Assembly: GCA_017521195.1 (NCBI GenBank)
Contig: JAFXGP010000110.1
Span: 1-54,683, forward strand
Source of the DNA: Lachnospiraceae bacterium
Lineage (GTDB): Bacteria; Bacillota; Clostridia; Lachnospirales; Lachnospiraceae
Reading direction: 5' to 3'
Length of the DNA stretch: 54,683 bases
Below the pieces are notes generated by a model, which saw only the letters and a program-made list of their open reading frames with translations, had not been told where the DNA came from and did not search any database. Every line of letters begins with the position of its first letter. Positions within the stretch are counted from its first letter, which is position 1. The position numbers were made by a program, and so were the translations under genes. Positions 1-54,683 of the stretch are shown here, one piece after another.

Positions 1-90
1 AACACAAAGACTGGCACGGAAGGTTTTCTTCGCATGCCCATAAATATGATTTTTCAATCAAAACATTAAAATGCCTCTAAACATAGTAAT

Positions 91-118
91 GGGGCTACAT
101 TCTTACGAATGTAACCCC
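91..118. repeat. Hairpin covering the stop codon of the truncated acyltransferase
   Basis: The arms GGGGCTACATTC and GAATGTAACCCC pair over 12 positions with one mismatch and a TTAC loop. The stop codon of the acyltransferase frame falls inside this hairpin. There is no T-tract on either side, so it is not a standard intrinsic terminator. A subterminal hairpin of a mobile element is one possible reading, but this is inference. Confidence 0.5.
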
Positions 119-493
119 AAATATTGACATAGAGCCAAAAAATTTAATAGGAAAATTCCATACAAACCAAATAGTAAAAAAAGGAATTAATAAGCGCTTT
201 CCTTTTTTTATCATATGAGTTTTAAAATTCTTTGAATTACTTAGTGCATATACACTTCCTGATAATGCTATAAACACTGGCATATGAAAAGTATAAATAA
301 AATCAGTTACTAAACTCATTAGCTTATGAAAATTAGCATCCTCAATATTTGCAATCTTCATTAAGGTTCCATATTCAATGCCACCAAATAACGTAGTGAT
401 GTTATAATAAGTTCCATGCCCTATAATAACTAAAATAACTAAAAATACTCTCAACAAATCACAATGCGTCTGTCTGTAAATTATATTTTTCAT
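95..493 (-). pseudogene. Acyltransferase-3 family membrane protein, N-terminal fragment
   Basis: The 132 residues match the N-terminus of membrane O-acyltransferases (acyltransferase-3 family), which add acetyl or other acyl groups to surface glycans. Visible family features are the D-LR segment followed by IGH near residue 26, the FHMPVF-ALSG block around residue 70, and KRLLIPFF before a further membrane segment. Family members usually have about 320-380 residues and ten helices, so most of the protein is missing. The frame stops inside a hairpin, and no continuation is visible in the other two frames down to the window edge. It sits 24 bases after the flippase as the last gene of the polysaccharide locus. 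It was probably an O-acetyltransferase acting on the repeat unit. Truncation by an insertion or deletion seems more likely than a functional short protein, but the left flank is too short to settle it. Confidence 0.65.
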
Positions 494-517
494 AACATTT
501 ATTGTCCATTTTTTATT

Positions 518-1948
518 TTACCTTTTTAATATTTTCACTATTTGTTCTTTAAAAAAATCATCTTTCAAAATCAAAAGAATGAGAAAATAAATGACTCCTC
601 CACCAATTATCATCATCATAGAATTCAGTATTCCTGCTTCCAAATAATGTCCTATTTTTTTGAGAATACCATACATGACAAATCCTGCAACTAAATAATG
701 GCGGCTATATGATAGAATTTTCCAAGGTGAAATTTCTTTACGTACAATAATAATCTGAACAACTGCAATGACAGTTTCTGCCAATACAGATGCAAACGCA
801 GCTCCCACTGAATACCATTTAGGTATCAAAATAAAATTCAAAATAAAATTTGTAACTGCTCCTATTAAAACGGTATATGTAAACACATTCTGTCGTCTCG
901 TCGGTATCAAATATTGCATTCCAGTAACATTATTAATACCAATCGCTATAATTAGCAGTGATGAAATACCCAATAAAGGTATTACTTTGTCAAAACCATC
1001 ACCATAAAACCACGGAACAACATTGGGTGCAACCGCTATCATTCCAAGACTAAGAGGAATTCCAAGAAACCAAACAAATCGATAACTTCGATACATATAA
1101 TTTCTTACAATTTCTGTTTCCTTTTTTTCATAATGATAACCAATTCTTGGAATTATCACGGTTCCTAATGCGGTCACCAAAGACAACGCTGTTCTTGATA
1201 ATTTCAATGCCTGTTCATAATATCCATTTTCAACATTCAAACCCGTAAGCACACCTAACATTGTCTTATCCAATACTGTATATATGCTAATTGCAATTGT
1301 AGGAATAAACATCGACAATACAACATTTATATTAGTAAAAGGTTTTATTTTTTTCCAATCTGGCTTATCCACTATTTTAAATAGTGAGCTCCACAATGAC
1401 ATCACTCCTAATAATGGTAATAAACACATTATTAACACATATTTCCCTATATCATCTTCTGTTTGCACCACTAAAAAGATTAATACAACATTTACTATCT
1501 TAAAAAAAATATTTCTAAAGACAATCTGTCCAAACTCTTCCATTCCCCGATATAACCATGTAATATCAAAGACAACAAAAATAATATTCATAGAAAAAAT
1601 AGTATAAATAACAACATTTCCACTAAAAAATATTACATATAAAGTGTAAAAAAATAATATTATAAATGTGCTAATACAACTGAGAAATTCTGTATTCCAA
1701 AACACTTCTGTTCTTTTTTCCCTATTATCCTGTACATAGGATATTTCTCTCTGCCCATAAGTTGCAGTTCCCAACGTGGCAAACAATACAAAATATGTAA
1801 CAACGGAAGAAGCAAAGCTATATATACCAATACCAGATGCTCCCAAAACTCTTGACAAATATGGAGTTGTTATTAACGGAATAATTACACTCAGAAGCTG
1901 ATACGTCAAATTATATATATAATTCTTTTTAATACTCTTTTTTTTCAT
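518..1948 (-). CDS. wzx: Wzx-type oligosaccharide flippase
   Basis: The 476-residue, very hydrophobic protein has about 12-14 predicted membrane helices and the N-terminal pattern of the polysaccharide transporter family (NY-YNL-YQLL, then TTPYLSRVLG-SGIGIYSF near residues 25-45). It should turn undecaprenyl-diphosphate-linked repeat units across the membrane for Wzy-dependent polymerisation. It starts 17 bases after the glycyl-radical activase stop and ends 24 bases before the acyltransferase fragment, so it is operonic with both. Length is normal for the family. A polymerase gene and a priming transferase are present in the same locus, which supports a complete Wzx/Wzy system. The gene is AT-rich like the rest of the distal locus. 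The symbol is a functional class name; the sequence alone does not give the substrate. Confidence 0.9.
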   Translation of the reverse strand: MKKKSIKKNYIYNLTYQLLSVIIPLITTPYLSRVLGASGIGIYSFASSVVTYFVLFATLGTATYGQREISYVQDNREKRTEVFWNTEFLSCISTFIILFFYTLYVIFFSGNVVIYTIFSMNIIFVVFDITWLYRGMEEFGQIVFRNIFFKIVNVVLIFLVVQTEDDIGKYVLIMCLLPLLGVMSLWSSLFKIVDKPDWKKIKPFTNINVVLSMFIPTIAISIYTVLDKTMLGVLTGLNVENGYYEQALKLSRTALSLVTALGTVIIPRIGYHYEKKETEIVRNYMYRSYRFVWFLGIPLSLGMIAVAPNVVPWFYGDGFDKVIPLLGISSLLIIAIGINNVTGMQYLIPTRRQNVFTYTVLIGAVTNFILNFILIPKWYSVGAAFASVLAETVIAVVQIIIVRKEISPWKILSYSRHYLVAGFVMYGILKKIGHYLEAGILNSMMMIIGGGVIYFLILLILKDDFFKEQIVKILKR

Positions 1949-1965
1949 ACCTTATCAAATCCTCA

Positions 1966-2742
1966 TCATATCCTGCATATTTCAGCCTGTATTCCTTTTT
2001 TCTTAAATTTACTTTGTATTGCATCCAGTTCCTCTTCCGATATATCCGGAACTATATAACCTTCTCGCTTCAAAGATTGATATTTCCTTTCGGCCAAATT
2101 ATGTCCCTTTATCAATTCTATTTGCGAATATTTTTTATTTTGAAGAAAACAAATAATTCTATTTATATTATCATTATGTGTCGTATATGGTTTAATTAAC
2201 GGAATTCTATAAATCACATCTACATCAGCATCATTTACAATTTGTATGTTATGTAAATAGTCTTTTAAACTACCACCGTGTACTATTTTACATTGCTCTT
2301 TATCCAAAATCTTTATATCTATAATTAAAGTATCTACATATTTCAAAGCAAGATGCAACTCTTTCTCTGGCACGAATAGTGCAGTCTCTACACAAATATT
2401 TATTCCCTCGCACTGCAGAACTTTTAATAATGGTTGAATTTTTGACATAAATAATAAAGGCTCTCCACCTGAAAATGTAACTCCACCATCCTTGTAAAAT
2501 AATCTGTCCTTAACAACTTCATCATAAATATTTTGAAGTGACATCCAATTTCCATAAATTCCTTTACTTTCATCATCGACTCTACTTACAAAATACTTCT
2601 CCTGCTGGAAATTAATATTTTCCGGATTTGTACACCAAGGACAATGCAAATTACACCCTTTAAAAAATACATTTGTTCTGATACCTGGGCCATCATGCAG
2701 ACAAAATCGTTGAATATTACTAACTAAAACTTTCGTTTCCAT
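1966..2742 (-). CDS. Glycyl radical enzyme activase (radical SAM, PflA-type)
   Basis: The protein is a radical S-adenosylmethionine enzyme that should install the glycyl radical on the enzyme encoded just upstream. With the ATG at 2742 it has 258 residues. The activase signature is intact: HDGPGIRTNVFFKGCNLHCPWC holds the CX3CX2C cluster ligands, followed by TNPEN, and FSGGEPLL lies further on. There are no extra cysteines between the cluster and the GGE motif, so it lacks the ferredoxin-like insert of many dehydratase activases and resembles the compact PflA architecture. An in-frame TTG at 2766 would add eight residues; the ATG is preferred because a GAAAGA-type ribosome site precedes it. 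Its start overlaps the end of the glycyl radical enzyme gene by 23 bases, implying translational coupling, and the flippase follows after 17 bases. Confidence 0.92.
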   Translation of the reverse strand: METKVLVSNIQRFCLHDGPGIRTNVFFKGCNLHCPWCTNPENINFQQEKYFVSRVDDESKGIYGNWMSLQNIYDEVVKDRLFYKDGGVTFSGGEPLLFMSKIQPLLKVLQCEGINICVETALFVPEKELHLALKYVDTLIIDIKILDKEQCKIVHGGSLKDYLHNIQIVNDADVDVIYRIPLIKPYTTHNDNINRIICFLQNKKYSQIELIKGHNLAERKYQSLKREGYIVPDISEEELDAIQSKFKKKGIQAEICRI

Positions 2743-4759
2743 AATATCTTTCTTTTTCACTATCAATTGCTCTCTGAATTAATACATCCTGATATTCAAC
2801 AGGTAAATCATTAAAATATGCACTAAATCCCCATACTCTTACAATTAAATTCTCATATTTTTCAGGATTCTTCTTGGCTTCAATCAACATCTCACTACTC
2901 AGCACATTCATTTGCATTTCAAAGAACCCCATATTAATTGCCACTTTAATTAGCATAAAAAACTTTTTAAAATTATTTTCTATAAATGATGGCGTCACGA
3001 AAAAATCTACGACACTTCCATTACAGTTTGCAGCATTATAACTCTGTTTCGATGCAAAATTCAATAACTCAGTATACGGAATTGCTCCTTTTGATGAAAT
3101 GTGCACTGCCAATGGTTCTCCGTCATTTCTACCATCAAATGTAGCCTTACATTGCTTTCCACGCGACATATAATTAGGAGAACTGAAACCAAACTTTACT
3201 TTTCCGCCAAAGCAATTTTGATAACTATTACATAATCTACTTACTTCATTCGTCAAATTTTGTACTAGTTTTAAAACTTCTATAGAATCTGTTCCCCAAT
3301 AACTTCTGCTCTTTAGTTCTCTCTGCAATTCTCCTTGCCCTTCATAATTAGTAAGTGCTACATTTTTCAGTTCTGCAAGAGTTATACGTTTTTCCTCAAA
3401 TATCAAACTCTTTATATTCATTAATGAATCAACCGTATTAGCCAAACCAACTGTTAATATTCCGTAATCACAATATTGTACTCCTCCTTCAGAAGCATCA
3501 AGATTTTTTTGAATACAACCTCCCGTAAAAAGTGTCATTAACGGATCCCATTCCCATCTAAGAGTGTTAAGTCCCTTAAAAATTTCTGATATTTCCTCTG
3601 CAAGTTTTTCTTTAAATAATACTAATATCTCATTGAAAGTTTTACATTCTTCAAACCTACTATCTGTATATGTATCTACAAAAATCTTTGCATAATTTAT
3701 ATCTCCTAAGTTTCCTCTTCCCCATGCTTTCCCAAAAGCAAAAGGTTCCCAACAAGCACTTGTAATATAATTACACGCATCTGCATATTCATATCCAAAA
3801 TCACATAATGAAGGAATAATCACTTCATCATTTGCAAGCAATGGTCCACCAATCCCAGTTGCTATACATTTTATTGCTAGTTCTAATAGAGCATCCGGCA
3901 TATTCTCTGAAACACGCAATAGTAACTTAGGATCAGGTAATTTACATTGTATCATTGCGCGAACAAACGCATATGTTATTCTGTTAGAAAAATAATCACC
4001 ATCTTCAGTCTTTCCACCAAGAATAATAAGTTGACCGGTATCCCCCAAAATTGAACTACTCTTATATGGATAATAGTTGTGTAACTCTTCCAAAAAGTCA
4101 GTTAAAATATTTATTAATTCTTGTTCATCATCCGGTAATTCCAAATCTTGTAATATTAAATCTAAACGTCCGAGTCCTATTAACCTATGTCCTGTTTGCC
4201 AAAATAAAGAAGACCAAAACAATATTCTTTGCAGGCCTTCTTCTAAAGTTCGTGCTGGTGCATCCAACATATTTGTAAAATATTGTTTTGTGATTGGCAA
4301 GTATTTTTCCTCAGGATAGTCTTCTATTTTTCTTGCAATTTCACCAATTACACGATTACAATAACCACAAACATAATCAATCAATTTATTATTCTGTTTC
4401 ATTATTCTATTATCAAAACCATCATTTTGCTTACTCAAATCAAATAATGAGTTTTTAATAATAAGACTATAATCCGGTGAACAGGCATCATTGAATTGTT
4501 CTTTATTATAAAAATAAAATCCCGTATCTATCCAATGTTGAAATCTTTTCTTACTTTCTATTGCAATATTAATTTTAGATAAAAACATTTTGTATTGTTC
4601 GCTCTTATACTTATCATTAAAACAAACTCTTACCTTTGTCTTTTCCATTTTTGACAGCTTCAAATATCTATATTTATAGAATTTCCAAACTTTATGTAAC
4701 TTATATATAAATGTTTGCTTGAAATATGCCTTTATTATTACATATACTCTTTTTTTCAT
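2720..4759 (-). CDS. Glycyl radical enzyme of unknown substrate (PFL/dehydratase superfamily)
   Basis: The 679-residue protein carries the C-terminal glycyl radical loop (VRVWGFSAYF, Gly about residue 644) and the active-site loop SACWEPF (Cys about 336, Glu about 338). A Cys-x-Glu loop is the pattern of glycyl radical dehydratases, lyases and decarboxylases; pyruvate formate-lyase has two adjacent cysteines, so this is unlikely to be housekeeping PFL. The Trp between Cys and Glu, and Trp-Gly-Phe in the glycyl loop in place of the usual small residue-Gly-Tyr, are atypical. It is shorter than most relatives (about 750-850). The first 37 residues are basic and aromatic, like a membrane-associating helix; an internal ATG at residue 38 (4648) would remove them, and neither start has a strong ribosome site. 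A GT2 gene lies 49 bases upstream and the activase overlaps downstream. Reaction unknown; a deoxygenating or eliminating step on a glycan precursor is inference. Confidence 0.9.
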   Translation of the reverse strand: MKKRVYVIIKAYFKQTFIYKLHKVWKFYKYRYLKLSKMEKTKVRVCFNDKYKSEQYKMFLSKINIAIESKKRFQHWIDTGFYFYNKEQFNDACSPDYSLIIKNSLFDLSKQNDGFDNRIMKQNNKLIDYVCGYCNRVIGEIARKIEDYPEEKYLPITKQYFTNMLDAPARTLEEGLQRILFWSSLFWQTGHRLIGLGRLDLILQDLELPDDEQELINILTDFLEELHNYYPYKSSSILGDTGQLIILGGKTEDGDYFSNRITYAFVRAMIQCKLPDPKLLLRVSENMPDALLELAIKCIATGIGGPLLANDEVIIPSLCDFGYEYADACNYITSACWEPFAFGKAWGRGNLGDINYAKIFVDTYTDSRFEECKTFNEILVLFKEKLAEEISEIFKGLNTLRWEWDPLMTLFTGGCIQKNLDASEGGVQYCDYGILTVGLANTVDSLMNIKSLIFEEKRITLAELKNVALTNYEGQGELQRELKSRSYWGTDSIEVLKLVQNLTNEVSRLCNSYQNCFGGKVKFGFSSPNYMSRGKQCKATFDGRNDGEPLAVHISSKGAIPYTELLNFASKQSYNAANCNGSVVDFFVTPSFIENNFKKFFMLIKVAINMGFFEMQMNVLSSEMLIEAKKNPEKYENLIVRVWGFSAYFNDLPVEYQDVLIQRAIDSEKERYYGNESFS

Positions 4760-4808
4760 ATTACAATTGTTCTCACTTTATGCTTACCCTAAATTCTATT
4801 TATACAAC

Positions 4809-5849
4809 CTATTTATAATATATCTGCATAATTACATTATATAACAATTCATATTTTTCAATTATGTTTTTAATCTTATTTTTATATTTATTCATTTTTA
4901 AATATCTATCTACATATTTAAAATCTGATTTCCTATATTTTTGAGCATCAGCACTTAATTCTTCATAATTATATTTATAGATTACATCAATTTTTGTGTC
5001 TAATTTTTTTAATTCTTCAATTTTTCCTAACCTTGCTAAATGTTCGTATTGAAGACTAATTTTTTTCATAATGTACTGTCTCACTATTTTACGATTATCA
5101 TTCAATATACTATCTTCGTTTTCAAATCTAAATAATTCATCTATAATTGTATAGTTTTCTTTATAATGCTTTCTAATTCCTTGATCACTCACACTCTGTC
5201 CAGCACGACCTATTCTATAACTATATATTGGATTTTTATAAATATATGCAGTTTTTGAATGTGCTATTGCTTTTATCACATATTCTGAATCTGTATAAAA
5301 GCAATGTTCACACAACTTTATATTGTTCTCCTTTAACATGCTCGTCCTAAAGGTAGCTGTATGCATCGTAATCCCAGGTACCGCTGCTTCTAAATCTTGT
5401 AATGATATCTTACTTTCAATTTTAGAATTTAACAAATATGTAAAAACACCTTTTTTACGATTCGTCTCATCTTCAAATTTACAACATGGACTATATATAA
5501 TATCCACCTCTAGTCCACTTAAGGTATAAATATAATCCTCTAAAAATTCGTCTAAAAAAAAGTCATCTCCATCCAATAATTTAAAATATTTTCCAGTTGC
5601 TAATTGAATTCCCGTATTAACAGTAGATCCCCATCCGCCATTATGCTTATGTATGAATCTAAATGTATTGGGAAATTTTTCAACATATTTCTTAACTTTT
5701 TCTTCCGTACAATCTTGTCCACCATCATCAATTACCAATACTTCTACTAAGTCCATTGCACTTCCTAATCTCAGGAACGAATTCAAACACTGTTCTATAT
5801 ATTTCTCAACATTATATGCTGCCACCGATACTGTTAATACCTTGTCCAC
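4809..5849 (-). CDS. Family 2 glycosyltransferase
   Basis: A cytoplasmic GT-A transferase of 346 residues. The nucleotide-sugar fold is clear: LTVSVAAYNVEKYIEQCLNSF at the start, VLVIDDGGQDCT around residue 40, and the DGDDF metal-binding segment near residue 90. It probably adds one sugar to the lipid-linked repeat unit. The frame is open up to a GTG at 5882, with an ATG at 5870, but the GTG at 5849 is chosen because GGAGG lies nine bases before it and because the conserved GT2 start follows at once. It is separated by 49 bases from the glycyl radical enzyme gene downstream, so the two are probably co-transcribed. The C-terminal 100 residues are lysine- and tyrosine-rich, as is common for peripheral membrane GT2 enzymes. 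Donor and acceptor cannot be read from sequence. Confidence 0.88.
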   Translation of the reverse strand: MDKVLTVSVAAYNVEKYIEQCLNSFLRLGSAMDLVEVLVIDDGGQDCTEEKVKKYVEKFPNTFRFIHKHNGGWGSTVNTGIQLATGKYFKLLDGDDFFLDEFLEDYIYTLSGLEVDIIYSPCCKFEDETNRKKGVFTYLLNSKIESKISLQDLEAAVPGITMHTATFRTSMLKENNIKLCEHCFYTDSEYVIKAIAHSKTAYIYKNPIYSYRIGRAGQSVSDQGIRKHYKENYTIIDELFRFENEDSILNDNRKIVRQYIMKKISLQYEHLARLGKIEELKKLDTKIDVIYKYNYEELSADAQKYRKSDFKYVDRYLKMNKYKNKIKNIIEKYELLYNVIMQIYYK

Positions 5850-6123
5850 TCTTGTACTCCTCCACACCATATCTATATACACTATTTATTTAATCTTTCA
5901 TAATTATTTTTCATTTAATATTATCAGAAACATCCTATAACACTGAAATAAATTTTTATAATACCCTCTCATATTTTTTAATAAATAATATTTTCACTCT
6001 TTCTCTTTCCCTAAGATAATCCAATCCATATTCCCTAATATCGCTACGCAACAAGAACTACTATAGACGATAGATAACATAGCGCATTTTTTATCCATCG
6101 ACACCTTATCGTTAAATTAGAAG

Positions 6124-6276
6124 TTACAAATACTCTTCAATCGTAACTGTTTCTACATCAATCAGGATTGAACAATGTTCCTTGATAAAATCACTCCATA
6201 GCAGAAGTTGTCCTATGCCTTCATTCTTCTCTTTATACTCAGCATCTACAACAATGTATAATACATTAGAATACAT
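6124..6276 (-). pseudogene. Decayed ORF remnant (C-terminal piece)
   Basis: A 50-codon open frame from an ATG at 6276 encodes a protein-like stretch beginning MYSNVLYIVVDAEYKEK and ending VETVTIEEYL. The same frame continues upstream of a TGA for about 45 more sense codons (to about 6420). This looks like the tail of a larger gene broken by a stop codon. No family was recognised. It lies in the 690-base gap between ugd and the next glycosyltransferase, which suggests that a locus gene has been lost here. Confidence 0.4.
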
Positions 6277-6334
6277 TCAAGTTTTTTCTTGTGTAGTCTC
6301 TACAATACCATATATAATACTAGAAATAATTACT

Positions 6335-6484
6335 TTATCTACACATGTATAGAACACGGAATTCTTTCTGTTGGTAGCATAGCTTTTTCTTTTCGCATAT
6401 TAGTATTGTCTTAGTCTTACAAAACTGCAGAACCTTCCCATATGCTGATATAATAATTTTGGACGTACCGTCAAAAATTAGCTA
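6335..6484 (-). pseudogene. Decayed ORF remnant, second frame
   Basis: Roughly 49 sense codons begin LIFDGTSKIIISAYGK and end in a stop at 6335, in a different frame from the remnant ending at 6124. Together the two pieces read as one frameshifted, stop-containing relic. No start codon or ribosome site is seen, and no family is recognised. Confidence 0.3.
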
Positions 6485-6539
6485 CCCATCATTAAGTTTT
6501 ATTATCCTTAGAATCTACTTCTATACCCAAACTCTTAAT

Positions 6540-7751
6540 TTAATCTACCGAAAACAAATCTCTCGTATATACTTTTTCTTCCACATCCGTAAGTTCATCC
6601 GACTTACGATTAGAAATAATGAGTTCACACTCTTCCTTAAACATCTTCAAATCACGTTCCACCAGACTTCCGAAAAATGTCTCCTCTTTATAGGCTGGCT
6701 CATAAACCACAATCTCCACACCCTTCGCCTTCAGACGCTTCATAATTCCCTGAATGGATGATTGGCGAAAATTATCGGAATTGGATTTCATCGTAAGACG
6801 ATATACACCAACTACTGCCTTTTCACCTTTTAACTGCTTGTTCTCAAAATCAATCCGATTCAAAATCTGTTCGGAAATAAAATCCTTTCTTGTACGGTTA
6901 GCATCTACAATAGCCCCAATAATATTATTAGGAACATCATCATAATTCGCCAATAACTGTTTTGTGTCCTTTGGCAGACAATACCCACCATATCCGAAAG
7001 ATGGATTGTTATAATGCTCACCGATTCGAGGATCAAGACTAACTCCACGAATAATCTCTTCCGTATTCAATCCTCTCACTTCCGCATAAGTATCTAATTC
7101 ATTAAAGTAAGCTACTCTTAATGCCAAATAAGTATTCGCAAATAATTTCACCGCTTCCGCTTCAGTCGGCTCCATAATCAGAATATCTATGTTTTCTTTT
7201 AAAGCACCTTCCTTTAACAATTCAGAAAACTGTACCGCTTTCTCATAAGCATCTTCTTCCTTATGTACTCCGACAATAATTCTGGAAGGATAAAGATTGT
7301 CATACAAAGCCCTTCCTTCTCTCAAAAATTCAGGTGAGAAAAGAATTCTTCCAGTCTGAAATTTCTTCTGCATTTTTTCCGTAAAACCAACCGGAACTGT
7401 AGATTTCACTACAATATATGCCTTCTGATTAACCTTTAACACCTTTTCAATTACCGACTCTACCGAAGAAGTATCAAAATAATTCTTCTTAGGATCATAA
7501 TTGGTCGGAGTAGAAACAATAACAAAATCTGCATTTTTGTATGCTTCTTCTCCATTGGTTGTTGCTGTTAAATCCAGCTCTTTTGTCTGTAAATATTCCT
7601 GCAGTTCCTTATCCTGAATCGGTGACTGCTTATTATTAAGCATATCCACCTTTTCCGGAATAATATCTACTGCGTAAACTTTATTATGTTGTGCTAATAA
7701 CACGGCGTTAGATAAACCAACGTAACCAGTTCCTGCGATTGTAATTTGCAT
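6540..7751 (-). CDS. ugd: UDP-glucose 6-dehydrogenase
   Basis: The enzyme oxidises UDP-glucose twice with NAD+ to UDP-glucuronate. The 403-residue sequence has the N-terminal Rossmann motif GTGYVG (residues 7-12), STPTN near residue 80, KSTVPVG near 116, and the catalytic-cysteine block [14 protein letters not shown] with Cys at about 258. Length and order match the short bacterial UDP-glucose/GDP-mannose dehydrogenase family. In this locus it feeds the UDP-glucuronate decarboxylase encoded at 9003-9944, giving UDP-xylose, and may also supply glucuronate. The start ATG is followed directly by the Rossmann strand. It is less AT-rich than the neighbouring glycosyltransferase genes, so it may be part of a more conserved block. 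Remnants of another gene follow its stop. Confidence 0.96.
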
Positions 7752-7880
7752 ATTTAATTCCTCATACTTTTGATAACATATTTTTTTACCAAATTATCTG
7801 GGTTGCCAAAATAAACATACTCACTTCATACTAATTGCAGTGTATTATTTATGTGATTAAGAACTCCACCACTTATTGTA

Positions 7881-8942
7881 CTATTTTTTCCTTATTTTTT
7901 TCACCCAAATCCTTGCCTTTACCATAGCAAATGCTATCTCAATCAATTTATATTTCATAGTAATAACAAATAACTTTTCAGTATTACGCATTAATTTCAT
8001 TTGAACATTCATAAATGCATCTTTATAATAGTGATTATTCAAAAGTTTAATAATATTTTTCCTAGCATTTAAGTAACCAAATTCATCCAAGTACTGTTTA
8101 GTAAAAAAATAATACGCCAAATATTTATAAAACCAAGTACATATCCTAACATCAATACCGTTAATAAACATCTCATCATGTTGCTTATAGGTTCGCGCAA
8201 ATTTTTTCACTTCTTCCACATCTGCTTCTGTATACTTTATTATATCTGAAGACATTTTATGAGATAACGAATCTGTCAATAATCTGTAATGATATAATGG
8301 CTCATTTAAATAAATTATTTTTTTTGCATTTTCAAACATATGCATATTAAATATTCCATCTTCGGTTCTTCTAACATTAAGCGGAAATATAATATTATGC
8401 TCCTTAATTAAGCTTAATTTATATATTCGTGCCCAAGGTGCCCCTATTGCCAAATATGGGTTATATTCCTTTATTCCTTTGCAAAGAAATTTTCTTAATT
8501 CAATATTAATTCTCTCTTTATCCCAAATCTGTTTATTTTCATCCAATTTTATATTTACTTTTTCCTTTGAATTTGACATATTTATATAATAATTAGATAT
8601 AACAATATCAGAATCTTCACTTACAGAAATTAGTCTTTCGAGCATATTATTTTCTAACCAATCATCTGCGTCAACAAAAGATATCCATTTCCCTGTAGCT
8701 TCCTCAATTCCTCGATTCCTTGCTTTTGATGGACCACTATTTTTCTGTGTCAAAAGTTTTACTCTATTGTCTTTCTTTATATACTCTTTACAAATATCAA
8801 CACTTTTATCGCTACTGCCATCATCAACACAGATAATTTCTATATTGCTTATTGTTTGGCTTAATACACTATTTAAACATTCTCTTAAATACTTTTCTAC
8901 ATTATACATAGGTATAACAACACTTACTAAAATATTTCCCAT
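7881..8942 (-). CDS. Family 2 glycosyltransferase
   Basis: A 353-residue GT-A fold enzyme. The start ILVSVVIPMYNVEKYLRECLNSVL, the CVDDGSSDKS nucleotide-binding segment near residue 36, and the FVDADDW metal-binding block near residue 88 are classical. It is predicted to transfer a sugar from a nucleotide donor to the lipid-linked repeat unit on the cytoplasmic face. The ATG at 8942 has AGAGGAAG just upstream. It lies 60 bases after the UDP-glucuronate decarboxylase gene and 129 bases before ugd, so the xylose-pathway genes bracket it. That makes it a candidate glucuronosyl- or xylosyltransferase, but position is the only argument. The C-terminal half is poorly conserved and basic. Confidence 0.9.
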   Translation of the reverse strand: MGNILVSVVIPMYNVEKYLRECLNSVLSQTISNIEIICVDDGSSDKSVDICKEYIKKDNRVKLLTQKNSGPSKARNRGIEEATGKWISFVDADDWLENNMLERLISVSEDSDIVISNYYINMSNSKEKVNIKLDENKQIWDKERINIELRKFLCKGIKEYNPYLAIGAPWARIYKLSLIKEHNIIFPLNVRRTEDGIFNMHMFENAKKIIYLNEPLYHYRLLTDSLSHKMSSDIIKYTEADVEEVKKFARTYKQHDEMFINGIDVRICTWFYKYLAYYFFTKQYLDEFGYLNARKNIIKLLNNHYYKDAFMNVQMKLMRNTEKLFVITMKYKLIEIAFAMVKARIWVKKIRKK

Positions 8943-9002
8943 GACTTCCTCTTCTGATTTATTATTTTCTTATGCAATATAAAATTTAACTTTCATAATT
9001 AT

Positions 9003-9944
9003 TTATACCAACAAATTTTTAAAATAATCTATTGTCTTAATAAGTCCTTCCTCCAAATAAACACTTGGCATCCAATCCAATTCTTTTTTTGCCAAATCAA
9101 TAATAGGTTTTCTCTGCATTGGATCATCTTGCGGTAAAGATTTATACACAATATTTGATTTAGAATCTGTCAAACGAATAATTGTCTTTGCCAATTCCAG
9201 CATTGTATATTCTCCCGGATTACCAAGATTTACAGGTCCTGTAAATCCATCCCTACTATTCATCATCCGCATCATTCCTTCGATCAAATCATCAACATAA
9301 CAAAAGCTTCTCGTCTGGCTCCCATCACCATAAATTGTAATATCTTCTCCTTTTAATGCTTGAACAATAAAATTTGATACCACTCGTCCATCATATTTAT
9401 TCATTCTTGGTCCATATGTATTAAAGATTCTAATTACCTTAATATCTACACCATGTTGTCTATGGTAATCAAAGAATAATGTTTCCGCCATTCTCTTGCC
9501 TTCGTCATAGCAAGAACGAGGTCCAATTGTATTTACACATCCTCGATAACTTTCCGGTTGTGGATGTATTTCTGGATCTCCATACACCTCACTTGTACTA
9601 GCTTGTAAAATTCTCGCATGTGTTCTTTTAGCTAAACCCAAGGTATGTAACGCTCCCATTACACTTGTCTTTCCCGTTTTAATCGGATCATACTGATAAT
9701 GAATAGGACTTGCTGGACACGCCAAATTATAAATCTGATCCACTTCAACATAAATCGGTTCTGTAATATCATGTCTAATAAACTCAAAATAGGGATTTCC
9801 CATTAAGTGACGAATATTTTCTTTTCTTCCAGTAAACAAATTATCAAGACAAATAACATCATTTCCTTTCTCTATCAATCTATCACAGAGATGAGAACCT
9901 AAAAATCCAGCTCCACCAGTTACCAATACTCTTTTTCTATCCAC
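9003..9944 (-). CDS. uxs: UDP-glucuronate decarboxylase (UDP-xylose synthase), extended SDR family
   Basis: The enzyme converts UDP-glucuronate to UDP-xylose through an NAD+-dependent oxidation, decarboxylation and reduction. Its 313 residues show GGAGFLGSH (10-18), the [11 protein letters not shown] loop, NLACPASP near 73, and the catalytic pair in SCYDEGKR (Tyr146, Lys150), followed by [10 protein letters not shown]. The LACPASP and NTYGPRM signatures separate UXS from dTDP-glucose dehydratase and from GalE. The start is a GTG at 9944 with GGGATAAAAAGG upstream; the Rossmann motif fixes this to within a few residues. Together with ugd it makes a full UDP-Glc to UDP-Xyl route inside the locus, so the polymer probably contains xylose. 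A bifunctional ArnA-like enzyme is excluded because no formyltransferase domain is present. Confidence 0.93.
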
Positions 9945-10059
9945 CTTTTTATCCCTACACTTTCTATACTTATTGCTTTAATTCAATGCTTTTTTTCAAT
10001 TACCTAATTTGAATACAGGCATACTTTGATGCATGCAATTTGTCTTTAACCTACAAGTA

Positions 10060-11067
10060 TTAATTTTTCTGCAATTTATAAATCTTATATTCTTTGCATA
10101 ATAAATTTTGTTTCAATAGCTCTATCCAATATTTAAATTTCATTATAAAAGCTTCTATTAGCAACGTATCTTTTCGAGACAATCGAAAACATATTCTCAC
10201 TAAATATTCTAATTTAGGATTTATCTTATATGCTTTTTTATAATAATATATCATTTTGCTTTTTCCCTCATTCAAAAAAGCCCTATAAGCAGCCTCTTTA
10301 TAAAAATATTCTTTTCGTAAATCTTGCTCTTCGATACTTAGTTTTTTAAACAATTCAGCATGTTTTTCGTTTATATAACAAACAGCATCTATCCAATTCT
10401 CAAATTTGTTTGTCAATCTATTTCCTTCCCCAATGCGTCTATCTATAAATACTAAAGGCTCATTAACAAATCCCACTTTAGTTACTTGCATTATTCTCAA
10501 AAAAAGTTCGTACTCCTGCCAATATTTTAATTTCTCATCAAATTTTCCAACCTTCTCTAATATTTGTTTTTTTACCATTATTTGCGATGTATTAAAATAC
10601 GGCCATAAATACATCTTCTTCTCTAATAAATCACCACATATATTTTTCTTTGGAAGTTTTTTATAATTATATAAATCACATCCGTAATCAGCAATTATTC
10701 CTGTATATACCATAGCCATCTGGTCATTATTTTTTACAACTTGTATCTGTTTTTCTATTTTGGTTTTCTCCCAATAATCATCATCATCTAAAAAAGCAAT
10801 ATATTCACCTTTAGCATTACCAATTCCTAAATTGCGAGCATAATTATTTCCCTTAGATTCATTGGGCGTTATATAAAAATATTTTGTATTTGTTTCGGAC
10901 AGCTTACTTCCCCACTGATATGTGTCATCTGTAGATGCATCATCAACAATTATAATTTCTATATTTGAATACGTTTGATTTATAATACTAAAAAATGCTC
11001 TTTTACAAAGTTCACATCTATTGTGAGTTGTTATTACACAACTTACCATTGGATTTTTATCATTCAT
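10060..11067 (-). CDS. Family 2 glycosyltransferase
   Basis: A 335-residue GT2 enzyme with MVSCVITTHNRCELCKRAF at the start, IIIVDDASTDDTYQW near residue 38, and the FLDDDDYW metal-binding cluster near residue 90. The THNR opening and the long acidic DDD run place it in a different GT2 subgroup from the two neighbours that begin with YNVEKY. The ATG at 11067 is preferred over an in-frame GTG at 11076 because AGGTG lies about seven bases before it. It follows the polymerase gene by 22 bases and precedes the UXS gene by 115 bases. The C-terminal part is rich in Lys, Tyr and Phe and may lie on the membrane. Donor sugar unknown. Confidence 0.88.
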   Translation of the reverse strand: MNDKNPMVSCVITTHNRCELCKRAFFSIINQTYSNIEIIIVDDASTDDTYQWGSKLSETNTKYFYITPNESKGNNYARNLGIGNAKGEYIAFLDDDDYWEKTKIEKQIQVVKNNDQMAMVYTGIIADYGCDLYNYKKLPKKNICGDLLEKKMYLWPYFNTSQIMVKKQILEKVGKFDEKLKYWQEYELFLRIMQVTKVGFVNEPLVFIDRRIGEGNRLTNKFENWIDAVCYINEKHAELFKKLSIEEQDLRKEYFYKEAAYRAFLNEGKSKMIYYYKKAYKINPKLEYLVRICFRLSRKDTLLIEAFIMKFKYWIELLKQNLLCKEYKIYKLQKN

Positions 11068-11089
11068 TTTAGACACCTATAATTCTTTC

Positions 11090-12316
11090 TTATATTTTAT
11101 TTTTATGTGAATTTCCCCAAAAAGAAACACATAAAGCAATCATGGTATTTGTTAAATAATAACCGCTAAACATAGACATAATAAAACCTGTAGCAAAAAT
11201 CATCCACCAAATACGATTTGTACTATCTCTTTGAACTAACTTAAAAGACAAATATAGTCCATATGCCATAATAGAACAAAAAATTATTAATCCCACAGCT
11301 CCACTTTCTAACAATAAATCTATAAATAAATTATGTGTCCACAATCCCATTTCATAAAAATCTGATCCCAGTCCATATCCAAATAATGGTTTATTACTAA
11401 TTATAGAAAATGCATTATTTCTTATTTTGTCTCTAGCTTTATCAGAAAAAAAGAACTGTAAATCTAACAATCTTTGTATTCCCGAAAACTTTATTGAGGA
11501 TTTTTTCGCCACACTTATTACTCCTATAAAGACTACAGGAACAGAAAAAACAATCATGCTATTTCTAAAAATTCCTACTTTATTACTCCCCTCCCGTTTT
11601 ATCAAGACATATATTGTATACATTATAGATAATATACTTAATACTAATCCCCCTCTTCCCCCTGCTATAAAAATAGTAAATACATTTATTATCGCAATTG
11701 ATACACATACTATATTCCCAATCTTTTTTTTAAAAAATGAACTCCATTTAACATTATCAACTTCTAAAATATAATATTCAGCAAAAACTGTCGAAAAAGC
11801 CGCCAAATAAGAAATAGCTTGATAATTCATGCCATTATCATTATTAATCCAACCGCCCCCCATCATTCCTTCAGCAAATAAAGTGTTATATACAGCCGTA
11901 AAACTGAACACTAATGAAACATAAGGAACAAATTTCTTAATTTGATATTGAATTAAGCAATTATGAGCAATAAAACATGCCAATACAATACTCATTATTG
12001 TCTGACTTACTAAAACCAGACCATATGTCTCATACGATTTATTTTGATAACCATACATAAACTGAGTTGTATAATATAAAAAAACTATTAATACAGCTAC
12101 CAATATTGTAAATACTTGAGATATAGCAAACTTAATTCTTTGCTTCATTAGATTAATTACAATAGCTATAACTGAAATAATATCAATAATGAATACCAAG
12201 CCCACCAATGTAATATTGGGTATAAATATTGAAAAAAATCCAAACCAATAATTCACATATAAACTTCCCCACATTGCTATCGTTGTTATTAATGATCCAT
12301 TAATTTTCACTTTCAT
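11090..12316 (-). CDS. wzy: Wzy-like O-antigen/capsule repeat-unit polymerase
   Basis: A 408-residue integral membrane protein with about 10-12 helices. Two features of the O-antigen ligase/polymerase family are seen: the large outer loop and the conserved NKPLFGYGLGSDFYEMGLWTHNLFIDLLLESG block (about residues 305-340), which resembles the PLFGYG...HN..L motif of this family. It should join flipped repeat units on the outer face. The start ATG at 12316 has AAGGA just upstream; an in-frame TTG at 12358 lacks a ribosome site. It is 22 bases before the next GT2 gene, but a 497-base gap with a decayed gene separates it from the GT4 upstream. Ligase activity cannot be excluded, but no lipopolysaccharide core is expected in this organism. 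Confidence 0.85.
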   Translation of the reverse strand: MKVKINGSLITTIAMWGSLYVNYWFGFFSIFIPNITLVGLVFIIDIISVIAIVINLMKQRIKFAISQVFTILVAVLIVFLYYTTQFMYGYQNKSYETYGLVLVSQTIMSIVLACFIAHNCLIQYQIKKFVPYVSLVFSFTAVYNTLFAEGMMGGGWINNDNGMNYQAISYLAAFSTVFAEYYILEVDNVKWSSFFKKKIGNIVCVSIAIINVFTIFIAGGRGGLVLSILSIMYTIYVLIKREGSNKVGIFRNSMIVFSVPVVFIGVISVAKKSSIKFSGIQRLLDLQFFFSDKARDKIRNNAFSIISNKPLFGYGLGSDFYEMGLWTHNLFIDLLLESGAVGLIIFCSIMAYGLYLSFKLVQRDSTNRIWWMIFATGFIMSMFSGYYLTNTMIALCVSFWGNSHKNKI

Positions 12317-12422
12317 GATTGTCCTTACAACCCTACATAAATTTTTGTAATCCCGCAATTCTCCATCTTGTTACATTAATCGTAGCTACAATAGAACTGT
12401 CTCGCAGGTAATTTTTCCAAAA

Positions 12423-12605
12423 CTAATATTGCCTTTTTATTAATTTATTCCTTGCCGTACTATTACCTAGTTCCCTATACTTCACAAGAACCTCTTGATT
12501 TCCATATACCTATTTTATAAATCCACACTCATGCAAAATTATCTCTGATGCTTTTAATTCTTCTTTGTGAAATAATTTTCCATGTCGAGTAGAATAATAC
12601 ACTCC
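12423..12605 (-). pseudogene. Decayed ORF remnant between GT4 and polymerase genes
   Basis: In the 497-base gap one minus-strand frame reads as protein-like sequence (starting GVYYSTRHGKLFHKEELK, near 12602). A TAG at 12510 breaks it, it resumes as VYGNQEVLVKYRELGN, and it ends at 12423. No ribosome site or intact start is present and no family was recognised. The rest of the gap shows only AT-rich sequence. Confidence 0.3.
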
Positions 12606-12813
12606 TCATAAACAACTAATGTAATTCATTACCCTATAAAAAAATTTATTTTATCACCATTAAAACAATAATCATCACAAATTTTCCTCAAGAATCTGTA
12701 GAGCCTTCATCGTCTAAAACAATTTCAAGATTTTAATATAATTGATTGATATATGGACATCTTTTTATATATTTTTATATATTTTTCTACATTATAAACA
12801 ACTACTATAATAT

Positions 12814-14043
12814 TCATTCGTTTATTAATGCCTCAACTACTTTTACAGCTCTTTTATATGTAATTAATCGATTAAATTTCTCCTCTGCACATTTTCTTGA
12901 AGCAATACTCATCTCTTTTCTTAAATTTTCATCTTCAAATAATTCCAAAACAACTCGCATTAATTCCATATTATTTTCCGCTTCTATATTTATACCAAAT
13001 CCATTCTCTTCAACAATTCTCCTAAATTCCAAATTCGCCAATGTATTTATCATCGTACTGCCTGAAGCCAAATAATCCCCAATTTTATTCACAATACTCT
13101 GTGGTGCACTTTTTACAAATGAATTTACAACAACATCCGTTTTTGCTAAATACGCTGCCATTATAGGATATTCCATATATCCCATAAGTTCTACATTACT
13201 ATTTCCCAACTGTTTTATTAATTCCTTCATTTCCTTTAATAAAGGCCCCGTTCCCATAATTTTAAATTTAATCTCTTTAATACCCTTTTTTTCAATCTCA
13301 TTTGCCACTTCTATCAAAGTTTTTATATCGTAGCTTGTCCCTATGGTTCCAGCATATGATACCCAAAATTCATCCTCTTTTTTTTCTATCGTCGATAAAT
13401 ATTTTTTTACTCCTTGATCAAATACATTTAAATCACATCCAACATATATAGTCTCTGCAGGAATATTTTTCTCTCTTTTCATAAATGCTCGATTAGTGTA
13501 ATCATCTGATGTTCCTATTACAGCATCAGCATTACTATAGACATACTCTGCATCTCGCATCATTGGATAATATAAAATATCACTGACAATAGGCATATTC
13601 AAAACCATCTTCATTGCTTCTGGCCATAAATCTTCTATATCAATAACAATAGGAATGCCATTTTTTTTACAAAATTTTGTCACTTTTGCTGCCACATTAT
13701 TTGCTGGAATTACGCAAAAAATCGCATCATACTTTTCTTGCCTTCTTAAATAAGAAAGCACATTTTTAGATGCTTTATAATTACTCCATATTCTACGAAT
13801 ATCAATATTCTTCTTATAAGTAGGTACATGAATAAATACATTTTTAAATTTATATGTTTTACTATTTAAATCAGTTATATCACGTGGTCTTTTTTCAAAA
13901 TGTTGAAAGTCACTCCCAATAAGTTCCACTTCATAACCAGATTCAGCAAATATATTTGCCATATAGTAAAAACGAGAAGGCCCCTTTTCTCCAGGCAACC
14001 ATGCATATCCTAATGCAACAATAGCAATTCTTTTCTTTTTCAT
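12814..14043 (-). CDS. Family 4 glycosyltransferase (GT-B fold)
   Basis: A 409-residue GT-B enzyme. The N-terminal Rossmann half starts with KKKRIAIVALGYAWLPGEKGPSRFYYMANIF, a donor-domain lead with the glycine-rich GPSR loop. The C-terminal half has VSYAGTIGTSYDIKTLIEVA near residue 225, then FKIMGTGPLLKEM, and the E-x7-type region around VVNSFVKSAPQSIVNKIGDYLASG. This architecture fits WcaI/WbuB-like second-step transferases. It is the gene directly after the priming transferase (12-base gap), so it may add the second sugar; that is inference from order. The ATG at 14043 follows GGAAAAAG; a GTG at 14055 is the only upstream alternative. A large gap with a gene relic follows it. Confidence 0.88.
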   Translation of the reverse strand: MKKKRIAIVALGYAWLPGEKGPSRFYYMANIFAESGYEVELIGSDFQHFEKRPRDITDLNSKTYKFKNVFIHVPTYKKNIDIRRIWSNYKASKNVLSYLRRQEKYDAIFCVIPANNVAAKVTKFCKKNGIPIVIDIEDLWPEAMKMVLNMPIVSDILYYPMMRDAEYVYSNADAVIGTSDDYTNRAFMKREKNIPAETIYVGCDLNVFDQGVKKYLSTIEKKEDEFWVSYAGTIGTSYDIKTLIEVANEIEKKGIKEIKFKIMGTGPLLKEMKELIKQLGNSNVELMGYMEYPIMAAYLAKTDVVVNSFVKSAPQSIVNKIGDYLASGSTMINTLANLEFRRIVEENGFGINIEAENNMELMRVVLELFEDENLRKEMSIASRKCAEEKFNRLITYKRAVKVVEALINE

Positions 14044-14055
14044 CTTTTTCCACAC

Positions 14056-15432
14056 TTAACTCAAAATATTTTTTACATTTTTTGAAATTTCCCTACTCTT
14101 CTCCACCTCGAACCCTTCCGTACTCTCCGGAATAAACATAGTTTTTATAGTAAGAAGAATTAATTTCAAATCTAAAATCAATGACTGATTCTCAATATAC
14201 AGAAGATCCAGCCTCAGCTTGTCATACGCAGAAGTATTATATTTCCCATATATCTGTGCATATCCGGTAAGACCTCCCAAAACTTTCATACGATATGCGA
14301 ATTCCGGAATTTCTTTTGTATACTGCTCTACATGTTCTACTCTCTCTGGTCTTGGACCCACGATACTCATATCCCCTTTAAGAATATTGATAAACTGTGG
14401 CATTTCATCCAATCGTGTTTTTCTAATAAAATGTCCAACCTTGGTAATTCGATCATCATGTTCAACACATGGTTTTACACCATGTTTCTCTGCATCAACA
14501 ATCATGCTTCTGAACTTAAGAATTTCGAAAACCCTCTTATCTTTGGTACATCGTTTTTGTTTGAAAAACACCGGACCTCCATCTTCCAATTTGATTAACA
14601 ATGCAATCAATAATAAAATTGGGGAGGTGAGCAATAATACGAACGTAGAGAACACGATATCCAGAACTCTTTTTTTCCAATAGGTATCCTTACTTTCATA
14701 CACATAATCGTATTTCATTAACGGTGTATCTAATAAATGCTTCGGCACACAACCTTTGAACATCATATCTTCCACTGTTGGAGATACATAAAATGCTTTC
14801 TTCTGTTCAATCATATGCGCCATATATTTTCCTCGAACATTAGCTGACAATTCATATAAAATTGCTACATCATACTCCTTTTTTTCATGGATAAATTCCG
14901 CTATGGATGCTGTTTCACACTCCATATGAACTACTGAAAAAAGGTGTTTGTATTTACTTAACAATCTTTTTTTGAACTGTTCCGCATCATATTCGTTAAT
15001 TTCTTTTCCATAAATCAATATTGTTGTCTTGGGCGGAATATGGTTAATCATGTACTGTTTCGTAAAGGTTACTAATGCTGTAGTTCCCACAATTTGCAGT
15101 ACCACCGTTACCACTCCCGGTACAATGTTTATGTAATGGTTATAAATGAGACAACATTCTACATATAGAATCAAATCTGCAATTCCAAAGGATAACACCT
15201 GCGAAAAAATTGTTTCCCCTATTTCGGAAGATGCAAACCTGTATGCTTTATATAAATTACATAAAGCTATATAAATAATTCCATAGATTAAAATACTGAT
15301 AAATCCGCCAAACATATGGTATTCATCAAAGGCGAATTCATTGTAATAATCCAGCCACACAATCAAAAAGAGAGAAATATTCCAAATGATTAAAAAATTT
15401 CTTGCCAGCTTGGTTATTCTTTTATTTTCCAT
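14056..15432 (-). CDS. Undecaprenyl-phosphate sugar phosphotransferase (priming enzyme)
   Basis: A 458-residue polyprenyl glycosylphosphotransferase that starts repeat-unit synthesis by moving a hexose-1-phosphate from UDP-sugar to undecaprenyl phosphate. Four or five N-terminal helices and a CoA-binding-like domain precede the catalytic bacterial sugar transferase domain (about residues 265-458). That domain opens with WKKRVLDIVFST and a hydrophobic re-entrant helix, then KRCTKDKRVFEILKFRSM, TRLDEMPQFINILKGDMSIVGPRPER, and GLTGYAQIYGKYNTSAYDKLRLDLLYIEN. The ATG at about 15432 has GGGAGAAGG before it. The frame stays open to a TTG at 15486, but that codon lies in an inverted repeat. The hairpin between the Rpn-type gene and this start could terminate upstream transcription, so this gene may need its own promoter. 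Confidence 0.94.
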   Translation of the reverse strand: MENKRITKLARNFLIIWNISLFLIVWLDYYNEFAFDEYHMFGGFISILIYGIIYIALCNLYKAYRFASSEIGETIFSQVLSFGIADLILYVECCLIYNHYINIVPGVVTVVLQIVGTTALVTFTKQYMINHIPPKTTILIYGKEINEYDAEQFKKRLLSKYKHLFSVVHMECETASIAEFIHEKKEYDVAILYELSANVRGKYMAHMIEQKKAFYVSPTVEDMMFKGCVPKHLLDTPLMKYDYVYESKDTYWKKRVLDIVFSTFVLLLTSPILLLIALLIKLEDGGPVFFKQKRCTKDKRVFEILKFRSMIVDAEKHGVKPCVEHDDRITKVGHFIRKTRLDEMPQFINILKGDMSIVGPRPERVEHVEQYTKEIPEFAYRMKVLGGLTGYAQIYGKYNTSAYDKLRLDLLYIENQSLILDLKLILLTIKTMFIPESTEGFEVEKSREISKNVKNILS

Positions 15433-15468
15433 TTTCCTTCTCCCTTCCATCCATTCTTTCATACAAAA

Positions 15469-15512
15469 AATCCCAACATAAGACAATTACATATCTTACA
15501 TTGGGATTTCTT
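15469..15512 (-). terminator. Intrinsic terminator after the Rpn-type gene, before the priming transferase
   Basis: On the minus strand a 15-position stem (AAATCCCAATGTAAG with CTTATGTTGGGATTT, two mismatches) closes a 12-base loop and runs into a T-tract. One arm and the loop are part of the 22-bp inverted repeat at the element end. Coordinates are good to within a few bases. If active it would reduce read-through from the front half of the operon into the glycosyltransferase half. Confidence 0.65.
15482..15503 (+). repeat. Left 22-bp inverted repeat flanking the Rpn-type gene
   Basis: The sequence from GACAATTA to TTACATTG (22 bases) is the exact reverse complement of 16661-16682. The two copies bracket the Rpn-type gene and its upstream region, giving a 1201-bp unit. 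Confidence 0.75.
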
Positions 15513-15534
15513 TATTTTGATCTATATTAAAATA

Positions 15535-16419
15535 CTATTGATTTTCTTTCTTCTCTTTATCCATTTCCTTGATTAGTGTTAAAATATTTTCTACAGAATC
15601 TTCCAAATCATCTGCAATAGCTTCTACTGTTTTTCCCTTGGATAATTTAGTCTGAATTAATTGGATTTTAATATTGCGTTCTCCTGCAATCCTTCCAATT
15701 TTTTCTGCAACTTTCGTTCTCTCATCTAATTCATCTTTCATCAATTCAAGCAAAGCTTCACACATTTTAGTCGCCTCCTTAAACACTTCCTTGTTTGCAT
15801 GTACAATGACATTCATTACGGATTTATGATTGTTTTCATTCTGATGACCTTCATATTCACTTAAAATTCTATTCGCTTCTTCTACAGATTTCAAGTCATT
15901 TGTTAAATAACGTAACCAAAAATTTTCTTCTTTCGATAATCTTGAGGTCAAAATTAACTGCATTGGAAAATAATCACCATGAATAGTATATATACCTTCT
16001 TTTCCTTTTATCCTAAATCCTCTTTCTTCCCTTAGATGCTTAATTAATTCTCGTGGTCTATTTTTGCATACAAAAGTTATGGTTATCTCATTTGCCTTAA
16101 TTTCATCTACATGATTGGTATCTGCCTTATAAAAACAAGCATAACCATATACTTGATAAAAATCATCAATACTTATATAATCCTCTGGACTTTTATACTC
16201 TATTATATTGTACCTTCGAAAAATCCTTCCAATATTCTTTTGTATCTTGGCGTCAGGCTCTTTTTTGATAATTAAGACATCGATTTGCTTTGGCTTCGTT
16301 CCTAACTGATGTTCATTTTCAAATTCCAACTTCTCTTTTTCCTGACTAAACTCAATCTGAATACCCGCATAAAAAGCAGGATGCCATTGTATTGCCGATT
16401 CTTTCGTTTCTTCTCCCAT
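15535..16419 (-). CDS. Rpn/PD-(D/E)XK nuclease family protein (putative transposase)
   Basis: A 294-residue protein of the Rpn-like PD-(D/E)XK family, abundant in Lachnospiraceae and often in multiple copies. The nuclease core is seen as KQIDVLIIKK (Asp about residue 46) followed by NIIEYKSPED (Glu-x-Lys about residues 70-72). The C-terminus holds a coiled, charged stretch and a helical tail (GKTVEAIADDLEDSVENILTLI). E. coli Rpn proteins are known to promote recA-independent recombination as DNA endonucleases; whether this one does is inference. The ATG at 16419 has AAGGAGG upstream; a TTG at 16437 is rejected. It interrupts an otherwise orderly polysaccharide operon, lies on the same strand, and is bounded by 22-bp perfect inverted repeats, so it probably arrived as a unit. 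Some homologues are misnamed 3-isopropylmalate dehydrogenase. Confidence 0.82.
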   Translation of the reverse strand: MGEETKESAIQWHPAFYAGIQIEFSQEKEKLEFENEHQLGTKPKQIDVLIIKKEPDAKIQKNIGRIFRRYNIIEYKSPEDYISIDDFYQVYGYACFYKADTNHVDEIKANEITITFVCKNRPRELIKHLREERGFRIKGKEGIYTIHGDYFPMQLILTSRLSKEENFWLRYLTNDLKSVEEANRILSEYEGHQNENNHKSVMNVIVHANKEVFKEATKMCEALLELMKDELDERTKVAEKIGRIAGERNIKIQLIQTKLSKGKTVEAIADDLEDSVENILTLIKEMDKEKKENQ

Positions 16420-16660
16420 GGGAACCTCCTTATTCAATTAATCGGAGTTCCTCTCTTTCAGCAACTCCTTTATCCTCATTTAAGCTTGAATTTCTGAAAG
16501 ACACAGACAGAATGTCTGTAAATGTGATTTAGATGAAACTGAAATATTTTTCTTAAGTTTCATTTGAATTGTTATATGAAATCTTGCTTATTTGTGATAC
16601 TAGCATAACATTCATTTTTCTAAAAATCAACATTTTTTTACGTTTTAACATTCATTTTCT

Positions 16661-16682
16661 CAATGTAAGATATGTAATTGTC
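16661..16682 (-). repeat. Right 22-bp inverted repeat flanking the Rpn-type gene
   Basis: It is the exact reverse complement of 15482-15503. The bases immediately outside both copies are AA, which could be a very short target duplication or chance. Unlike the left copy it is not part of a terminator hairpin. Confidence 0.75.
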
Positions 16683-16700
16683 AAGGTACGTTTTTTAATC

Positions 16701-16729
16701 CATGCCTCCCGAGGGCCCCGGGAGGCATG
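16701..16729. repeat. GC-rich stem-loop downstream of the secreted protein gene
   Basis: CATGCCTCCC and GGGAGGCATG form a perfect 10-bp stem around a nine-base GC-rich loop, in an AT-rich setting. It is 60 bases after the stop of the secreted protein gene. There is no T-tract after it on the minus strand, so it may protect a transcript 3' end or mark a processing point, but not act as a standard intrinsic terminator. Confidence 0.5.
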
Positions 16730-16789
16730 CTTGAAACCAACTATTTTTTATCACATGTTACAAAAAATAAGTTTCTCGAATCCTAATTC

Positions 16790-17371
16790 TTAGAATTCAC
16801 CAGTTTTTGGAGCTTTCACAACAGAAGTTGCCTGTGCTGCGTCTACTACCATAACTACTACTGGAGAGAAGCTTGTGAATGTACCTGTTACAGTCATGTC
16901 TGCACCAAGGAAACCTTCGCCAACTTTTTCCCAAGTTCCAGCTTCGTTATTCATTCTGTGAAGAATTACTGCGTAATCTCCAACTTTTGCATTGTTAACT
17001 TTGATAGGTACAGATACACTTGTCTGACCTGCAGGGATTTCAATCTTAAGATCGAAAGCTGCTGCTAACTTTGCTGCAGAACTAACACCAAGGTTTTTTA
17101 AATGTGTAGTATTTTCTACAACATCTTCTACTGCATCCATAACTGCTACAGGAAGAACCTTAACATCAGCACCTGCTACTGCTACTGTTGCGTTTGCTTT
17201 AGCTTCTGTTGCCTTAGCTTCAGCTGCTGTTGGAGCAGCTGTTGTGGTAGTAGTTGTTGTAGCACCTTTACTTGGTTTTGCAGTCGCCTGGGGACTTGGA
17301 GCTGCAAATACAGGTAATACCATAGCTACAGATAAAGCTGCAACTAATAAAGCGCTAGATAACTTTTTCAT
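16790..17371 (-). CDS. Secreted Ala/Thr-rich surface protein with C-terminal APKTGEF
   Basis: A 193-residue exported protein of unknown function. Residues 1-23 are a signal peptide (MKKLSSALLVAALSVAMVL, cleavage near VFAAP). A Pro/Ala/Lys/Thr linker with seven consecutive Thr spans about 25-60. The remainder looks like a beta-sandwich (SVSVPIKV, VGDYAVILHRM, GTWEKVGEGF, GTFTSFSPVVVMV), a pattern seen in clostridial surface proteins. The C-terminus APKTGEF resembles the (S/P)PxTG-type signal of clostridial sortase B, but no hydrophobic helix or basic tail follows, and none is encoded after the stop. It lies 94 bases after the LCP gene and close to the sortase gene. An excellent AGGAGG site fixes the start. 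It may be a wall or polysaccharide-associated protein. The GC content of its linker differs from its neighbours. Confidence 0.85.
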   Translation of the reverse strand: MKKLSSALLVAALSVAMVLPVFAAPSPQATAKPSKGATTTTTTTAAPTAAEAKATEAKANATVAVAGADVKVLPVAVMDAVEDVVENTTHLKNLGVSSAAKLAAAFDLKIEIPAGQTSVSVPIKVNNAKVGDYAVILHRMNNEAGTWEKVGEGFLGADMTVTGTFTSFSPVVVMVVDAAQATSVVKAPKTGEF

Positions 17372-17465
17372 GGCAATCTCCTCCTTTCTTAGATTGTTGG
17401 TTTCTATATATCAAGTATGTTTCCATACCTAATACCATGTTCATTTCAATTAATAGCAAAAACTC

Positions 17466-18593
17466 CTATTCTGCTACTGTGACATTTTCCTTCTTTTCTA
17501 CTTGGTTATAAAACACATCAATAACGATTTGCTTTAAGGCCGCATCATCAATATAGAATTCCTCATGTTTCTCACCCATCTTGGATTCTCCCGGAATACT
17601 GATGATATTCTCCATGGAAAAATCGTATCCCAGTAAGGTATCTGCCATAAATGCTATTTCATCCACTGACAAACTGGTTACAAGATGCTTCTTCACTTTA
17701 TTCAACAGGCTGATTGGGAATGTAATATCCTGTTTCATCTTGTCCTTTAACTTAAAAACATAATTGTTGAGATATTGCTTCTGTCTTTCTACACGTTTGA
17801 TATTAGTTCCCAATTCTTTTGATGCAGAATCTCTTTCTCTGATATAAATAAGAGCTTCCTCACCTTTTAGTAATACATTTGCCCCTTCGCTCCAATTCCA
17901 TCTATGTCTGGTCATATCCTCCAACACAGTCACTTCCACGCCACCCACTGCATCATTCAGGGTAGCAATGGACTGCATATCTAAGGCACCGTATCCATGG
18001 ATTGGAATTCCATAGAACAATTCCGAAACTGCCTGTTCCATCAACCGGCAGCTTTTTTCCCTACCATTACCATAGGCATACTGTAATGTAATCTGACCTT
18101 CTTCTTCTCCCAGATACATTCCTGCAGTATCGTATATTTCAATATCCGTCATGGTATCTCTGTTAATAGCAATGACATTGATTTCTTCTTTTCGTGGATT
18201 CACCACCACCATAAGCAGAGCATCTGCCTGTCCTGCTTTACCGGGAGTTTTCTCTTTTTCAATTCCATTTCTGGAATCCACTCCCATGCACAAAAAGGTC
18301 ATGATATCGTCGTTATATTCGTAGACCTTCCCCTCTACCAATATTTGACCTTCTTCTAATTCCAAAGGTTCGTTTAAAGTTTCTATTTCATCATTCAAAT
18401 TGCCGGAAAGTTCCTGATTAGCTACTTCATTGGCATGTTTTTTCAGGCTACTTTTTCCCACACTTTTTAAAACCATAAAAGTGCTGAAAAATAAAACTAC
18501 TACCAGGCACAGAATCAACCCTGCCACAATCAGCTTTTCCGTAACACCATTGATACGTACTTTCTTTCCCGGCTTGTATCCTCTTTTTGCCAT
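17466..18593 (-). CDS. LytR-CpsA-Psr (LCP) family glycopolymer ligase
   Basis: LCP enzymes attach undecaprenyl-diphosphate-linked glycopolymers to peptidoglycan on the outer membrane face. This 375-residue protein has a basic cytoplasmic tail (KRGYKPGKKVR), one helix at about residues 22-46, and the extracellular LCP domain from about residue 85: FLCMGVDSRNG, ADALLMVVVNP, NVIAINRDTMTDIEI, then LNDAVGGVEVTV and EEALIYIRERDS with the arginines that contact the pyrophosphate lipid. Its place between the sortase gene (43 bases upstream) and the secreted protein suggests that the polymer of this locus is wall-anchored, not shed. AAAGGAGAAAT precedes the ATG. Length is normal for the family. The exact acceptor is not readable. 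Confidence 0.94.
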   Translation of the reverse strand: MAKRGYKPGKKVRINGVTEKLIVAGLILCLVVVLFFSTFMVLKSVGKSSLKKHANEVANQELSGNLNDEIETLNEPLELEEGQILVEGKVYEYNDDIMTFLCMGVDSRNGIEKEKTPGKAGQADALLMVVVNPRKEEINVIAINRDTMTDIEIYDTAGMYLGEEEGQITLQYAYGNGREKSCRLMEQAVSELFYGIPIHGYGALDMQSIATLNDAVGGVEVTVLEDMTRHRWNWSEGANVLLKGEEALIYIRERDSASKELGTNIKRVERQKQYLNNYVFKLKDKMKQDITFPISLLNKVKKHLVTSLSVDEIAFMADTLLGYDFSMENIISIPGESKMGEKHEEFYIDDAALKQIVIDVFYNQVEKKENVTVAE

Positions 18594-18636
18594 ATTTCTC
18601 CTTTTAACTATTCTCCATAATCAATTCGAAGAATCC

Positions 18637-19509
18637 TTATTCTTGCACGGTACTTTCATTCTGGTTTAAAACTGCCTGCACCAACAGACGTTTTTCCGGC
18701 TGATTTCCGATACAAGTTACCAGTGTAATAATCTTGTCCTCTACCGTGACTGTAATATCCTCCCGAAGCTGGGCATTCATGGAACGCATATTTTGAATAT
18801 CTTCCAGATAATTTGCATATACCTGTTGGTTGGCAAAATCAAAACTATATAACAGATGTCTGTCATCATAGATATATGCGGCAAATATGGTATATTCATA
18901 TTCCCTTTCCGGAGTATAGATATATACCTTTGTATTTTCTTCGAAGAAGTTTGCATCTTCGAATTTATGTAAACCTGAAAACATGGAACCGTTTTTCATG
19001 TTGTGTCCGTAGATTACGGTATTATTATCCGTAAAATCTTTACTATTTAAGTTTTCGGTATAGATACATCCCGGATATCCGTAAGAACCATCTATGTTAT
19101 AATTCAGATAGTAAGTATTGTCCGTTGCATGCTGCAAAATAGGGTAATCAATTACAGTTCCCGGAATGGTAATCCACGCATAGACATCTTCATTCACTTC
19201 CCACATTCCGGCGAAGTCTACGGGACATCCCTCATATACTCCATCTTCGGTTTCTTCCGAAACTTCCTCTATATCTTCTTCTGCAATACTTTCTGTTTCT
19301 TCTGTCTCTGATGTACTTTCCACTTTATGCTCATCATAAAGGGCTTCCATCTCTTCCTGGCTCATGACCGGCAATGGTTCTACATAAGCAGCTTCCAATT
19401 CTGCCTGTTCTTTTGCTGCCTTAAGAGCCATAACTCCCCCTACAACAGCAGCCACAAGTGCAATACTTATGCCATACACCAGGACTTTTCTGATTACTTT
19501 ATTTTTCAT
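18637..19509 (-). CDS. srtB: Class B sortase
   Basis: A membrane-anchored transpeptidase of 290 residues. One N-terminal helix (about 8-30) is followed by an acidic linker (55-90) and the sortase barrel. The catalytic triad is visible: His169 in VIYGHNM, Cys266 in TLVTCIGN, and Arg274 in EKRLLV. The helical insert (LEDIQNMRSMNAQLRE) before the final strands marks class B. It is encoded 21 bases after the DUF5011-like gene and 43 bases before the LCP gene. The only obvious candidate substrate in the window is the downstream secreted protein ending APKTGEF, which lacks a membrane anchor. Being placed in a polysaccharide operon is uncommon and suggests a link between protein anchoring and glycopolymer export. 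Confidence 0.93.
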   Translation of the reverse strand: MKNKVIRKVLVYGISIALVAAVVGGVMALKAAKEQAELEAAYVEPLPVMSQEEMEALYDEHKVESTSETEETESIAEEDIEEVSEETEDGVYEGCPVDFAGMWEVNEDVYAWITIPGTVIDYPILQHATDNTYYLNYNIDGSYGYPGCIYTENLNSKDFTDNNTVIYGHNMKNGSMFSGLHKFEDANFFEENTKVYIYTPEREYEYTIFAAYIYDDRHLLYSFDFANQQVYANYLEDIQNMRSMNAQLREDITVTVEDKIITLVTCIGNQPEKRLLVQAVLNQNESTVQE

Positions 19510-19530
19510 ATTTCTATTATTCCTCTATCT

Positions 19531-19905
19531 TTAATTGCTGCCGGCTTCTCCTGCGGTAGGAAGCTGTGGTTTCTCCGGTATGGACATTTCCAGGGTCCTG
19601 GATGCTCTACTGACATTTCCCGCGTAATCTGCCACCCCATACACTATAGTGGCTTTTTTCTGTGCTCTATCAGTCACAACTTTTTCCACCACTACTTTGT
19701 CCGTCAAATCTCCATCCTGCTTATCCCAAGCAGTCACCGCCTCCAACAAAATGCGATCCGGCAGTCCTTCTTCATAGATGTAAACTACTTCTCCCAAAGT
19801 AATTTCAGGTGCCACCCTATCTTTTCCCAGATACAGAACAAGACAGATTACCAACAACAAAATATTTACCGCACCCAAAATAATTCCAATGGCTCTATCT
19901 TTCAT
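19531..19905 (-). CDS. Membrane-anchored DUF5011/Ig-like small protein
   Basis: A 124-residue protein with one N-terminal helix (residues 6-26) and an extracytoplasmic beta-rich domain. The stretch AWDKQDGDLTDKVVVE followed by IVYGVADYAGNVSRASRTLEM is the typical pattern of DUF5011 or HYR-like Ig domains found on bacterial surface proteins. A C-terminal PEKPQLPTAGEAG tail is flexible. It sits nine bases after the BY-kinase stop and 21 bases before the sortase start, so it is tightly operonic. Function unknown; it could be a scaffold or adaptor for the export machinery, or help position the sortase. The tail segment LPTAG is LPxTG-like in spacing (L-P-T-A-G has Ala at position four), so it is not a confident sorting signal. 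Confidence 0.8.
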   Translation of the reverse strand: MKDRAIGIILGAVNILLLVICLVLYLGKDRVAPEITLGEVVYIYEEGLPDRILLEAVTAWDKQDGDLTDKVVVEKVVTDRAQKKATIVYGVADYAGNVSRASRTLEMSIPEKPQLPTAGEAGSN

Positions 19906-19914
19906 TTTGTCCTC

Positions 19915-20661
19915 TTATTTCTCGTAATCGTTGCCATAATACTTGCCATAATATTTGCCATAATATTTGCCGTAATAACTCTTTTGGCTGATATTTACCT
20001 TATTCAATACGCATCCCAAAATACGGCATTCTGCCACTTCCAGCTGTTCTTTTACCTTCTGGGCAAATTTATAGCTGATTTCATTGCTGGCAATAACAAT
20101 CACGCAACCATCACACTGTTTGGCTACAATAGCACTGTCAATAACACTTCCTAATGGAGGAGTATCAATAATTACGTAATCAAACACACTTCGTAAGCTC
20201 TTTACCATACTTCCGAAATATTTCCCTCCCAACAATTCACTTGGATTTGGAGGAACCGGACCGGAAAATGCTATATACAAGTTCTTGATGTTTGTGTTAC
20301 AATAAACTTCATTAAAAGTCTTCTGACCACTCAAATAGTGAGTCAATCCATATTTCACGGCTCCGGTTTTATATCTACCTACCAATACGGATTTTCTTAA
20401 GTCCGCATCAATCAAGATTACTTTCTTTCCACTTTCCGCAATAGCTTTTGCCAGATTCATGGATATACTGGACTTCCCTTCGTTAGGTGTACAGCTGGTT
20501 ACTGCGATTACTTTTACATCATCCCCGGCAAATTCCAGATTGGCACGAAGTGTCTTATAAGCTTCCTTTGTACGAAAATCCATTTCGTTTTCATCTTTCA
20601 GCACTACCGATTGCTGTTTTTCCACCTTAATCTCTGCTTCTTTTTTTGCTTTATCTTCCAT
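19915..20661 (-). CDS. cpsD: Bacterial tyrosine kinase (CpsD/EpsB type) with YYGK repeats
   Basis: A cytoplasmic BY-kinase of 248 residues that autophosphorylates and controls polysaccharide chain length and export. Walker A is TPNEGKSSISMNLA (about 60-73), Walker A' is VILIDADLRKS (about 95), and Walker B is YVIIDTPPLGSVID (about 165). The C-terminus carries the tyrosine cluster as an unusual tandem: YYGK repeated four times before YYGNDYEK. In the DNA this is a 12-base direct repeat. In Gram-positive species the kinase and its membrane activator are separate proteins, as here: the activator gene ends 46 bases upstream. The PHP phosphatase, two genes upstream, would reverse the phosphorylation. 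GAGG lies ten bases before the ATG. Confidence 0.94.
   Translation of the reverse strand: MEDKAKKEAEIKVEKQQSVVLKDENEMDFRTKEAYKTLRANLEFAGDDVKVIAVTSCTPNEGKSSISMNLAKAIAESGKKVILIDADLRKSVLVGRYKTGAVKYGLTHYLSGQKTFNEVYCNTNIKNLYIAFSGPVPPNPSELLGGKYFGSMVKSLRSVFDYVIIDTPPLGSVIDSAIVAKQCDGCVIVIASNEISYKFAQKVKEQLEVAECRILGCVLNKVNISQKSYYGKYYGKYYGKYYGNDYEK
19928..19977 (-). repeat. 12-base tandem repeat in the BY-kinase tail
   Basis: A unit close to TTGCCATAATAT (plus-strand reading) is repeated four times and encodes the YYGK tandem. Small unit differences in the third positions are visible. Slippage here would change the number of phosphorylatable tyrosine pairs without breaking the frame, because the unit is a multiple of three. 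Confidence 0.85.
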
Positions 20662-20707
20662 ATGTAATGCCTCTATTTCCTATTCATAATTCTCAGCTTC
20701 AAAAGTC

Positions 20708-21463
20708 CTAATTTACTTTCTTCTTTGCCGGTTTCTTCTTTCCGTTTTTGGCTGCTGTCTGCGTATCCAACGGAATCAAAGCCAAGGTACTAAGTCCCAG
20801 ATATTTCTCTACATCATCACTGGTTTTAATGGTGTCATCCATAAAGAAAATCAACAGGACAACTGCCATTACCAAAAAGGCTCCGATACATCCACCGATA
20901 AGAGTCCATTTCAAAACACTCGGGCCTGCCTTTTCCATAGGAAGGTTCGCAGTTTCCACCACATTAACTGCTTCAATATCCATTACATTTTTGATATGTA
21001 CTGCTGCTGCTTCTCTGACACTGTTGGCAATTTCCATTGCCAAAACAGGATCTGTATCCGTTACGGTAATGGATAAAATACGGGTATCTGTAGGTGTGGT
21101 AACTTCCACCTTGTCCAGCATTGCTTCATAATCAATATCTTCGTTAATTTCTGTCAGGTTTAAGTCTTCAATTACTTTTTCCAACACCAAACGGCTGGTA
21201 ATCAACTGAGCATAGTCCTTAGTCAGCTGGGTTCCCAACTGTACGTCAGAATATGTCACCGTATTTTCCTGCTGTTTGTTTAAAATATAGATTTTACTGG
21301 TGGATTCAAAGGTAGGTGCAATTACAAATGCACTTAACACAAACCCAATAATCGCGGTCAACATTCCCACCAGGGCAATAAGCCATGCTTTGCTGAGTAA
21401 GAGGATAAACACCCCTCGCAAATCAATCTCTATTTCATCGTTGTTGTACTGCTTAGTTTCCAC
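20708..21463 (-). CDS. cpsC: Wzz/CpsC-type polysaccharide co-polymerase and kinase activator
   Basis: A 251-residue membrane protein. The first helix is near residues 25-50 (LLLSKAWLIALVGMLTAIIGFVLSAFVI) and the second near 188-210; the extracellular Wzz domain lies between them (YILNKQQENTVTYSDVQLGTQLTKDYAQLI). The cytoplasmic tail is basic (KNGKKKPAKKKVN) and would activate the BY-kinase encoded 46 bases downstream. It sets chain length with Wzy and the kinase. The start is a GTG at 21463 with GAAGGAAAG upstream. The family is present in all CpsB-C-D-type Gram-positive loci. Length is normal. Confidence 0.93.
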   Translation of the reverse strand: METKQYNNDEIEIDLRGVFILLLSKAWLIALVGMLTAIIGFVLSAFVIAPTFESTSKIYILNKQQENTVTYSDVQLGTQLTKDYAQLITSRLVLEKVIEDLNLTEINEDIDYEAMLDKVEVTTPTDTRILSITVTDTDPVLAMEIANSVREAAAVHIKNVMDIEAVNVVETANLPMEKAGPSVLKWTLIGGCIGAFLVMAVVLLIFFMDDTIKTSDDVEKYLGLSTLALIPLDTQTAAKNGKKKPAKKKVN

Positions 21464-21509
21464 TTTACTTTCCTTCTCTTTCTATCCGTTGTTTTTTGTC
21501 CCTGGCACT

Positions 21510-22235
21510 TTAAATAATTTCGCCCTTGATAACTGCCTGGGGATTATGTACCAGAACCTTTTCTGCTTTTTGATTGCCTAACTTCTTATATAAATAGGAA
21601 GCTGTATCCTTCATTCTTGGACTTCTCTTACCTGTACTATGGGCATCGGTTCCTATGAAGTCCAGTAAATCGTTTTTCATAATATATTTGGCACGCTTTG
21701 CCATTTCATCAAACATCCCGCCTTGGAAGGATGAGGCATTTACCTGAATCAATCCTCCATGATCTTTCACACGCTGTAATCGTTCTTTCTTTTCAAAGAG
21801 ACACTCGTATCTCTCGGTATGGGCCAAAATAGGAATGTATCCATAACTGTCCAGTTTCAGGATTCCGTCTCTTAAATAGGAATACTCTGTCATAGGATCA
21901 AACTCCACCAGTACATACTGGCTTCCTGCCATGGTGGCAATCTTACCGACTTCCAAAAGTTCCGCCACTTCACTCCGATAATAGATTTCATTGCCGGGAT
22001 ACAATTTAATGTAAAATCCCCATTCTTCCATCCGGCTCTCCACTTCTCGAATCGTTGCTTCAATCCGTTCTGGGGACGCACTTTTTTTGGATGCAAAAAA
22101 ATGAGGGGTCGCTATGATTCTGCGAATTCCCTCTTCATAGGCTATTTTTAACATCTCCTTAGTCTTATCCATATCCTTAGCACCATCATCCAGTGCCGGC
22201 AAAATATGACAATGTAAATCTACAAATCCATTCAT
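21510..22235 (-). CDS. cpsB: PHP-family tyrosine-protein phosphatase (CpsB/YwqE type)
   Basis: A manganese-dependent phosphatase of 241 residues that dephosphorylates the BY-kinase. The PHP metal site is visible in DLHCHILPALDDGAKD (residues 6-21), ATPHFF (about 42), AHTERYE (about 138) and GTDAHSTGKRSPRM (about 196). It is the first gene of the polysaccharide operon: GAGGGAG precedes the ATG, and a promoter with TTGACA and TAAAAT boxes lies about 140 bases upstream in the region shared with the divergent XRE gene. It ends 46 bases before cpsC. No truncation. A histidinol-phosphatase reading is excluded by the operon and the length. Confidence 0.94.
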   Translation of the reverse strand: MNGFVDLHCHILPALDDGAKDMDKTKEMLKIAYEEGIRRIIATPHFFASKKSASPERIEATIREVESRMEEWGFYIKLYPGNEIYYRSEVAELLEVGKIATMAGSQYVLVEFDPMTEYSYLRDGILKLDSYGYIPILAHTERYECLFEKKERLQRVKDHGGLIQVNASSFQGGMFDEMAKRAKYIMKNDLLDFIGTDAHSTGKRSPRMKDTASYLYKKLGNQKAEKVLVHNPQAVIKGEII

Positions 22236-22355
22236 GTAACTACTCCCTCATATCAAATATGGCTGTTTATTTCAGTCCTAAACACATACTCAAAACGCAT
22301 ATTTGTATGCATAATTATATATATATATCCATATATTACACATAGTCCACGATTT

Positions 22356-22371
22356 ATATACTTTAGTATTG
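22356..22371. promoter_or_regulatory. Operator dyad O1 (imperfect)
   Basis: The core ATACT-TT-AGTAT is a five-base palindrome with the right half extended to AGTATTG. It lies just at or after the predicted start of the polysaccharide operon transcript. It shares its spacing and sequence with the two dyads to the right. Confidence 0.5.
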
Positions 22372-22376
22372 GGTAA

Positions 22377-22406
22377 ATTTTAGCAATACTATAGTATTTT
22401 GTCAAT
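22377..22406 (-). promoter_or_regulatory. Predicted promoter of the polysaccharide operon
   Basis: On the minus strand a perfect TTGACA (22406-22401) is followed after 18 bases by TAAAAT (22382-22377). The transcript would begin near 22370, giving a leader of about 135 bases before cpsB. Operator O2 fills the spacer and O3 overlaps the -35 box, so repression by the divergent XRE protein is plausible. Confidence 0.6.
22384..22399. promoter_or_regulatory. Operator dyad O2
   Basis: CAATACT-AT-AGTATTT is a seven-base inverted repeat with one end mismatch. It lies between the -35 and -10 boxes of the polysaccharide promoter. Confidence 0.6.
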
Positions 22407-22428
22407 ACTTTAGTATTGCGATTATATT
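22399..22428 (+). promoter_or_regulatory. Predicted promoter of the XRE regulator gene
   Basis: TTGTCA at 22399-22404 and TATATT at 22423-22428 are 18 bases apart. Transcription would begin near 22435, about 42 bases before the ATG. Operator O3 sits inside the spacer, so autoregulation is likely. Confidence 0.5.
22403..22418. promoter_or_regulatory. Operator dyad O3 (perfect)
   Basis: CAATACTTTAGTATTG is a perfect seven-plus-seven inverted repeat with a two-base spacer. It overlaps the -35 box of the minus-strand promoter and the spacer of the plus-strand promoter. A further half-site (AGTATCG) lies at 22432-22438. Confidence 0.65.
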
Positions 22429-22476
22429 CTTAGTATCGCAATTTTATTGGTTTTATTGTTTTTTAAGAGGTAAAAA

Positions 22477-22758
22477 ATGTTAGGTGAACGTATTTTAGAA
22501 CTCAGAACTGCTCATAATTGGACACAAGTACAATTAGCCCAGAAATTAAACGTTTCGAAGCAGGCTGTTTCAAACTGGGAGAATAACAATATCCTCCCTT
22601 CTATCGAAATGTTAATTAAACTTTCCAAAATTTTTTCTATTTCTACAGACTATCTTCTCTCTCTGGATCATAGGAGTTATATAGAAGTGACCGGACTCAC
22701 AGATGTTCAATTAGCCCATATAAAATTTCTGATAGACGATCTCAAAAATTTAAAATAA
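22477..22758 (+). CDS. XRE-family DNA-binding regulator
   Basis: A 93-residue protein. Residues 4-58 form a Cro/C1-type helix-turn-helix (ILELRTAHNWTQVQLAQKLNVSKQAVSNWENNNILPSIEMLIKLSKIFSISTDYLL); the recognition helix is SKQAVSNWENN. The remaining 30 residues (VTGLTDVQLAHIKFLIDDLKNL) form a short helical tail, perhaps for dimerisation. AAGAGG lies eight bases before the ATG. It is transcribed away from the polysaccharide operon and faces an array of palindromic sites that overlap both promoters, which makes it the likely local regulator. Similar small XRE proteins near EPS loci (for example SinR-like) repress polysaccharide genes, but SinR identity is not claimed. A terminator follows. Confidence 0.92.
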   Translation: MLGERILELRTAHNWTQVQLAQKLNVSKQAVSNWENNNILPSIEMLIKLSKIFSISTDYLLSLDHRSYIEVTGLTDVQLAHIKFLIDDLKNLK

Positions 22759-22830
22759 AATATTTTATTCTTTTTTCTATTTGTAATAGAATATTCCTTA
22801 TTTTTGCTATTTATAATGTATTTCAGAGAC

Positions 22831-22870
22831 AAAAAATCCCCTCACTGCATTCACAGTGAAGGGATTTTTT
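22831..22870. terminator. Bidirectional terminator between the XRE gene and metK
   Basis: AAAATCCCCTCACTG and CAGTGAAGGGATTTT form a long stem with one mismatch and a six-base loop. A-rich and T-rich flanks allow termination from both sides. Confidence 0.85.
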
Positions 22871-22917
22871 ACTTACTTAAATTCTCAAAAAATCAGAATC
22901 TGATTCTTTTCTTCCTA

Positions 22918-24105
22918 TTATAAATATTTCTTTAAATCTTCTACTTTATCAAGTGCTTCCCAAGGAAGATTTAAGTCGTTACGTCCAAAGTGTCCGTAAG
23001 CAGCTGTCTGTTTGTAGATTGGACGACGAAGGTCTAACATTTTGATGATTCCTGCCGGACGAAGATCGAAGTTTTCACGAATGATTTCTACCAAACGGAT
23101 TTCATCTAATTTACCTGTTCCAAAGGTATCTACACGTACAGATGTTGGCTGTGCTACACCGATTGCGTAAGATAACTGAATTTCACATTTATCTGCAAGA
23201 CCTGCTGCTACAATATTTTTTGCAACATAACGTGCTGCGTAAGCTGCGGAACGGTCTACTTTTGTACAGTCTTTTCCGGAGAAAGCACCGCCGCCGTGAC
23301 GAGCCCATCCACCGTATGTGTCAACGATGATTTTACGTCCTGTTAAACCGGAGTCACCGTTTGGTCCACCGATTACGAAACGTCCTGTTGGGTTGATGAA
23401 GTATTTTGTATCTTCATTTACCATATCCTGAGGAATTACAGGATCGATAACATATTTTCTGATATCTGCATGAATCTGTTCCTGGCTGATTTCAGCTGCA
23501 TGCTGGGAAGAGATAACTACTGCATCAACACCTACTGCATTACCATTATCATCATATTCTACAGTAACCTGGCTCTTTCCGTCCGGTCTTAAATAAGGAA
23601 GAGTTCCGTTCTTTCTTACTTCTGTTAATTTCTTAGTTAATTTATGAGCTAATGCGATTGGGTATGGCATGAATTCTTCTGTTTCGTTACAAGCATAACC
23701 AAACATCATACCCTGATCCCCTGCACCGATGGCTTCGATATCTTCGTCAGACATCTGGTTTTCTTTTGCCTCTAAAGCTTTATCTACACCCATAGCAATG
23801 TCAGCAGACTGTTCGTCTAATGCTACGATAACACCACATGTGTTAGCATCAAATCCTTTTTCAGATGCATCGTATCCGATTTCTCTGATAGTATCACGTA
23901 CGATACTCTGAATATCTACATATCCTGTTGTAGTAACTTCACCCATTACTAATACAAGACCTGTTGTGATTGCTGTTTCACAAGCCACACGGCTGTTTGG
24001 GTCCTGTGCCATAATCGCATCTAAAACCGCATCAGAAATGTTGTCACAAATCTTATCCGGATGTCCTTCAGTTACAGATTCGGAAGTAAATAATCTTTTT
24101 TCCAT
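22918..24105 (-). CDS. metK: S-adenosylmethionine synthetase
   Basis: The enzyme makes SAM from methionine and ATP. The 395-residue sequence is complete: [23 protein letters not shown] at the start (His and Asp of the active site), the [12 protein letters not shown] nucleotide loop near residue 115, and [22 protein letters not shown] near 255. The ATG at 24105 has AAAGGAGAAC before it; the open frame continues upstream into the riboswitch expression platform but without a ribosome site. Expression is controlled by the SAM-I riboswitch 5' of the gene: high SAM should cause termination. It supplies SAM for, among others, the radical-SAM activase in the polysaccharide locus. It is single-gene, with terminators on both sides. 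Confidence 0.98.
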
Positions 24106-24178
24106 TCTTTGTTCTCCTTTTGTTTTGTTAAGTTTATAGTTACTATAGGCAGAGACTCGAAATGTTTCAAGTTCGCGC

Positions 24179-24215
24179 AAAATAAGAAAAGTCCACTTAT
24201 AAAAAATAAGCGGAC
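24179..24215 (-). terminator. Riboswitch-controlled terminator of metK
   Basis: AGTCCGCTTAT pairs with ATAAGTGGACT across a short T-rich loop, followed on the minus strand by TTTTCTTATTTT. It lies just 3' of the aptamer and before the ribosome site, as in S-box genes. Confidence 0.88.
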
Positions 24216-24235
24216 TGAAATAACGATACTCAAAT

Positions 24236-24342
24236 CCTCTTATTGTTCGACATTAATTCGCTCAGGTTGGCACCTTCCCGACACCGGGGGGTTGCCGTGG
24301 CTTCATAGGCCCTATGTACCTCCACCACTCTGAATAAGAGAG
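24236..24342 (-). ncRNA. SAM-I (S-box) riboswitch
   Basis: On the minus strand the aptamer reads CTCTTATTCAGAGTGGTGG, GCCACGGCAACC, AGGTGCCAACCTGA, and closes with AATAAGAGG. These are the S-box core motifs: the P1 pair CTCTTATT/AATAAGAG, the P2 kink region, the P3 GGCAACC, and the P4 GGTGCCAA. It lies directly upstream of metK and its terminator hairpin, which is the classical SAM-off arrangement. Boundaries are good to a few bases. Confidence 0.95.
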
Positions 24343-24583
24343 AAATCACAATATGGAATTTTCATATCTTGCTTATAAATTACCTTATCATCGCTCTCTT
24401 GTCAATCGTTTTCAGTGAGTTTTTTGAAGATTGTCAATAACTTCCAATACCACTTCCACCTAACTCTTATGCTTTAGTATTTCTTGACAAACCTCTGTGC
24501 TAAATCTATACTTTTTTATATCTATAAACTTATATCTATGTAGCAAGTTTAGATTTTTATCAAGCATATTAAGGAGAATCTTT

Positions 24584-25654
24584 ATGCGTAAATTAGAGAC
24601 TTCCGATCTGGTTCCTGGAATGGTAGTTGCAGAAAATGTCATGACCTTCCGCAATGATTTACTTTATCCGGCAGGGTATCGATTAACCGACAAAGCAATT
24701 ACCAAATTGGCTTTTTATTCCATTCCATTTATCTGTGTGGAAGATGAAAATGATCAGTTCTCATATGAGGAAATGAAGACGTATTCCGAAAGAGTCCGAA
24801 GTACCCCCGAATTCCAACAGTTTGCTGAGGAATTTGAAAAGGATGTATATAAATTTAAAAATGTATTAAATGCTGTAGTGGAAAAAAATGCCCCCTTGGA
24901 CATCAACGATTTGTTACAGGACACTCTTGCTCTGTTGCATAACTCTACACAAAATGTTCATATTTTTGAAATGATTAACAATATGCGTCAATATGATGAT
25001 TCCACCTATGCCCACAGCATCAACGTTGCTTTAATATCCAACGTTCTTGCCACATGGCTTGGTATGAAAGAAAAGGACATATTGTTGTTAACTCAATGCG
25101 GACTTTTACATGACATCGGAAAACTTCGTATTCCTGATAACATTATTAAGAAACCCGGCAAATTAACCGCTGCAGAATTTAATCTGGTAAAAACCCATCC
25201 TTATGCAGGTTACGAGATTCTGGAAAAACAAAATTTAAATCCTCATATCCTAAACTCTGCCATGATGCACCATGAACGCTGTGACGGTAGCGGTTATCCT
25301 TTTGGACTGACCGCTGAGAGAATCGATGATTTTGCCAAAATCATTTCCATTGCCGATGTATATGATGCCATGACCTCTGCCAGAGTTTACCGTGGAGCCA
25401 TGTGTCCTTTTAAAGTAATTGAAATCTTCGAAAATGAAGGATTATCAAAATACGATACCAAATTCCTTCTTACATTTATAGAAAATGTATTAAATACCTA
25501 TATCCGTACCCATGTCCGACTCAGTGACGGCCGTACCGGAGAAGTGATTATGATTAACAAGCAGTCCCTCTCCCGACCATTAATCCGTGCCGGTTCCGGC
25601 TATATTGATTTAAGCAAAGAACCGGATGCTGTATATATAGAAGAAATTATTTAA
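24584..25654 (+). CDS. HD-GYP domain protein (probable c-di-GMP phosphodiesterase)
   Basis: A 356-residue soluble protein. The N-terminal half (1-120) starts with the DLVPGMVVAENV block common to clostridial HD-GYP proteins and has no clear sensor domain. The HD-GYP domain holds HDIGKLRIPD (His176, Asp177), KTHPYAGYEIL, HHERCDGSGYP (229-239), and SIADVYDAMTSARVYRGAM. All motif residues of active family members are present. It should break down c-di-GMP, a common controller of exopolysaccharide and motility. The ATG at 24584 has AAGGAGA upstream; an earlier ATG at 24497 is without a site. It is a single-gene unit between the metK riboswitch region and murA. Activity on other cyclic dinucleotides cannot be excluded. 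Confidence 0.93.
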   Translation: MRKLETSDLVPGMVVAENVMTFRNDLLYPAGYRLTDKAITKLAFYSIPFICVEDENDQFSYEEMKTYSERVRSTPEFQQFAEEFEKDVYKFKNVLNAVVEKNAPLDINDLLQDTLALLHNSTQNVHIFEMINNMRQYDDSTYAHSINVALISNVLATWLGMKEKDILLLTQCGLLHDIGKLRIPDNIIKKPGKLTAAEFNLVKTHPYAGYEILEKQNLNPHILNSAMMHHERCDGSGYPFGLTAERIDDFAKIISIADVYDAMTSARVYRGAMCPFKVIEIFENEGLSKYDTKFLLTFIENVLNTYIRTHVRLSDGRTGEVIMINKQSLSRPLIRAGSGYIDLSKEPDAVYIEEII

Positions 25655-25661
25655 ACACACA

Positions 25662-25692
25662 AAAAGTCGCATTTTCAAAATGCGACTTTTTC
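25662..25692. terminator. Bidirectional terminator between HD-GYP gene and murA
   Basis: AAAAAGTCGCATTTT and AAAATGCGACTTTTT pair perfectly with almost no loop. It can serve both converging genes. Confidence 0.9.
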
Positions 25693-25693
25693 T

Positions 25694-26986
25694 TTATCCT
25701 ACTTTTAATTTAAACTTTTGTATTTCACGTTCGGATTCCACTTTCTCAATCTGAGCACCCAGACTCTGAAGTTTCATTTCGAAATCTTCATATCCTCTCT
25801 GGATATAGTGGATATCATCCACCATAGAAAATCCTTCTGCAGCCAAGCCTGCCATAACTAATGCCGCTCCCGCCCGAAGATCCGGTGCACTCATGCTTGC
25901 CCCGGTGTATTTATCCACACCATTAATAATCGCTGTGTTTCCTTCTACTTTAATGCTGGCACCCATTCTGGTTAATTCATCCACATATCGGAATCTGTTT
26001 TCAAAAATACTTTCCGTAACAATACTTGTTCCTCGTGAAAGTCCCAATGCAACTGCTATCTGAGGCTGCATATCTGTAGGGAATCCCGGGTATGGTAATG
26101 TTTTTACATGTGTATGAACCAATGGTTTAGAAGCTACTACTCTTACCGCGTCATCTGATGCTTCTACTTCACAACCGATTTCAATTAATTTAGCAGTAAT
26201 GGATTCCAAGTGTTTTGGAATAACATTTTTAACAGTAATATCTCCCTTAGTAACTGCTGCCGCAAACATAAATGTTCCGGCTTCAATCTGGTCAGGAATA
26301 ATCGTGTATTCTGATTTGTGCAATTTGGTAACGCCTTTAATACGGATAACATCTGTACCCGCACCTTTAATATTCGCTCCCATACTGTTCAAAAAGTTGG
26401 CCAAATCTACTACATGTGGCTCCTTTGCTGCATTTTCAATTACAGTCTGGCCTTCTGCCATAGCCGCCGCCATCATTACATTGATGGTAGCTCCTACAGA
26501 AACCACGTCCATATAAATATGATTACCTTTTAACACTTCAGCTTTTGCAGAAATGGAACCATGAGCAATATCTACCTTGGTTCCCAAAGCTTCCCAGCCC
26601 TTGATATGCTGGTCAATGGGACGGCTTCCGATATTACATCCACCCGGAAGTACTACTTCTGCTTCCTTATATTTACCTAACATAGCTCCTATCAGGTAGT
26701 AAGATGCTCTGATTTTCTTAATCAACTCATCTTTGATTACATGTCCATGAATCTGTGAGCCATTGATTTTTACTGTGTGTCTGTCTAACTTCTCTACATA
26801 TACTCCAATGCTTTCCATAGCCTGTAACAGAGCATTGGTATCCCTAACATCAGGGACATTTTCTATAATAACAGTTTCATCCGTCATAATTGCGGCTGCC
26901 AAAATCGGTAATGCTGCATTTTTTGCACCACCAATTTCCACTTCACCAACCAACGGATTTCCACCTTTAATTGCATACTGTTCCAT
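25694..26986 (-). CDS. murA: UDP-N-acetylglucosamine 1-carboxyvinyltransferase
   Basis: MurA transfers enolpyruvate from PEP to UDP-GlcNAc, the first committed step of peptidoglycan synthesis. The 430-residue protein has GGAKNAALP (Lys22 of the active site), the fosfomycin-target loop PGGCNIGSRPID with Cys117, and PGFPTDMQPQ near residue 305 with the conserved Asp. The Cys indicates a fosfomycin-sensitive type. GAGGTAAG lies just before the ATG. It is a single gene; low-GC Gram-positives often have two murA copies, and which this is cannot be told here. Converging with the HD-GYP gene. Confidence 0.97.
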   Translation of the reverse strand: MEQYAIKGGNPLVGEVEIGGAKNAALPILAAAIMTDETVIIENVPDVRDTNALLQAMESIGVYVEKLDRHTVKINGSQIHGHVIKDELIKKIRASYYLIGAMLGKYKEAEVVLPGGCNIGSRPIDQHIKGWEALGTKVDIAHGSISAKAEVLKGNHIYMDVVSVGATINVMMAAAMAEGQTVIENAAKEPHVVDLANFLNSMGANIKGAGTDVIRIKGVTKLHKSEYTIIPDQIEAGTFMFAAAVTKGDITVKNVIPKHLESITAKLIEIGCEVEASDDAVRVVASKPLVHTHVKTLPYPGFPTDMQPQIAVALGLSRGTSIVTESIFENRFRYVDELTRMGASIKVEGNTAIINGVDKYTGASMSAPDLRAGAALVMAGLAAEGFSMVDDIHYIQRGYEDFEMKLQSLGAQIEKVESEREIQKFKLKVG

Positions 26987-27079
26987 CGCTTACCTCATAA
27001 TAAACAATCTTGTATCATCAGCTTAGTATACCACATAATTTCTTTTTGTAAACCTACAAACTTTTGTTTGCTTTCAGTT

Positions 27080-28693
27080 TTAATTCATATATGCCAAAGG
27101 ATCCACCGGCGTTCCGTTCAGACGTAATTCGAAATGAAGATGTGGTCCGGTACTTATACCTGTATTTCCCGATAAAGCAATCTTCTGTCCCTGTTTTACA
27201 GTTTGACCTGCAGACACCAAAACTTTACTGTTGTGTGCATATCTGGTTTCTGCTCCACCCGGATGTTTGATATAAACCACATATCCATATCCTGCACCCC
27301 AACCGGCTTTGGTAACAGTACCACCGGAAGAAGCTACAACGGAACTTCCTCTTGGAAGGGACCAGTCAACACCTTTGTGGTTACTGGATGCTCCTCTGGT
27401 TGGCGAGGTTCTTCTTCCGAATCTGGAAGTTAATCGTCCTCCGGAAATCGGTTTGATGAAGGTTGGCGGAATTTTGGTTCCTCGTTCCACAATCTTAGGA
27501 ACTGCTTCCATCAATACAACTTCTTTAATAACCTCTTTGCTGATTTCCTTATCATTACGATACGTAATGTTAGCCACCGCTTTTCTAAAGCCTGTGGAAG
27601 GTTCTTGCAAGGTCTTTTCCTGAGTCGTATACCATTCATCATTATCTATATAAACTACATCAGCATCATATGCTTCCTCTAAATACACCTGTTCTGTACG
27701 TACTACAGATAACTCCGGTTCCGGAACTGTAATAATAATTTCGTCTCCTACACGAATGGTAGAATTTTCATTTTTAATAGATTCATTTAGTTCAATAATT
27801 TTATCCATCGGAATATTTGTCTTATCTACAATTCCTGATAAAGTATCTCCCGCTACAACCTCATATACTTCGTTTACTTCTTTATCTTTGGTCACCTGCT
27901 CTATTGCAGTTTCCAACGGAGTAATTTCATTCGGTAATAAAAAGCTTTCCACGATTTCCACTTTTTCTGCAAATCCCATGGACATCAGACCATATTGATA
28001 ATCATCAAAAGCTCTTTCTACTTCCGGTTCCATGGATTTAAAGATATCTTCAAAGTATTTTTCAACACCACTTTCCCAAAATACTTCTTTTTCCTCTTTT
28101 TCCTGCTCTTCTTTTTTATTAATCTGAGCCGTCAATACATGCAATTCTCTCGTAGGATCAAGAACTAATTCTACACTATATTCATCTTTTGCATCATATT
28201 TGTTCAATGCTGCATCCAGTAATGCTTTTACTTCATCACTGGTAGCAAGATTTACACTATACTCATTCACTTTTACAGTATAGGCTTTTTGCAGTGTTTG
28301 AATGGAATTTTCCTGTAAAACTCCGGCAACTCTGTTTAACAAAGTTCTCTCACTATCTATTTTCCCGAAGATAACTCTCTTACCTTCTATCTCCAAATCC
28401 ATTTTTGCATAAATCAAATCTGTAGAATTACCTGCAATAATTCTTCTGGCCTGAGCCATCACTTTATCTATAGTATCTCTGGAGTCTGTGGCTCCGATTT
28501 TGGATTCATTTAAATATACTGTGTAGTGGTTTTTCCCACCATCATCTATTTGAATCATCCCCGGCATCATAAAGCCAAAAACAATGGCAACCAAAAACAT
28601 GATGCGCATCCAGATGAGCTGCATTTTTCTATAATTTTTACTAATATTTATCATATTCTTTAGTTTATGACACTCTTTCCACATTTTATTCAT
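27080..28693 (-). CDS. Membrane-anchored LysM/G5/M23 peptidoglycan hydrolase
   Basis: A cell-wall endopeptidase of 537 residues. A helix at about 25-46 anchors it. A LysM domain (YEVVAGDTLSGIVDKTNIPMDKIIELN, about 285-330) and a G5-like domain (about 335-410) bind wall glycan. The C-terminal M23 (LytM-type) domain begins near 419 and has the zinc ligands HKGVD (His439, Asp443) and HLHF (His520) with GRRTSP and GNTG-STGP motifs. All catalytic residues are present, so it should be active. Such proteins act in cell elongation or division. The first ATG has a weak ribosome site; starts at residues 4 and 14 are possible and would not affect the domains. It diverges from the DNA polymerase IV gene. 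Confidence 0.92.
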   Translation of the reverse strand: MNKMWKECHKLKNMINISKNYRKMQLIWMRIMFLVAIVFGFMMPGMIQIDDGGKNHYTVYLNESKIGATDSRDTIDKVMAQARRIIAGNSTDLIYAKMDLEIEGKRVIFGKIDSERTLLNRVAGVLQENSIQTLQKAYTVKVNEYSVNLATSDEVKALLDAALNKYDAKDEYSVELVLDPTRELHVLTAQINKKEEQEKEEKEVFWESGVEKYFEDIFKSMEPEVERAFDDYQYGLMSMGFAEKVEIVESFLLPNEITPLETAIEQVTKDKEVNEVYEVVAGDTLSGIVDKTNIPMDKIIELNESIKNENSTIRVGDEIIITVPEPELSVVRTEQVYLEEAYDADVVYIDNDEWYTTQEKTLQEPSTGFRKAVANITYRNDKEISKEVIKEVVLMEAVPKIVERGTKIPPTFIKPISGGRLTSRFGRRTSPTRGASSNHKGVDWSLPRGSSVVASSGGTVTKAGWGAGYGYVVYIKHPGGAETRYAHNSKVLVSAGQTVKQGQKIALSGNTGISTGPHLHFELRLNGTPVDPLAYMN

Positions 28694-28835
28694 TGTAACA
28701 ATTTTGTAATAAGTACATATTAACAGTATTTTTTTTCCTTGTAAAGTAATTGTTATAATGTTACCTTAAAAGTAATTATGGTCTAAGCTTTATTTTATGT
28801 GAATTTTGCCCAAAAAAGTTAATAGGAGGGAAATT

Positions 28836-30095
28836 ATGGACCCTATCATTTTTCATATTGATGTAAATTCTGCCTTCCTTAGCTGGACCGCCTTGGAGAA
28901 GCTGGAGCAGGGAGAAACTGTAGATTTAAGAGAAATTCCTTCTATCATCGGAGGTGATCAGTCTAAACGGCACGGAATTGTTCTGGCCAAATCAACTTCC
29001 GCCAAAAAATATGGTATCCAAACCGGAGAACCTGTTGTGAATGCTTTCCGGAAATGTCCGACCCTGACCATGGCTCCGCCAAATCATACCATGTATAGAG
29101 AACGTTCCCGTAAGTTAATGGAATATCTGGCATCCATCTGCCCGGAAATCGAACAAGTAAGTATTGATGAATGTTATATGAATTTTACCCCCATTGCCCA
29201 TCGTTATTCTAATTATATGGAAGGGGCTTTGGAAATCAAAAATTCTATCCGCGACAAGTTTCATTTTACAGTAAACATTGGTATTTCCGATCGTAAGGTA
29301 CTGGCCAAAATGGCATCTGATTTTCGTAAACCGGACTTGGTTCATACTCTATTCTCTTACGAAATTGAAGAAAAAATGTGGCCACTGACAGTAGATAATC
29401 TGTTTATGTGCGGTACCTCCAGTGTAGAAACTTTACGTAAATTAGAAATCATAACCATCGGTGACTTAGCCAAGGCCAATCCTCAAATTCTCTCTTCCCA
29501 TTTAAAGAGTCACGGAATCACTCTTTGGGAATTTGCCAACGGTCATGACTCTTCCAAAGTTGAACCAATTCCGACACAGGCAAAAGGAATCGGCAACTCC
29601 ACAACTGTACAACAAGATATCGAAACCGGAGAAGATGCTTATCCCGTACTTATGGAACTGGCAGAAAGTGTAGGCAGGCGTTTACGCAAAGAAAATCAAT
29701 TAGCCGGCATGGTAAGCTGCGAAATCAAATATAATACGTTCCAAAGTGTATCCCATCAAACTACTTTATCAACAGCGACAGATTCTACTACTTTAATATA
29801 TGAAACTGCCCGCCATTTGTTCAATGAATTATGGGATGGTACACCAATCCGGCTTCTGGGAATCCGTACCTCTAAGCTTTGTGATGTTTCCGAACCGGTG
29901 CAACTGAGTTTGTTTGACATGATACCTCCTGAAGCTTCTGCCACAACCGGTAAAAAAGAATCTGTCACCATGCATACTCCCCGCAGACAAAAACAGGAAA
30001 AACTGGATAAAGCCTTAGATAAGATAAAGAATAAATATGGGAAAGATGCAATCGTCCGCGGAAGTTTACTTACCCCCAATCCCAAAAAGAAATAA
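28836..30095 (+). CDS. dinB: Y-family DNA polymerase IV
   Basis: An error-prone translesion polymerase of 419 residues. Catalytic motifs are FHIDVNSAFLSW (Asp8 region), then SIDECYMNF (Asp-Glu pair near 105), and VNIGISDRKVLAKMASDFRKPD. The little-finger domain follows. The C-terminal part has VQLSLFD, a QLxLF-like clamp-binding motif, which supports polymerase IV over UmuC. The ATG at 28836 has AATAGGAGGG before it; an ATG at 28806 is rejected. It is a single gene ended by a long hairpin terminator. Family members lacking SOS-box control are common; no clear LexA box was seen upstream. Confidence 0.93.
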   Translation: MDPIIFHIDVNSAFLSWTALEKLEQGETVDLREIPSIIGGDQSKRHGIVLAKSTSAKKYGIQTGEPVVNAFRKCPTLTMAPPNHTMYRERSRKLMEYLASICPEIEQVSIDECYMNFTPIAHRYSNYMEGALEIKNSIRDKFHFTVNIGISDRKVLAKMASDFRKPDLVHTLFSYEIEEKMWPLTVDNLFMCGTSSVETLRKLEIITIGDLAKANPQILSSHLKSHGITLWEFANGHDSSKVEPIPTQAKGIGNSTTVQQDIETGEDAYPVLMELAESVGRRLRKENQLAGMVSCEIKYNTFQSVSHQTTLSTATDSTTLIYETARHLFNELWDGTPIRLLGIRTSKLCDVSEPVQLSLFDMIPPEASATTGKKESVTMHTPRRQKQEKLDKALDKIKNKYGKDAIVRGSLLTPNPKKK

Positions 30096-30170
30096 AAGAG
30101 CTGTTAAAGAAGAACAACGCAGGAATTTTTATCTCCTCACAATTATCCTTTTTCAACAGCTCTTTTTTAT
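30093..30170. terminator. Terminator after dinB
   Basis: AAAGAGCTGTT and AACAGCTCTTT form a perfect stem closing an unusually long loop of more than 45 bases, with a T-tract on the right. It may serve both converging genes. Confidence 0.7.
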
Positions 30171-30175
30171 TTATT

Positions 30176-30742
30176 CTATTTGTTCTTCCGTACAGAATAT
30201 CCGAATCTTCCAAGCTCTTCTCCGAGAGAAAAGTATGTTCCATGGGAATAAGCAATCGGTTTGCTGTATTCTAAGTGGAATTTTCCTCTCTCATCCATAT
30301 ATTTTTCATCTGCCCGCACATTCACCACTTCTGCAATGAACATGTGATGTGTTCCCAATTCTTTTACTTCAGTCACTTTACATTCAATGTTAATCGGACT
30401 CTCTGCCACTGCCGGTACAGATACTTTTTCTGACGGAATCGGTGTAAGATTCATTTTCTCCCACTTATTTACGTCACGACCGCTTGCAACACCACAATAA
30501 TCGGTCGCTTCCAGCAATTCTTCCGTAGTAAGATTAATTACGAACTCTCCGGTTTCTTTTAACATATGGTAAGAATATCTCTCCGGTCTTACAGAAATGG
30601 ATACCATTGCAGGATCACTGCAAATAGTTCCTACCCATCCGATAGTAATCAGATTAGGTTTCCCATCATTTCCCTGACAGCTAACCAACACTGCCGGCAA
30701 TGGATATAACATATTTCCCGGTTTCCAATTTTGCTTTGCCAT
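30176..30742 (-). CDS. Flavin reductase-like (split-barrel FMN-binding) protein
   Basis: A 188-residue flavoprotein of the flavin reductase-like family. The barrel starts at PGNMLYPLPAVLVSCQGNDGKPNLITIGWVGTICSDPAMVSISV, with the FMN phosphate region in SVRPERYSYHMLKETGEFVINL. THHMFIAEVVNVRADE and the C-terminal GTYFSLGEELG complete it. Members reduce flavin or act as ferric or rubredoxin-linked oxidoreductases; the partner is unknown. The ATG at 30742 has GTGAGGAG before it; the ATG at 30784 is without one. It stands alone. Confidence 0.9.
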   Translation of the reverse strand: MAKQNWKPGNMLYPLPAVLVSCQGNDGKPNLITIGWVGTICSDPAMVSISVRPERYSYHMLKETGEFVINLTTEELLEATDYCGVASGRDVNKWEKMNLTPIPSEKVSVPAVAESPINIECKVTEVKELGTHHMFIAEVVNVRADEKYMDERGKFHLEYSKPIAYSHGTYFSLGEELGRFGYSVRKNK

Positions 30743-30811
30743 TTTCTCCTCACTAATCAGTACCACTCCGGCACTGACTTCCACTTTATTATTTCCTTAT
30801 TATAATACAAT

Positions 30812-31459
30812 TTAAAAAGCAAGCATTCCCATAATGTCAAGAATCTGTATTGTAAGACTTGCTGCTGCTGCCAAAAATCCTAATACTGCAAACACTAATA
30901 CCGGTTTGCGGGATTTTTTCACTGCCTCTTCCTGAGATTTCATAATATTTTCTGCTTTGGCTGCCACTTCATCCACAACCACAGCCTGTACATTACGATA
31001 TACTTTAACGTTTTCTTTATGAAGGAAATCGTCTGCCTGTTTGAACCATTCTGCAATTTCTTTCTGGTTTTTTTCTAATGCTTCTGTCAGTTCAGCAACA
31101 GTTTCCTGCATTTTTACAACTTTTTCTTCCATTTTTTCCATTGTATAAGCTGCTGTTTCCACACTTTTCTTAGCTTCTGCCTTCTGTGCTTCTGTTTCTA
31201 ACTGAATATCCGCAATTTTAGCCGCGCCTTCCTGTGTCAATTTACGGATGCTTTCCGTACTTTCTACCATTAAATCATGAAGATTACGTGCTGTCTGTGT
31301 ATTAGTCATCTGCACCTTGCGCATTTCCTGAAGACATCTTTCATATTCTGCCACTTGTTCGCGTAATCTTCTAAGTTCTCTCTCTTCTGCAGCAGCATTG
31401 GCTCTAATCACTTCTCCTGCAGTAAATTTTTGAGCTAATCTATCAATAAAATTATCCAT
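30812..31459 (-). CDS. Coiled-coil protein with C-terminal membrane anchor
   Basis: A 215-residue protein of unknown function. Residues 20-160 are charged and helical with heptad-like spacing (ELRRLREQVAEYERCLQEM, then a long Lys/Glu-rich stretch), so a coiled coil is likely. A single hydrophobic segment at about 190-212 (PVLVFAVLGFLAAAASLTIQILDIMGML) would make it tail-anchored with the coil in the cytoplasm. TAGGAGGA fixes the ATG at 31459. A promoter with TTGTAA and TAGAAT boxes (31518-31490, 17-base spacer) precedes it. No neighbour gives a functional hint. Its form resembles bacterial dynamin partners and envelope-tethered scaffolds, but no homology claim is made. Confidence 0.8.
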   Translation of the reverse strand: MDNFIDRLAQKFTAGEVIRANAAAEERELRRLREQVAEYERCLQEMRKVQMTNTQTARNLHDLMVESTESIRKLTQEGAAKIADIQLETEAQKAEAKKSVETAAYTMEKMEEKVVKMQETVAELTEALEKNQKEIAEWFKQADDFLHKENVKVYRNVQAVVVDEVAAKAENIMKSQEEAVKKSRKPVLVFAVLGFLAAAASLTIQILDIMGMLAF

Positions 31460-31489
31460 AATTAGTCCTCCTAATCGCATTGTTAGTTC

Positions 31490-31518
31490 ATTCTATCACA
31501 TTTTCGTTTCTTTTACAA
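31490..31518 (-). promoter_or_regulatory. Predicted promoter of the coiled-coil protein gene
   Basis: On the minus strand TTGTAA (31518-31513) and TAGAAT (31495-31490) are 17 bases apart, giving a start near 31483, about 24 bases before the ATG. Confidence 0.5.
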
Positions 31519-31584
31519 TTCTTTCAAATCTTCACCTCGGCTTTACATGTCGTTCACATTTTGTTCATATTTTTCTGTTAAAAT

Positions 31585-31703
31585 AAAGTTACATCAAAGA
31601 GACACAATAGATGAATTTTTTCATAATAGCCCGGGTGCCCCTAGCGGTGCCTGGGCACTCCTCATTTTAGCCACAAAAAACGCACCATATGGTGCGTTTT
31701 TCG
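31585..31703 (+). ncRNA. Candidate small structured RNA
   Basis: On the plus strand, a TAAAAT box (31579-31584) is followed by an ATGAA/TTCAT hairpin, a GC-rich stem (GCCCGGGTGCC with GGTGCCTGGGC at 31629-31656, continuous when G-U pairs are allowed), and a perfect terminator palindrome. The G-U pairs favour the plus-strand RNA. No -35 box is convincing and no known RNA family is recognised, so this is a hypothesis. Confidence 0.35.
31676..31701. terminator. Perfect-palindrome terminator after the alarmone synthetase gene
   Basis: AAAAACGCACCAT and ATGGTGCGTTTTT are perfect complements with no spacer. It ends the RelQ-like gene and could end a plus-strand RNA as well. Confidence 0.88.
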
Positions 31704-31725
31704 TTTATATAATAAATAATGGTTC

Positions 31726-32355
31726 TTAATTCATGTCCAAAATCTGTTCATTCAGATTCCACATTCTAGTATCTACTTCAGAAATCATATGTGCACATTC
31801 TACCAACTCATCTTTGATATACTGGGGAACATTTCCTTCAAATTTGTAATTAATTTTATGTTCCAGACTGGCCCAGAAATCCATGGCTACGGTACGTATC
31901 TGAATCTCTACCTTAGCATCAACAATTCTGTCAGATAAGTAAATCGGCACAGTTACCAACATGTGATAACTTTTATATCCGCTTGCCTTTGGATTTTTAA
32001 TATAGTCTTTGATTGCCAGAACTTTAATATCATTCTGATTACTGATCATTTCTGCAATTCTGTAAATATCGGATACAAAGGAACAAATAACACGAATTCC
32101 TGCAATATCGTTCACATATTCAACCATATTTTCAATGGTAGATTCATATCCGTTTCTTTTTAACTTCTTAACAATACTTTCCGAACTCTTAATTCTGGAC
32201 TTAATATGTTCTATCGGATTGTATCTGTGCACATGCTGAAATTCATCGTTCAAAATTTCAAGCTTTGTTCCAATTTCTTTTAATGCTGAATTATAAATCA
32301 AAAGAACCTCAGTCCAGCTTTCTGCCGGAGAATTTTCCCTTTTTTTATTTTCCAT
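31726..32355 (-). CDS. relQ: RelQ/YjbM-type small alarmone synthetase
   Basis: A GTP pyrophosphokinase of 209 residues that makes (p)ppGpp without a hydrolase domain. Synthetase motifs: HIKSRIKSSESIVKKLKRNG (ATP-binding, about residues 48-67), DIAGIRVICSF (acidic residue near 86), SGYKSYHMLV (about 128), VEIQIRT and DFWASLEHKINYKF. The short length and lack of TGS/ACT domains separate it from RelA/SpoT. GGAGTAGGT precedes the ATG. It is a single gene. Small synthetases of this type are often regulated by wall stress, but nothing in this sequence shows that. Confidence 0.93.
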   Translation of the reverse strand: MENKKRENSPAESWTEVLLIYNSALKEIGTKLEILNDEFQHVHRYNPIEHIKSRIKSSESIVKKLKRNGYESTIENMVEYVNDIAGIRVICSFVSDIYRIAEMISNQNDIKVLAIKDYIKNPKASGYKSYHMLVTVPIYLSDRIVDAKVEIQIRTVAMDFWASLEHKINYKFEGNVPQYIKDELVECAHMISEVDTRMWNLNEQILDMN

Positions 32356-32616
32356 ACCTACTCCATTTCTTTGCAGCCTTATCCCCTCAATGCTGCCTGC
32401 ATACTTATATTACCATACTTTCACATACTTTTGTTAGTATTTCCGTTTTTTTATAAAACTTTAAGGTTTCTAAATTTGCTTTTATCACTCCAAACTGATG
32501 CTTCCACACCGGAACTTTTTCTGTTATACTGTATGATACTTTCAGACGCAATTACACCCAATCATATATGTATGCAGCATTTACATTATTTATGATAAAA
32601 GAAAGGAATTTATCTT

Positions 32617-32880
32617 ATGAGAATCTGGTTTAAATTATGGCACAACAATCACCTTCTGCAGGATACAACTATTGAGGATTATTCTGATGAAACCCGTACC
32701 CATAAAGTATTCCATGCTTTGGAGGAATGTTGCTACCAATTTAATTTGTCTAAACCTATCTGGCTGGATTCTACTATAAAGGATTTCAAACGCCATGCCC
32801 GTGCCAGATTTACTAAAGATGCGTTTGTGGAAGAAGTTGAATTTGACTATCTGGAAATTCATGTGATTGAAGAAGACTAA
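32617..32880 (+). CDS. Small acidic/basic conserved protein, unknown function
   Basis: An 87-residue protein, probably cytosolic, with alternating charge and many aromatic residues (MRIWFKLWHNNHLLQDTTIEDYSDETRTHKV...). No family was recognised with certainty. It has a good AAAGGAA ribosome site eight bases before the ATG, and a strong terminator directly after the stop, both of which support a real gene. A minus-strand frame through the same bases lacks a ribosome site and is treated as a shadow. Its neighbours are the divergent relQ and the converging galE. Confidence 0.8.
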   Translation: MRIWFKLWHNNHLLQDTTIEDYSDETRTHKVFHALEECCYQFNLSKPIWLDSTIKDFKRHARARFTKDAFVEEVEFDYLEIHVIEED

Positions 32881-32881
32881 A

Positions 32882-32905
32882 AAAGGACCGCGATTGCGGT
32901 CCTTT
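32882..32905. terminator. Bidirectional terminator between the small gene and galE
   Basis: AAAGGACCGC and GCGGTCCTTT form a perfect 10-bp stem with a GATT loop. Confidence 0.92.
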
Positions 32906-32911
32906 CATTTA

Positions 32912-33928
32912 TTAATCTTCGTATCCGTTTGGATTGTTGCTCTGCCATCTCCAGGAATCTTCACACATTTCTCTAATTCCGTTTTCTGCTTCCCAACCTA
33001 ATTCCACTTTCGCTTTAGTTGCATCTGCATAACAGGTAGCAATATCACCCGGACGTCTGTCTTTGATTACATATGGAAGTTTAATATTATTTGCTTCTTC
33101 AAAATTCTTTACGATATCAAGAACGCTGTAACCGGTTCCTGTTCCCAGGTTATAAATATTCAGTCCTGCTTTTTCTTCAATTTTCTTTAAAGCTTTTACA
33201 TGACCTTTTGCCAGGTCAACTACATGGATATAATCTCTTACACCTGTTCCGTCATGAGTATCGTAATCGTTACCGAATACTCCTAATTCTTTTAACTTAC
33301 CAACAGCCACCTGAGTTACATATGGCATTAAGTTGTTAGGAATACCGTTTGGATTTTCTCCCATGGTTCCGCTCTTATGTGCTCCGATTGGGTTAAAGTA
33401 ACGAAGAATTACTACGTTCCATTCCGGATCTGCTTTCTGGATATCACTTAAAATCTGTTCCAACATGGATTTTGTCCATCCGTAAGGATTGGTACATGTT
33501 CCTTTTGGACATTCTTCTGTAATCGGAATAAATGCGGGATCTCCGTAAACAGTTGCAGAAGATGAGAAAATAATATTCTTACAATCATGTTTTCTCATCA
33601 CATCTACCAGTGTTAATGTACCTGCAATATTGTTTTCATAATATTCCCATGGTTTTGCAACAGATTCACCTACTGCTTTCAATCCTGCAAAATGAATACA
33701 GGAATCAATGTTTTCTTTCGCAAAAATTTCTTCCAATGCTTCGCGGTCAAGAATATCTGCTTTATAAAAAGGAACTTTCTTCCCTGTGATAGCTTCTACT
33801 CTTTCCAATGATTTTTCGCTGGAGTTGCATAAATTATCCATTACTACTACGTCATACCCTGCATTCTGTAATTCCACTACTGTATGACTTCCAATATAAC
33901 CTGCCCCACCTGTTACTAAAATAGCCAT
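32912..33928 (-). CDS. galE: UDP-glucose 4-epimerase
   Basis: An NAD-dependent epimerase of 338 residues that interconverts UDP-glucose and UDP-galactose. GGAGYIGSH (6-14), [11 protein letters not shown], the [10 protein letters not shown] and [12 protein letters not shown] blocks (Ser-Tyr-Lys site near 122-153), and the [12 protein letters not shown] region are all typical of GalE. AAGGAGGATATT precedes the ATG. It follows the nucleotidyltransferase gene by 43 bases on the same strand, so the two are probably co-transcribed and together supply UDP-hexoses. They could serve the polysaccharide locus 10 kb away. Confidence 0.96.
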
Positions 33929-33971
33929 AATATCCTCCTTATTATATGTTCTTATTTTAAAAAATAATAAT

Positions 33972-34889
33972 TTACCAAAGTTTCTTTGGATATAAACCTT
34001 CCTCTTTCAATTCTGCAATAGAAGCTTTTACAAAAGGTTTATCCTCCTGATAAGTTACCCCGAACCATCGGTCCTGCGAAGACAATACTTCAACGGTTGC
34101 TTTCCCCGCTTTTAATAATTTGTCTACTTCTGTAGGAATCAGACATTCTGCTTTCAACGGATTCTTAGGTACAGCTTCTTTGAAGAATCTGTCTAAGGCA
34201 TCATCAAACAATTCGAAAACACTTGGATAGAATGCCCACATATTCATAGACACCAGACTGTCTACGGAAACCTCTGTGTAAGTAGCTCCATCATCTTCCG
34301 TAAATGCAGCTCCGTTTTCTGTTTTCACAATTTTGGTACGTTCCACAATGTCTTCCAAAAATCCCTGCTCATTTGTGACACAAATACCACGGGCAACACT
34401 TCCTTTATCCGTTAACGTATTTTTCAATTCATAGCCCACCATGGCGTAAGGTGGTTTCTGACCGTCTTCATGTCCTGTCAAATATTCATATAAAGTAACG
34501 TAAGCACTTCTTCCGTAATAATCGTCTGCGTTAATCACTGCAAACGGTTCTTTTACCACACCTTTGCAACATTGTAAGGCATGAGTGGTTCCCCATGGTT
34601 TTACACGCTCCGGATCCATGGTAAATCCTTCTGGCACATCCTTAATATCCTGAAACACATACTCTACTTCCATATGTTTGCTGATAGGATCTCCAACCAA
34701 TGTTCTGAAATCTGCTTCGTTTTCTTTCTTTATAATAAATACAACTTTACCAAAACCGGCTCTTAAGGCATCATAAATGGAAAAGTCTATGATTTTGTGG
34801 CCTTCATCATCAATAGGATCGATCTGCTTCAATCCGCCATATCTGCTTCCCATGCCTGCAGCCAAAATTACCAAGGTTGGTTTCTTCAT
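33972..34889 (-). CDS. Sugar-phosphate nucleotidyltransferase
   Basis: A 305-residue NTP-transferase family enzyme. It begins [24 protein letters not shown], the nucleotide loop of the family, followed by [21 protein letters not shown] with the metal-binding Asp pair near residue 108, and the ELLKA-type end. It joins a sugar-1-phosphate to a nucleotide; UTP and glucose-1-phosphate are likely because galE follows, but GalU proper has a different loop, so no symbol is given. The ATG at 34889 has GGAGGAAGAG upstream; the ATG at 34949 has none. A 317-base gap separates it from the divergent symporter gene. Confidence 0.88.
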
Positions 34890-35206
34890 TTCTCTTCCTC
34901 CTAATTGTACGCATTTCTGTCTTCTTGCTTCATTCTCATTCTGTTGCAAAGATTTATCAAACTGTTAATTCTATTGTTTAGTATACTATTTTTTCGCATA
35001 CTTTCCAACCATTCCTGCCAAATATATTAAAAATTATTTTATAAAAATTACATTTTCCCATTTTCCCCGTTATATTCTGGACACTTCCCTAATTTCTATG
35101 TTAGAATGATACAAATTTTGTTCTTATTAAATATATAACCAGAGCATGATAAAAATTTTAAATACATATCAGCTTTGCTCTGAAAAATTTAGAAAGGCTG
35201 AAAATT
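34890..35206. other. Divergent intergenic region
   Basis: This 317-base AT-rich gap carries promoters for both flanking genes, none of which is sharply defined. A CAGAGCA/TGCTCTG inverted repeat (about 35140-35182) lies just before the ribosome site of the symporter gene and could form a leader hairpin. No ORF seen. Confidence 0.4.
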
Positions 35207-36592
35207 ATGTTACATACAATCGAAACTATCAATAGTGTTATTAACGGATTCGTGTGGGGAATTCCTGCCATGGTCTGCATCCTCGGTGTTGGTCTTTATT
35301 TAAGCCTTCGTACCGGATTTATCCAATTCCGTAAACTGGGATATTCCATCAAAATGACTCTTGGGAAAATCCTTTCTCAGAGCGAAGCCGGTGAAGGGTC
35401 TCTTACTCCCTTCCAGGCAGTGTGTACTGCTCTTGCATCCACAGTTGGAACCGGTAACATTGCCGGTGTGGCCGGTGCTATTGCCATCGGAGGTCCCGGT
35501 GCAGTATTCTGGATGTGGATTTCCGCATTCCTTGGTATGTGTAGCAAATTTGCGGAAGTTATCTTAGCAGTTCATTTCCGCGAAAAAAACGAACAGGGGG
35601 ATTGGGTCGGCGGACCTATGTATTACATCCGTAACGGTCTTGGTAAAAACTGGAAATGGTTGGCAGGTCTTTATGCTGTCCTTGGTGTTCTTACTGTATT
35701 CGGAACCGGAAATGCGACTCAGGCAAACACAATCGTAACAGCCGTTAATTCTGCATTGCTCAGCTATAATGTAATCGAGACAACACAGACCGGAACTGTA
35801 AGTCTTATTGTGGGTATTCTCATCGCTTTTTTAGTTGCATTGGTTTTACTGGGAGGCATTAAGCGTATCGGTAAAGTAACCGAGGCATTAGTTCCTTTTA
35901 TGGCACTTTTATATGTAGTTTTAGGCTGCGGTGTTATTTTAATGAATCTCTCTCATGTACCTGCTGTATTTGCTTCTATTTTCTATGGGGCATTTAATCC
36001 GGCTGCTGTAACCGGTGGTGTGGTAGGAACTATGTTTACCTGTTTAACCAAAGGTGTTTCCCGTGGTATCTTTTCTAACGAAGCCGGTCTCGGTACAGGT
36101 TCTATTGCCCATGCAACTGCCGATACTAATGATGCGGTAGCTCAGGGATTATATGGTATTTTTGAAGTATTTGCAGACACGATTATTATCTGTACTTTAA
36201 CCGCTACTACTATTTTAGTCAGCGGAACACCTGTTACTTATGGTCAGGCAGCCGGTGCAGAACTTACCATTAGTGGTTTCGTAGCAACTTACGGAGGCTG
36301 GGTAACTTTATTTACTGCTATTGCATTGGTTTGTTTTGCATTTTCCACCATTTTGGGATGGGGATTATACGGAACACGTTGTCTGGAATTCTTATTTGGT
36401 TCCAAAGTAAACAAACCATTTATGATTGCTTATTCTTTAGTTGCTATCGTGGGCGCCACTATGGATTTAGGTCTTCTCTGGGATATTGCCGATACCTTTA
36501 ACGGTTTAATGGCTATTCCTAACTTAGTAGGTTTATTCTTATTATCACCCGTTGTATTCCGTTTAATTAATGATTTTTTCACAAAAAAATAA
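35207..36592 (+). CDS. Alanine/glycine:cation symporter (AGCS family)
   Basis: A 461-residue membrane transporter with about 11 helices that takes up alanine or glycine with Na+ or H+. Family motifs are visible: TALASTVGTGNIAGVAGAIAIGGPGAVFWMW (about 70-102), WVGGPMYYIRNGLG (about 131-144), and RGIFSNEAGLGTGSIAHA (about 281-298), the last being the amino-acid-binding region. AGAAAGG precedes the ATG. It is a single gene with a strong terminator. It has no link to its neighbours that can be seen. Confidence 0.95.
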   Translation: MLHTIETINSVINGFVWGIPAMVCILGVGLYLSLRTGFIQFRKLGYSIKMTLGKILSQSEAGEGSLTPFQAVCTALASTVGTGNIAGVAGAIAIGGPGAVFWMWISAFLGMCSKFAEVILAVHFREKNEQGDWVGGPMYYIRNGLGKNWKWLAGLYAVLGVLTVFGTGNATQANTIVTAVNSALLSYNVIETTQTGTVSLIVGILIAFLVALVLLGGIKRIGKVTEALVPFMALLYVVLGCGVILMNLSHVPAVFASIFYGAFNPAAVTGGVVGTMFTCLTKGVSRGIFSNEAGLGTGSIAHATADTNDAVAQGLYGIFEVFADTIIICTLTATTILVSGTPVTYGQAAGAELTISGFVATYGGWVTLFTAIALVCFAFSTILGWGLYGTRCLEFLFGSKVNKPFMIAYSLVAIVGATMDLGLLWDIADTFNGLMAIPNLVGLFLLSPVVFRLINDFFTKK

Positions 36593-36608
36593 AAACTAAA
36601 TGCATTGA

Positions 36609-36636
36609 GAGGCTGTCAAAAAACAGCCTCTTTTTT
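36609..36636 (+). terminator. Terminator after the symporter gene
   Basis: GAGGCTGT and ACAGCCTC form an 8-bp stem with a six-base loop, then TTTTTT. Confidence 0.93.
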
Positions 36637-36750
36637 GCAGAAAAATTATACAGAATTTTCCACAAAATCTTTTATGAAATTCTTATTTTCTGCTTGTGAT
36701 TTTCTGTATTTTCTATATAATATATATTGAGAAAAAAGGAGGTTGTCAGT

Positions 36751-39700
36751 ATGCCAAAAAGAAACGACATCAACAAGATATTAATTATCGGTTCCGGTCC
36801 TATTATCATTGGACAGGCTTGTGAATTTGACTATTCCGGCACTCAGGCTTGTAAAGCCCTGCGTAATCTGGGATATGAAATCGTATTGGTTAACTCTAAC
36901 CCAGCTACCATTATGACAGACCCGGAAACAGCTGATAAGACTTATATCGAACCATTAAATGTAAACAGATTAGAACAGATCATCGCGAAGGAAAGACCGG
37001 ATGCTTTGCTTCCAAACCTTGGCGGTCAGTCCGGTTTAAACCTTTGTGCAGAATTACACAAAGCCGGTGTATTAGATAAATATAATGTAAAAGTTATCGG
37101 TGTTCAGGTAGATGCCATTGAACGTGGTGAAGACCGTATTGAATTTAAGGCAGCTATGGATAAGTTGGGTATCGAAATGGCCCGTTCCGAAGTTGCTTAC
37201 TCCGTAGAAGAAGGTCTCGCCATTGCAGACAAACTTGGATACCCTGTAGTTTTAAGACCTGCTTACACCATGGGTGGTGAAGGCGGCGGTCTGGTATATA
37301 ACAAAGAAGAGCTAAAAACTGTTATCGCCAGAGGTCTTCAGGCTTCCTTAGTTGGACAGGTATTAGTTGAAGAATCCATCTTAGGTTGGGAAGAATTAGA
37401 AGTAGAAGTTGTTCGAGATGCAGAAAACAATATGATTACCGTTTGTTTCATTGAAAACATCGACCCACTTGGAGTTCATACAGGTGACTCTTTCTGTTCT
37501 GCTCCTATGCTTACTATTTCCGAAGACTGCCAGAGACGTTTAAAAGAACAGGCTTTCAAAATCGTAGAATCCGTACAGGTTATCGGTGGTACAAACGTAC
37601 AGTTTGCCCATGACCCTGTATCTGACAGAATCATCGTTATTGAAATCAACCCACGTACTTCCCGTTCCTCTGCCTTAGCTTCTAAAGCAACCGGTTTCCC
37701 AATCGCTTTAGTATCTGCTATGTTAGCAGCCGGACTTACTTTAAAAGATATTCCATGCGGCAAATATGGAACTCTTGATAAATATGTTCCGGACGGAGAT
37801 TATATCGTAATCAAATTTGCCCGTTGGGCATTTGAAAAATTCAAAGGTGTTGAAGATAAGTTAGGTACTCAGATGCGTGCCGTTGGTGAAGTAATGAGTA
37901 TCGGTAAAACTTACAAAGAAGCTTTCCAGAAAGCCATCAGAAGTTTGGAAATCGGTCGTAGCGGTCTTGGACACGCAAAAGATTTTGATTCCCTTACCAA
38001 AGAACAGTTATGTAAGATGTTAGGAAGTGCTTCCAGCGAACGTCACTTCATCATGTATGAAGCTTTAAGAAAAGGCGCTACTGTTGAAGAATTACACGAA
38101 ATTACTAAAGTAAAACATTACTTTATCGAACAGATGAAAGAATTAGTAGAGGAAGAAGAAGCTTTAGCTGCTAACAAAGGAACTCTTCCTTCTGATGAAG
38201 CTTTAATCTCTGCTAAGAAAAATGGATTCTCAGATAAATATTTAAGCCAGATTTTAGAAGTATCCGAAGATGATATCCGAAACCATCGTATTGAAATCGG
38301 TATGGAAGAAAACTGGGAAGGTGTTCACGTAAGCGGCACCGAAAACAGTGCATACTACTACTCTACCTACAACGGAGAAGACAAAAACCCAATCAAGAAT
38401 GACAAACCTAAAGTAATGATTTTAGGCGGCGGTCCAAACAGAATTGGACAGGGTATTGAATTTGACTACTGTTGCGTACATGCTTCCTTAGCATTAAAGA
38501 AATTAGGTTTCGAAACCATTATCGTTAACTGTAACCCTGAAACAGTATCTACAGACTACGATACTTCCGATAAGTTATACTTTGAGCCACTTACTTTAGA
38601 AGACGTATTAAGCATTTACCATAAAGAAAAACCGGTCGGTGTTATTGCTCAGTTCGGTGGACAGACTCCACTTAACTTAGCTGCTAAATTGGAAGAAAAC
38701 GGAGTTAAGATTCTCGGAACTTCTCCTTCCGTAATCGACCTGGCAGAAGACCGTGACCTCTTTAGAGAAATGATGGAAAAATTAGAAATTCCTATGCCGG
38801 AATCCGGAATGGCTGTTAACGTAGAAGAAGCACTTGAAATCGCTAAGAAAATCGGCTATCCGGTAATGGTTCGTCCTTCCTACGTATTAGGCGGACGTGG
38901 TATGGAAGTTGTATATGATGACGAAAGTTTAACAAGCTATATGTTAGCTGCTGTAGGTGTAACACCTGACAGACCAATCCTCATCGACAGATTCTTAAAT
39001 CATGCTATGGAATGTGAAGCTGATGCTATCAGTGACGGAACTTACGCATATGTTCCTGCAGTTATGGAACATATCGAACTTGCAGGCGTTCACTCCGGTG
39101 ACTCCGCTTGTATCCTTCCAAGTGTTCACATTTCCGAAGAAAATGTAGCTACTATTAAAGAATATACTAAAAAGATTGCAGAAGAAATGGGCGTTAAAGG
39201 TCTCATGAATATGCAGTATGCTATTGAAGGCGGCAAGGTATACGTATTAGAAGCTAACCCTCGTGCATCCCGTACAGTACCTTTGGTATCCAAAGTATGT
39301 AACATCCGTATGGTACCTCTTGCAACAGATATTATTACTTCTGAACTTACAGGAAGACCATCACCAATTACAAACTTAAAAGAACAGGATATCCCATACT
39401 ACGGAGTAAAAGAAGCGGTATTCCCATTCAACATGTTCCAGGAAGTAGACCCTATCCTCGGACCTGAAATGAGATCTACCGGTGAAGTATTAGGTTTATC
39501 TGCTTCTTACGGTGAAGCTTTCTACAAAGCTCAGGAAGCAACACAGTCCAAACTTCCATTAGAAGGAACTGTTCTCTTCTCCGTGAACGACAGAGACAAA
39601 GCAGAAGTAGTTGAAATCGCACAGAGCTTTAACGAAGCAGGCTTCAACATCATTGCTACCGGAAGAACCTGTGATTTAATCACAAACGCCGGAATTCCTG

Positions 39701-39975
39701 CTCAGAAAGTAAAAAAACTTTCCGAAGGTCGTCCATGTATCTTAGACTTTATTAACAATGGTGAAGTTAGCTTAATCGTTAACACTCCTGCCGGAAAAGA
39801 TTCTCTTTCTGATGACAGCTACTTACGTAAAGCTGCTATCAAAGCAAAAGTTCCTTATATGACAACAATGGCTGCTGCAAAAGCAACCGCTGACGGACTT
39901 CTTTATATGAAGAATAATAAAGAAAGCGAAGTTAAGTCTATCCAGGAATTACACTCTGAAATTAAGGATAAATAA
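36751..39975 (+). CDS. carB: Carbamoyl-phosphate synthase large subunit
   Basis: This 1074-residue subunit makes carbamoyl phosphate from ammonia, bicarbonate and two ATP for arginine and pyrimidine synthesis. Two homologous ATP-grasp halves are visible: IGSGPIIIGQACEFDYSG near the start and LGGGPNRIGQGIEFDYC near 553, each with a GGQ and an EINPR or EANPR block. The C-terminal MGS-type regulatory domain begins near 930. The ATG at 36751 has AAAAGGAGG at a good distance; the ATG at 36727 lies before that site. No carA gene, which usually precedes carB, is found on either side: the upstream gene is a terminated symporter. carA must therefore be elsewhere. Confidence 0.98.
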   Translation: MPKRNDINKILIIGSGPIIIGQACEFDYSGTQACKALRNLGYEIVLVNSNPATIMTDPETADKTYIEPLNVNRLEQIIAKERPDALLPNLGGQSGLNLCAELHKAGVLDKYNVKVIGVQVDAIERGEDRIEFKAAMDKLGIEMARSEVAYSVEEGLAIADKLGYPVVLRPAYTMGGEGGGLVYNKEELKTVIARGLQASLVGQVLVEESILGWEELEVEVVRDAENNMITVCFIENIDPLGVHTGDSFCSAPMLTISEDCQRRLKEQAFKIVESVQVIGGTNVQFAHDPVSDRIIVIEINPRTSRSSALASKATGFPIALVSAMLAAGLTLKDIPCGKYGTLDKYVPDGDYIVIKFARWAFEKFKGVEDKLGTQMRAVGEVMSIGKTYKEAFQKAIRSLEIGRSGLGHAKDFDSLTKEQLCKMLGSASSERHFIMYEALRKGATVEELHEITKVKHYFIEQMKELVEEEEALAANKGTLPSDEALISAKKNGFSDKYLSQILEVSEDDIRNHRIEIGMEENWEGVHVSGTENSAYYYSTYNGEDKNPIKNDKPKVMILGGGPNRIGQGIEFDYCCVHASLALKKLGFETIIVNCNPETVSTDYDTSDKLYFEPLTLEDVLSIYHKEKPVGVIAQFGGQTPLNLAAKLEENGVKILGTSPSVIDLAEDRDLFREMMEKLEIPMPESGMAVNVEEALEIAKKIGYPVMVRPSYVLGGRGMEVVYDDESLTSYMLAAVGVTPDRPILIDRFLNHAMECEADAISDGTYAYVPAVMEHIELAGVHSGDSACILPSVHISEENVATIKEYTKKIAEEMGVKGLMNMQYAIEGGKVYVLEANPRASRTVPLVSKVCNIRMVPLATDIITSELTGRPSPITNLKEQDIPYYGVKEAVFPFNMFQEVDPILGPEMRSTGEVLGLSASYGEAFYKAQEATQSKLPLEGTVLFSVNDRDKAEVVEIAQSFNEAGFNIIATGRTCDLITNAGIPAQKVKKLSEGRPCILDFINNGEVSLIVNTPAGKDSLSDDSYLRKAAIKAKVPYMTTMAAAKATADGLLYMKNNKESEVKSIQELHSEIKDK

Positions 39976-39991
39976 AAATAATGATTTACAC

Positions 39992-40028
39992 AAAAAAGCT
40001 CTGAGGAAATTTCCTCAGAGCTTTTTTT
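39992..40028 (+). terminator. Terminator after carB
   Basis: AAAAAAGCTCTGAGGAAA and TTTCCTCAGAGCTTTTTT are near-perfect complements, ending in a T-tract; it may work in both directions. Confidence 0.93.
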
Positions 40029-40057
40029 GCAACTATCCTTTTCTCTACTTTTGTTTA

Positions 40058-40462
40058 TTATAATTTCAAAATCTCTTCCACCACTTCAACTCCGGCTTTG
40101 ATGCAGTCGGGACAAGAGCAAAGTACCTTGCCTGTTCCTACTCCTTTTAATTCCTTACAAACAGTTCCTCCTGTCTTGTCTGCAAAGGATTCCACCATTG
40201 CTTTGGATACTTTATAAGTAGCTTCTTTAGAACTAGGATTTGCCGTATTACCATCGCTGCATTTTAAACCTGCTAACAACACTGCACCGGATAAGGCTCC
40301 ACAGGTCTCCTGCATGTCTCCCATGCCCCTTCCAAAGGCTTCTGCGGCCTTAAAAAGCAATCGTTCCGACACTTCTATTTCTCCACTGAAGCTACAGGCA
40401 ACTGCCTGTGTACAGTTGTATTTTTTCTTATGTAATTCAATGGCTTTCTCTTTTTTTGTCAT
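40058..40462 (-). CDS. C_GCAxxG_C_C family protein
   Basis: A 134-residue protein of the redox-type C_GCAxxG_C_C family. The name-giving cysteines are visible: NCTQAVACSF (about 16-25), ETCGALSGAVL (about 52-62), and CPDC near the end, seven or more Cys in total. Members often lie near redox or selenium genes and may carry a metal or flavin, but the function is unknown. The ATG at 40462 has ATAGGAG upstream and lies 26 bases inside the end of the EAL gene, so it is translated from the same message. That pairing with a c-di-GMP gene may be only positional. Confidence 0.88.
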   Translation of the reverse strand: MTKKEKAIELHKKKYNCTQAVACSFSGEIEVSERLLFKAAEAFGRGMGDMQETCGALSGAVLLAGLKCSDGNTANPSSKEATYKVSKAMVESFADKTGGTVCKELKGVGTGKVLCSCPDCIKAGVEVVEEILKL

Positions 40463-42356
40463 CTTCTTTATCTCCTATCGCTGCTATCACAAATTCAATA
40501 AATTTATTTTCGGGCAATGGTTTTGAGAAATAATATCCCTGAATATACTGGATTCCCAATGTTTCCATAATCTCCAACTGTTCCGCATTTTCAATCCCTT
40601 CCGATACAATTTCAAGGTTCAGACCTTTAATCATGGTCATGGCTGCATCCATAACATGTTTTGCTTTGGCATTTTCAAAGTAAGAAAGAGTCATACCTCT
40701 GTCAAACTTGACAATATCCACCGGCATTGCCACAATATAATTTAAATTGGATTGGCCTGTTCCAAAATCATCCAAAGAAAAACTAACTCCGTATTTTTTC
40801 AAAGAATACATATTATCCATGAAAATTTTATCATTTATCATAGCTGCACTTTCGGTTATTTCCAGATTAATGCAACTTGCTTCTACATGATGGCGTTTCA
40901 TGGTTTCTATTAACTCACATGCCAAATTTTTATAGCCGCATTGTACCGCCGACAAATTCACTTCTATGTAATGCAGACCCATCTGTCGTATGTTATGTTC
41001 TTCAATAAACTGACATACTTTATCAAACACTTCCGCGCCTAAAGGCAGAATACTTCCTCGTTTTTCAGCTACTTCAATAAAGCTTCCCGGCATCATAATA
41101 CTGCCATCTTCTCTACGAATACGCACCAATGCTTCTGCTGATTCGAAACTCTTGGAAACTGTAGAATAAATAGGCTGATAATGTACTTCTACTCTATGAT
41201 CTCTAATGGAATCCATAATAATATCTTCCACATCATCCTCTTTATATGCTTCATTAATCATAGTTTCATCCAAAAGAATCATATCCTCTTCTTCGTACAA
41301 TTTCTTATCATTACGTACAAAGTTAAAAATCTTCTTCACATCCAGTGCAGACTTCAGTACCCCGGTATCCTCCAAGTATATCATTTTGGGTTTTAGATAC
41401 ACATCCTTATATTTTCCCCAAGGTTTTTCAAAACGTTCATTGATTGTTTTTATTACCTTCAATGCATATTCCTTTTCTCGGACAGCAATTAATATTCCTT
41501 CATGAATCCCTCTGAAAGGATAGGTTTTTTTCAAGTTATCAAAGAAATTATACACTTCCAAACGTACTTCCCTGTCGATAACCCTTCTTTGATGACCGAT
41601 CTGTTCGCAGTCAAAGTAAATCATAGTAATACTTTCCCCGGTTTCATCCACCTGACGCATACACCTCTTTAAACCTAACTTATTAAATAAACCGGTATCA
41701 GAATCTATAAAACGTTCCGGGTTTTCCAGTTTCAGATAAATCATCATAACACCAATGGCACTGAAAAATCCGGCAATCATAAGTTCATTATTTAAAAACT
41801 GTACTAAGGTAGCAATTAAACACAACCCTACCCAATAATAAGCACTTCTACGACTGATTCTTGTCATCTGACGTCTGTGCTGTGTCAAAAGCCAAAGCAT
41901 TCTGATTAACAAGAAAATTGCCAATAGGTAAGCCATAATAGTTGCTTTTCCAAAATGGTAGCCGCTCCTTCCTCTATCCATCATTCCACTGATTGGTGTT
42001 ATGATAATAAAGAAGCTTCCTATAATTCCATATACCATATAAATCCAGGTTTCTTTTTGTTTAAAGTCATGCTGCTCAGATATGTAGGTATCAATATATA
42101 ATACCCCCATTACCTGCTTCCATACTATAGTCAGCAAATACAGATTACACACTATCATTGCAAAAGTATGTGAAAAGAAATCCTCATGTCTTAAAATAAA
42201 TATGGATGAAATATCCAATATCAATCCTAAAAGCACCATTCCCCACACTCTCACGAACGCATTTTGTGTTTCTAAATCCAATTTTCTTTGCTGTTTATAG
42301 AAAAACGCCAATATCAAACATATGACGATTCCACACATCTGTGTTATAACACCCAT
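40437..42356 (-). CDS. Membrane EAL-domain protein with degenerate GGDEF domain
   Basis: A probable c-di-GMP phosphodiesterase of 639 residues. Seven or eight N-terminal helices (about 1-225) may sense a signal. A GGDEF-like domain follows (DSDTGLFNKLGLKRCM), but the GGDEF loop reads RGIHEG, so cyclase activity is lost. The EAL domain (from about 385) keeps all catalytic residues: EALVR, EVNLSAVQ, NLEITESA, SLDDFGTGQSNL, VKFDRGMT, SEGIENAEQL and QGYYFSKPL. The ATG at 42356 has AGGGTAGGA before it; a TTG at 42449 would overlap the HAD gene by 64 bases and is not preferred. The gene follows the HAD phosphatase by 29 bases and overlaps the C_GCAxxG gene. Confidence 0.92.
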   Translation of the reverse strand: MGVITQMCGIVICLILAFFYKQQRKLDLETQNAFVRVWGMVLLGLILDISSIFILRHEDFFSHTFAMIVCNLYLLTIVWKQVMGVLYIDTYISEQHDFKQKETWIYMVYGIIGSFFIIITPISGMMDRGRSGYHFGKATIMAYLLAIFLLIRMLWLLTQHRRQMTRISRRSAYYWVGLCLIATLVQFLNNELMIAGFFSAIGVMMIYLKLENPERFIDSDTGLFNKLGLKRCMRQVDETGESITMIYFDCEQIGHQRRVIDREVRLEVYNFFDNLKKTYPFRGIHEGILIAVREKEYALKVIKTINERFEKPWGKYKDVYLKPKMIYLEDTGVLKSALDVKKIFNFVRNDKKLYEEEDMILLDETMINEAYKEDDVEDIIMDSIRDHRVEVHYQPIYSTVSKSFESAEALVRIRREDGSIMMPGSFIEVAEKRGSILPLGAEVFDKVCQFIEEHNIRQMGLHYIEVNLSAVQCGYKNLACELIETMKRHHVEASCINLEITESAAMINDKIFMDNMYSLKKYGVSFSLDDFGTGQSNLNYIVAMPVDIVKFDRGMTLSYFENAKAKHVMDAAMTMIKGLNLEIVSEGIENAEQLEIMETLGIQYIQGYYFSKPLPENKFIEFVIAAIGDKEDDKKRESH

Positions 42357-42385
42357 TGGTCCTACCCTATATTGTCCTTTCTTAT

Positions 42386-43090
42386 CTATGGCATTATATT
42401 TTGTAAATACTCCAAGGAAAATTTTAGCATTTCCAAGGTATTTTTGCAATTCTTATCTACACGTTCTTCTTCTTTCACATTTACTCCAATGGAATAACCT
42501 GCTAATTGAAACATGGTGTAATCATTTACACCATCTCCTACTGCTATGATTTCTTCTGCTGTAAGTCCCATTTTCTCCAGTAAATAAGAGATTCCTACCG
42601 CTTTATCAATCTCTGCAGGTACAATGTCAAAAGAATCCACATGCCGAAAAACTTTTATATCCTTCAATTCTTTCCTATATTCTTCCAGAACTTCTTCTAT
42701 CTTCTCGAATTCCTCTTCTGATGTTGGAAAAGGAGTCACTCCTATTTTATTTGGTTGAAACCAAATATGCGGAAACCGCTCCTCCAAAACCTGACGTATT
42801 TTTCTCAAAGAATCTGTGGCTTCTATTGAAAAAGGAACTCTATAATGACTTTTCGGCGGCAAATCTATTCCAAAACGTATTACAGCACCATTTTCTCCGA
42901 TTAATATGGGATTCTTTAAGCCAATCTGACGCATAAAACCACACAAATAATCACAGGTTTTTCCGGAACAAATAGCAATACGCACCCCGGTATCTTCTAA
43001 TTCCCGAAATAATTTTAATTCTTCTTCTCCCATACCAAATCCTATGGGAGCTAATGTAGAATCCAAATCAAATATCATCATTCGAATCAT
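42386..43090 (-). CDS. Cof-type HAD-IIB family phosphatase
   Basis: A 234-residue haloacid dehalogenase-type phosphatase. Motif I is MMIFDLDSTLAPIG (nucleophile Asp8), motif II is AICSGKT near 40, and motif IV is VGDGVNDYTMFQLAGYSIGV near 192. The C2B-type cap (about 85-170) marks class IIB, whose members act on sugar phosphates or other small phosphate esters; the substrate is unknown. AAGGATAAA precedes the ATG. The EAL gene starts 29 bases after its stop. A phosphomannomutase-like function is possible, but not shown. Confidence 0.9.
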   Translation of the reverse strand: MIRMMIFDLDSTLAPIGFGMGEEELKLFRELEDTGVRIAICSGKTCDYLCGFMRQIGLKNPILIGENGAVIRFGIDLPPKSHYRVPFSIEATDSLRKIRQVLEERFPHIWFQPNKIGVTPFPTSEEEFEKIEEVLEEYRKELKDIKVFRHVDSFDIVPAEIDKAVGISYLLEKMGLTAEEIIAVGDGVNDYTMFQLAGYSIGVNVKEEERVDKNCKNTLEMLKFSLEYLQNIMP

Positions 43091-43290
43091 AAATGTTTTA
43101 TCCTTTATTTCATTTTTACAATCATTCTTTCTTTAACAATAATCTCATTATATAACTAAAATAAATTTATATTTTCATTATATCCCTATTTTTCAATTCC
43201 TTCTATATTTTCTTTCACAAAACATTTTTAAAAAAATGTGTTTTTATGTTTATTTTTCCATTATTGCAGTCATTTTCCATATGTTTTTTC

Positions 43291-43319
43291 TTGCAAGATT
43301 ATTTAGATAAATGTATAAT
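43291..43319 (+). promoter_or_regulatory. Promoter of the CofE-like gene
   Basis: TTGCAA (43291-43296) and TATAAT (43314-43319) are 17 bases apart. The transcript would begin near 43326, giving a leader of about 133 bases before the ATG. Confidence 0.7.
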
Positions 43320-43342
43320 GTACTTTGTTAGGAGACATAAAT

Positions 43343-43360
43343 ATGTATATATATTTATGA
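43343..43360 (+). CDS. Candidate leader peptide 1 (five residues)
   Basis: A five-codon frame (MYIYL) begins 13 bases after the start of AGGAGA at 43331. Its stop TGA overlaps the ATG of the next short frame as ATGA. It is too short to judge by content; only the ribosome site and the overlap argue for translation. Confidence 0.3.
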   Translation: MYIYL

Positions 43361-43419
43361 AAATGAATGACATAACCAGAATATTGCCACACGCCCTTAT
43401 GAGGTCGAACAGGCAATAA
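43357..43419 (+). CDS. Candidate leader peptide 2 (20 residues)
   Basis: A 20-codon frame (MKMNDITRILPHALMRSNRQ) starts at the ATGA overlap with the first leader frame and ends 40 bases before the CofE-like gene. It has no site of its own and would need coupled translation. The region also forms an ATTGCC/GGCAAT hairpin. It could be an attenuating leader, or only chance. Confidence 0.3.
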   Translation: MKMNDITRILPHALMRSNRQ

Positions 43420-43458
43420 GCAAATTAGTTCTATACTATAGAAACAGAGGTGTACAAA

Positions 43459-44649
43459 ATGGAAAGAAAAGTTGGTACAATTTCAAGAGGTATTCGTTGT
43501 CCTATTATCCGTGAAGGTGATAACTTAGTGGACATCGCAGTAACCAGTGTTATGGAAGCAGCTGAAAGCGAAGGCTTCTCTTTAAGAGACAGAGATGTTA
43601 TTGCTTTAACAGAATCCATCGTAGCACGTGCTCAGGGTAATTACGCATCTGTTCAGGATATCGCAGATGACGTTCGTGCAAAACTAGGCGGAGAAACTAT
43701 TGGTGTTATCTTCCCAATTACCTCCCGTAACCGTTTTGCAATCGTTTTAAAAGGTATCGCAATGGGAGCTAAAAAAGTAGTTTTAATGTTAAGCTATCCA
43801 AGCGATGAAGTTGGTAATGCACTTTTAACTTACGATCAATTAGATGAAGCCGGTATTAACCCATATAGTGATGTATTAACTTTAGAAAGATACCGTGAAT
43901 TATTCGGTGAAAACAAACATGAATTTACAGGTGTTGATTATGTAGAGTATTATTCTGACATTATCAAAGAAGCCGGTGCAGAAGTTGAAATCATCTTCGC
44001 TAATCAGGCTAAAACAATCTTAAATTATGCTGATTGCATTTTAACTTGTGATATTCATACCAGACAAAGAACAAAACGTATCTTAAGAGAAAACGGTGCG
44101 AAAGCAGTTTGCGGTTTAGATGATATTTTAACAAGCTCTGTTAACGGCGGCGGCTACAATGCAAAATATGGTTTGTTAGGTTCTAACAAATCTACAGAAG
44201 ACCAGATCAAACTCTTCCCTAACGAATGTCAGGATTTAGTAGAAGATATTCAGGCCGAAATCATGAAATTAACAGGAAAACATGTTGAAGTAATGGTTTA
44301 CGGTGACGGTGCTTTCAAAGATCCTCAAGGTAAAATTTGGGAATTAGCTGACCCGGTAGTATCTCCTGCATTTACAGCAGGTCTTCATGGTACACCAAAT
44401 GAATTGAAATTAAAATATCTTGCTGATAATGATTTCAAGAACTTAAGCGGTGCTGAATTAAAAGAAGCTATTTCTAAGAGCATCAAAGAAAAACAGTCTA
44501 ACTTAGTTGGTAACATGGCTTCCCAGGGTACAACTCCAAGACAGTTAACCGACTTACTTGGTTCTTTATGTGACTTAACAAGTGGTTCCGGAGACAAAGG
44601 TACTCCAATCATTTTAATTCAGGGTTACTTTGATAACTACACAGATTAA
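43459..44649 (+). CDS. Coenzyme F420-0:L-glutamate ligase-like (CofE family) protein
   Basis: A 396-residue protein of the CofE/FbiB-like fold. The start RKVGTISRGIRCPIIREGDNLVDIAVTSVMEA and the DRDVIALTESIVARAQGNY block match the N-terminal glutamyl-ligase core of this family. Then come VIFPITSRNRFAIVLKGIAMGAKKVV and a C-terminal domain (about 240-396) with VMVYGDGAFKDPQGKIWELADPVVSPAF. CofE adds glutamate to F420; F420 is not expected in Lachnospiraceae, and no other F420 gene is near, so the real substrate is probably different. The ATG at 43459 has AGAGGTG upstream; an ATG at 43450 is rejected. Terminator follows. Confidence 0.85.
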   Translation: MERKVGTISRGIRCPIIREGDNLVDIAVTSVMEAAESEGFSLRDRDVIALTESIVARAQGNYASVQDIADDVRAKLGGETIGVIFPITSRNRFAIVLKGIAMGAKKVVLMLSYPSDEVGNALLTYDQLDEAGINPYSDVLTLERYRELFGENKHEFTGVDYVEYYSDIIKEAGAEVEIIFANQAKTILNYADCILTCDIHTRQRTKRILRENGAKAVCGLDDILTSSVNGGGYNAKYGLLGSNKSTEDQIKLFPNECQDLVEDIQAEIMKLTGKHVEVMVYGDGAFKDPQGKIWELADPVVSPAFTAGLHGTPNELKLKYLADNDFKNLSGAELKEAISKSIKEKQSNLVGNMASQGTTPRQLTDLLGSLCDLTSGSGDKGTPIILIQGYFDNYTD

Positions 44650-44664
44650 TTTAAACAAAACAAT

Positions 44665-44690
44665 AAAGCGGCTTCATTCGAAGCCGCTTT
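44665..44690. terminator. Bidirectional terminator between CofE-like and NhaC genes
   Basis: AAAGCGGCTTC and GAAGCCGCTTT form a perfect 11-bp stem with an ATTC loop. Confidence 0.93.
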
Positions 44691-44711
44691 TATCATTTAT
44701 TATTTTACTAT

Positions 44712-46028
44712 TTATTTTGCTTTTTTATCCGGTACTAAAAAGATAAAAATCAAGGAACTAATCAATAACATATATGGATAGTACAAATTTGGAAGAATAT
44801 CAAACGCTGATACTTCTGCACCTAATTCCATAGCCGCTGATACCGCTACCAGCATCTGTGCACCATAAGGAATTACTCCCTGGAAAATACAAGAGAAAGT
44901 ATCCAGAATAGATGCTGCTTTCTTGGAAGAAATTCCGTATTCTTCAGACATTTCTTTTGCAATTGGATTGGCCATTACAATCGCTACTGTATTGTTTGCT
45001 GTTGCAATATCCATAGCACCTACTAAAAGCCCCATACCAAGGCTTCCGCCTTTTTTTCCTTTAAACATCTTCTTAATAAAGCTAAGTAAAGCCGCAAATC
45101 CGCCATATTCTGCAATCAATGCACAAATAGCAGATACTAAAATCGCTACCATAGTAGTTTCAAACATTCCGGATGCTCCGGAACCCATACTTGCCAATAA
45201 CGCAGTTGCTTCTGTAGCCCCTGTAATCAACATAATGAAGGAACCTGTCACAATACCGATCAAAAGGACCACAAATACGTTAATACCGATGATTCCACCA
45301 ATTAACACTAATACATATGGAATAATCTGAATCAGGTTGTATTCCTGTACAATAGCACTGCCGATATCTTCCACACCAAAAGATTTAATGAGAATAATTA
45401 CCAAAGTAGCCAATGCTGCCGGAAGTGCAATTCCGAAGTTCTCACGGAATTTATCTTTCATTTCACATCCCTGTCCGTTACAAGCTGCAATCGTTGTATC
45501 AGAAATAAAGGATAAGTTATCTCCAAACATCGCTCCGCCTACAACAGAACCGATACATAAAGGTAATCCAAAACCGGAACTATTTGCTACTGCTACTGCG
45601 ATTGGTGTAATTAATGTAATAGTACCTACGGAAGTACCCATAGCTACAGATACAAAACTGCTAACTATAAATAATACTAACACAGCAAATCTTGCAGGAA
45701 TAATGGAAAGCAAGAAGTATGCAACACTTTCTGCACTGCTTCTGCCAACAACTCCTACGAAAATACCTGCTGTCATGAAAATAAGAATCATAGTAATAAT
45801 GTTCTTATCTCCCACCCCTTTTGCCATAACAGCTAATTTGTCATCAAATTTTAAACTTGGATTCTGAATACAAGCTACCAGTAATGCTACTAAGAAAGCA
45901 ACTACAATAGGAATGTTGTAGAATCCCATAGGAATCGCCATAACATACTCAAAAAGGATTCCCAATCCAAGATAAAGCACCAAAAACACCCCAATGGGCA
46001 ACAGTGCTTTTGCATTTTCTTTTTTCAT
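44712..46028 (-). CDS. NhaC-family Na+/H+ (or organic acid) antiporter
   Basis: A 438-residue transporter with about 12 helices. Family features include MGTSVGTITLITPIAVAVANSSGFGLPLCIGSVVGGAMFGDNLSFISDTTIAA (about 135-190) with the polar and Asp residues used for ion binding, and the later MDIATANNTVAIVMANPIA repeat-like block. NhaC-type proteins exchange Na+ for H+, or carry malate/lactate in the MleN subgroup; the choice cannot be made here. ATGGAGGAGAATT precedes the ATG. It ends 24 bases after cutC begins its own unit: the cutC stop lies just upstream of its start, so the two may be co-transcribed. Confidence 0.9.
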   Translation of the reverse strand: MKKENAKALLPIGVFLVLYLGLGILFEYVMAIPMGFYNIPIVVAFLVALLVACIQNPSLKFDDKLAVMAKGVGDKNIITMILIFMTAGIFVGVVGRSSAESVAYFLLSIIPARFAVLVLFIVSSFVSVAMGTSVGTITLITPIAVAVANSSGFGLPLCIGSVVGGAMFGDNLSFISDTTIAACNGQGCEMKDKFRENFGIALPAALATLVIILIKSFGVEDIGSAIVQEYNLIQIIPYVLVLIGGIIGINVFVVLLIGIVTGSFIMLITGATEATALLASMGSGASGMFETTMVAILVSAICALIAEYGGFAALLSFIKKMFKGKKGGSLGMGLLVGAMDIATANNTVAIVMANPIAKEMSEEYGISSKKAASILDTFSCIFQGVIPYGAQMLVAVSAAMELGAEVSAFDILPNLYYPYMLLISSLIFIFLVPDKKAK

Positions 46029-46052
46029 AATTCTCCTCCATTGTATAATTTA

Positions 46053-46799
46053 TCAGATAGCAGCCAACAACTGCTCTACCAGTTTAGCACTTACTACATC
46101 ATACATCATTTCCGCTTCTCCGGAAACCATACTATAAGATACACCATTGGCTTTTGTAGTCGGATCTGTTATCCAATCTTTACAGGAACTATGTACCTGC
46201 CAGATTCCCGTTTCTTCCATTAATCTACGGGCATTGGAAGCATTGATTCCGCTTCCGGCAAGAATCTCAATCTGAGTTCCGTAACGTTCCTGCAACTCTT
46301 TAATTATTTTAGCTCCATCTACAGCTTTTGCCTGTAATCCACTAGTCAGTACCCTGTCCACTCCCATCCGAATCAATTCTTCCATAGTCTCAAACGGATC
46401 AGGCACTATGTCAAAAGCCCGATGAAACACTGCCTCTTTATTATACATCTTAATCAAAGAAAGTAAACGATTATTTTTTTCTATATCTAACTTTCCATCC
46501 TGTTGCAAGCATCCAAAGGCAATGCCGTCAGCTCCGTTTTCCAGAAGTTCAAGACATTCTGCCTCCATCACTGTAAACTCTTCCTTGGAATAACAAAAAC
46601 CGGCTCCTCGGGGTCTTACCATAGTAATCACCTTCAAATCCGGTATATTTTGTTTCACCAATTTCAGAGTCGCGGTGCCGGGGGTCAATCCCCCCAGCAT
46701 CAACGCACTATTTAACTCAATTCTTTTGGCACCGCCATATGCCGCCTGAAGGGCGTCATAATAACTGCCGCAACAAATCTCTATAATTGGTTCTTTCAT
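46053..46799 (-). CDS. cutC: CutC-family protein
   Basis: A 248-residue TIM-barrel protein of the CutC family. It begins EPIIEICCGSYYDALQAAYGGAKRIELNSAL and has MVRPRGAGFCYSKEE near 62, GADGIAFGCL near 92, FHRAFDIVPDP near 128, and LTSGLQAKA and ILAGSGINASN further on: all diagnostic. It was named for copper tolerance in E. coli, but its role in copper is disputed. The ATG at 46799 has a GAAGAG-like site; a GTG at 46811 is the alternative. It follows the chemoreceptor gene by 26 bases and precedes the NhaC gene by 24 bases. It should not be confused with choline TMA-lyase, also called CutC. Confidence 0.93.
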   Translation of the reverse strand: MKEPIIEICCGSYYDALQAAYGGAKRIELNSALMLGGLTPGTATLKLVKQNIPDLKVITMVRPRGAGFCYSKEEFTVMEAECLELLENGADGIAFGCLQQDGKLDIEKNNRLLSLIKMYNKEAVFHRAFDIVPDPFETMEELIRMGVDRVLTSGLQAKAVDGAKIIKELQERYGTQIEILAGSGINASNARRLMEETGIWQVHSSCKDWITDPTTKANGVSYSMVSGEAEMMYDVVSAKLVEQLLAAI

Positions 46800-46825
46800 T
46801 TTACTCTTCACTCTTTATCTGCGAA

Positions 46826-48538
46826 TTAACTATGTAATGTAAATTTCTGAATCTGAGACATCATTTCAGAAGCTCTTGCTGCCAATTCTTCGCTGATAGC
46901 CGAACATTCTTCACTGGCCGCTGCATTCTGCTGTGTTACAGTAGAAATCTGTTCAATTCCTTCTTCAATCTGCTCTAATGCCTGTGCCTGAGCTGTTGCT
47001 GTATCACTAACACCATGTGCCATTTCAGCAAAACTATCTAACTCATCAATAATCTTTTCGAACCCTTTGGCAGTTCTTTCTGTCATAGTGCTGCCTTTAT
47101 CGATAGCTTCAACTGTCTTGCCAATCAACTCTTTTGCGTTAACAACGGCCTGCGCACTGTCTGTAGCCAACTTACCAATCTGTTCTGCTACTACAGCAAA
47201 TCCTCTTCCTGCATCTCCTGCTCTGGCTGCTTCGATAGAAGCATTTAAAGCAAGCAAACTGGTCTGGGAAGCAATTTCTTCAATGCTTGTAACAATAGCT
47301 TCAATCTGTTCAGAAATCTCTTTGATTCTTTCCATTTCTTCCTGAAGTTCTTTCATATGCAGACGTTCTGTTTCGGCTTCTTTTACTGCTGTTGCAGCCT
47401 TACCGGAAGCATCATTTGCTTCTTTTGCAGATTCTTCAGCCATGCTGTTAACTGTCATAATGGTTGCAGTTAATTCTTCCACTGCACTTGCCTGTTCACT
47501 GGTACCTGATGCCAAATCTGCTGCTGCACCTGCAATTTCATCAGAACCGGAGTCTACGTCTGCCGCTGCATCCTGAATTCTGCTTAATGTAATATTAAAT
47601 TCTTTCAAAATACGAACAAAGGAATCTTTAATACTTCCGAATTCACCGCGGAAATCTGTAATTTCTTTAAAGTTCTTTGTCAAATCTCCTGTTGCAATTA
47701 CTTCTAAAGTTTCAGAGATTTCTCTTACATAAGCTCCTAAAGTAACCTGAACCTCACGGATAGAATCCGCTAATTCTCCCAACTCATCTGCAGATTCATA
47801 CTCAATATCCGCATCCAATCTTCCCTGAGTCATTTCTGCCGCTGCATATTTTAACTGTTCTACAGGTGTAACAACCCCTTTAATAATTTCCTTAGAAATG
47901 AATATTGCAATCACAGTTGCCAATGCCACCAAAACAACAACAATAACACAAACAATAATATATACTACTGTAGCATGATTGTTCGCTTTTTCTGCTCCTG
48001 CATGATTGAATTCCATTAATGCATCAAAACTTGTCTGGAATTCTGAAAATGCTTCAAACCCTTCGCCTAACATAATTGCATTAGCTTCCTCCAACATCAT
48101 AGCACGGCTTAAGCTAATGAACTTGTCTCCTGTAACAGCCGTATATGTTTCCCAGGCTTTCGCCGCTGTATCATAATACTGGCGATCCGTTTCACTAGAA
48201 ATGGTCAATTCATACTCTGCCATTAATCCGTGAATCTGTTCTTGAAGTTCCTCAATCTCTGCTTCATGTTGTATAATTTCATCAATTGTAGAAGAAATTA
48301 CATGGGCATACTGTTTCAAACGTACTTCAGATGTAAGATAATCCAATTCTGCAATAATGTTGTTGGCATTCATCCAGTTATCATGTAATTCTTTTGTCTG
48401 GAGATTTAATTCCCATGCTCCGATTAATGCTCCCAAGCCTAACAGAAGCATCAGACCAATAGCCACTTTTACCATGAAATTAAGTTTCCATTGAATCGCA
48501 CCGTTTTTGATTTTCTTCCTAAATTTTTCCATTGCCAT
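46826..48538 (-). CDS. Methyl-accepting chemotaxis protein
   Basis: A transmembrane chemoreceptor of 570 residues. Helix 1 is near 24-44, a four-helix-bundle-like periplasmic sensor lies at about 45-190, and helix 2 is near 190-212. The HAMP domain follows (about 213-270), then a second linker and the cytoplasmic signalling coil with the conserved tip [34 protein letters not shown] near 425-458. The ligand is unknown. The ATG has AAAGTGGG before it; a second ATG two codons on is equally possible. No che gene lies nearby, so it works with an array encoded elsewhere. Presence suggests a motile organism or one whose receptor controls another output. Confidence 0.95.
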
Positions 48539-48710
48539 TTACCCACTTTCTTTTGTAAGACTTATTGTCTCTAATCCGTTATATTATACAATAAATTACT
48601 ATATTCACAATAGTAATTTTAGGTATAAAATGTGGGCTTTTTCGTTTATAAATGGTATTATTTTCACTTTTAAATTTTGATTTTTCTTTGTATTTTTCTT
48701 CCTTAATCCT

Positions 48711-49445
48711 TTAAAATATCAACTCTTGAATTCCATATATGACAGGTTGATGGAGAAGATAAATTATAAGAGAGTGTCTTCCTAAAAAAGAGAAAACTTT
48801 AATATTTTTTCTCATATACTTTCTATATAAAAAATCATATTTATTCCAAATTCCATATAAGTAAAAACCGCACAAAAACAAAAAGAACCAGGGAACAAAC
48901 GAAAAATAATCCGTAGAATAAAATCCTCCAAACGGCAAACCTATGAAAGTAGTAAAATAGTTACTATACCATTGGGACGGAAGTTCTATAAACCGTATTC
49001 CTCCAAGCCCCAAATAACCATAATTAATATTCTTAGTCAATAAGAATAAAACAAATGTTACAATAATGCCTATTTCAGCCGGTATATTCTTCCAGAATTT
49101 TTCTGTAAATGTTAACAACAATGTAGCGGAACCGATACAAGTCAAAACCCCGAAAACCACCCTATTTTCAGGCATGGCAATTAAAGTAACTGCTGTTACC
49201 AATGCACCGCTTCCGAAAACTATAAGTCCGTTTTTAAGATGCCTTTTTCCCAGTGAAAAACAGAATCCTGACAGCAAAATAAAAGTCCAACAAATACTCT
49301 GCTGCCAGAGGTATGCTCCGTAGCTCTTATACCACTCCCAATTCACACCGTAAATATATACCAAATTCCAAGTGGTATGATATATAATCATACTCACCAA
49401 CACAATTCCTCTTATCGTATCCAATAACTGAAATCTATTCCTCAT
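48711..49445 (-). CDS. DUF1624/heparan acetyltransferase-like membrane protein
   Basis: A 244-residue integral membrane protein with about seven helices. It begins RNRFQLLDTIRGIVLVSMIIYHTTWNLVYIYG, the RG-(8-12)-YH pattern of DUF1624 and acyltransferase-like proteins, and has PWFFLFLCGFYLYG near 185 and LGRHSLIIYLLHQPVIYGI near the end, also a family mark. It may acylate a surface glycan, but the substrate is unknown. The ATG at 49445 has AAAGG upstream; an ATG at 49463 has no site and lies nearer the foldback element. The foldback element separates it from the ABC permease gene upstream. Confidence 0.88.
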   Translation of the reverse strand: MRNRFQLLDTIRGIVLVSMIIYHTTWNLVYIYGVNWEWYKSYGAYLWQQSICWTFILLSGFCFSLGKRHLKNGLIVFGSGALVTAVTLIAMPENRVVFGVLTCIGSATLLLTFTEKFWKNIPAEIGIIVTFVLFLLTKNINYGYLGLGGIRFIELPSQWYSNYFTTFIGLPFGGFYSTDYFSFVPWFFLFLCGFYLYGIWNKYDFLYRKYMRKNIKVFSFLGRHSLIIYLLHQPVIYGIQELIF

Positions 49446-49471
49446 AACTAAAACCTTTCGCATAATAAAAT

Positions 49472-49640
49472 GAGGTTGTTGAACATAATTAGTTTAAGGT
49501 TTTCTGCTATCCAACTTGTACGCATCTGTGAGACATTGTACATTGAAGAGCGGACTTCAGTCCGATATTCAAGTACAATGTAACGAACAGCAAGCGAACA
49601 AGGGATACAGAAATCCGCAAACTATATGTTCAACAACCTC
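49472..49640. mobile_element. 169-bp foldback element (MITE-like) with 16-bp terminal inverted repeats
   Basis: The ends GAGGTTGTTGAACATA (49472-49487) and its exact reverse complement (49625-49640) bound a region that is an imperfect palindrome along its whole length: AGTTT..GG..TTCTG..ATCC pairs with the opposite arm, CTTGT.CGC pairs with GCG.ACAAG, and the centre closes with ACATTGTAC/GTACAATGT around a CGGACT-TC-AGTCCG hairpin. It has no coding capacity. It fits a MITE or an ERIC-like intergenic repeat. It lies between two same-strand genes. Confidence 0.75.
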
Positions 49641-49649
49641 GTACATTAC

Positions 49650-50612
49650 TTATCGTTTTCCTTTGTCGTAGATTTCTCCCAATGCTTTTGGTGCTGCATT
49701 GTGTTTAGAGAAGAAGATTAATAACAACAATGTTAATACGTATGGGAATACCATTACCAAATCAGAATAACTACTTGGCATCTCCAATACTTGTACAATC
49801 TGGTGTCCTGCGGATTTTGCAAATCCGAACAAAAGACAAGCTCCTAAGGTAGGAAGGATTTTCCAGCTTCCAAAAATCAGTGCTGCAATAGATAAGTATC
49901 CATACCCCACATAAATAGTAGATGCATATTTCGCAGAAATAGAATATGCGAAGCACATACCTGCCAATCCGGACAAAGCACCGGAAATCATAACTGCCGA
50001 AAATCTGATTTTAGCCACATCGATACCGGCTGCATCTACTGCCTGCGGATTGTCTCCACACGCTCTTACATGCATACCGTATCTGGTACGGTAAAGCACA
50101 TACCAGGCAATAATAGCTACCAATACAATAATTACTTCAAAAGGATAGATATCCTTAAACACAGCCCCTACAATCGGGATGGAAGATAATCCCGGAATGG
50201 TCCATCTGCTGGATACATTTAACAAGAATTTATCACTGGCTGCACCAAAAGCAATTCTGTTTACTACTTTTGTTAAAAATACTGTCAATGCCATAGCTAA
50301 AATGTTAATAACTACACCACTGATTACCTGATTCGCTTTAAAATTAACACAAAGCACTGCATGAAGCATGGCATAAAGCATACCTCCGATCATTGCCGTA
50401 AACATAGCTGCATAATAAGGTATCTGTGACTCAGAAGGAAGAGCCATCATTAGGAAGGTTGCTACCAATGCCCCAACAAAAGCACCGGCTCCCTGCAATC
50501 CTTCCAAAGCAAGATTCGTAATACCGCTTCGTTCACTATAAATACCGCCAATCGCCATAACAAACAAAGGCAGAGCAAAAGAAAGTCCGTCAATAATAAT
50601 CTTATCTAACAT
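49650..50612 (-). CDS. Nucleoside-type ABC transporter permease (NupQ-like)
   Basis: A 320-residue membrane permease with about 9-10 helices, of the BPD_transp_2 type used by BMP-family nucleoside and related importers. Visible are GGIYSERSGITNLALEGLQGAGAFVGAL near residues 22-50, NFKANQVISGVVINILAMALT (about 98-118), and RACGDNPQAVDAAGIDVAKIRFSAVMISGALSGLAGM, the cytoplasmic coupling region, near 185-220. It starts in the stop-adjacent position to the previous permease (TAA directly before ATG), so expression is coupled. It forms the heterodimer partner of the gene before it. Substrate is inferred from the family: purine or other nucleosides. Confidence 0.93.
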   Translation of the reverse strand: MLDKIIIDGLSFALPLFVMAIGGIYSERSGITNLALEGLQGAGAFVGALVATFLMMALPSESQIPYYAAMFTAMIGGMLYAMLHAVLCVNFKANQVISGVVINILAMALTVFLTKVVNRIAFGAASDKFLLNVSSRWTIPGLSSIPIVGAVFKDIYPFEVIIVLVAIIAWYVLYRTRYGMHVRACGDNPQAVDAAGIDVAKIRFSAVMISGALSGLAGMCFAYSISAKYASTIYVGYGYLSIAALIFGSWKILPTLGACLLFGFAKSAGHQIVQVLEMPSSYSDLVMVFPYVLTLLLLIFFSKHNAAPKALGEIYDKGKR

Positions 50613-51764
50613 TTACGCTTCCCCCTTTGCTTTTTTATTTTCTTCTATTTTATCTTTATTCTTCTTCACAAGATACTGGATATAGGCTCCACAGGCACTG
50701 AACAATAGAATCAATCCTGTAATTACAGATGCAATTTCTGCATCCAAACCAGCCTTGGAACTCATATAAGTACTTCCTTTATTAATAATATTAATCAGGA
50801 AAGAAGATGCCAAAATTCCCATCGGATTGGAATTACCAAGCAAGGATACTGCAATAGCATCATATCCTGTAGCTGCTAACACTTTTGGCTGCATGGAACA
50901 AAAATATCCAAGATAATAAGTTGCCCCCGCAAGACCTGCCAAACCACCGGAAATCATCATGGCAATTACCATATTTTTTCCTACGTTAATACCTGCATAT
51001 TTAGATGCATTTGTATTAAAACCGATAGCTTTTATTTCATAACCAAAGGTAGTCTTATCAAATACATATTTGATGATAAAGGCTACAATAACAGCCAGAA
51101 TAATTCCTAACGGAATATCTCCTTTTAATGCACCAATCTCCACGTTCTTGAGTGTCAGTCTGGCTGCATCTGCAATATTTTTAGACTGTCTGGAAACCGG
51201 ATCTACATACTTGGTATAAATGAAGAATGCTGTAACATATTGCACAATATAATTAAGCATAATAGATGATACAACTTCATTAATGTTAAATTTATGTTTT
51301 AAGAAACCAATCAATCCACCTACCAGAGAACCAACTACAAAACAGATAATAATGACAAGCGGTTTTGCAATTGGAGCTGCCAGAGTACTATATCCGACTG
51401 TAACAGATGCAATAAATCCGGCTGCTAACATCTGTCCGGAAACACCGATATTAAAAAGACCGGCTTTTAGTGCAACTGCTACTGCAAGAGCCGCAAAAAT
51501 CATAGGTGTCCAATAATCTACAAAACTGAGGAAATCCGTTAACATTCCCTTACCGCCGGCATATTTTTCTTTCATAAGAAGTCCGGAGCCCTGTAACAGG
51601 TTACCATATGCCTCCACCGGATTTTTTCCAAGGAGCAGGATTACAATCGCCCCTACCAGCAAACTGACTATAATAGAAAATACAGGGATTGTAATGAATT
51701 GATATTTTTCATTTCCAAGCATTTTCACAAAAAACTTAGCTATTGAATTATTTTTTTGTTTCAT
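50613..51764 (-). CDS. Nucleoside-type ABC transporter permease (NupP-like)
   Basis: A 383-residue permease with about 8-10 helices. The core reads ALAVAVALKAGLFNIGVSGQMLAAGFIASVTVGY near 90-120, NEVVSSIMLNYIVQYVTAFF near 165, and KAIGFNTNASKYAGINVGKNMVIAMMISGGLAGLAGATYYLG near 245-285. It begins 17 bases inside the end of the ATPase gene and ends next to the second permease start, a tight operon. A Lys/Glu-rich tail (about 365-383) is cytoplasmic. Function as for its partner: import of a nucleoside or similar ligand bound by the BMP-type lipoprotein encoded upstream. Confidence 0.93.
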   Translation of the reverse strand: MKQKNNSIAKFFVKMLGNEKYQFITIPVFSIIVSLLVGAIVILLLGKNPVEAYGNLLQGSGLLMKEKYAGGKGMLTDFLSFVDYWTPMIFAALAVAVALKAGLFNIGVSGQMLAAGFIASVTVGYSTLAAPIAKPLVIIICFVVGSLVGGLIGFLKHKFNINEVVSSIMLNYIVQYVTAFFIYTKYVDPVSRQSKNIADAARLTLKNVEIGALKGDIPLGIILAVIVAFIIKYVFDKTTFGYEIKAIGFNTNASKYAGINVGKNMVIAMMISGGLAGLAGATYYLGYFCSMQPKVLAATGYDAIAVSLLGNSNPMGILASSFLINIINKGSTYMSSKAGLDAEIASVITGLILLFSACGAYIQYLVKKNKDKIEENKKAKGEA

Positions 51765-53292
51765 TGCCCTTTACCCCCATCATAAATTCTCCTACCTCTT
51801 TTACAGAAAGTGTTTTTGCGTCTGCTACTTTTAATATCTCACCACTGTAAATAACTGCAATGGTATCTGCAAGACTCATAACTTCGTCTAATTCCAAAGA
51901 AATTAAAAGGATTGCCTTACCTTTTTCTCTTTCTGCCACAATCTGTTTGTGAATATTTTCAATGGCACCAATATCCAGACCTCGCGTAGGCTGTACAAAG
52001 ATTACCAGAGATGCATCCTGTTCTACTTCTCTGGCAATGATTGCCTTCTGCTGATTTCCCCCACTCATAGAACGAACAATAGTCTTATTACCTTGTCCGC
52101 TTCGGATATCATATTTTTCGATTAACTTCTCACCAAAGGAATCAAATTCACTATAATTTAAAATTCCCTTTTTAGAGAAAGGTTCTTTACAATAATTTTT
52201 TAAAGGGAAATTTTCTTTTAACTGGAAATCAAGAATCAATCCATATTTCTGTCTGTCTTCCGGAATATAAGCAATACCGTCATCAATACGTTTACGGATA
52301 TTGTCGTGGGTAATATCCTGTCCGTTTAAAATAATCTTACCGCCTGCTGCCGGCATTAAACCTGCAATGGCATCTGCCAATTCTACCTGACCATTTCCGG
52401 ATACACCGGCAATGGCAAGAATTTCTCCACCACGGATAGAGAAGCTTGCATTTTTAACTACGTCAAAACCATTATCATCTTTTACAGTAAGATTCTGTAC
52501 GGATAACACTTCTTTTCCATAATGTGGCTCAGGCTTGTCCACTTCGAAGTTAACTTCACGGCCTACCATTTTATTCGCCATTTCTTTGGTAGATGTGGTT
52601 GCCACATCCAATACATCAACCAGCTTACCTTTGCATAGAATGGCACAACGGTCTGCTACTTTTTTGATTTCTTCCAATTTATGGGTAATTAAAATAATGG
52701 TTTTTCCGGCTTCTTTTAAGCCTTTAATAATATCTAATAAGAATTCTATTTCCTGTGGTGTCAGAACCGCTGTAGGTTCATCGAAAATAAGAATCTCTGC
52801 TTCTCTATAAAGCATTTTTAAAATCTCAACACGCTGCTGTGTAGACACATTAATCTCATCAATTCTCTTAGTCGGATCCACTTCCAATCCATATTCTCTG
52901 GATAATTCCGCAATTTTTTTATCAGAACCTTTTACATCTACATAAGGTAAGATTCCTAAGAATTTTTTCTGCGGTTCCATACCCATAATGATATTTTCTG
53001 TTATTGTAAAATTGGATACCAGTTTAAAATGCTGATGCACCATACCAATATTCAACTGGGTTGCATATTTAGGAGAAGAAATCGTTTCTTTCTTTCCTCT
53101 TACGTAAATCTCACCCTCATCCGGTTCATACATCCCAAAGAGCATGCTCATAAGGGTGGATTTTCCGGCACCATTTTCACCAAGGAGGGCATAAACTTCC
53201 CCTTTTTTTATCTGAATGCTGACAGAATCATTAGCAACAATTCCGGGGAATTTCTTGGTAATGTTTTTCATTTCAATAATATAATCCGACAT
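51748..53292 (-). CDS. Nucleoside-type ABC transporter ATPase, two ABC domains (NupO-like)
   Basis: A 514-residue ATPase with two fused ABC domains. The first has Walker A GENGAGKSTLMSMLFG (about 37-52), VSTQQRVEILKMLYR and Walker B ILIFDEPTAVLTP; the second has a degenerate Walker A (AGVSGNGQVELADAI), a good signature RSMSGGNQQKAIIAREV and Walker B-like LVIFVQPTRGLDIGA. Degeneracy of the second site is usual in the ribose/nucleoside importer class. TAAGGAGAAG lies just upstream of the ATG. The gene has its own promoter (see 53356-53385) although the binding-protein gene is upstream on the same strand. It drives both permeases encoded next. Confidence 0.96.
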   Translation of the reverse strand: MSDYIIEMKNITKKFPGIVANDSVSIQIKKGEVYALLGENGAGKSTLMSMLFGMYEPDEGEIYVRGKKETISSPKYATQLNIGMVHQHFKLVSNFTITENIIMGMEPQKKFLGILPYVDVKGSDKKIAELSREYGLEVDPTKRIDEINVSTQQRVEILKMLYREAEILIFDEPTAVLTPQEIEFLLDIIKGLKEAGKTIILITHKLEEIKKVADRCAILCKGKLVDVLDVATTSTKEMANKMVGREVNFEVDKPEPHYGKEVLSVQNLTVKDDNGFDVVKNASFSIRGGEILAIAGVSGNGQVELADAIAGLMPAAGGKIILNGQDITHDNIRKRIDDGIAYIPEDRQKYGLILDFQLKENFPLKNYCKEPFSKKGILNYSEFDSFGEKLIEKYDIRSGQGNKTIVRSMSGGNQQKAIIAREVEQDASLVIFVQPTRGLDIGAIENIHKQIVAEREKGKAILLISLELDEVMSLADTIAVIYSGEILKVADAKTLSVKEVGEFMMGVKGNETKK

Positions 53293-53355
53293 ATGACTTC
53301 TCCTTACTGAGTATGTAACTATTCTTTATCATAGTCACCCTAGCATATAATATGT

Positions 53356-53385
53356 AGTATAACATATTTTCAGCTTTTTTCTCAA
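53356..53385 (-). promoter_or_regulatory. Promoter of the ABC ATPase-permease operon
   Basis: On the minus strand TTGAGA (53385-53380) and TATACT (53361-53356) are 18 bases apart, with the start near 53350, about 58 bases before the ATG. Confidence 0.55.
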
Positions 53386-53423
53386 GCCATCATAATATTT
53401 TTCCAACCCTTTTTTCCTCGCAT

Positions 53424-53453
53424 ACTTTGAAAATATTAAAATATTTTCAAAGT
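53424..53453. repeat. Perfect 14-bp inverted repeat upstream of the ABC operon promoter
   Basis: ACTTTGAAAATATT and AATATTTTCAAAGT are exact complements two bases apart. It lies about 40 bases upstream of the -35 box. The near-absence of a loop favours a DNA-binding site for a dimeric regulator over an RNA hairpin. Confidence 0.75.
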
Positions 53454-53454
53454 T

Positions 53455-53510
53455 CGTGGGCGGCGCCAAATTGACATGTAAACATGTCAGCTTGGCTTAT
53501 GCCTTCCACG
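53455..53510. repeat. Long interrupted hairpin
   Basis: Nested arms CGTGG/CCACG, GCCAA/TTGGC and TGACATG/CATGTCA form a single long stem with internal loops. It lies between the terminator of the BMP gene and the 14-bp palindrome. Function unknown. Confidence 0.55.
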
Positions 53511-53541
53511 TAAAAAGAGGAAGGTGTAATTACCTTCCTCT
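53511..53541 (-). terminator. Terminator after the BMP-family gene
   Basis: AGAGGAAGGT and ACCTTCCTCT are perfect complements with a six-base loop, and the minus strand then reads TTTTTA. It should stop most transcripts after the binding-protein gene and so set a high binding-protein to ATPase ratio. Confidence 0.85.
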
Positions 53542-53581
53542 CATAAATCATTTTATTTCACTTGTGACTTTCGTCAGTTTC

Positions 53582-54683
53582 TTATAAACCTGTGAAAGCG
53601 TCTGGTGTCATACCATTGAAGTTAGCTGCAGGAACGATTTCACCAGCTACAACTTTTTCGAAAGATTCAGCTACTTTAGCAACTGTATCAGCCTGCATCT
53701 GATGTCTTCCTTCTTCACTTACAAAACCTGTAGAGTATGTGTCAGCACCAAGTAAAGCATTTCCGCCTTCAAAAGTACCTGCTACAACGTTTCCTAACTG
53801 AAGTTCTACGTTCATGTCCATAACTTTAAGAGCAGATGTTAATACTACATTTGCATCTCCGTTTGCACCATCGTTAAACTGGTCAACGTCACATCCGATA
53901 AACCATACATCTGTAGCTTCTTTTACAGCTGTTAATACACCGTTTCCGGAAGCACCTGCTGCTACGAAGATTACGTCTACACCTTCACCGATTAAAGCTT
54001 CACCAACAACTTTACCAGTTGCTTCGTCATTGAAGTTACCTACATAGTTACCACCAACGTTAGCACCTGTTACATCTGTACCTGCATAAGAAGCAAGTTC
54101 AACGATTTCTGCTGTTGTTCCATATACTTTATTTGCATAGTTAACACCACTCATGAAACCATACTGGTAGTTTACGTTAGATGGGAATGCAATACCGTTA
54201 ACAACTGCAACTTTTCCTGTTTTTGTTTCTAATGCTGCTGCGATACCTGCACAGAAACCACTTTCCTGTTCTTTGAACTGCATAGCATAGATGTTAGCTA
54301 CTGATACTTCGTTACCTTCAGCATCTGTTGGGTAAGCATCTACTAAGATAAAGTTAACGTCCGGGTTTTCTTCAGCGATAGTTGCGATACCCTGGAACTG
54401 GAAACCACAACATACGATTACGTCATAGTCAGCTACGATATCAGCTACTGCCTGAACTGCTGCTGCAACGTCACCTGTTTCTTCTTTAACAGGAGTTACT
54501 GTTGCACCTGGGTTAGCTTCGATGAAAGCAAGAATACCTTCGTAGTTGTTCTGGTTGAAACTACCATCATCTACACCTGAAGGGCTGCTTACGATAGCGA
54601 TTTTTAAACCTTCTTCTGTTGTTTCTGTTGTTTCTGTTGTTGCTGCTTCTTCTGTTGCAGGAGCTTCTTCTGTTTTAGCACCG
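53582..54683 (-). CDS. BMP-family ABC substrate-binding lipoprotein (5' end cut by the window)
   Basis: A periplasmic-binding-protein-type receptor of which 366 residues are in the window; the signal and lipobox lie beyond the right edge. The frame is open from the edge, before the internal ATG at 54283. A low-complexity linker of Thr, Glu and Ala (TEEAPATEEAATTETTETTEE) comes first, then the BMP domain: LKIAIVSSPSGVDDGSFNQNNYEGI, YDVIVCCGFQFQGI, DVNFILVDAYPTDAEGNE, GFCAGIAAALETKTGKVAVVNG and VDVIFVAAGASGNGVLTAVKEATDVWFIGCDVDQFNDG. Members bind nucleosides or related ligands. It is the upstream gene of the nucleoside-type importer, with a terminator between. Codon use is strongly biased, as in highly expressed genes. 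Confidence 0.95.
   Translation of the reverse strand, partial: GAKTEEAPATEEAATTETTETTEEGLKIAIVSSPSGVDDGSFNQNNYEGILAFIEANPGATVTPVKEETGDVAAAVQAVADIVADYDVIVCCGFQFQGIATIAEENPDVNFILVDAYPTDAEGNEVSVANIYAMQFKEQESGFCAGIAAALETKTGKVAVVNGIAFPSNVNYQYGFMSGVNYANKVYGTTAEIVELASYAGTDVTGANVGGNYVGNFNDEATGKVVGEALIGEGVDVIFVAAGASGNGVLTAVKEATDVWFIGCDVDQFNDGANGDANVVLTSALKVMDMNVELQLGNVVAGTFEGGNALLGADTYSTGFVSEEGRHQMQADTVAKVAESFEKVVAGEIVPAANFNGMTPDAFTGL

Follow-up and report, generated by a model that had tools for sequence, protein, structure and literature searches.

Glycyl radical enzymes (GREs) have been described in fermentative pathways and in the degradation of compounds without oxygen. In the Lachnospiraceae bacterium DNA analysed here (the window, the whole 54,683-nucleotide stretch of contig JAFXGP010000110.1), a predicted GRE and its activase lie among genes for polysaccharide assembly. 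What could a radical enzyme do there?

The enzyme pair and its locus

By gene content, the window is assigned as a Wzx/Wzy polysaccharide locus, in which an initiating transferase, Wzx, Wzy and glycosyltransferases occur together (all features lie on the minus strand). The polyprenyl glycosylphosphotransferase (14056..15486; NCBIfam, Pfam) would start the repeat unit. With it are found a group 1 glycosyltransferase (12814..14055; Pfam), a Wzy-type polymerase (11090..12358; PF04932, 36.6 vs. 31.7 bits) and GT2 glycosyltransferases at 10060..11076 and 7881..8942 (both Pfam). The locus shows only two nucleotide-sugar genes: a UDP-glucose 6-dehydrogenase-like nucleotide sugar dehydrogenase (6540..7751; Pfam, NCBIfam) and an NAD-dependent nucleotide-sugar epimerase/dehydratase (9003..9944; Pfam, with no NCBIfam equivalog cut-off reached), which we take to be probably a UDP-xylose synthase. 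The locus probably makes UDP-glucuronate. As the original prediction held, the GRE pair lies between a glycosyltransferase and the flippase: a further GT2 (4809..5882; Pfam and NCBIfam, with GlfT1 not among its NCBIfam matches) is directly upstream of the GRE across a 49-bp gap, and the Wzx-type flippase (518..1948; Pfam, BLAST) follows the activase after 17 bp. Also as predicted, aldehyde dehydrogenase, alcohol dehydrogenase and microcompartment families were not seen in the 40 Pfam-scanned window ORFs (out of 50 with 120 aa or more; part scanned at E ≤ 0.001, part only at E ≤ 1e-10). A scan of the window for promoters and terminators gave counts near the shuffle level (56 vs. 48.2 ± 6.8, and 1 vs. 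2.3).

The original coordinates and strand proved correct, and the GRE gene (2720..4759) encodes 679 aa. Both diagnostic loops can be read in it, as the original prediction had described: the Cys loop A335-C336-W337-E338-P339 (3743..3757), with the predicted thiyl cysteine and the glutamate of the CXE motif, and the Gly radical loop V640-R641-V642-W643-G644-F645 (2825..2842), where G644 is the predicted radical glycine. On the strength of these loops the protein is placed in the PFL-like GRE superfamily, both Pfam domains scoring above their cut-offs (PFL-like PF02901, 187.7 vs. 24.3 bits, E 5.2e-55; Gly_radical PF01228, 50.9 vs. 22.2 bits, E 2.4e-13). All 12 NCBIfam models that matched it stayed below their own curated cut-offs, and the characterised families compared were HypD, CutC, HpsG, HpfG, HPAD, IAD, PFL and PRK09983. 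The best of these matches, the PFL2-3 subfamily, reached 206.8 bits with a cut-off of 678.2. No known group claims the enzyme by its NCBIfam cut-off; clear membership of one would have counted against the original prediction. An AlphaFold model built from only three rows (the window, L004 and the longer L003 piece, A3) was unusable, with a mean pLDDT of 49.5. When viral contigs were scanned for further rows, 17 stretches matched and none of them was a relative.

The radical-SAM activase (1966..2742; Pfam, NCBIfam and comparison with relatives) carries a C-x3-C-x2-C cluster motif (2632..2655). The ORF call begins at TTG 2766; comparison with relatives favours a start at ATG 2742 instead, so that the activase gene and the end of the GRE gene share 23 bp. 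The activase scored 207.6 bits against the general GRE-activase subfamily TIGR02494 (curated cut-off 174.35), and only 115.2 bits against the PflA equivalog TIGR02493 (cut-off 231.75). Therefore, the earlier label "PflA-like" holds in the broad sense and not for PflA itself. The ferredoxin-like Cys insert found in many GRE activases is absent from this one.

A clade of radical enzymes in polysaccharide loci

The original prediction proposed to look for a separate GRE group beside glycosyltransferases. It turned out that the window enzyme belongs to clade A, a group of the ACWE/VRVWG type outside the characterised groups. Within the order of the window it is represented by 17 loci, of which two have glycosyltransferase fusions; two named members are Lachnospiraceae. 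By their appearance and gene content, all 17 loci seem to be of polysaccharide type and biosynthetic. The GRE is uninterrupted in 15 of them; these copies form one branch with 100/100 support and are 38–49% identical to the window protein. The other two copies are interrupted, by one in-frame stop in L003 and by internal stops in L044. An activase-like ORF is present in 17/17 loci. From clade A to the next group, the GRE bit scores fall from 431.8 to 229. Other genera have the pair in their polysaccharide loci as well, whereas its absence there would have counted against the prediction; G301 (89% complete), the sole congeneric genome in the draw, however, has no match. Catabolic hitch-hiking and plasmid spread were considered and rejected: among the 20 listed of 56 plasmid records with a match, identity was at most 30.8%. 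Divergence of the GRE was uncorrelated with that of Wzx (10 loci, r −0.21, Mantel p 0.90; r −0.03 with L077 added) and with that of the activase (13 loci, r 0.03, p 0.42), although the tree is star-like.

The gene order, the conservation and the fusions can be read directly from these loci. In 13 of the 17, a Wzx found by BLAST with the window's flippase adjoins one or the other gene of the pair. Three of the remaining four (L038, L042, L043) have an adjacent or fused GT2, and L041 has a cytidylyltransferase-SDR gene four genes off. In L043, a GT2 is fused to the GRE (988 aa), and in L038 to the activase (746 aa); the two fusions are in different branches, each with one draft genome behind it. 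The Wzx proteins beside clade A GREs are mostly of one subtype, to which the window's flippase belongs. This subtype was searched among 394 genomes, with up to four candidates scored per genome. Seven other genomes had a match of at least 48% identity, six of them with the GRE; at 46–48% identity the subtype also occurs in three GRE-less genomes.

Eight of the 17 loci have a GlfT1-like GT2 as neighbour or fusion partner; the window has no GT2 with the motif. The GlfT1 model NF050113 matches all eight partner GT2s at E ≤ 0.001 and gives the lowest E-value of the tally (6.7e-25), but the first partner misses its cut-off (82.1 vs. 330 bits), and rhamnosyltransferase, EpsD and PglI models likewise match 8/8. 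Against the PDB, the profile of the partner GT2s matched GalT1 (5HEA) best and GlfT2 (4FIX) second. UDP-galactopyranose mutase lies inside the fetched stretch of three loci (L044, where the contig end cuts it, L074 and L076), and a sub-cut-off fragment lies beside L035. At the genome level, the mutase occurs in 15/15 clade A genomes that have a G handle and in 16 of 18 genomes when the 17 of clade A and G273 are taken together, the genomes of L003 and L004 having no match. As a genome-level marker it was rejected: 358 of 397 family genomes carry it, and therefore its presence in 15/15 says little.

Residue signature and closest relatives

The residue signature was read directly from the alignment. 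C336, E338, R282, N310, D311, Q616, G644 and R663 are invariant in 15/15 clade A rows; except for N310 (9/11), they are invariant in 11/11 canonical rows too. K233, K278 and K522 are invariant in clade A as well. According to the available parts of PMC7077986 and PMC8473560, Cys-x-Glu in the Cys loop is the motif of GRE eliminases; with C336-W337-E338, the window enzyme has the pattern of this class (GDH, PD, CutC, HypD, IslA), in line with the dehydratase, lyase or decarboxylase of the original prediction. A sequence network is treated in passages of PMC6453916.

Among PDB entries, glycerol dehydratase (1R8W) matches best (177.9 bits, best stretch 212–663). The window GRE shares a CXE Cys loop, a Gly loop and a radical-SAM activase with B12-independent glycerol dehydratase and PFL2-type eliminases (TIGR01774). 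In contrast to 1R8W, it has 679 rather than 787 aa, ACWE rather than GCVE, and VRVWGF rather than VRVAGY, and its neighbours are glycosyltransferases and Wzx. It is shorter than canonical GREs by about 73 residues, with the gap between window residues 72 and 92; this stretch counts 19 residues in the window protein, 34–35 in group B (three checked) and 92 in canonical rows. The pocket residues of C. butyricum glycerol dehydratase are numbered His164, Tyr339 and Asp447; the latter two columns were counted on the PDB alignment, whereas for His164 the column was taken in which 11/11 canonical rows have His. All three positions are replaced in the window GRE, with A92 for the His (Asn in the 14 other clade A rows), G242 for the Tyr339-type and N350 for the Asp447-type residue, so that the glycerol-type diol dehydratase pocket was not found in it. 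Since these acid-base and binding positions are altered, chemistry cannot be transferred from the known eliminases. E. coli YbiW and PflD, which cleave 1,5-anhydrohexitol 6-phosphates according to the available part of PMC12441222, are sequence relatives with sugar-like substrates; unlike the window GRE, they are catabolic, are 810 and 765 aa long, have canonical loops and belong to a separate branch.

The sister clade, group B (15 rows), shares ACWE (then mostly Phe), D240, G242, K278 (15/15), N350 and VRVWG (as VRVWGW) with clade A, and has Asn at position 92 in 15/15. Unlike clade A, it lacks K233, H553 and D585, and 11 compared members are 23–27% identical to the window protein. The five of its 15 loci tested with Pfam have sugar kinases, isomerases and aldolases nearby (9/10 proteins matched); the neighbours in the other loci were judged by eye and BLAST label only. 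In L054, a group B locus, a GlfT2-like glycosyltransferase lies between activase and GRE. The N-terminus of clade A is basic, with a mean net charge over the first 40 residues of +6.2 (15 rows) vs. +2.3 in the 19 rows that carry the label B and include four canonical ones; for whole proteins the charge is −5 vs. −21. L038 (−2), L041 (0) and L035 (+1) do not have this basic N-terminus.

Proposed function and alternatives

Our preferred reading, which we hold at close to even chances, is that the GRE and its activase would form a specialised module for anaerobic tailoring in polysaccharide assembly, in which the GRE would take a hydroxyl off a sugar while the repeat unit is being built. By analogy with the family, the activase would install a radical on G644, which would generate a thiyl radical on C336. 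Within a sugar or polyol moiety of the unit, C336 would then abstract hydrogen from a C-H beside a hydroxyl; with E338 managing the proton of this alcohol, the hydroxyl next to it would depart as water and leave a keto- or aldehydo-deoxy sugar. We would place this step on the cytoplasmic face of the membrane, where the GRE would act on what the adjacent glycosyltransferase produces (or accepts) and not on a free molecule; only afterwards would the lipid-linked unit be flipped by the partner Wzx. The basic N-terminus fits work close to the membrane or to lipid phosphate. No product-handling enzyme (reductase or aminotransferase) was seen at a constant place across the clade A loci, and therefore the reactive carbonyl product would have to remain. 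This reading draws on the polysaccharide loci and the two fusions, on the invariant residues and the eliminase motif, on the sister clade with its shared signature and sugar-related neighbours, on the N-terminal charge and on the flippase subtype. Against it count the lack of a product-handling enzyme, the replaced pocket residues, the missing co-divergence, the single draft genome behind each fusion, the three members without the basic N-terminus and the GRE-less genomes with the flippase subtype.

It is possible, though we doubt it, that the substrate is a soluble precursor, a nucleotide-activated sugar or a CDP-polyol or polyol phosphate, turned into an unusual deoxy donor for the adjacent glycosyltransferase. 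Fusion and adjacency fit such donor channelling no less than acceptor modification, and some loci do carry genes for polyol or phosphonate donors (IspD-SDR in L041, Fe-ADH_2 in L044, PEP mutase-cytidylyltransferase in L074, LicD in L003 and L077). However, no donor pathway was seen that is common to all clade A loci, the window offering only its two nucleotide-sugar genes, and the N-terminal charge of most members suggests membrane proximity. We consider it unlikely that a GRE of this type has another chemistry here and decarboxylates a uronic acid, cleaves a C-C bond, or epimerises or isomerises a ring carbon. GRE decarboxylases too carry C-x-E, the three invariant lysines could bind carboxylate or phosphate, and UDP-glucuronate is probably at hand; but the decarboxylase models remain far below cut-off (HPAD, 96.9 vs. 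1150; IAD, 83.3 vs. 1100), the best PDB match is a dehydratase, and UDP-glucuronate decarboxylation is probably covered by the epimerase-family enzyme at 9003..9944. That a sugar-catabolic GRE merely lies in a polysaccharide locus is very improbable: sister group B does look catabolic where tested, but clade A is tight and separate from it, the bit scores fall between clade A and the next group, and the clade A loci look biosynthetic throughout, two with fusions. Least credible of all is an inactive or regulatory relic, an idea to which the two interrupted copies lend something, and against which stand the 15 uninterrupted ones with invariant catalytic residues and the activase in every locus.

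A particular furanose substrate seems improbable, too. Here the GRE would dehydrate the exocyclic C5-C6 diol (or a ring diol) of, for example, galactofuranose placed by the GlfT1-like partner, and would yield a 5-deoxy-6-aldehydo or 6-deoxy-5-keto furanose, a kind of sugar that would be made only without oxygen. The GlfT1-like GT2s, the mutase in three loci and the L054 arrangement speak for it; the near universal mutase, the mutase-free genomes of L003 and L004, and a window with neither mutase nor GlfT1-like GT2 speak against it. To our knowledge, this would be the first GRE in glycan biosynthesis.

Among titles and the beginnings of abstracts, with subscription papers largely outside the scope, none dealt with GREs in polysaccharide assembly; the words "polysaccharide" and "glycosyl" are absent from PMC11528403, and "polysaccharide" and "glycan" from PMC11574389. 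Apparently, the recurring surface-polysaccharide gene set to which GRE and activase belong in relatives from the window's order is undescribed. A polysaccharide-assembly clade with glycosyltransferase fusions would bring radical chemistry to glycan biosynthesis, and the GT2-GRE and GT2-activase fusions give a clear genetic handle on the substrate. Such a clade would predict sugars that anaerobes alone can make, and would tie surface structure to anoxia.

A glycyl radical enzyme in a polysaccharide locus

By sequence, the window protein is clearly a glycyl radical enzyme (GRE). It scores far above the cut-offs of both the PFL-like and Gly_radical models of Pfam and carries the loops C336-W337-E338 and R641-V-W-G644-F. 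CXE is described as a hallmark of GRE eliminases in passages of two papers (PMC7077986, PMC8473560). The protein stays below the cut-off in all 12 matched NCBIfam models (best 206.8 of 678.2 bits), and by these cut-offs it is placed outside the characterised GRE groups. The window genome has only one second PF02901 match, on contig C54, with the loops GCVEPQ and RVAGYSAL.

The window is one complete contig (C107) of a 2.54 Mb draft genome (133 contigs, 81.7% complete). An operon-like run on the minus strand consists of a family-2 glycosyltransferase (GT2, 4809-5882), the GRE (2720-4759, 679 aa), a radical-SAM activase (1966-2742) and the flippase Wzx (518-1948). A gap of 49 bp separates GT2 from the GRE, the GRE and activase genes share 23 bp, and 17 bp lie between activase and Wzx. 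Codirectional genes upstream include UDP-glucose dehydrogenase-like and UDP-xylose synthase-like genes, more glycosyltransferases, a Wzy-type polymerase, a polyprenyl glycosylphosphotransferase, and LCP, Wzz, CpsB-type and ATPase genes. Two ORFs within the locus (15535-16437 and 16790-17371) have no Pfam match at E ≤ 0.001. The locus probably extends past the contig end, where a short ORF, acyltransferase-like by eye (95-493), has a premature stop. Elsewhere in the window, 43450-44649 encodes an F420-0:gamma-glutamyl ligase family protein (PF01996); genomes of this type are not known to use F420.

The activase has C-x3-C-x2-C but not the ferredoxin-like Cys insert seen in many GRE activases, whose 8-Cys motif is described in part of PMC6453916. 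Among 14 activases compared from the GRE group of the window protein (clade A), the Cys-containing insert is kept in four loci (L041, L042, L043, L076) and absent in the other ten; on this sequence comparison, it is lost or reduced inside the clade.

Distribution and gene partners of clade A

Among 397 genomes of the same family, the window genome included, 11 have a match of at least 40% identity. Ten span most of the protein and one (genome G098) spans residues 163-669; after these 11, bit scores drop from 431.8 to 229. The order-wide draw of 392 genomes gave four more at clade A scores, one from another family, and two Lachnospiraceae MAGs at 46% turned up when named genomes were scanned. 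In the phylum-wide draw of 398 genomes, only the window genome reached such scores; two further matches had 397 and 346 bits with a profile on which clade A proteins reach at least 735. In total, clade A comprises 17 loci (the window, L003, L004, L035-L044, L074-L077). The GRE is broken by a single in-frame stop in L003 and by internal stops in L044, and the 15 uninterrupted proteins form a single branch with a long stem and support of 100/100. No GRE match was found in the congeneric genome G301 (89% complete), as may be anticipated where a surface locus is variable.

Wzx directly adjoins the GRE or activase in 13 of the 17 loci. Twelve of these flippases are 48-83% identical to one another, the exception being that of L077 (31-34%). 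The ranges overlap, since three Wzx proteins of genomes lacking a GRE match share 41-52% identity with the twelve. Among 394 genomes, seven others encode a protein at least 48% identical to the window Wzx and six of them carry the GRE, while four GRE carriers have no such match. Since the two genes are adjacent, their co-occurrence reflects a shared module and not an independent association. In the four loci without this Wzx beside the pair, glycosyltransferase genes flank the pair on both sides (L038), a cytidylyltransferase-SDR gene lies at four genes' distance (L041), a GT2 immediately precedes the GRE (L042), or an ATPase (BLAST label) and a permease (by eye) adjoin it (L043). In L036 (5700-12000) the insertion site is odd: by eye, the GRE-Wzx-activase block has ribosomal protein L10/L7-L12-like genes on one side and rod-shape-like genes on the other.

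A GT2 with an NxGGxGGF-like motif (NDGGSAGF in L076) is a neighbour or fusion partner in 8 of the 17 loci. All eight match the GlfT1 model, which gives the lowest E-value in the tally; the rhamnosyltransferase, EpsD and PglI models also match all of them. The one partner GT2 for which a score is given misses the GlfT1 cut-off, and GlfT1 is not among the NCBIfam matches of the window's GRE-adjacent GT2. A PDB search with the partner-GT2 profile returned GalT1 (5HEA) first and GlfT2 second. In L043, GT2 and GRE are fused in one 988-aa frame (Pfam: Glycos_transf_2 8-109, PFL-like 468-842, Gly_radical 881-965), and in L038 GT2 and activase are fused in one 746-aa frame (GT2 6-171, Radical_SAM 516-661). 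The two fusions, each known from a single draft genome, are on separate tree branches; L038 has an unfused sister, L041. The fusions are the strongest evidence that the radical enzyme and glycosyl transfer act jointly. Near the clade A GRE of L074 (433-4392) are an Fe-ADH, a PEP mutase-cytidylyltransferase fusion and, by eye, LicD, a predicted phosphonate-type decoration set within the same polysaccharide locus.

Active-site residues and a possible reaction

We aligned 15 clade A proteins with 11 canonical GREs and 15 members of a sister group (group B). R282, D311, C336, E338, Q616, G644 and R663 are invariant in all clade A and canonical rows; N310 is found in 15/15 and 9/11, respectively. 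Elsewhere clade A is unlike all or most canonical rows. Position 92 is Asn in 14/15 (Ala in the window protein), where all 11 canonical rows have His. The others are D240 (canonical Pro 9, Ser 1, gap 1), G242 (Tyr 5, Gly 3, Asn 1, Phe 1, gap 1), K278 (Asn 9, Ser 2), N350 (Asp 5, Gly 5, Glu 1), K522 (Lys in no canonical row) and W643 (Ala 10, Ser 1). With clade A, group B has in common Asn at 92, D240, G242, K278, N350 and W643; at 522 it carries Arg. Relative to three canonical rows that were checked, about 73 residues are absent between positions 72 and 92 of the window protein. For pocket positions we used residues 164, 339 and 447 of C. butyricum glycerol dehydratase; 339 and 447 were located by counting on the 1R8W (glycerol dehydratase) alignment. 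With the core invariant and other positions changed, the catalytic engine is canonical and the likely substrate pocket of clade A is its own.

Established GRE knowledge and the present data allow a mechanism to be proposed for removing a hydroxyl from a nascent repeat-unit sugar. The activase would generate a radical on G644, which would pass to C336 as a thiyl. This thiyl would abstract a hydrogen adjacent to a sugar hydroxyl, the neighbouring hydroxyl would be lost with the assistance of E338, and C336 would quench the product radical. The N-terminus is basic in most members (mean net charge +6.2 over 40 residues; exceptions L035, L038, L041), which, together with the Wzx partnership, suggests a substrate that is lipid-linked or being linked. 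Several points count against the mechanism: residues employed by canonical eliminases are substituted in clade A, no carbonyl-handling enzyme was seen at a constant place across the loci, and GRE divergence does not correlate with that of Wzx or activase. The AlphaFold model of the window GRE (3-row alignment) has a mean pLDDT of 49.5, too low to serve as a structure. Among the titles and abstract openings searched, mostly of open-access papers, none was about GREs that take part in making polysaccharides; this context is undescribed in the literature searched, an absence short of proof.

The sister group

The 15 group B rows, with ACWE and VRVWGW, form a single branch (100/100). Five loci tested with Pfam (L046, L047, L052, L053, L058) have sugar-catabolic neighbours: DeoC-type aldolase, FGGY kinase, aldo/keto reductase, KDPG aldolase, class II aldolase, L-fucose isomerase (two), PfkB kinase and Fe-ADH. 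Of the ten neighbour proteins examined, one lacked a Pfam match at E ≤ 1e-10. In the remaining loci, neighbours were judged by eye and BLAST label only. Fourteen members (L045-L053, L055, L057, L058, L078, L079), in which ACWE is followed by Phe (11), Pro, Val or Ile (one each), are probably sugar-acting catabolic GREs of anaerobes that have yet to be characterised. In the basal member, L054, the consecutive genes (8776-13450) are an activase, a GlfT2-like galactofuranosyltransferase (Glft2_N 34.1 bits versus a cut-off of 26.1) and the GRE. Given the sugar-catabolic neighbours and the L054 gene set, the wider GRE type formed by clade A and group B seems to act on sugars, and an association with glycans appears on both sides.
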